From positions 1-26,079 of IMG/VR virus record IMGVR_UViG_3300030329_004662: 26,079 nucleotides of DNA, one strand, 5' to 3'. Positions 1-26,079 of this stretch are shown here, piece by piece. Position numbers and translations under genes: made by a program. The notes under the pieces were generated by a model. It was given only the letters and a program-made list of their open reading frames with translations. It made no database searches and was not told the DNA's origin. How positions within the stretch are numbered: the first letter of the stretch is position 1; every line of letters begins with the position of its first letter. This DNA comes from a virus.

Positions 1-554
1 AAAAATCAAGAGGTGAGAAAGTATTAGAAGAGTCATCAGCTCAAGATAAGCTAGAATCATTGCTAGGGAGTAAGTTATTTAATTTACTGCCAGAATGGAC
101 AAAAGGAACTAGATTAAAAACTAAAGAATTTAAAGAAACTTATAAAGACTTTGTAGGTAAATTTCCTGATGTTGTTGAATTTGCTGAAACAGGCTTTAAA
201 GATAAGGGAGAAAAGTGGGGATGGAGAGAACAAAAGTTTGCATTTACTAAGAGCTTTTTAGAGGGTGACCATTTAAAGGATGCGGCTTCGCTTGAAAGTT
301 GGCTAGGTGGTAAAGAGGGGTCAGAATGGCTTAAACAATATAAAGCTACACCCGACAAATTTGATTTACCTACAGAAAAAGAAGATATATTTAAAGGGTT
401 AGAAACTAAAGAATTTAAAGATATCTTTAAGGATCATGATTTTAGTTCAGTAATTAATCAAGATGCCAGTGTATCAACGGCTGGTTTAAATGAAGCTGAT
501 ATGATAAATCAAGAAAATATAGCAATGTTACAAGAGCTTGGTGACTTAGTATAA
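1..554 (+). CDS. 3' part of an unrecognised phage structural gene
   Basis: The reading frame is open from the first bases of the window (codons in phase with base 3) to the TAA at 552-554, so this is the C-terminal part of a longer gene. The in-frame TTG at base 60 is probably just an internal leucine codon: there is no ribosome binding site before it. The visible ~183 residues are hydrophilic, rich in Lys, Glu and Phe, and predicted helical. Two copies of an L-x-T-K-E-F-K pattern lie about 90 residues apart (near bases 115 and 400), which suggests a short duplicated helix. It sits just upstream of the ejection-protein block, where T7-like phages carry tail genes. I do not recognise the family, so a structural role is inferred from position only. 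Confidence 0.7.
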   Translation, partial: KSRGEKVLEESSAQDKLESLLGSKLFNLLPEWTKGTRLKTKEFKETYKDFVGKFPDVVEFAETGFKDKGEKWGWREQKFAFTKSFLEGDHLKDAASLESWLGGKEGSEWLKQYKATPDKFDLPTEKEDIFKGLETKEFKDIFKDHDFSSVINQDASVSTAGLNEADMINQENIAMLQELGDLV

Positions 555-568
555 TTATTGAGGGAGAA

Positions 569-1033
569 ATGAAAGAAGTTAAAGTAAGAAGCTTAAAGTT
601 AAGTGACTTAGAGCCTGCTACGAATTATTTAGCAAAATCTATAAATAGCACTTCGACATATAAACATTTAACTTTAAAGCCTAAAAAAATCGCTAGATTA
701 TTATCAGATATTTTATTTGATGATTCAAAATGCGGATATGTAGCATTAAAGGATGGTAAAATTATAGGAATGGTTGGAGGATATTTATCTACAATGTGGT
801 TTTCTGATACATTAGTTTTAAATGATTTTGGGATATTTGTAGATGAAAAATATAGAAATACAGGTGTATCTTATAAATTGCTTTATGAGTTTTTTAATTT
901 TGGAAAAGAAAGCAAAGCAAATGAGATTCATTTTTCTGTAACAGCTGAGCCTAAATATTTTAGCCAACTGTATAATGCTTTTACTAAAAAGTTTGAATTT
1001 GAATTAATGGGAATAGTTCTAAGGAGGAAGTAA
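569..1033 (+). CDS. GNAT-fold N-acetyltransferase-like protein
   Basis: This 154-residue protein has the GNAT layout. A strand pair at about residues 56-72 (GYVALKDGKIIGMVGG) is followed by motif A, a strand at 86-92 leading into R96-N-T-G-V-S101, the RxxGxG/S acetyl-CoA pyrophosphate loop, and then a helix. The last G of the usual loop is replaced by Ser. GNAT enzymes transfer acetyl groups from acetyl-CoA to amines. In T7-like phages the gene just before the gp14-type core protein (gp13) is often annotated as GNAT-like, and the position here matches. It may therefore be a virion-assembly factor that keeps the fold rather than an active enzyme. The start has GAGGGAG 5 bases upstream, and only 2 bases separate it from the next gene, so it is operonic. 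The fold is fairly sure; substrate and activity are unknown. Confidence 0.75.
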   Translation: MKEVKVRSLKLSDLEPATNYLAKSINSTSTYKHLTLKPKKIARLLSDILFDDSKCGYVALKDGKIIGMVGGYLSTMWFSDTLVLNDFGIFVDEKYRNTGVSYKLLYEFFNFGKESKANEIHFSVTAEPKYFSQLYNAFTKKFEFELMGIVLRRK

Positions 1034-1035
1034 TT

Positions 1036-1629
1036 ATGTGTGCAACAGCAGTCGCAACAGGAGCAACAATGATGCAAGGTTGCTATAATACAGGTGAAAT
1101 GAAAGATAGGCAGAAAGATATTGACGATGCATTAAAAGAAAGTGCTACTACAAGTATTGATAGTATAAAAGGTTTCATGCAAAATACATTAGAATTTGCT
1201 GAAAACGAAAAAGCTTGGGCAGATGCAACCACATCTGAAGATATACAAATGGTTCAAACTCAAGCAGTTGGACAAGCTGATAAGGTTTCAGATGCTGTAG
1301 CTCAAACTGATGTTGCTATAGGATTTGAAGGATCTGGAGAAGCAGAGACTTTATATACAGATACTATAGATGAGCTTTATTCAACTGTAAATAGAGAATA
1401 TAAAGATTTAGAGGTAACAAATTTAAGAACAAAAGAAAAGATTGATTTTGATGCTCAATCAGCATTAAATCAGTTTCAAGCTCAAATAAATACGATATTA
1501 GGTCAATATGCTGGAGCTACAGGACAAAATCTAAATTTAGATTCTGGAGAGACCTCTCCTGGAGGAAATGCTCCAACTTCTTCAAGTCCCTTTTCAAACT
1601 TTAATATAGGGCAAGGAGGCTATTTATAA
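1036..1629 (+). CDS. T7 gp14-like internal virion/ejection protein
   Basis: A 197-residue protein starting MCATAVATGATMMQG, an Ala-rich weakly hydrophobic N-terminus like the MC-Ala start of T7 gp14. A long helical, Gln/Asp/Glu-rich middle follows (about residues 25-165), then a Gly/Pro/Ser-rich tail (about 165-197). The segment near residues 110-160 (STVNREYKDLEV to a Gln-rich helix ending LGQYAG) resembles in pattern the gp14 stretch around its NYRRDYQAIFAQQLGG. T7 gp14 is the smallest ejection protein: it leaves the virion and forms a channel in the outer membrane. AGGAGG lies 8-13 bases before the ATG. The stop and the next start overlap (TAATG). The assignment rests on N-terminal pattern, size and order within the block; it is not a demonstrated homology. 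Confidence 0.5.
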   Translation: MCATAVATGATMMQGCYNTGEMKDRQKDIDDALKESATTSIDSIKGFMQNTLEFAENEKAWADATTSEDIQMVQTQAVGQADKVSDAVAQTDVAIGFEGSGEAETLYTDTIDELYSTVNREYKDLEVTNLRTKEKIDFDAQSALNQFQAQINTILGQYAGATGQNLNLDSGETSPGGNAPTSSSPFSNFNIGQGGYL

Positions 1630-3374
1630 TGGGAAGAGCAAGTATAGAAGCTTTGCAAAATTTAGCTAATATGTTAGTTGTAGCTGAAACTGGAATTGCT
1701 TTAAGAACACAAGAGGCTAAAGAAGAATTAGAAGAGGGTAGGGAAGAAAGAAGAGATGAAAGATTTAAACTTCAATTAGCAGAAACTAAAAGACACAATC
1801 TGGCTATGGAAGTTCTTGCTGATAATAAATTTGATTATATGAAAGAACAAGATGATGAAGATTTTGTAAATGAGCATGGACAGGACAATGTAACATATGT
1901 TGGCATTTTTGATGAGAATAATAATTTTATAGAAGAAAGATTAGTTCAAAATGATGGAAAGCAACATAGAATAAAAGACCCTAAAGGTAGTGGCAATTGG
2001 ATAACAGTAACTTTACCTGCTTACGATCATAGCAAAACCAAAGAAGGTATTAATACTACTATGGGCTCTAACCAGTCTTTCATATTAGATCAACAAAAAG
2101 TATTTCCAGGTGTTAGTCAATACCTTGTAGATGATGAAGGAAATGAGCTTAATCAAACAGATAAAATTGCTTTGATTAATGATTATAGTTTATATAAAAA
2201 CTTAGGTCTTAATTTTTCTGGAGGCACTATAATTGATGAAGATTTATATAGAGATTATGATCAGTCTTATGCTGGATTAGGTAAATTATATGCTTTTGAT
2301 CAAGATACTCCTGGATATTTGGGGTTAAATGATGTAGAGCAAGCTAGACAATGGATGGGTACTTTCATTTCTGATTTAGATACTTCAGGTCCATTATTAG
2401 ATGATGATGAGGCTGTTTTAAGAGACTGGGGTATATTAGATGCAGGAGAAATATGGATTGATCAACCTGCTACTCAAGAAGAAATAGCTAATAATAATTC
2501 CTTAAAAAGCAAACTTGAATATAGATCTACAGCATTCCTTGAAGGCATAACAGAGCCAGGACCTAATGGAAACTTAGAATTCTTTACAGAAACTAAAAGA
2601 AACGAATGGTTAAATGATCAAAAATATCAAGAGTTATTGATTGCTGAAGGAATTACAGGTAGTAAAATAGTTCAAGATATTAAAGATAGTTATGTAAATT
2701 CTCTTAATGCTGTTAATGGTGGTATAGTTTCAGCTTTATCTGAAGATGGAGAGAGATTTTTACTTTCTACAAATAAAGATATGTCTTTACTAAATATATT
2801 TGAAGCTGAAAATATAGATAAAATTGAAAGCTTAACAAATAAAGATACTGCTCGATTAATATCAAAAATTGCCACCACAGGAATTACAGAAACTGATTTA
2901 GAAGATATGACAAAATCAATAGGAGCTAATGGAAAACTTATCTTAGGCTCTAGGTTATATAATATTGCTGAAGGATTAACTGAATTAGGCTTATCTGGAG
3001 CTAGATTAGAGATAATAAATGCTGTTCAAAAAAGAGGTAAATATAGGGCATTTATGGATGGAGGGACTGGTTATGTTAAGGGATCTGTAGATGACCCAGA
3101 TAAATTAACATATAGAAGCTCTATGGTTTTAGATTTAGACTCATTTGTTCAGTTTGTTGGTCCTGGAGAAAAATTTGAAGAACATAATGGAAAAACAATT
3201 AGAGAAGTTATCTTAACAGGAAGCCAAAAGGAGGCTACAGATATGATAAGTCACTTAGAATTAGAACAAAACTGGACAGATATACCTAAAAAATATAGAG
3301 ATGAGTTTTATGGCTTAATGTGGGCTGAAAGAGAAGCTTTTCAAGCACTAGGAACAGTAGGAGGAACCCCTTAA
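1629..3374 (+). CDS. Virion-block protein with N-terminal coiled coil, family not recognised
   Basis: This 581-residue protein begins with a long charged helix (about residues 20-70, with EAKEELEEGREERRDERFKL) that should form a coiled coil. A mixed acidic region without Cys clusters or membrane segments follows. No catalytic motif is visible. It lies between the gp14-like gene and another unrecognised gene, linked to both by one-base TAATG overlaps. AAGGAGG precedes its ATG. By position it corresponds to the gp15-type ejection protein slot of T7-like phages (T7 gp15 is about 750 residues), but I see no sequence evidence for that family. Ejected or structural virion protein is an inference from operon context. 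Confidence 0.6.
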   Translation: MGRASIEALQNLANMLVVAETGIALRTQEAKEELEEGREERRDERFKLQLAETKRHNLAMEVLADNKFDYMKEQDDEDFVNEHGQDNVTYVGIFDENNNFIEERLVQNDGKQHRIKDPKGSGNWITVTLPAYDHSKTKEGINTTMGSNQSFILDQQKVFPGVSQYLVDDEGNELNQTDKIALINDYSLYKNLGLNFSGGTIIDEDLYRDYDQSYAGLGKLYAFDQDTPGYLGLNDVEQARQWMGTFISDLDTSGPLLDDDEAVLRDWGILDAGEIWIDQPATQEEIANNNSLKSKLEYRSTAFLEGITEPGPNGNLEFFTETKRNEWLNDQKYQELLIAEGITGSKIVQDIKDSYVNSLNAVNGGIVSALSEDGERFLLSTNKDMSLLNIFEAENIDKIESLTNKDTARLISKIATTGITETDLEDMTKSIGANGKLILGSRLYNIAEGLTELGLSGARLEIINAVQKRGKYRAFMDGGTGYVKGSVDDPDKLTYRSSMVLDLDSFVQFVGPGEKFEEHNGKTIREVILTGSQKEATDMISHLELEQNWTDIPKKYRDEFYGLMWAEREAFQALGTVGGTP

Positions 3375-5062
3375 TGTCAAACACACTTTACAAAGAAACA
3401 AACCCATTTATAGAAGTATCAGATAGTATATCAAATGTATTAGAATTAGAGGAAAAGACAAAGATAAATCAACCTAAAGGCTTAATCTATCCTAACTATA
3501 CACAGACAGCTCATGGCTTTACTGTGCCTACCTCTGAACAAGATTTAAATAAAATGCTTGGAGAAACAGTTCTAAGTGAATTAGAAAAAGGTGAGTTTGG
3601 AAGCGATTTAATGGTATCTATTGGTAAGTTAAATACTGCAAATCAAAAAATAGAGAGTTTATATACCAATACACCTGTAGATGAAATCCTTGGTACCTTT
3701 TATGGTCTTGAAGCTAGAATTTTTGAAAAAGATCCAACAACTAAATTTTCACACATTTCAGATGTTGGGCCAATTTATCACTCAGCTTTTGAATCTGGTG
3801 TATATGAATATGGAACAAAAGGAGATAATGTTGTGCGTCAAATGCAAGATTTCCCTGTATTAACTGGTCACAGACTTAAAACTTCTAAAGACTATGATAC
3901 TTATTTAAATGAGGCTCTGGCGATAAGTAAAGCTCCTGAGAATTATCCTGAACATGTTGTTGCAATGGCTAATGCCTGGTTAGATCAAGCTCAAAATCAG
4001 CAAAAATTACAAAAGATATTCAACAAAATGGCATTTAATACAAAAGAAGATAAGACTGCATTACCAAGTTTAATTTATCCTGGTCAAGTGCAGGCTGGAG
4101 ATTTGCCTCCAACAACAAAATTTGCTTGGATGTTTTCTCCTGATATGTCAGGTAAATTCTCCAAAACTTATGATCCAACAGGAGTGTTAGGTATTGGAAA
4201 TGAGTTTAGCACAATAATATCTCCAACTCTTTATGACTTTGGATATATGCGTGATCAAAAAAATAGAGCAATAGCAGGGTCTAAACTTGCGAATGTAACT
4301 TTTGAGAAATATTACCAAAGAAATGATCCTATAGAGCATCTTGAAAAATATTACGAAAGAGAACTTAATAGAAAAGAGAAGGGCTCTCAATATAATGCTA
4401 CTTTCTTAAAATATTATGAAAGATACTATGATGATGAGGCAAATGTATTGGCTAATGAATTTTCTCAATATGTTCAAGTTCAAACATTTTTAGATCAAGC
4501 TGAATATGGTAGATTGTCTAATTTGTTATTTGGAGAAGACAATAGGATTTTGTCAAACAATACCTATTTAGCTCAAATTTATAATAAGGCTAATGAATTA
4601 AATTTATTTGAAGATCCAAATAACTTTTTAAATAAATTCCCTGCAGAATGGGGTCTGCAATTAACTTCAGCTCCATCAGCATTTTATATGAAAAATCCAG
4701 ATGATACTTTTATGACTACTCCTGAGCTTACTGAGGCAGGAGTAAATCTTCCAACAGGTGATATTTTTGATGCTAAAGAAACCAGAGCAAATATACAGGC
4801 ATTAGAGGATTTATATGAAGAAAAAATCGAAGCTTTGGATGCTATTAGCGAATTAACAGGGAAGCATATTGAAACAGATGTTCCATATGATATATTCCGA
4901 GGTGTTCCAAAGGGAACTTATGATAGTATTGAAGATGTTAACAGATATCATCGTAGTGGATTACCAAGGCCATTTGAGTTTGATTCAGATGAACTTGGAA
5001 GTGGAGAGATTCCCTTTCCTCTTAATCCATATAAAGAAAAAGATTATAAACTACCTTTTTAA
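3374..5062 (+). CDS. Virion-block protein, family not recognised
   Basis: A 562-residue soluble protein, rich in Tyr, Asn and Phe, without signal peptide, membrane segment or evident enzyme motif. A helical stretch in the middle (about residues 315-365) carries a Tyr-Tyr-x-Arg pattern three times (KYYQR, KYYER, RYYDD), which may be a short helical repeat. The C-terminus is Pro-rich and acidic (DELGSGEIPFPLNPYKEKDY). The ATG overlaps the preceding stop (TAATG) and has AGGAGG 9 bases upstream. It precedes the giant ejection-type protein by 22 bases. It probably works in the virion with its neighbours, but this is inferred from synteny alone. Confidence 0.6.
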   Translation: MSNTLYKETNPFIEVSDSISNVLELEEKTKINQPKGLIYPNYTQTAHGFTVPTSEQDLNKMLGETVLSELEKGEFGSDLMVSIGKLNTANQKIESLYTNTPVDEILGTFYGLEARIFEKDPTTKFSHISDVGPIYHSAFESGVYEYGTKGDNVVRQMQDFPVLTGHRLKTSKDYDTYLNEALAISKAPENYPEHVVAMANAWLDQAQNQQKLQKIFNKMAFNTKEDKTALPSLIYPGQVQAGDLPPTTKFAWMFSPDMSGKFSKTYDPTGVLGIGNEFSTIISPTLYDFGYMRDQKNRAIAGSKLANVTFEKYYQRNDPIEHLEKYYERELNRKEKGSQYNATFLKYYERYYDDEANVLANEFSQYVQVQTFLDQAEYGRLSNLLFGEDNRILSNNTYLAQIYNKANELNLFEDPNNFLNKFPAEWGLQLTSAPSAFYMKNPDDTFMTTPELTEAGVNLPTGDIFDAKETRANIQALEDLYEEKIEALDAISELTGKHIETDVPYDIFRGVPKGTYDSIEDVNRYHRSGLPRPFEFDSDELGSGEIPFPLNPYKEKDYKLPF

Positions 5063-5084
5063 AAATTAGAATAGGAATAAATTA

Positions 5085-8000
5085 ATGTCTTTAGAGCAAC
5101 GTTTTTTAGAAATGCTAAATGAAAGGGAAGATTTTACTTCTACTCAATTAGCTCCAAAAAAATCCAAATGGGACCTCAGTCCTTCAGAAGCATTTGAAGA
5201 AAAAAATGTACCAAGTCCAGAATCAATAGATCAAAGAAATGTTGCATGGGATGTTTTAGGTAGTGCTTTGTGGGCATTTACAGATGAAATGATGTTTGGA
5301 GTTCCTGGAGCTGCTTATAAAAGAACTACTGGAGAAGAATTTTGGGAACCTGAGACTGTAGCAGGTAAAGTTTCAGCTGGTGTTGCAGGATTTGCAGGAT
5401 TTGCAGCTCCTGTTCCTTGGGCTCCATTAAAAGTTGGTGGGGTTATAGCAAAGGGTGCAGCAAAATTACCTATTAAAGCTGTTGGAAAGACATTATCATC
5501 TGCCACAAGAAAAGCAGTTAATGAAGTGACTGCTAAGGGAGTTAATGAAGGAGCTGAACAATTAGCTAGAAATCTTGGAAAAGCATCAACATCTTGGACT
5601 ATGATGGGAAGATGGGATTCAAAGGTAGCTAATAATTGGGAAAAATTTGCAGGTAGAAATATAGATGAATTGGTAGATTTTGCTGTTAGAAAGGGAGATG
5701 TTGGCTTAGATGATGCTAATATTGTAAGGAATGTCTTTAAAGCTAACTTCAAAGATAGGCCTATGATTGATATTATAGATGTTATAATGAGAAATAGACC
5801 TGATAGAACAGGTTTTGCTATGGGTTCAATGATACATGAAGCAACAATGTTTGGAGCCATAGATTCTATTATGGAAGGAGTACATTATTGGGGTGAAAAA
5901 GGTGAAGTTCCATATGACTGGACAGCTCCATTGTGGGGTATGGGTACAGGTGCAGCTTTTGGTGCATTAAAATTCTTCCCAGGACATGGTAAGCAAGCTT
6001 CAACTTGGCAAGACTTCAAAACTGGATGGACAGCTTGGGCTGGTAAAGATGTTTTTTCAAAAATGGATAAAAACAAATTAATGAATAATGCCAAGATACT
6101 AGGAAATGAATTAAAGAATGGAATGAATGGCAAATCCTCTTATTTACTTGAATTTCAAACAAAAGATGGCTTATTAAAAACAATAGATTTAACAAATCCT
6201 GAGTCTTATTTGCTAGGAATGGCTGATGATGAAGCTGTAGCTGTTTTAAGAAAGATTTTAAAAGGTAAGCAGCAAGAAATAGGTGGATTAATGATGAAAG
6301 AAGCCTTATGGGAAGATTTAAGATCATCAGGTAAAAATTGGGGCCATATGGTTGCTGGTAGTATGATTATGAATGCTAGAACTATTTTGGCTATTTCTCA
6401 AGGAGAAGATGTTCCTCTTGAAGATATTATGACAAGTGTATTTTTAGGTGCCTTTGTAAATAGAAAAGGTGGCGGTGGTAAGACTTATGATATAATGCAA
6501 AATGAAATGATGTCCTTAAGAAGATCTCTAAATACTCTTGGAGTTCATGGTAAGAATTATATAGATAGATTTCCAAGTGGAGCTTCTGGATCAAATGAGC
6601 CTTTAAATCCTCTTAATTATGGTGAGTTTAATGATGTTAGGCGTATCTTTAGAGATAAGGGTATAACATCTGATAATCCTGCTGCTGTTGAAACAATGAG
6701 TAAAGATGGATCCGAAAGTGTTGTAGTTGCTAGTGCTACAGCTAAAGGGGACTTTTCTTTATTTAATCAAATATATGCATTTGCTCATGGTGCTAGTGGA
6801 GAAAGGCATATCAAATCTAGAGATAAAATTACAGTTAATGAAGCAAGAGCAATAGAAGCAGAATTCAAAAAAGTTGAATATACTATTGATGGAAAGACTT
6901 TTAAATTAAATACTATAGATAATACCAGAAAAGCATTAGAGGACATTTCAGATAGACTTCATGATAGGGTAGAATCAGAAGCATTGCATAGTGTATATGA
7001 GGTCATGAGTGAGGGAGGGGTATCATACTATCAAGATGGAAAGCAAAGATTTTATCCCTCAAATGAGTATGGACTTCAAAATATAGGATTTATACCTAAA
7101 AGAGTTAAAATTAGCGATCACTTATATGCTATGGCAGAAAAAGGTCAATTAGAATGGCTTGTTGATAGCAATGGAAATAAGTTATCAGGAAAAGATGCTA
7201 GATATAAACTTACTGATTATCAAAGAAAATTAGATGCTTTATTTGATTTTATGTCAATAATACCTGGAAGAAGTAGTTATTATGAAGGCACTAAGTCAGC
7301 AGGTTATATAGAAACATCTGAAGGTTTAGGTAGAACTATAAAAGCTATGTTAACTAAAGAAAACGCTTTCAATAAAGGGTTTAAGATAAATAAGCCTTGG
7401 CTTAAATTTAAGATGGAAAATCTTGAAGATATGAAAATAGCTACAGCTGTTAGATATTTTAAGAAAAGTAAAGATCATATTTCAGAGACATTTGATACAA
7501 GTAGCGAATCTTGGAATGCTATTTTAGGTAGCTTGAGAGATGCTGGAATTTTAGTAAACTCTAAAGATGGATTAGCAAATGTTCTTATACAAAATCCTTT
7601 TAAAAATATAGAAATTAAAGTGCCAGAAGGAATGCAAGAGGGTGATCCTAAGTTAAATGAAGCTAAAAACTTTGTAAGTAATATAGTTAGCATATTGGGA
7701 GCAAAAGGTCAGCATAATGTATCTGAAACAGGAAAAAGCACAACCTCTTATGCTCAAGTAGAAAAACTTATTAATACTTTAAATAAATTTGGAATAACTA
7801 ATGATATAAAAGTATTTAATATGTTTGCTCAAGATGTTGTTTCAGATATTGCATATCAAAAAGTTATAGGCACAAAACTTACTCAGGGAGATGTTCACGT
7901 TATACAAGAATTGATGAATCTAGATACACCTATGGCATCTTATGGTACTCAAGGTGTTGCTAAAGGATTTATGATTAAAAAGTTAAAAAAGTCAAACTCT

Positions 8001-11000
8001 ATGAGTGAAGATTTACAAAATGCTATTGATGCATATAATAAAGAAGTTGATCTTTTAGTTAAAAGAGGTGAAAAGAAAGGCAAAGAAGGAGAAGGAAGTG
8101 TAATTAAAGTTATAGATGAAGCACCTCTTCTTACAGAGGTTCATAGTATAAAGAATTTGGCAGAAATGGTTAGAAGGGCTAGGGAAAAATCAGATATAAC
8201 TGCAACTGATCATATTGTTGATTTTATGAATGCATTAGATCCTAATGATAGTTTAAGAAATTCTTTGGCTGGATATATGCAAAAATATGGTGTAAGTGCT
8301 GATAGAATGCTTACTTGGTTAAGAGATCACAAGATTATAGAGCCAGAACCTGGACAAAGAGAAGGTGCTACCAAATATGTTATAAATATTGACAAAATGA
8401 AAGAAGGTAGAAAATTAAGAAATGATTTTGAAAAATGGCTTGAAATAGATTATGGTATTAGAGTTAAAGATATAGAACATATACAACATCAAGCTGAATA
8501 TGAAGCAAATGAACTTATGAATCAAAGCAGAAGAGATACTAAAAATAACTCAGTTATTACTGTTGATGGATTCTTTAAAAAGTGGTTTCCTAAATTTCAT
8601 AATAAAAAGCCATTTGGGACAAAAATAGAAGATTATGATACATATTTGACAGAAAAATTATATCTAGATATAGATCATAATATAAATAAATATGCGATAA
8701 GAGATATTATCAGAGATATGGAATTTGTAGATAGCAAAACTGGTAATAGAACTAGAGGCACAGATATATTAACAGGATGGGACTCTAATCCAAGAAATAG
8801 AGCCAGATATTTTGAGGCTGCTGCTGATATAATGCATGTTTTAAAGACAAGACTTACGACTGTATCTAAACATAAGATACAATATATTAAAGGAAAATTA
8901 GAAGCAACATCTCAAGTAAAAGCTCTTACAGGGCTAGATATCTTCCATACTAGTAGAGGGTTAGATTATATGATTGTAGATGGAACTATGCATGCTACAT
9001 TCGACACTAGCGGTAGGAATATAATTCAGAAAGCTTTAAATATTTTTGAATTAGAAAGCCCTAATATATCTAACAATAGAAGGAAAGAATTAGAAAATGC
9101 TAAAACACATTTTGATTTGTTATTAAATCAAATAGACTTTATAAAAGGAAGTGGTGTTTCTATTATTAGATTTGGAAATGCAAAAGCTGGTATAGCTATA
9201 CCTAAATTATATTCTACTAAAATAATTAATTTATTTAAAAATGAAATTTATGATGTCTATTATGAAAAAGCTAATCCTGCTCAAAAAGAAATATTAAATG
9301 AAGTTATGAATAGTCTTAAATCTGTTTCAGAGCTTCATAATGATAAAGCAGATCCTAATTATATAGAAGGAAATTACAAATCTTCACAATGGACAAAGGT
9401 TCATAAGCAAGCATATAGAACTTTAATATTAAAAGATATGCTTGTAGGTAAGGATAAAGATTTATATTTAGAATCTCTTTCTTGGTCTGAAAGCAAAACA
9501 AGAGATATGTTATCTAAAAGATTTAGCTTATTTGATACAAAATCAGCTAATAGAATTACTAAAGATTTAATAGATATAATTCCAAATGAAATGAAATATA
9601 AATTTGGATATGATCCTACATCAGAGTATAAAACTAGAGATTTTGGAATGGCTGTATGGGCAGATAAAAGACATGGAGGCATACAGGAAAGAATTGAATC
9701 AATTTTAGCAAAACAAAAATTAAGTTGGGATTCTTTAACTGGAGGAAGAGAGAATAGCACTGGATTTGATAGTATAGGCTTTATAAGTAAAAATATGAAA
9801 GATTTCCTTTCTGTTGTATCTGGAGATGCTTTGGGTGAAGCTTCTAGCTTTAAACCTATTATATCTTCATCTGGAAAAGATAATATTTTATTATTTGGAA
9901 AAACTCTTTTTGTATATGATCCTTTAATTCAAAAAGACATATTCGATAAGCAAGCTGGTTTAGATGTGTTATTAACAGAATCTGCAGATAAACTTCAATT
10001 GTCAACCAACCCTATAAATAAGCCCATTAAAGAGCTCTTAAATATGACAACTGCAGATTGGGGTACAGGCAATTATATGTTTAAAATAAAGAAAGAATCT
10101 CTTGGTTTAGTTGGATATCAAAAAGAAGGTCCAGCTAAGCAATCTTATTCTTTATGGAATTTTATGCAGAGCAAGGAATCAGCTGCAATATATGAAACAT
10201 TTTACTCTCAAAAGTTAGATAGATCTTTACAGGATGTTGCAAAAATATTATCAAATCCAGTATTAAAAAGTTCTGCATTTAGATTAATAAAAGGAATAGA
10301 TAGAGATATTCCTTTAGATGATTTATTTGGATCTGATAATTTTGCCAACTTTAGTAATCTAGCAAAATGGATGCATTTAAGCGAAAATTCAAGACCTGAA
10401 GCTTTTGGTGAATATATGCTTAATAATGCTTTAAAGAAGCAATTTATAGATCCTGTGTTAGATCAAAGTGCAATAATAGATGGGAAGCAATTTGGTGGCA
10501 AAACTGTATTAAGTCAATCATTTAAACTTAGAGATTTAGATGTAAGTACAGTGCCTAAGAATAATAGAAAGGGAGAAATTATACTTCCAGCTACAGATAT
10601 GAATCAAAGCATTCATTTCGGAGATAAAAATGTAAAAGTTAGGGTTGTTGATAGAAAAACAGGAAAAGATAAAGATGCTTATAAGGCATTTAAAGAAATA
10701 CTGCAAATAAATGATCCTAAAATGAAAGAAAAAGATATTAAGGAATTGTGGCTTGAAATAGCAAATCTAGGAGAATTGCATAGTATATTTAGTGATAAGA
10801 CCTTTATGGGTGAATTTATTAATATATATGATATAGGGATATTAACTACAAGATATCCTAGAACAAGGCCTAATGACTTAGCTTTATTGAGATTAAAAGG
10901 ATTTTTAAACAAAGAAGCAGGGAATCAAGCTATTGTTAATGATCTTGATGTATACAGTATTTTTGAAGGTGATTATGATTATGATAAAATAGACTATTTC

Positions 11001-13577
11001 TGGGCGCATGATAGAACTACATATAAACATGTTAATAGAACTAAGCAACATTGGTTAAATAATATTGATGTCAGTAAATATGAAGGAAAAGCCCCAACAG
11101 GACTTAGTGTTTTATCTAAAAATTCTACAATAAATGATGATGCATGGAATCAATTAGATGCTACTAATAGAGTTTTTTCTAAATCTATAGGAATAGCTCA
11201 AAAGACTCTTAGAATAGTTGAAAATTTATATGAATTAGCTGCTCCTTATACTGATATCAATACTAAGCAAACTCATAAAACAAAAAGAAGGCTTATAGAT
11301 AGAACGCTTCCAAATGGAGATCATATTGAGATTTTTATGGATTTAGGAACTGAATGGTATCATAGACAAGCTTTAGAGTCTCAGATAATGATAGATAGTT
11401 GGAAGGGGGTTGATAAAAGAATTGTAGATGATATTATGATGTATAGAAAAGAATTTTTATATCCACTAATGGATGATAAAATATCTATTACTTCTGATCA
11501 AATAACAGAATCTGTTCATCCAAATAATAGAAAGATAAGGCTTTTTAGAAAATATAAAAATGGAAAAGAAGTAGATTTAAATAAAGTTGATAAAGATTTA
11601 CTTAGCAGCATGCAAGATAATTTCAATAACTTCTCTGAGCTTCAAACTCAAATATATGAAGGAGGAGTAGGAAGAAGTCCTTATTATCATGATATGATAA
11701 ATAAATCTAGAGATTATTTTAGTCATCTAGAAAGTTTAGGTGATAATACTTTTTATAAACTTGTATCTAAATACGGATATAAGAATACTACTGAATCTCA
11801 ATATTTTGAAGATATGTTTAGTATGACTTCAGAAGTTAGATATGAATCTAAAAAGTTAATAGCTGATCCTAAAAGTGATTTTTCTATGGATAATGTTAGA
11901 TTAGATCCTGTTTCACATATGAAAATGGCTCCAAAAGCTAGTCCTTTTGATCAAGTAGTTATTAATAAAGCAGAAGCTATATCTCAAGGAAGAGAAGGCT
12001 CTGTTTTAGAAAGAACATATAGAAAAATATTAGACAGAGATCCTTTAGGTCATAAATATACTGATGAAATGATATTGATGGGAGATGAATTAAAACTTCA
12101 TAATAGAATAATGGATTTAGCTATGGTACAAGCTCCATGGGCTACTGCTGAAATGCAAGAATTAATTCCTAAAGCTGTGACTGATATTAAGAGTTCAAAA
12201 AGAAAGATACTTGGCTTAATTAATATTAGAGATAGAGTAAAATTTAGCACTAAAATACCTTGGAAGCTAAAGCAAGCAAGATTAAAAGCTCTTGAAGCAG
12301 AAATTAAAAAAATTGAATATAAAATGGGTCCTATGCTTACAAAGGATTGGTTTAAAGGTAAAGAACCTGAAAATTTCCCTGATGTTAATCTAGTTGATAT
12401 CTATAGAAATAAAGATATAAGAGAAGCTACTATACAATATTATACTTTGCATTCATTTGGTAATTTATTTACAGCAAAAAACCCTAATCAAATGACTAAA
12501 GATATAAGAGAATTAAGGCAAATGATTGGAGTTGAATATAAAGAAATAAACACACTTCAAAGCAGCACTGGATATGGTCATTTAACTATGAGTAAAGCTC
12601 AAATTGAAAAGTTTAGATTAGATCCATATACAAGCAGATATACATTAGAAGATGCAATACAATTAAAGTTACAAGAAGGTTTTAGAAATCATGGAGCTTC
12701 ATTTTTATTTGAATTTGCAACGCCTAAATATGGAGGTGAAGTCAATTTAGGTGTTTATAATGGAAGAGTAATGCCTACTGTTATTAAGCCTTCAGCTAAC
12801 TATAAGAGAATTTTAAGATTTATGTTAGAAAGTATGGAAACTGCATATAGAGAAAAAACTGGAAGAGGTGATCTGTGGAAGAATTTATTAACTAAAATAG
12901 CAGAAAGAGATGCTCATTTTTCTAATATATTCAGTGGAGACCTGCAATATATCCCTACTGATGGAGCGCAAATAAATAGTATGTTTAAGAATGCTCCAGA
13001 TGTTCCTAATAGATTGAATGCTTATATAGGTATGAGATATGGAGATATTACTTTTAGAAAGAATATATTACATAGGCATGTATTTGGACTTGGCCATGAA
13101 TACGATACCAATATATCTTTTTTAAATGAATTGCATGCGAATGCCAAGAGAATGCATGATCCTACTCAAAGAAGAGAAATACGAGAAAGAACTGAAGGAA
13201 TATCAAAATTGCATCAATTAACAATGGAGGGTGGATATATGAATCCTATATCATATCATTTATTAATAGAGCAATATAAAAAAGAATTGGGAGATTTAGG
13301 ATTTGGAAAAGAATCTATTGCAGGTGGCTATGATAAGTGGGGTAATCAAATACAAATTAATCCAGCTACAGCTAACCATGGATTAACTGGTTTAATTACT
13401 GGAGATAAAGGAGTTTCTTTTGATCCTATGAGAATGATGTCGCCTTATAAGATCAACATGTTGTTAAAGTTTATGGAGCAGGGCGCCAATGTTGCATCTA
13501 CTCGTAAAGAGAATGGAGAAAGTTGGAAAACAGAATGGAAATCAGAAATAGAAGGTGGAAGAATATGCAAACCTTAA
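5085..13577 (+). CDS. Giant 2830-residue ejection/internal virion (polyvalent-type) protein
   Basis: One uninterrupted frame of 2830 codons. The N-terminal ~470 residues hold several hydrophobic or Gly/Ala-rich stretches (about 93-125, 275-300 and 420-460), suited to membrane insertion or channel formation. The rest is almost entirely charged helical sequence. The beginning (VAWDVLGSALWAFTDEMMFG followed by GVPGAAYKR) recalls the starts of giant phage proteins thought to be ejected with the DNA. No lysozyme or transglycosylase motif is evident. The Gly-rich RKGGGGKT near residue 465 does not fit a Walker A. T7 gp16 (about 1318 residues) is the functional analogue by position: the largest protein, next to last or last in the ejection block. 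A weak AGGAAT precedes the ATG. The frame being real is nearly certain; the ejection role is inferred from size, order and hydrophobic N-terminus. Confidence 0.7.
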   Translation: MSLEQRFLEMLNEREDFTSTQLAPKKSKWDLSPSEAFEEKNVPSPESIDQRNVAWDVLGSALWAFTDEMMFGVPGAAYKRTTGEEFWEPETVAGKVSAGVAGFAGFAAPVPWAPLKVGGVIAKGAAKLPIKAVGKTLSSATRKAVNEVTAKGVNEGAEQLARNLGKASTSWTMMGRWDSKVANNWEKFAGRNIDELVDFAVRKGDVGLDDANIVRNVFKANFKDRPMIDIIDVIMRNRPDRTGFAMGSMIHEATMFGAIDSIMEGVHYWGEKGEVPYDWTAPLWGMGTGAAFGALKFFPGHGKQASTWQDFKTGWTAWAGKDVFSKMDKNKLMNNAKILGNELKNGMNGKSSYLLEFQTKDGLLKTIDLTNPESYLLGMADDEAVAVLRKILKGKQQEIGGLMMKEALWEDLRSSGKNWGHMVAGSMIMNARTILAISQGEDVPLEDIMTSVFLGAFVNRKGGGGKTYDIMQNEMMSLRRSLNTLGVHGKNYIDRFPSGASGSNEPLNPLNYGEFNDVRRIFRDKGITSDNPAAVETMSKDGSESVVVASATAKGDFSLFNQIYAFAHGASGERHIKSRDKITVNEARAIEAEFKKVEYTIDGKTFKLNTIDNTRKALEDISDRLHDRVESEALHSVYEVMSEGGVSYYQDGKQRFYPSNEYGLQNIGFIPKRVKISDHLYAMAEKGQLEWLVDSNGNKLSGKDARYKLTDYQRKLDALFDFMSIIPGRSSYYEGTKSAGYIETSEGLGRTIKAMLTKENAFNKGFKINKPWLKFKMENLEDMKIATAVRYFKKSKDHISETFDTSSESWNAILGSLRDAGILVNSKDGLANVLIQNPFKNIEIKVPEGMQEGDPKLNEAKNFVSNIVSILGAKGQHNVSETGKSTTSYAQVEKLINTLNKFGITNDIKVFNMFAQDVVSDIAYQKVIGTKLTQGDVHVIQELMNLDTPMASYGTQGVAKGFMIKKLKKSNSMSEDLQNAIDAYNKEVDLLVKRGEKKGKEGEGSVIKVIDEAPLLTEVHSIKNLAEMVRRAREKSDITATDHIVDFMNALDPNDSLRNSLAGYMQKYGVSADRMLTWLRDHKIIEPEPGQREGATKYVINIDKMKEGRKLRNDFEKWLEIDYGIRVKDIEHIQHQAEYEANELMNQSRRDTKNNSVITVDGFFKKWFPKFHNKKPFGTKIEDYDTYLTEKLYLDIDHNINKYAIRDIIRDMEFVDSKTGNRTRGTDILTGWDSNPRNRARYFEAAADIMHVLKTRLTTVSKHKIQYIKGKLEATSQVKALTGLDIFHTSRGLDYMIVDGTMHATFDTSGRNIIQKALNIFELESPNISNNRRKELENAKTHFDLLLNQIDFIKGSGVSIIRFGNAKAGIAIPKLYSTKIINLFKNEIYDVYYEKANPAQKEILNEVMNSLKSVSELHNDKADPNYIEGNYKSSQWTKVHKQAYRTLILKDMLVGKDKDLYLESLSWSESKTRDMLSKRFSLFDTKSANRITKDLIDIIPNEMKYKFGYDPTSEYKTRDFGMAVWADKRHGGIQERIESILAKQKLSWDSLTGGRENSTGFDSIGFISKNMKDFLSVVSGDALGEASSFKPIISSSGKDNILLFGKTLFVYDPLIQKDIFDKQAGLDVLLTESADKLQLSTNPINKPIKELLNMTTADWGTGNYMFKIKKESLGLVGYQKEGPAKQSYSLWNFMQSKESAAIYETFYSQKLDRSLQDVAKILSNPVLKSSAFRLIKGIDRDIPLDDLFGSDNFANFSNLAKWMHLSENSRPEAFGEYMLNNALKKQFIDPVLDQSAIIDGKQFGGKTVLSQSFKLRDLDVSTVPKNNRKGEIILPATDMNQSIHFGDKNVKVRVVDRKTGKDKDAYKAFKEILQINDPKMKEKDIKELWLEIANLGELHSIFSDKTFMGEFINIYDIGILTTRYPRTRPNDLALLRLKGFLNKEAGNQAIVNDLDVYSIFEGDYDYDKIDYFWAHDRTTYKHVNRTKQHWLNNIDVSKYEGKAPTGLSVLSKNSTINDDAWNQLDATNRVFSKSIGIAQKTLRIVENLYELAAPYTDINTKQTHKTKRRLIDRTLPNGDHIEIFMDLGTEWYHRQALESQIMIDSWKGVDKRIVDDIMMYRKEFLYPLMDDKISITSDQITESVHPNNRKIRLFRKYKNGKEVDLNKVDKDLLSSMQDNFNNFSELQTQIYEGGVGRSPYYHDMINKSRDYFSHLESLGDNTFYKLVSKYGYKNTTESQYFEDMFSMTSEVRYESKKLIADPKSDFSMDNVRLDPVSHMKMAPKASPFDQVVINKAEAISQGREGSVLERTYRKILDRDPLGHKYTDEMILMGDELKLHNRIMDLAMVQAPWATAEMQELIPKAVTDIKSSKRKILGLINIRDRVKFSTKIPWKLKQARLKALEAEIKKIEYKMGPMLTKDWFKGKEPENFPDVNLVDIYRNKDIREATIQYYTLHSFGNLFTAKNPNQMTKDIRELRQMIGVEYKEINTLQSSTGYGHLTMSKAQIEKFRLDPYTSRYTLEDAIQLKLQEGFRNHGASFLFEFATPKYGGEVNLGVYNGRVMPTVIKPSANYKRILRFMLESMETAYREKTGRGDLWKNLLTKIAERDAHFSNIFSGDLQYIPTDGAQINSMFKNAPDVPNRLNAYIGMRYGDITFRKNILHRHVFGLGHEYDTNISFLNELHANAKRMHDPTQRREIRERTEGISKLHQLTMEGGYMNPISYHLLIEQYKKELGDLGFGKESIAGGYDKWGNQIQINPATANHGLTGLITGDKGVSFDPMRMMSPYKINMLLKFMEQGANVASTRKENGESWKTEWKSEIEGGRICKP

Positions 13578-13586
13578 GGAGAAATT

Positions 13587-16358
13587 ATGTCAGGTAGACC
13601 AGGGCCAGCTAAATGTTCAATTTCAACGCTAATGAATCAAGTTAGAGTTGAAGGATTAAAATTTACAGAAGACACTAATGTTAAGAAAAAAATCAATGAT
13701 CCTAGCGCTTTAACAAAAGAGGTATTTGAAGAGGTTTTTAGACTACCTTTTGAAATGAAAAATGTAATTAAGTATACTCCTGGTGAGGTCAGACAGTTTC
13801 AAAATAGACTATCTGAAATAAGAAGATCTATAAGATCTGGAAAATTTAATGGTAGATTAGGTGAATTTTTCTTTAATACTTCAGCAAGAGCTAAAAAATT
13901 TCCTTTAGCTAATAAATTGTTAAATCAAATGATAGATGTGAATTATTCATATAAAGGTAGACAATCTAGGCATAATACATTATATAATAGAATGTTAGAT
14001 GGCATGAAGACTCATTTAAGAGCTGAAGGTTTAATGTCTCAAAGTATTGACTGGAGTTTTAAGAAAGCTGTTAAAAAAGCAGAAGAATTTGATATATTGA
14101 TAAGAAAGCTTGAATTAGAAGCTACTCAAGGAAATAAAAGGGCCTTTACTGAATTAGCTCAAATGAGAGCTAAAGAAGCCACTTTTTATAAAACAGGAGA
14201 AGGTAAGTTATTTTCTGAAGTTATAGATATGATTGAAAATAAATTTACAAATGCTGAAAGACAGTTATTAGAAGATCAGTATTATGGACCTAGAAGAAAA
14301 ATAATGCAAGAGCAGCTAGATAAAGGAATGGATTTTGATATTGCTTGGAAAATAGCTAAAAGATCTGTTAAGAAACCTGATGTATGGGAAAACACTCTTC
14401 ATAAAGTTACAAAATCTGAACCTTTAAGAAATGTTTTAGAAACGCATCTTGAGCTTATGGATAATATGTATGTTGTATTAGATAGAGGTGTTGGAGCATA
14501 TGTAGAAGCATTAAAAATATCCCTTAAAGGAAGAGGCTATTCTAATGAAGTTCTAGATTCTATTGCTTCTAAAATTAAAGACAAAATTAGACCTAAAAAA
14601 GAAGGTGGAGGTTTTTATCCTCATTTTAGAAGAGAAATGAATATGGATTTTTTAAATGGTTTAATGCCTCATTTTGAAAATATATCTAATTCTTTATCTG
14701 AATTCAATAGAGCAGATACAAAATCTTTAGAGGCAGCAATTGGTGGAATTAATACATATCTTACACCTAGGGCAAAAGGTAGAGCTAAAGACATTCAAGG
14801 ATTTGATTATTCTAAAAACTTTGTTGCGAATATAAAGAGATATGTTGATGAAATAGATAGATTTAACTATTTAGCACATACAGATCTGTATACTAAAAGA
14901 ATATTAGAGCAATCTAAAGAACTTTTTAAAGAAGGAAATCTTGATGGATATGGTAAGGATGCTGTTAGATTAATACAAGAAATGAATCTTTCAATGAAAG
15001 GTCAAACTGGCTTTAGAAATCAAGCTTTAGAATCAACGACAAGAACTTTACTTGGATTGGAGTTTGTATCTAAACTTGGATTTAATTTAAGAAGTGCAGC
15101 TAGAAATGCATCTCAGGGACTACTTAATTTTGTAGAATTTGGTCCTATAGCTTGGGCTAAATCTACAAAGTTTTATAGGCAAAATGATAAAATAAAAAGA
15201 AAAGTAGATAAAATGCTAGATGAAGCTGGCTTATTATTTTCTGAAGCTACTCCAGAATTAGAAGAAATGATGACTACAACTAAAGGAAAATTTACCTTTA
15301 AATTAGCTGGTGAAAAAATAGTTCTTAATGAAGGTAGTAGATTTCAAAATTTAGAAAGAAAAGTTTCAAAAATAGCTGGAAGTACAATTGTATCTGGCCT
15401 TATGAGAAAAGTTGAAAATATGAATAGGAAGACTACTTTTAAAATAGCTTTCTATAAAATGTATAATGAATTAGATATGAATCGTGGTTATAAAGATTGG
15501 GTTAGAGAAAATTCAAATAAAAAAGTCAAAGATGATATGGCTAGTAGGGCTAGAAATTATGCTATTAGAATGACAACATTGTTGCATTATGATTATTCAG
15601 CATTATCTAAATCTAAATATTTAAAACATCCTGTAGGAAGATTATTAGGACAATTCCAGCATTATGCATGGAAATTTACAGAATATAATTATGGTTTAAT
15701 GAAAGATTCTATGGGTGATTTTGCTGCTGGAAGCACAATGAGAGAAAAATTTTATGGACCTAATATGGCTAAGTCTGTAAGGATGGGATTTGCTTATTTT
15801 TTAGCTCCAGCTATAGCTTCGGCTTTTACAGGTGTTAATATTGGAAATTTAATAGAGCATGATGCTTCTAAAAGAATGGATCAATTAGGTGCTTTGTTTA
15901 CTGGAGATGACGATGAAATAAGAAAAGCTTTTTATGGCAGAGGAGTAGGTACTGGACTTATAGGAGCTCCAGCTGTATCAGATGCTTTAGCTATTGGCAA
16001 TATATTTGAATGGTGGGAAATGGATGATGATGATATGAGCTCCCTTTTAACTGGATACCAAGATTATGCAAGAGTAACTAATAGTAGAAAAACCTATGAA
16101 TTAATACATATTCTCAATACCCAGCTAGGAAGAACTGTATATCAAACAATTCCAATGATGTCAGAATCTTATCTAGGAACATCACTTCAGTTTGAGCTTG
16201 GTTTATATCCTAATAAAGCTTCAAAAGATCTTCAAAAGAAAGTTTTAGGCGTTTCTAGAAAATATCTTCCAAAAGGATTAGAAGAAGCATTTAGAGAGTT
16301 ACAGAGAGAGGTTGAACGAGGTAAAGAAACCTCATTAGGTATAGAACCAAGAACTTAG
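13587..16358 (+). CDS. 923-residue helical virion protein, PLxRFG-like C-terminal partner of the giant protein
   Basis: A helical, Arg/Lys-rich protein with two recognisable stretches. Residues ~497-515 read like the SxxxN..QG segment (FNLRSAARNASQGLLNF) common near the end of giant phage polyvalent proteins. Residues 681-696 (HPVGRLLGQFQHYAWK) resemble the P-L-x-R-F/Q-F signature of PLxRFG-type proteins. A hydrophobic segment lies at ~731-757. In many phages these elements are the C-terminal end of one giant protein. Here they sit in a separate gene right after the 2830-residue gene (9-base gap, AAGGAG before the ATG), so the giant ejection protein may be split in two. The stop codon overlaps the stop of the convergent gene. 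Family call is by motif memory, moderate confidence. Confidence 0.6.
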   Translation: MSGRPGPAKCSISTLMNQVRVEGLKFTEDTNVKKKINDPSALTKEVFEEVFRLPFEMKNVIKYTPGEVRQFQNRLSEIRRSIRSGKFNGRLGEFFFNTSARAKKFPLANKLLNQMIDVNYSYKGRQSRHNTLYNRMLDGMKTHLRAEGLMSQSIDWSFKKAVKKAEEFDILIRKLELEATQGNKRAFTELAQMRAKEATFYKTGEGKLFSEVIDMIENKFTNAERQLLEDQYYGPRRKIMQEQLDKGMDFDIAWKIAKRSVKKPDVWENTLHKVTKSEPLRNVLETHLELMDNMYVVLDRGVGAYVEALKISLKGRGYSNEVLDSIASKIKDKIRPKKEGGGFYPHFRREMNMDFLNGLMPHFENISNSLSEFNRADTKSLEAAIGGINTYLTPRAKGRAKDIQGFDYSKNFVANIKRYVDEIDRFNYLAHTDLYTKRILEQSKELFKEGNLDGYGKDAVRLIQEMNLSMKGQTGFRNQALESTTRTLLGLEFVSKLGFNLRSAARNASQGLLNFVEFGPIAWAKSTKFYRQNDKIKRKVDKMLDEAGLLFSEATPELEEMMTTTKGKFTFKLAGEKIVLNEGSRFQNLERKVSKIAGSTIVSGLMRKVENMNRKTTFKIAFYKMYNELDMNRGYKDWVRENSNKKVKDDMASRARNYAIRMTTLLHYDYSALSKSKYLKHPVGRLLGQFQHYAWKFTEYNYGLMKDSMGDFAAGSTMREKFYGPNMAKSVRMGFAYFLAPAIASAFTGVNIGNLIEHDASKRMDQLGALFTGDDDEIRKAFYGRGVGTGLIGAPAVSDALAIGNIFEWWEMDDDDMSSLLTGYQDYARVTNSRKTYELIHILNTQLGRTVYQTIPMMSESYLGTSLQFELGLYPNKASKDLQKKVLGVSRKYLPKGLEEAFRELQREVERGKETSLGIEPRT

Positions 16359-16549
16359 TTTAATATTTTATTTTTATTTGACAATTCTGATAGAGAATCT
16401 TTTAATTTTTCTAAATTTTCTATCATATCTTTCAATAGAGCTATTTGCAATACAATGCTTTCTGAAGTAGTACCTTCATCCCTCATTTGACCTACCATAT
16501 TCTCTATCATTTTTAAGTTTGCTAAAAAGTAATCATAAGGTGTTTCCAT
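16355..16549 (-). CDS. Small helical protein, function unknown
   Basis: A 64-residue protein (starts METPYDYFLAN) made of amphipathic helices with a leucine-heptad C-terminal part (residues ~35-60), so it may form a small coiled-coil dimer. Its ATG directly abuts the stop of the upstream nuclease gene, and AGGAGA inside that gene serves as ribosome binding site, suggesting translational coupling. It is the last gene of the leftward operon. Its TAA shares two bases with the TAG of the rightward operon. No family recognised. Confidence 0.65.
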   Translation of the reverse strand: METPYDYFLANLKMIENMVGQMRDEGTTSESIVLQIALLKDMIENLEKLKDSLSELSNKNKILN

Positions 16550-16909
16550 TTATTCTCCTATTAATTCTAAAAAGTGATTTAAAGGAATAGCCACATAAGG
16601 CTCTTTCCTGTTTTTCTTTATAACTACAGCTGGATTTGTATTTTCTTTTAAATTTGATTCAGCTTGCTCCACAGTACTCCAAAATTGTAATCTTTCAACA
16701 TTTTTGCATTCAAAGGAATAAGGTATTAGTTCTCTAGCTTTAGGAGATAATACTATATCTTCTCCTGTCATTCCCATTGTTTGAGATTTAATATCATCAT
16801 CTTGAAGTTTAGGTATTTTAGTCCAATTGGTTATAAATACCTCTCTTAATTTATCTCTTACTAGATTTTGAAGTTTTCTTCCCTTTGCTTTGCTTGATTT
16901 TATTTTCAT
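16550..16909 (-). CDS. PD-(D/E)xK-type nuclease, Holliday-resolvase-like
   Basis: A 119-residue protein with the order expected of small phage PD-(D/E)xK nucleases. An N-terminal basic helix is followed by GMTGED51-IVLS, then a strand with E67-C-K69 (PYSFECKN), and a helix with Q82 (EQAESN) that could be the conserved Q after the ExK. Residues ~90-110 (PAVVIKKNRKEPYVAIPL) form the last strands. D51, E67 and K69 would bind the metal. Such proteins cut branched DNA or act as Holliday-junction resolvases during phage replication and packaging, which fits its place in the replication operon. GGGAGAA upstream supports the start, which lies inside the preceding small gene. Whether it resolves junctions or acts as another endonuclease cannot be told. 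Confidence 0.75.
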   Translation of the reverse strand: MKIKSSKAKGRKLQNLVRDKLREVFITNWTKIPKLQDDDIKSQTMGMTGEDIVLSPKARELIPYSFECKNVERLQFWSTVEQAESNLKENTNPAVVIKKNRKEPYVAIPLNHFLELIGE

Positions 16910-17021
16910 ATTCTTCTATTCTCCCATTTAATTTATCCATGAAGTCAGGATTTGTTTTTATTACTGGAAGAGTTTTAAGTATTTCACTTAGACGTTTCCA
17001 ATTGTTTTTCTTTGACGCCAT
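16851..17021 (-). CDS. Small basic protein, function unknown
   Basis: A 56-codon frame starting MASKKNNWKRLSE with a strong AAGGAG 7 bases before the ATG. The product is basic and helical with a Lys/Ser-rich tail. It overlaps the start of the nuclease gene by 59 bases and the end of the preceding small gene by 38. The ribosome binding site argues that it is translated; the extent of overlap leaves some doubt. No family recognised. Confidence 0.5.
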   Translation of the reverse strand: MASKKNNWKRLSEILKTLPVIKTNPDFMDKLNGRIEEYENKIKQSKGKKTSKSSKR

Positions 17022-17142
17022 AACCCATCTCCTTCCTTAATCTTTTTCTTGCTCTTTTTAATGCAGACCAATCCACCTCAACTCCCGACTTAAGCTGAGG
17101 TAGATCTTGTCCACATTTACAACACTTTGAATTAATCTTCAT
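16984..17142 (-). CDS. Small Cys-containing basic protein, function unknown
   Basis: A 52-codon frame starting MKINSKCCKCGQDL. C7, C8 and C10 resemble half of a zinc knuckle, but no second Cys pair follows; the rest is a basic helix. Its start overlaps the end of the upstream gene by 11 bases and has only a weak AAGAG upstream. It overlaps the next small gene by 38 bases. Probably real because it fills an otherwise empty stretch in a tight operon, but unproven. Confidence 0.45.
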   Translation of the reverse strand: MKINSKCCKCGQDLPQLKSGVEVDWSALKRARKRLRKEMGYGVKEKQLETSK

Positions 17143-17335
17143 CTCTTAACTCTGTTAATTTAAATGAAAAGTAATTTTGTCCATTTTTATTTCTTTTCCA
17201 AAGTGCTATTTGTACTTTTTTGTTCTTATAAACATTATCTTCAAATTCAACAGTTCCTGATAAATCAGGTCTATTTTCATTTCCTCCTTTGTCTTTTGGA
17301 AACGCTGCTCCTTGAGCTACTGTTATATACTTCAT
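17132..17335 (-). CDS. Small beta-rich protein, possibly OB-like, function unknown
   Basis: A 67-residue protein (MKYITVAQGAAFPKDKG) with alternating strands and an aromatic/basic strand pair near residues 40-60 (QIALWKRNKNGQNYFSFKL). That pattern is seen in small phage proteins with an OB-like or SSB-like core. It sits in the replication operon, so nucleic-acid binding is plausible but not shown. AAGGGGAAG precedes the ATG. No catalytic residues are visible. Confidence 0.6.
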   Translation of the reverse strand: MKYITVAQGAAFPKDKGGNENRPDLSGTVEFEDNVYKNKKVQIALWKRNKNGQNYFSFKLTELRDED

Positions 17336-17450
17336 TTTTCTTCCCCTTATTTTTTTTATTTAATTGTTCTTTACAAGCATGATAAAATTCATATTCCCAC
17401 ATATTCCATTTTTCTTCATTATCAGCCCAGAACTCTTTCATTTTTCCCAT
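17277..17450 (-). CDS. Small Trp-rich N-terminus protein, function unknown
   Basis: A 57-codon frame starting MGKMKEFWADNEEKWNMWEY with AAAGG 7 bases upstream of the ATG. The first 35 residues are an aromatic amphipathic helix; the last 20 are Ser/Arg/Lys-rich and overlap the next gene by 59 bases. It fills the stretch between the zinc-ribbon gene and the OB-like gene. It is a likely micro-gene of the operon, without recognised family. Confidence 0.45.
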   Translation of the reverse strand: MGKMKEFWADNEEKWNMWEYEFYHACKEQLNKKNKGKKNEVYNSSSRSSVSKRQRRK

Positions 17451-17649
17451 TATTTAGCCTTTCTAGCTTATTATCTTTTAACGCTTTACGCCATCCTTTT
17501 GTTCCATAAGTTTCTTTGTATGCACATGGCTCACATACATTCCACTGATCTTCTGTGACTAAACTTTTAAATAGAAATACTTTTGTAGTTCTAGTTTCAC
17601 CACATCTATTACAGTGAAAATACTCCTTACCCAGATATTCTTTTACCAT
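17422..17649 (-). CDS. Small zinc-ribbon protein
   Basis: A 75-residue protein with two CxxC knuckles, C13-x-x-C16 (FHCNRCGE) and C39-x-x-C42 (NVCEPCAY), spaced as in a treble-clef or zinc ribbon that binds one Zn. Such single-ribbon proteins are common in phage early operons and usually bind nucleic acid or RNA polymerase; the role here is not determinable. It overlaps the upstream gene by 23 bases and the downstream one by 29. AAGAAG lies before the ATG but is weak. Confidence 0.65.
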   Translation of the reverse strand: MVKEYLGKEYFHCNRCGETRTTKVFLFKSLVTEDQWNVCEPCAYKETYGTKGWRKALKDNKLERLNNGKNERVLG

Positions 17650-17803
17650 CAGGAATATCTTCTTTTTCTAATCCAAAGCTAGGCATAGAATTATAAGTAA
17701 TTATTTCATACTCACAAGTATTACTATTATATTTCTTTTGCCACACTTGTTTGCTTTTGGGGCAATACTTCATTACAGAATTACCCCATGTCTTTTTATT
17801 CAT
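17627..17803 (-). CDS. Small protein of the replication operon, function unknown
   Basis: A 58-residue protein starting MNKKTWGNSVMKYC. A GTG four codons further upstream would extend the frame, but GAGGAG lies 5 bases before the ATG at 17803, so that ATG is chosen. The start overlaps the end of the primase-helicase by 8 bases. The middle (YCPKSKQVWQKKYNSNTCEY) has two Cys 16 residues apart, not a clear zinc site. The C-terminal IITYNSMPSFGLEKEDIPDG is reminiscent of small phage zinc-binding proteins that keep a second Cys pair, which is missing here. Confidence 0.6.
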   Translation of the reverse strand: MNKKTWGNSVMKYCPKSKQVWQKKYNSNTCEYEIITYNSMPSFGLEKEDIPDGKRISG

Positions 17804-19559
17804 AATGCTCCTCACATAGTTTAATGTTTACATTGTCAGGTCTTAATTTAACCCACATATGTTCTCTTTCCCTATTCTTATCACTTTTAAGTTCTAGGAA
17901 AGCAATAGATCCATCTTTAGCTCTATAAGGCTTTAAAGATAACAATTTATTAGCATTATATGCTATTCTAAACGATCCTCTAGCACTAGATAAATCCATA
18001 CCATCCTTAAAAGATGATTTATTTATTTCACTTACTGCAAATACTATTATATTATGCTTAACAGCAAGTTCCATAAGAGCTTGTGATGCTTCTTCACATT
18101 TCATATTCATATCTTTATGTTTAGATCTAAATAATCCCATGTGATCTACAACAACAAGTTCTGGCTTTCTTGGCATCATAGAAATTCTCTTTTCTAATTC
18201 AAATGGATATGGCGAAGAATAATCTACTGTAAGCCAATTAAATTTCTTATCTTGGCCATTCTTTAAATTTTTATAATGATTCTTTAGATCTTTTTCTGAC
18301 CATCCATTTTCAATCATTACAAATCTAGACCATATTTGTCTAGAACTCATTTCCATTTCAACAAAATAAGTATTTCTTTTCAATGCAACCATCCAATTTT
18401 GAAGTAACATTGTTTTCATACTTGCAGGTGGAGCTTGAAGGATTACTACTTCACCTGGATATATCGGAAAGGTTTGACCATATAAAGATCCTATATCTAT
18501 AGGTTTTACATCATCTTTATAGAATTGTATAAGTTGATCTTCCATTTGAGTAGATGTTAGAGCTCTTGTATCTACCTTAGATTTATATAACTTACACTTA
18601 CTTGAGCAAAATTTACTCATTATATTATCATTGCATCCATATCTGTTGCCTTCTCCACCATGGCCTTCATAACAAGACTTCACAATACTATCCATTTCTT
18701 TTTCAGAAAATCTATAATCAGGTCTATCAACTTTCTGTCTCCATGATTCCATAACTAATCTTACCATATTTTCTGGATATAACCATCTAAAATGAGCTGC
18801 TAATCTTAATGCTACTGCATGTCTTTGACCTATATTGGTTCCATTAATCATTCTTTGAATGCATGTATAATTAGAAGGATCTGGATTATATAGTCCATTT
18901 TCTTCAGTAACTATAGGTTTATATTCTTTCTTGTTTTCTTCTATAACTTCAAAGACAATGTTGTGTTTATCAACTCTATAGTTGTGTAAGAATTTATTAG
19001 GTTGTTGTGCTCTATTAATAATTAACTCTTTAGCATTAGTATGAAATAACCAATCTTTTTCTATATCTACTTTATATAGTCCAGATTTTGTATTCTTTGT
19101 ATTAGTTACTCTTATTAATCTAGTTTTATCAGTAACTGATGAATCTGCATAATTAAATATACCTTTATCAGTTAACAATTTCTTTACATATATATGTAGA
19201 TTAGCACTAGGATTATATTTAAAAGCTTTTTCAGGTATTCCAAAATGAAATCCTCTACCACTAAAGTATAATGCATAAAAGCACTCCATTTGATCTAATA
19301 ATATAGATAATTTCTGTGCCTTTTCAATTGCTTTATCAAACTTAGGGCCATCTACATCTAATATGAATTCTTCTGGCATATATATACATCCATTAAAGCC
19401 AGATAATGTTTTGTTAGCAGAATAATATTCTACTACACTTTTATCGTAGTCATATAAAGAACAAAAGGTATCGTGATGAGTACCCATAAATTCTCCATAT
19501 TTATTTGCATCATGAAAATGATGTCTTTTATTTATTCCAAAAGCAAATTCCTTTATCAT
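17796..19559 (-). CDS. Bifunctional primase-helicase (AEP primase + RecA-like helicase)
   Basis: A 587-residue replication enzyme. The N-terminal part has archaeo-eukaryotic primase motifs: D68-x-D70 (FILDVDG), the sGxGxH motif S100-G-R-G-F-H105, and a basic strand at ~147-163 (RLIRVTNTKNTKSGLYKV). A Cys cluster C296, C309, C318, C322 follows, suited to Zn or Fe-S, as at the end of many AEP primase modules. From ~355 a RecA/DnaB-type ATPase begins with Walker A A376-PPASM-K382-T383 and Walker B 467-472 (PELVVVD). The usual Gly of the Walker A is replaced by Ala-Pro-Pro-Ala-Ser-Met. It would lay primers and unwind DNA at the phage fork. AAAGGAGA precedes the ATG. The neighbours SSB, Sak4-like ATPase and nuclease agree with this. 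Confidence 0.85.
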   Translation of the reverse strand: MIKEFAFGINKRHHFHDANKYGEFMGTHHDTFCSLYDYDKSVVEYYSANKTLSGFNGCIYMPEEFILDVDGPKFDKAIEKAQKLSILLDQMECFYALYFSGRGFHFGIPEKAFKYNPSANLHIYVKKLLTDKGIFNYADSSVTDKTRLIRVTNTKNTKSGLYKVDIEKDWLFHTNAKELIINRAQQPNKFLHNYRVDKHNIVFEVIEENKKEYKPIVTEENGLYNPDPSNYTCIQRMINGTNIGQRHAVALRLAAHFRWLYPENMVRLVMESWRQKVDRPDYRFSEKEMDSIVKSCYEGHGGEGNRYGCNDNIMSKFCSSKCKLYKSKVDTRALTSTQMEDQLIQFYKDDVKPIDIGSLYGQTFPIYPGEVVILQAPPASMKTMLLQNWMVALKRNTYFVEMEMSSRQIWSRFVMIENGWSEKDLKNHYKNLKNGQDKKFNWLTVDYSSPYPFELEKRISMMPRKPELVVVDHMGLFRSKHKDMNMKCEEASQALMELAVKHNIIVFAVSEINKSSFKDGMDLSSARGSFRIAYNANKLLSLKPYRAKDGSIAFLELKSDKNREREHMWVKLRPDNVNIKLCEEHYE

Positions 19560-19579
19560 TTAATCTCCTTTCAATTTGA

Positions 19580-19609
19580 TGAGGGGAGCCGAAAGGTAAA
19601 CCCCCCTCA
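19580..19609 (-). promoter_or_regulatory. GC-rich hairpin in the leader of the primase-helicase gene
   Basis: In an otherwise AT-rich genome, the 65 bases between the SSB stop and the primase-helicase start hold a GC-rich stem: arms 19580-19586 and 19603-19609, 7 bp perfect, enclosing a possible small inner stem (19589-19596). In the leftward transcript it ends about 20 bases before the start codon and is not followed by a U-run, so it is a poor terminator. It could set mRNA processing, stability or translation of the primase. Functional claim is inference. Confidence 0.45.
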
Positions 19610-19624
19610 CCATCTCCCCCTAAT

Positions 19625-20182
19625 TTACCAAGGTATTGAGTCATCAGTTATAGCTGATGTACTAGTTGTATCCATCACACCATTAGCTGCTGGTGTTTCT
19701 TTTGCAACTACATAATCGTTATAATACTTTTCAGCTTGCTCTTTCCAGAACATTATATCATTAGCATTAAACTCTTCAAGATCATTCTTGAATTCAGTAG
19801 GCGCAACATTTGGTAATACCTCAGTGTACTTTTTATCAGGTTTCTTATAAAAGAATACATTGATTTGTTTTCCTGCAAGTTCTTCTGGTGTATCATCTAT
19901 TGTTACAATAGCATCACCTTCATCAGATGTAGATACACTTTTAATACCTGCATTAGCAAATCTAAAGAGTCTACCTATAGCAAACTCTTCACCATCTTTA
20001 CCATTTTTAGCCCATATTCTCATAGATAGTTTGTCATATTCTGCATATTCTTTAAACCATACATCAATAAACTTACTATCTTGAAATGTACCATATTTGG
20101 CTTTTAATACTGTTAAAGTATGCCATCCTGGAGGAAACTTATCCTCAAATTTGGCTCCTTTTTTTACTTTTAGCGTTCTCAT
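19625..20182 (-). CDS. Single-stranded DNA-binding-like protein with SSB-type acidic tip
   Basis: A 185-residue protein. The first ~120 residues are beta-rich with aromatic residues (GWHTLTVLKAKYGTF, FIDVWFKEY, INVFFYKKPDKKY), consistent with an OB-like DNA-binding core. A flexible Ala/Thr/Ser tail of about 30 residues ends in ITDDSIPW, very close to the DDDIPF tip by which bacterial SSB recruits partner enzymes. It starts within the stop of the Sak4-like ATPase gene (ATGA overlap) with AAGGAGG upstream, so the two are translated together, as often seen for recombinase/SSB pairs. The primase-helicase follows. Known analogues bind ssDNA at the fork; I infer the same here. The family is not one of the classical SSBs by eye. 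Confidence 0.65.
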   Translation of the reverse strand: MRTLKVKKGAKFEDKFPPGWHTLTVLKAKYGTFQDSKFIDVWFKEYAEYDKLSMRIWAKNGKDGEEFAIGRLFRFANAGIKSVSTSDEGDAIVTIDDTPEELAGKQINVFFYKKPDKKYTEVLPNVAPTEFKNDLEEFNANDIMFWKEQAEKYYNDYVVAKETPAANGVMDTTSTSAITDDSIPW

Positions 20183-21096
20183 TCAACACCTCCTTGTATA
20201 TTATTAGTTTCTCCTCTTAGATAAGCTACTTGATTATCTACAGGTATTTCTCCATTGGATTCTGTCATACTCTCACCATTGCTAGAATGAATGGTTTGAG
20301 TTTCGCCATCTTTATCAGCTAATTCTCCACCATCTTCAATTGCTTCATCTACTACATTGGTTGCTAGTGTTTTAAGACTATAAGTCTTTCCACTACCAGG
20401 TGAACCTATGATAAGTATCTTAGAGCCATCAAAGCCTCTTTTTGCAGCAGCTTCTAATACTAAGCTATAGTCTTGATCCATTTCTGCATCTAATAATTGA
20501 GTTCTATCTTTAGCATGATCATATGTTTCAGTTCTATTTGTTATCCATATATATTTTCTATTGCCATCTTTATCAGTAATAGTTTTAGTATAGAATACAA
20601 AGTCAAACCATTTAGATATATCCTCTTTAGTAGATCCATCTATATATGGTTGAAGTCTATTTTCTCCAGTATCCATAGTTTGAGTTTTAGAATGACAAGT
20701 ACAAATTACATTGCCTGGGATTCTAGTTATAAACTCTAAACATGTATCTAGTTTATTCTTTAATCTACCCCATTCTTGTAATTTCATTTTACCTGTTCTA
20801 TCAGTTAAAGTTCTCATAAACTTTTTAGATAACTCAGAGAATGTATCAATTACTAAAGCATCTACAACTAGACCTTCTTTAGCTACAACTTTAGTAGTAA
20901 CTTGATCTATTTCTAAACCTTCACCAAGCTTTACTTTCTCTTTAATAGATTCATTTTTATATATCTTTCCAATAGTAGCTTGAAACTCATCCCAACTAGA
21001 CGGGGTGAGCATCGGAAGATTAAAGTTCTTTTGTATTGTCTCTTTAGAGCCTAGAGTTTGAGATCCATGCTCTACGTCAAAGTATAATATATTCAT
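20179..21096 (-). CDS. Sak4-like RecA ATPase with C-terminally relocated Walker A (circular permutation)
   Basis: A 305-residue P-loop ATPase of the phage Sak4/AAA_24 type, which promotes annealing or recombination of phage DNA. The motif order is rearranged. The protein begins with the strand that normally follows the P-loop helix (MNILYFDVEHGS, E9). Walker B is at 80-84 (ALVID84), the sensor strand at 129-138 (NVICTCHSKTQ), the fDxV-like strand at 163-170, and the YIWITNR...AKDR strand at 182-198. The Walker A, G231-SPGSG-K237-T238, comes only then, with its helix to ~249, followed by an acidic Ser/Asn tail. In usual members the Walker A is at residues ~5-15. No P-loop lies upstream of the ATG, which has AAAGGA before it. 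Downstream neighbour is the SSB-like gene (4-base overlap). Confidence 0.8.
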   Translation of the reverse strand: MNILYFDVEHGSQTLGSKETIQKNFNLPMLTPSSWDEFQATIGKIYKNESIKEKVKLGEGLEIDQVTTKVVAKEGLVVDALVIDTFSELSKKFMRTLTDRTGKMKLQEWGRLKNKLDTCLEFITRIPGNVICTCHSKTQTMDTGENRLQPYIDGSTKEDISKWFDFVFYTKTITDKDGNRKYIWITNRTETYDHAKDRTQLLDAEMDQDYSLVLEAAAKRGFDGSKILIIGSPGSGKTYSLKTLATNVVDEAIEDGGELADKDGETQTIHSSNGESMTESNGEIPVDNQVAYLRGETNNIQGGVE

Positions 21097-21162
21097 ATAT
21101 ATTGTCCTTTCTTTAGTTTATGTTATCGTTCCCACAGGGTCTTAAATTTAAGAATATTATAA

Positions 21163-21822
21163 CTATTTTCCTAACATTAAAGTTGGAAAGTTGAAATAAA
21201 ATTCTTTGTTAAAAGGCTGCCCTGTAATTACCTTTCTAACAGAGTTGGCTATAAAGCTACCGCTCATATTAGAACAGTAGCTTGTAGCCTTTGCATTACA
21301 TGGTTCTGGATCGCCTTCGCTATCAGGATACCATGTTTTCTTATACGCAGCAAGTTTAGGTTTTAAGAATGTATATTGCTGATAATGTTCAGCTCCCATC
21401 CTACCATCTATTAAAAGCTCAGGTTTCAAGTGAGGCTTACATGTAATTTCTACTGCGTCAAGTCTTGATTTCATGTCATCAAATCCTAATATTATTATAT
21501 TTCTCATAAAAGGATTATGTTTGTATGACTCTTCATTAAATCTTCCATATACTGGTTCAGTAACGCAATGAGGATTTATATACTTTATAATATCTTTTAA
21601 TGCCTCTACTTTAGATTTATCAATATCTTTAAAGTTATATTGACTGACGCCTATATTTTCAATACCTACTGTATCCATATCATATAAATACATTTGCGGT
21701 GCACCACATCTGGCAAGTTGAGTGGCTGCAGAGCTACCAATAGCTCCACAACCAAGTATATGAAAGGCATAATCACTTATCTCACTGCCTATTATATCTG
21801 AAAATCTCTCATTAATACTCAT
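21163..21822 (-). CDS. ThiF/E1-like ubiquitin-activating (adenylating) enzyme
   Basis: A 219-residue single-domain E1/ThiF-fold enzyme. It has the nucleotide-binding G24-C-G-A-I-G29 after a short strand (YAFHILGCGAIGSS), the acidic D48-M-D50 that ends the second strand, N56 and Q61 of the N..RQ region, K71 in KSKVEAL, and D115-D116 in ILGFDDMKSR. C175 (EGDPEPCNAKAT) and C183 are the candidate thioester Cys. The Arg before Gln in the usual NxxRQ is Ser60. Such enzymes adenylate the C-terminal Gly of a ubiquitin-like protein, and a Ubl ending in Gly-Gly is encoded in the same operon. The ATG overlaps the JAMM stop (TAATG) with AAAGGAG upstream. Alternatives such as a MoeB/ThiF for cofactor sulfur are unlikely, since no other cofactor genes are present. 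Confidence 0.85.
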   Translation of the reverse strand: MSINERFSDIIGSEISDYAFHILGCGAIGSSAATQLARCGAPQMYLYDMDTVGIENIGVSQYNFKDIDKSKVEALKDIIKYINPHCVTEPVYGRFNEESYKHNPFMRNIIILGFDDMKSRLDAVEITCKPHLKPELLIDGRMGAEHYQQYTFLKPKLAAYKKTWYPDSEGDPEPCNAKATSYCSNMSGSFIANSVRKVITGQPFNKEFYFNFPTLMLGK

Positions 21823-22694
21823 TATAACTCCTTTCTAGGTTGTATAAATGTAGCAGCTCCATCTGATGTCATTACAACATCAATAACTTTTGCTTTACTT
21901 GGAACAACTATTTTCCATTCATAATTTGATTGTCTAGCTTCTTTTTCTAATGCTCTCATTTCTTTCAAGAAAGTATTTATATGAATAGTTCCTTCCATGC
22001 AACGATCCACTAAATCATCAACATTCTGATATAATTCTTGAAATGTTGGATCATATGATGCAAGATTCATAAAGGTATCTATACTGTCATAAGGCTCATC
22101 CCATAATGCAGATTGCCCTATATTTCTTTGTTTAGAATAATTATTCCAACCAAGATGAGTATTTATTACTTTCATTTCTTTTACACACATATCCTCTACT
22201 TCTTTAATCATTTTCTTAGATAGTTTGGTATCTGGTTTATCTGTAATATTCAACTCAACATCTTGAGCTACTTTTAGTGGCTTCCAAATACTTACTCTGA
22301 ATTTATATTCTTGTTTAAGATTAACTACTAATGCAAAGCTCATATCACCTTCATTAAACTCTTCAATAGCTGCATGATCAGTAGAACTCCAGAATGCGTC
22401 CATAGTATGATGTGAATGCCACCATAAGAATCTATAATTTATTCCAGGATGTTCTTTTTCCATATAAATTGCTTCTTTTGTATAATATTTAGCAAGAGCA
22501 TCTTTATCTATAATAGTATTACTACTAGATATTTCTTGCTTAAGTATTACTGGTCTCATTACATTCCAATCTCCATCATTATCTTTCATCATAATAGCCA
22601 TACCACCTATTTCTGATCTATAATTATCATAAGCTATTCTAGCATAATCTATTATTTTATCCCAATTTTCTTGAGATATATTAAATTCATTCAT
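21822..22694 (-). CDS. JAB/JAMM metalloprotease (deubiquitinase-like)
   Basis: A 290-residue protein with a full JAMM zinc site: E28 in SEIGGM, H93-S-H95 in FLWWHSHHTM, and S103-x-x-D106 in WSSTDH, matching E...HxHx7SxxD. The catalytic domain spans about residues 1-155. A helical extension and a C-terminal beta segment (about 235-290, IVVPSKAKVIDVVMTSDG) follow, absent from minimal JAB proteins. JAMM enzymes cleave isopeptide bonds after the Gly-Gly of ubiquitin-like proteins, or trim Ubl precursors. Because the Ubl here already ends in Gly-Gly, deconjugation is the likelier job. It overlaps the upstream candidate-E2 gene by 8 bases and the E1 gene by 1, so all three are probably made together. 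AAAGGA precedes the ATG. Confidence 0.88.
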   Translation of the reverse strand: MNEFNISQENWDKIIDYARIAYDNYRSEIGGMAIMMKDNDGDWNVMRPVILKQEISSSNTIIDKDALAKYYTKEAIYMEKEHPGINYRFLWWHSHHTMDAFWSSTDHAAIEEFNEGDMSFALVVNLKQEYKFRVSIWKPLKVAQDVELNITDKPDTKLSKKMIKEVEDMCVKEMKVINTHLGWNNYSKQRNIGQSALWDEPYDSIDTFMNLASYDPTFQELYQNVDDLVDRCMEGTIHINTFLKEMRALEKEARQSNYEWKIVVPSKAKVIDVVMTSDGAATFIQPRKEL

Positions 22695-24069
22695 TTCTAT
22701 TCCTTTCCGTATTAGTTATAAATTCTAATGCTTGTCTTTCTACCCATTGCATTGTTCTTTCTTCATCAGTCATATCTTCAGTGTCTCCAATTGACTCAGT
22801 ATTGCTTAACACAGGTATCTCTTCATCTATTTCATATTGTTGAACTTCTTTAACACTTCGTTCCATATTTTCATACCTATAATGAAATGCTAACCTATAT
22901 AGTTCATCATGAGAACCATCTATATAAAATAGATTTGTTAATCTATCTTCATCTATATTAACTACATTATTGTAATAAGAACATTTGTCTCTTAAAGCAC
23001 ATTGTATATCATTACACGTAGTATCGTTCATTATTGCATACTCTTGTTTATCAGATCCAAGCTTTTCTATAGATTTAGGGACTCCACATCTATCTGAATT
23101 CTTAATATCTGGATAAGCATATGTTAATCCTTTATAATTAGCTTGATCAGTTAACCATTTAGGCATTCCAAAGAACAATTTATCAGGTTTATTATGAGGA
23201 TGTGTTCTGTTTTTGTGGAATTTACTAATCCACTGCTCTAAATATACACCCATAGCTTGAAGATTAAAGTTATAAGCAGAATCTGTTATTTGATTTGTAA
23301 AATCTCCTAAACATACTGGTTGTAAATCAGCACTATCTCTATATGAAGAGATATATGTGAACTTTAATTCAGGACTTGGAGATAAATATTCTCCAACTAT
23401 TTTATTATTATATATATTAGGAGGCTTTATATTTCCATCTTTAGAACTACAAAGTTTATTAATATGCTTTATTAAATCTATTCTATATTCTAAAGCAACA
23501 GGATATAAAGGTATTTCTGCTATAATTCCATCATCATCTATAATACTCATTGTATAGTCTCTCATTACTATTTTTATAACATATTGAGGTTTAAATTCAT
23601 CTGCTGTATCTACTAATATATTAACAAGAAATTTACTACTATCTACTATTTCGTGTAATATACTAAGTTCTGATTGTATTTTTTCTTTTAAGCTATTAAA
23701 ACTATCAACTACCATTTGAGTATTATCTTGCATTGCTATACCATCAGCTCTCATTCTAGACAAATCAGTATTAATACGACCTAACATTTCTCTCATTTGA
23801 TTATGAGTATACTTTCTATTGTCTATTCTTTTAAAGAATTGTTCTGTGCCACTATATTTCATGTCCCATCTAAGAACAGACTTTTGATAAGCTTCTCTTA
23901 TCTGATCTCCTCCACCTGGAGACCATCTAAATGTTTTAGTACATTTAAGATTAGTGCCATAATAGCTATTAAATCTATTAATTTGTTCTAAAATAGTTGC
24001 TTGAGGTCCTAACAGGACTACTTCAGCAATCTCAGTCAGATTCGGATTGTACTGGTGTATCGGTATCAT
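22687..24069 (-). CDS. Candidate divergent E2-like protein of the Ubl cassette
   Basis: A 460-residue protein directly upstream of, and overlapping, the JAMM gene. Residues ~60-150 are helical/coiled. A beta-rich part (~160-245) leads to PELKFTYISSYRDSADLQ and then Q250-P-V-C253-L-G-D-F, followed by an amphipathic helix (~265-285). The order strands, Pro, strand, loop, (I/V)CLG, helix is that of UBC-type E2 domains, where this Cys carries the Ubl thioester; the usual HPN/HPH before it is not clear. The C-terminal part has a Cys set (C328, C352, C357, C363), possibly a zinc or Fe-S site, and an acidic tail. Its ATG has AAAGGAGG upstream. That it belongs to the cassette is well supported by overlap; the E2 call is inference. 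Confidence 0.5.
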   Translation of the reverse strand: MIPIHQYNPNLTEIAEVVLLGPQATILEQINRFNSYYGTNLKCTKTFRWSPGGGDQIREAYQKSVLRWDMKYSGTEQFFKRIDNRKYTHNQMREMLGRINTDLSRMRADGIAMQDNTQMVVDSFNSLKEKIQSELSILHEIVDSSKFLVNILVDTADEFKPQYVIKIVMRDYTMSIIDDDGIIAEIPLYPVALEYRIDLIKHINKLCSSKDGNIKPPNIYNNKIVGEYLSPSPELKFTYISSYRDSADLQPVCLGDFTNQITDSAYNFNLQAMGVYLEQWISKFHKNRTHPHNKPDKLFFGMPKWLTDQANYKGLTYAYPDIKNSDRCGVPKSIEKLGSDKQEYAIMNDTTCNDIQCALRDKCSYYNNVVNIDEDRLTNLFYIDGSHDELYRLAFHYRYENMERSVKEVQQYEIDEEIPVLSNTESIGDTEDMTDEERTMQWVERQALEFITNTERNRNE

Positions 24070-24313
24070 TATTATCCTCCTTTTCTTTTATATAGTCACC
24101 ATCAAAATATCTTCTAATGATTTCTTTTATAGTACTATATCTTATATCATTAGCTTCATTTCTATAGCCATATGTTTCATAACTATCACATATTTCACCA
24201 CAATGCTTTAAAGCTCTCTCTGCATTTAATAATTTATATCTTAGATCAGCTAAGGTAGCTTCTCTTTTATTTAATTCTTCTAAAAATACTTGTATTTGTT
24301 CTTCGTTCATCAT
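24032..24313 (-). CDS. Small coiled-coil protein, function unknown
   Basis: A 93-residue protein with a long helix (residues ~3-40, EEQIQVFLEELNKREATLAD) predicted to be coiled coil, a Tyr-rich middle and an acidic tail. Two Met codons in tandem could start it; the first overlaps the previous stop (ATGA). Its 3' end overlaps the candidate-E2 gene by 38 bases, so the two are tightly coupled. No family recognised; a role as adaptor in the Ubl cassette is only a guess from position. Confidence 0.65.
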   Translation of the reverse strand: MMNEEQIQVFLEELNKREATLADLRYKLLNAERALKHCGEICDSYETYGYRNEANDIRYSTIKEIIRRYFDGDYIKEKEDNNDTDTPVQSESD

Positions 24314-24486
24314 TTACCTCTACTTTCATTTTGCATTTGATCAATGATTTTATCGCTTATTTCTTCTGTTTCAGCTTCTATAATACCTGCCCATAATTCA
24401 GCGGCTATTTTACGATCAGCATGTATCGCTTTCTTTAATTCATTCATAGTTTTAATTATTTCGTCTAATTGTTGCTGTAAATTCAT
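24310..24486 (-). CDS. Small helical protein, function unknown
   Basis: A 58-codon frame starting MNLQQQLDEIIKTMNELKK, wholly helical and charged, with AAGGAGA before the ATG. The stop overlaps the next start (ATGA), so it is part of the operon. It resembles the following 93-residue protein in being a short coiled coil, but no family is recognised. Confidence 0.6.
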   Translation of the reverse strand: MNLQQQLDEIIKTMNELKKAIHADRKIAAELWAGIIEAETEEISDKIIDQMQNESRGK

Positions 24487-24495
24487 AATTTCTCC

Positions 24496-24657
24496 TTATT
24501 TTACTGGTGTTAGCCCTCTCTTTAGACATTGATAGTTGTATCTTTGTCTTTTACTGATCATACTGGGCTTAAAATGAGTATAATCATTCTCTTTAGGATT
24601 TTGTGCTACTCCTATATCTGTTCTTGTTATAAAATGTACATATTCTGTTAATCTCAT
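24496..24657 (-). CDS. Small basic protein, function unknown
   Basis: A 53-codon frame starting MRLTEYVHFITRTDIGVA, Tyr- and Arg-rich, with AAAGGA 6 bases before the ATG. It is the first gene after the structured element between it and the Ubl gene; its leader therefore contains that element's 3' side. No family or motif recognised. Confidence 0.55.
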   Translation of the reverse strand: MRLTEYVHFITRTDIGVAQNPKENDYTHFKPSMISKRQRYNYQCLKRGLTPVK

Positions 24658-24670
24658 GGTTATCCTTTCT

Positions 24671-24739
24671 ATTAAATGAGAGAATGCCCTGCGTTTTTTA
24701 TGCGAGTGTCTCCTCGGGGACTTACATCTCTCATCTAAT
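24671..24739 (-). ncRNA. Candidate structured RNA element between the Ubl gene and the next small gene
   Basis: The 95-base gap after the Ubl gene is closed by a 12-bp stem: 24671-24682 with 24728-24739. Eleven pairs are Watson-Crick; the twelfth (24675/24735) pairs as G-U only in the leftward transcript, which favours a function in that RNA. The enclosed 45 bases are locally GC-rich and can form CGAG/CUCG (24703-24716) or a GUC/GAC stem. The element ends 14 bases before the next start codon. There is no U-run right after the stem, so it is not a classical terminator. It could be a processing site, small RNA or leader element. I could not match it to a known class; no hammerhead core is present. 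Confidence 0.4.
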
Positions 24740-24752
24740 CATCCGCTATTTA

Positions 24753-24953
24753 CTAACCACCAGTTTTGTTATTAGTAACCCATGCTACTAATGATCCATC
24801 AGTTAGCTCTGTTGAGTTAACAGCATCTGTGCCATTAACTGATACAGCAGCACCTAATGGAATATCTAGCTCATTTCTTAATGCTTCTATATTAGTTGAA
24901 TTAACTGCTGTTTCAACAAAGTTAGCACCTCTTAATACTTTAATTGTAGCCAT
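24753..24953 (-). CDS. Ubiquitin-like (beta-grasp) protein with free C-terminal Gly-Gly
   Basis: A 66-residue protein with a beta-grasp pattern: first strand TIKVLRGANF, second strand VETAVN, helix NIEALRNELDIP, strand AAVSVNGTD, then LTDGSLVAWVTNNKTGG with the last strand before a flexible tail. The NG turn and the D-G-S-x-V motif are typical of ThiS/MoaD and of bacterial Ubls such as PRTRC protein C. The chain ends exactly at Gly65-Gly66, so it needs no trimming before E1 adenylation. AAGGAG inside the end of the upstream gene precedes the ATG, and the stop of that gene abuts it. The E1, JAMM and candidate E2 are encoded downstream in the same operon. ThiS/MoaD-like sulfur carrier is the alternative, but there are no cofactor genes. 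Confidence 0.8.
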   Translation of the reverse strand: MATIKVLRGANFVETAVNSTNIEALRNELDIPLGAAVSVNGTDAVNSTELTDGSLVAWVTNNKTGG

Positions 24954-25226
24954 TTATGACTCCTTTCTTAGTTTAGTTAAGTATACTTTACCTCTCCAAT
25001 CAAACAAATGTCCTTCACCATATAGTAAATACATTTGATTAAAAGCTTCTCCAAATGATAAGCTATCAAAGCCTTGCCATTTAGGTTCATCAACTACTAC
25101 CACAGGAACTTCTTTAGTTATAATTCTTTGTGGTTCAGCGGTTGGTTTATTAATTGAATTGATTGCAAATATCATTAATAATAGAACAATTAGCAATTCT
25201 CTCCAATATCTTTTAATACTCTTCAT
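24954..25226 (-). CDS. Small membrane-anchored protein, function unknown
   Basis: A 90-residue protein with a short basic start and a hydrophobic segment at about residues 9-25 (RELLIVLLLMIFAINSI), either an anchor or a signal, followed by a Pro/Val linker. A C-terminal domain of about 40 residues holds SFGEAFNQMYLLYG and then FDWRGKVYLTKLRKES. The F-G-x-A-F ... F-x-W-x-G-x-x-Y pattern recurs at the end of many small phage proteins, in my recollection. The start overlaps the preceding stop (ATGA) and the stop abuts the Ubl start. A lysis role (spanin-like) is possible given the single anchor, but its place next to the Ubl could mean otherwise. Confidence 0.6.
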   Translation of the reverse strand: MKSIKRYWRELLIVLLLMIFAINSINKPTAEPQRIITKEVPVVVVDEPKWQGFDSLSFGEAFNQMYLLYGEGHLFDWRGKVYLTKLRKES

Positions 25227-25363
25227 CTATTACTCCTTTTTCTTATTTTCTCAATAAAACTTATAACATCTACCATCATATCAGAAAATCCCTTCCATAA
25301 TACTACTACTGCAACTATCATTACTAATAATCCAAAGCATGTTAGCCATAAAATACTATTCAT
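25223..25363 (-). CDS. Small single-pass membrane protein
   Basis: A 46-codon frame starting MNSILWLTCFGLLVMIVAVV: one hydrophobic helix at residues ~3-23, then a basic cytoplasmic-type tail ending KIRKRSNR. AAGGAGAG precedes the ATG. It overlaps the upstream zinc-binding gene by 8 bases and the downstream membrane gene by 4. Two adjacent small membrane proteins might form a lysis or membrane-remodelling pair; no family is recognised. Confidence 0.6.
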   Translation of the reverse strand: MNSILWLTCFGLLVMIVAVVVLWKGFSDMMVDVISFIEKIRKRSNR

Positions 25364-25544
25364 ATTGACTCTCCTTATTTAATTCAAATACAGCATTATC
25401 TCTACAATTCATACAGATACCAATAGGATCACCATCAATAGCATAACTCATATGATCTAGTTCCCATAATGGTGGCGCTGTACAACATTGACTATAATAT
25501 TCTAAATCTTCATCTCCTGGTTCATCTATTCTATCTATTGCCAT
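25356..25544 (-). CDS. Small zinc-binding micro-protein
   Basis: A 62-residue acidic protein with Cys20-Cys21 (SQCCTAPP) and C44-x-x-C47 (GICMNCRDN), which together can bind one Zn. This CC...CxxC layout is common in small uncharacterised phage proteins. TTAAGGAGA lies 6 bases before the ATG. It is the first gene after the long structured non-coding stretch and starts the run leading to the Ubl. Confidence 0.65.
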   Translation of the reverse strand: MAIDRIDEPGDEDLEYYSQCCTAPPLWELDHMSYAIDGDPIGICMNCRDNAVFELNKESQYE

Positions 25545-25568
25545 AATATCTCCTTAAGTTAAATTTAA

Positions 25569-25669
25569 TAGAGAGGTGAAAATATTTGGGAACCTATAAA
25601 TAGGTATGTAATTACGTTTCTGTGCTACCAACCAAATATCTTTTACGAAGAGCTACCTCAACCTCTCTA
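25569..25669 (-). repeat. Hairpin unit 1 (9-bp closing stem)
   Basis: Arms 25569-25577 and 25661-25669 are exact reverse complements of 9 bases and can extend through flanking aaattt segments (25561-25566 and 25669-25674) with a bulge. Inside, 25579-25589 pairs with 25632-25642 (11 pairs, one G-U in the - strand RNA), and 25592-25596 with 25601-25605 around a four-base loop. Confidence 0.6.
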
Positions 25670-25761
25670 AATTTTGTGGACGATTTATTTATACTGATAC
25701 GCCCACGCCTCAGTCTTATCACAGGACCCATGGTTTATTACAGCAATAACCTGTGAAACTA

Positions 25762-25849
25762 TTAGAGAGGTCTCTAGGTTCTTATGAGTCACGCCTAAAG
25801 AGCTACTTTAGGATTTTCTCGCCTCTGCCTAGAAGAGACACCTCTCTAA
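25762..25849 (-). repeat. Hairpin unit 2 (10-bp closing stem identical in sequence to unit 1)
   Basis: Arms 25762-25771 and 25840-25849 are exact reverse complements of 10 bases, nine of which equal the arms of unit 1. Inside, 25774-25778 pairs with 25828-25832, and 25794-25800 with 25806-25812 (7 bp, five-base loop). The interior shares only the short word agctac with unit 1, so the closing stem rather than the whole unit is repeated. Confidence 0.6.
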
Positions 25850-25920
25850 ACTTACAGGAAGAGGGCTGTACGCTACAGTTATACATTTAATCTGGAGAGT
25901 TAACCAGAACCCAATTCCAC

Positions 25921-26052
25921 TTAACTATTAACATAAATAGCTATTAATTGTTTCTTCTTCATCTTGCTATGTTTATTGGGATAATATCTTTTATCAGCCC
26001 AATCTACAAATTGTTTCTTAGTCCAATGAGGTATAAATGATCTATATCTCAT
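25921..26052 (-). CDS. Small basic protein, function unknown
   Basis: A 43-codon frame starting MRYRSFIPHWTKKQFVDWAD and ending KKKQLIAIYVNS. An in-frame stop 24 bases upstream makes this ATG the first possible start. The ribosome binding site is weak (AACCAAGAA). The basic residues, two Trp in the first 20 residues and the KxQLIAIY ending are like small phage early proteins, but the function is unknown. It is followed by the structured stretch rather than directly by the next gene. Confidence 0.55.
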   Translation of the reverse strand: MRYRSFIPHWTKKQFVDWADKRYYPNKHSKMKKKQLIAIYVNS

Positions 26053-26079
26053 TTCTTGGTTACTTTTAGCTTAACAGGA

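Follow-up and report, generated by a model that had tools for sequence, protein, structure and literature searches.

Complete bacterial sets of a ubiquitin-like protein (Ubl), E1, E2 and DUB have been described in defence islands (Bil, CBASS) and on plasmids (PRTRC). A cassette at 21163-24953 of a 26-kb virus fragment (the window: the whole stretch of 26,079 nt analysed here) raises the question of whether a phage can carry such a set as its own, and for what use. An initial annotation of the DNA had claimed a Ubl, a JAMM protease, an E1 and a candidate E2 here, set within a replication operon and with the last three genes overlapping by 8 and 1 bases; all of these features were recovered where it had placed them. 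We consider it probable that the cassette is a complete phage-encoded Ubl conjugation pathway expressed in the replication operon.

Gene order and recurrence of the cassette

The cassette, like every feature for which coordinates are given below, lies on the minus strand. It encodes a 66-aa ubiquitin-like beta-grasp protein (24753..24953), a 460-aa E2-like conjugating protein with a helical N-terminus, a UBC-like core and a Cys4 module (22687..24069), a 290-aa JAMM metalloprotease predicted to act in Ubl maturation and deconjugation (21822..22694), and a 219-aa E1/ThiF-fold Ubl-activating enzyme with a single adenylation domain (21163..21822). From their coordinates, the E2 and JAMM genes overlap by 8 nt and the JAMM and E1 genes by 1 nt, and a Shine-Dalgarno-like sequence of the AAAGGAG/AAGGAG type was found at each cassette gene. 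The Ubl and E2 genes are adjacent in many relatives; in the window three small ORFs intervene, of 53 aa (24496..24657, with a homologue in the related locus L001 near 10943), 58 aa (24310..24486) and 93 aa (24032..24313, just upstream of E2), the latter two belonging to no family. Abutting the Ubl gene is a gene for a 90-aa protein whose N-terminus includes a hydrophobic segment (24954..25226); in many relatives a homologue likewise immediately precedes the Ubl.

Relatives were gathered via E1, because a homology search with the E2 protein alone returned no related loci, and E2 and JAMM had no tblastn match in named phages. In the resulting set of 91 distinct related phage loci, JAMM adjoins E1 in 85. 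An E2-like gene is present in every locus with room for one (71/71), and a KxGG Ubl in all 67 loci that have both the E2 gene and sufficient room; homologous phages that keep E1 and JAMM but never the Ubl, which would have spoken against the original claim, were therefore not seen. The arrangement varies occasionally: the Ubl of L079 sits between E2 and JAMM, and that of L002 is fused to a C-terminal extension. The recurrence of a four-gene set with shared catalytic residues across 91 viral loci is far beyond chance.

Predicted folds and catalytic residues

The Ubl has no sequence-level family match in Pfam, NCBIfam or PHROG, even when every sequence in the alignment was scanned against Pfam, and its PDB sequence profile gave chance matches only. 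Its AlphaFold model (pLDDT 84.7) has the beta-grasp order of elements; the best Foldseek matches are Mth1743, SUMO, Caldiarchaeum ubiquitin, ThiS and MoaD, and the VIA comparison with ThiS gave Z 8.3. The window protein ends N-K-T-G-G-stop (KTGG), so that, on the predicted structure, it has both hallmarks of a ubiquitin-like protein, the beta-grasp fold and a C-terminal Gly-Gly. A failure to predict beta-grasp for the 66-residue protein would have refuted the initial reading; this outcome was not obtained. Residues follow the GG in 41 of the 67 Ubls, numbering from 1 to 126, with two long extensions of 117 and 126 aa. To judge from the sequences, these tails resemble those of a precursor that needs a protease.

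The putative protease has the required active site. The JAMM motif HSHHTMDAFWSSTD (22377..22418, codons checked) supplies H93, H95, S103 and D106, each present in 84/84 sequences, and E28, encoded at 22611-22613, is kept in 82/84. All five zinc-site residues that had been claimed are thus in place, and the pattern E...HxHx7SxxD of JAMM/MPN+ proteases is met. The Pfam Prok-JAB match (2.6e-4) is below the gathering score (21.3 vs 25); the family profile matches Rpn11 at 3.9e-7, and also an archaeal ubiquitin-linked Rpn11 homologue.

E1 matches Pfam ThiF (PF00899) at 6.4e-21, with 75 bits against a cut-off of 28.1, which places it in the ThiF/E1 superfamily as the initial annotation had required. 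The nucleotide-binding motif GCGAIG (21736..21753) is conserved as GxGxIG in relatives, and R6, D48, K71, D115 and C175 are each found in 89/89 sequences. C183 is invariant to the same degree within the family; in the alignment, only C175 (21298..21300), and not C183, matches the conserved cysteine of PRTRC and of seven of the eight Cap2-type E1s. The earlier choice of D48 and of C175 as the candidate cysteine is borne out, and C175 is the predicted Ubl-capturing residue, its catalytic activity being inferred. Profile matches of E1 include UBA6, UBA5, MoeB, ThiF and Cap2, and the PADLOC E1-E2 match is 1.8e-15.

These likenesses bear on a reading in which the Ubl, once thiocarboxylated, serves as a sulphur donor (to tRNA or a cofactor, say) in the manner of ThiS, MoaD or TtuB, while JAMM only matures the carrier. 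ThiS and TtuB-type carriers are indeed the nearest matches of the Ubl model, ThiF/MoeB are among the profile matches of E1, and phage annotation labels such genes ‘thiamine biosynthesis protein’. Nevertheless, E1 scores far below the ThiF/MoeB equivalog cut-offs, the window genes scanned include no recognizable rhodanese, ThiI/TtuA or cofactor gene, and the loci encode an E2-like protein with an invariant cysteine, for which sulphur carriers have no need. We regard a sulphur-carrier system as very improbable.

The E2-like protein belongs to no Pfam, NCBIfam or PHROG family, again with each aligned sequence scanned against Pfam, and its PDB sequence profile gave only chance matches. Its predicted catalytic cysteine, C253 (23311..23313, codon checked), is nonetheless a cysteine in 71/71 sequences of a family whose average column identity is 25%. 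The motif before it is [HFY]-P-[YF] (P in 70/71, H in 45/71); the His-Pro-Asn of usual E2s is not present there, and the gap to the cysteine is longer. The AlphaFold model has a mean pLDDT of 71.7. Its VIA list is headed by UBC enzymes at moderate Z (5.0-5.8, mostly over 110-130 residues), with Z of up to 5.8 spanning aa 125-306 and the Cap2 E2 lower down; Foldseek against the PDB gave E-values >0.1. The UBC-like assignment is tentative, since it rests on a single AlphaFold model and the Z-scores are only moderate. The invariant cysteine within a motif and the UBC-fold enzymes heading the structural list strengthen what had been no more than a candidate E2.

Downstream of the UBC-like core (aa 112-312; 23134..23736), which was used for profile comparison, is a cluster of four cysteines, C328-C352-C357-C363 (22981..23088), which is likely to be a zinc site. 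All four are kept in 56 of the 71 E2s; in each of the other 15 two are missing together, and a third is missing in 13, while C357 is never lost.

The 460-aa protein could instead be a non-enzymatic adaptor, or a substrate of the Ubl, given that the structural Z is moderate, that no sequence family covers it, and that its profile link to the PRTRC E2 (see below) extends over just 20 columns. Against this, C253 lies where an E2 active site is expected, between the beta sheet and the final helices, and remains invariant while most of the protein diverges. We think an adaptor or substrate role improbable and favour a catalytic E2.

The proposed pathway and its replication-operon setting

The genes, their folds or families, the near-invariant catalytic residues, co-occurrence, order, precursor tails and replication context are observed. 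There is no biochemistry, and every chemical step that we propose from them, as well as the target, is inferred. The JAMM protease would trim residues that follow the Gly-Gly of the Ubl, a step superfluous in the window, because its Ubl already ends in GG, and needed in the 41 relatives with tails. E1 would then adenylate the Gly-Gly terminus and capture the Ubl as a thioester on C175, from where it may be transferred to C253 in the E2-like protein, which would attach it to amine groups on proteins of the phage or its host. No E3 was recognized in the cassette; without a separate E3 gene, the Cys4 module of the E2-like protein perhaps recruits targets. The JAMM protease would presumably also take the tag off again.

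The gene position alone suggests a target. Beyond E1 are encoded a circularly permuted Sak4-like ATPase (20179..21096; phrog_124, 3e-23 in two stretches), a protein labelled SSB-like on first reading of the sequence (19625..20182), and a primase-helicase (17796..19559; helicase phrog_19, 3e-24; primase phrog_16345, 5e-24). The replication-operon setting claimed at the outset is well supported, as the primase-helicase lies downstream of the cassette, and on its strand, in every one of the 59 loci with room. The SSB-like label could not be upheld by any family match, the protein having no significant match in Pfam or PHROG; a homologue of it is found downstream of E1 in 27 of those 59 loci. The initial annotation had offered phage virion or replication proteins, host targets and the countering of host Ubl-based defence as possibilities. 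Our best guess for what is tagged is a replication protein, of either the phage or its host.

Relationship to bacterial cassettes and to Crassvirales

The closest known system is the plasmid PRTRC cassette (proteins C, F, B, A and ThiF), which has the same order of Ubl, E2, JAMM and E1 on one strand, as C(Ubl)-(F)-B(E2)-A(JAMM)-ThiF; sometimes ssb follows it, or dnaN/ParB precedes it. The phage JAMM profile matches PRTRC protein A (P=1.2e-5) and the phage E1 profile PRTRC ThiF (P=1.6e-11), although the NCBIfam cut-offs are not met for either PRTRC_A (13.8 vs 101.8 bits) or PRTRC_ThiF (15.7 vs 144.75 bits). For E2 the best comparison is with PRTRC protein B, in which the catalytic Cys-x-Gly aligns (‘VC-G’); it is weak (P=0.016), with P of 0.22-0.78 for the other PRTRC proteins. 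A weak score of this kind is uninformative, because the same pairwise profile test fails to link the known E2 relatives E2_D and E2_B (P 0.29). Genome searches with PF14461/PF14460 served solely to supply Cap2- and PRTRC-type comparators.

The two cassettes also differ. The PRTRC Ubl ends TKG and the phage Ubl KxGG, and their profiles are not alike. The phage cassette lacks a recognizable protein F, and testing the N-terminus of its E2 as a fused protein F found nothing. The phage E2, with its helical N-terminus and Cys4 module, is twice the length of the PRTRC E2. In the tree, the phage and Crassvirales E1s form a clade separate from PRTRC E1. ParB had no match among the window proteins scanned, the window being a fragment.

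Bil (BilABCD) likewise has a Ubl, E2, JAMM and E1. There BilA carries a pair of Ubl domains, BilD combines two adenylation domains with a Cys domain, and BilB has a CEHH motif (PMC11354881). The 66-aa phage Ubl, in contrast, has one beta-grasp domain; the 219-aa E1 has a single domain where BilD has an inactive and an active adenylation domain besides its Cys domain; and no conserved E/H/H follows C253. Type II CBASS shares a related E1 adenylation domain and JAMM with the phage cassette. Cap2 is an E2-E1 fusion, whereas the phage enzymes are separate genes, and Cap2-type E1s form a clade apart in the tree; no CD-NTase was matched among the window proteins scanned. In lambda-type phages, TAPI and TAPK combine a Ubl-like domain with a JAB protease (PMC1779556), but among tail-assembly genes and without the E1 and E2 that accompany the cassette in its replication operon.

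Such systems invite the alternative that the conjugation pathway is aimed not at replication but at host defences or rival phages: the Ubl might tag or cap host defence proteins, occupy host Ubl systems (Bil, CBASS), or mark virion parts of competing phages. Related bacterial cassettes do act in phage conflict, Bil with identical gene content (PMC11354881), and Cap2/Cap3 conjugate in anti-phage defence (PMC10097602). However, unlike accessory anti-defence genes, the phage cassette occurs in almost all relatives, without exception in the primase-helicase operon (59/59), and on PRTRC plasmids too the cassette has ParB as a neighbour, in some cases also ssb or dnaN. We regard a role in defence or competition as possible but doubtful, and prefer one in replication.

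A related cassette is present in Crassvirales phages, whose E1s form the sister clade of the phage E1 family (support 100/98), with about 30% identity between the window E1 and that of Crassvirales/Flavobacterium phages, and the JAMM active-site residues are invariant also in crAss001, FpV4 and bajarodcaudo. A tentative extension of our preferred reading makes reversible Ubl conjugation central to how the genome is copied in a large group of tailed phages, Crassvirales among them. The pathway would be carried by the virus, would lack an E3 and would act on the phage replisome, much as SUMO and ubiquitin control PCNA, and it would share its outline with the PRTRC cassettes of plasmids. If true, the near-constant cassette in the replication operon of such a group would make ubiquitin-like tagging part of the basic biology of phages. 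The role of PRTRC, which is unknown, would become tractable through these phages, and genes of crAss-like phages now labelled ‘thiamine biosynthesis protein’, ‘metalloprotease’ or ‘hypothetical’ would be read differently. In the literature searched, which did not extend to bioRxiv or subscription papers, no paper was found that connects a Ubl cassette with phages, crAss-like or otherwise.

Neither crAss001 TerL nor the 2830-aa window protein had a match in long relatives, and when this giant protein was set against part of crAss001 gp47, no clear similarity emerged. Sequence profiles of the phage E2 and Ubl gave no link to the crAss001 gp78/gp79 families, and the link of E2 to crAss-like phages rests on its predicted structure only, the model matching the crAss-like phage proteins cr128_1 and ctDAq1 in BFVD. 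In crAss001, gp76-gp79 have the same apparent order of Ubl-like, E2-like, JAMM and E1 in the replication region. There the N-terminus of gp79 is beta-grasp-like, with ∼130 residues after it, and the protein has KSGA instead of a GG motif; the FpV4 counterpart of gp79 reads KSGG.

Assignment of the cassette proteins

The cassette lies at 21163–24953 on the minus strand of this 26,079-base IMG/VR virus record. The initial annotation had given positions, named residues and overlaps for its four ORFs, all of which were borne out, and a Shine–Dalgarno-like sequence is present at each ORF. The E1 matched Pfam ThiF (6.4e-21), and a profile built from 25 members matched UBA6, UBA5, MccB, MoeB, ThiF, TcdA and Cap2 in the PDB. 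The JAMM protein scored slightly under the cut-off for Pfam Prok-JAB; a 19-member profile matched Rpn11 (3.9e-7) and a Caldiarchaeum Rpn11 homologue (8.8e-7), with the HxH...SxxD motif aligned. No sequence family was found for the Ubl, whose AlphaFold model (pLDDT 84.7) has ThiS, MoaD, TtuB, SUMO, NEDD8 and ubiquitin as structural neighbours.

The 460-residue E2-like protein likewise yielded no sequence family. Its model has a mean pLDDT of 71.7, with residues 125–300 mostly above 75 by block, apart from dips to 62–67 near 211–220 and 241–250. The top of the VIA list for residues 125–306 consists mostly of UBC-type E2s (UbcH10, Ubc12, UBE2S and Ube2W; Z 5.0–5.8); the list also contains the TSG101 UEV and, lower down, the Cap2 E2. 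Foldseek alone gave only weak matches, to the TSG101/Vps23 UEV. On these results together, the E2 (UBC) fold predicted from this model is considered likely but not proven. Among 71 relatives, C253 and P291 are present in all and P238 in 70. Behind the E2 core, a Cys4 cluster (22981–23088, minus strand) is complete in 56 of the 71; the remaining 15 all lack both C328 and C352, and 13 of these lack C363 as well, while C357 is kept in all 71. Such joint loss is as expected for a putative zinc site, and the cluster may act as a zinc module that binds targets or the Ubl.

Residues beyond the Gly-Gly, from 1 to 126 of them, occur in 41 of 67 Ubls. In two loci, L002 and L063, an internal NKTGG is followed by a further 117–126 residues. 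Exact retention of KxGG, a freely varying tail and a JAMM gene that is always present are, as judged from sequence, the pattern of a trimmed Ubl precursor; the window Ubl itself requires no trimming. In two further loci the Ubl extends 60 residues beyond KTGG (L084, 674–1111; L090, 2081–2518).

Conservation among related phages

E1 queries recovered 47 loci and an E1 profile 393 related stretches, the best 80 of which were read; removal of duplicates left 91 distinct loci. JAMM adjoins E1 in 85 of the 91. Upstream of JAMM, 71 loci offer 1.2 kb or more, and every one of them has the E2-like gene. Of the 67 loci with room ahead of E2, 66 have a KxGG Ubl there; L079 instead carries its Ubl between E2 and JAMM, which brings the count to 67 of 67. 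In 89 E1 sequences, R6, GxGxIG, D48, K71, D115, C175 and C183 are near-invariant; in 84 JAMM sequences, H93, H95, S103 and D106 are always kept and E28 is kept in 82. One long relative encodes an SU10-like capsid protein, a P22-like portal and TerL, and the cassette carriers are therefore tailed phages. Bacterial genomes yielded no close cassette; apart from a single E1 of 32% identity from a Spirochaetia MAG, the matches were short and partial. Five loci (L138–L142) lie on an 89.8-kb contig resembling two related ~44-kb genomes joined; it encodes two primases, and its capsid-portal-terminase-sized ORFs come in two repeated sets, so that a chimeric or concatemeric assembly is likely.

With ~30% identity, E1 homologues are encoded by crAss001, by other phages of Bacteroides and by Flavobacterium phages, and many of these genes are labelled 'thiamine biosynthesis protein'. 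The crAss001 genes gp79 (225 residues, N-terminus beta-grasp-like), gp78 (444 residues, unnamed), gp77 (annotated 'metalloprotease') and gp76 (ThiF) apparently follow the order of the window cassette, and FpV4 and a bajarodcaudo virus agree with this arrangement. The JAMM residues are invariant in both groups, and the window-group and Crassvirales E1s form a single clade (100/98), apart from PRTRC and Cap2-type E1s, in a tree that has some long branches and was midpoint-rooted for drawing only. Searching BFVD with the E2 model returned the crAss-like phage proteins ctDAq1 (8.8e-4) and cr128_1 (2.6e-3), the latter of which carries an E1 as well. No link between the window E2 and Ubl and gp78 and gp79 was detectable by sequence, and their equivalence remains an inference.

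Comparison with known Ubl systems

In 12 plasmid regions the PRTRC order is C(Ubl)–F–B(E2)–A(JAMM)–ThiF(E1), with A, C or ThiF absent or unnamed in some. Profile comparison linked the PRTRC E1 and JAMM to their phage counterparts (P 1.6e-11 and 1.2e-5), and protein B was the best of six comparisons with the phage E2 (P 0.016), with the active-site VC-G aligned. The phage Ubl is unlike protein C, whose usual C-terminal residues are TKG, and the cassette falls far short of the curated PRTRC cut-offs. It is therefore arranged, and by inference functions, like PRTRC, yet it is not classed as PRTRC. A tail beyond TKG is common in protein C. Comparison with Bil (features, including the CEHH motif, from PMC11354881) ruled out that identity, as the phage has a single Ubl domain, a single-domain E1 and no CEHH motif; CBASS was ruled out because the phage E1 and E2 are not fused. 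We found no description of a phage Ubl–E1–E2–JAMM cassette in the literature searched; preprints lay outside the search and priority cannot be claimed. For phages, the passages considered from Iyer et al. (2006; PMC1779556) give only the lambda/T1 tail TAPI/TAPK pair.

Proposed activity and genomic setting

Most likely, JAMM would mature the Ubl precursor where needed, E1 would activate the Ubl for transfer via E2 and attachment to targets, and JAMM would take the tag off again, every chemical step being inferred from established enzyme families. The cassette lies in the leftward-transcribed right part of the window, upstream of a Sak4-like ATPase, an SSB-like protein and a primase-helicase. 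Downstream of E1, 59 loci extend for 4.5 kb or more; all of them have a primase-helicase within 5 kb on the same strand, 27 a homologue of the window SSB-type protein and 13 a Sak4 of the window type. The protein that the initial annotation called SSB had no family match here. In several of the 12 PRTRC regions ParB or dnaN lies upstream, and in two ssb lies directly downstream. Because the cassette is near-universal in the replication operon and plasmid cassettes recur near replication or partition genes, we consider a replication-related target more likely than an accessory role in anti-defence; this is inferred from gene position, and the target itself is unidentified. Individual plasmid cases include ssb right after the cassette at L158 and L167 (Dyella, Rhodanobacter) and dnaN before it at L157 (Sulfuricystis).

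The Sak4-like ATPase (20179–21096, minus strand) is circularly permuted: its Walker B half precedes the Walker A P-loop (GSPGSGKT), which lies near the C-terminus. This layout recurs in more than 20 relatives (including L001, L059, L079, L094 and L121); at the equivalent place in L010 the order is normal. Adjoining the Ubl gene, 24954–25226 (minus strand) encodes a 90-residue protein with an N-terminal hydrophobic segment, homologues of which lie immediately upstream of Ubl in many relatives; it may be part of the cassette system. The left part of the window is transcribed rightward and contains two very large ORFs, one encoding 2830 residues and the other 923. The former (5085–13577, plus strand) had no Pfam or PHROG match, and no similarity was detectable to the 3182–3444-residue ORFs at a comparable place in relatives. 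Also among the rightward genes is a GNAT acetyltransferase (569–1033, plus strand; phrog_1249, 2e-18).
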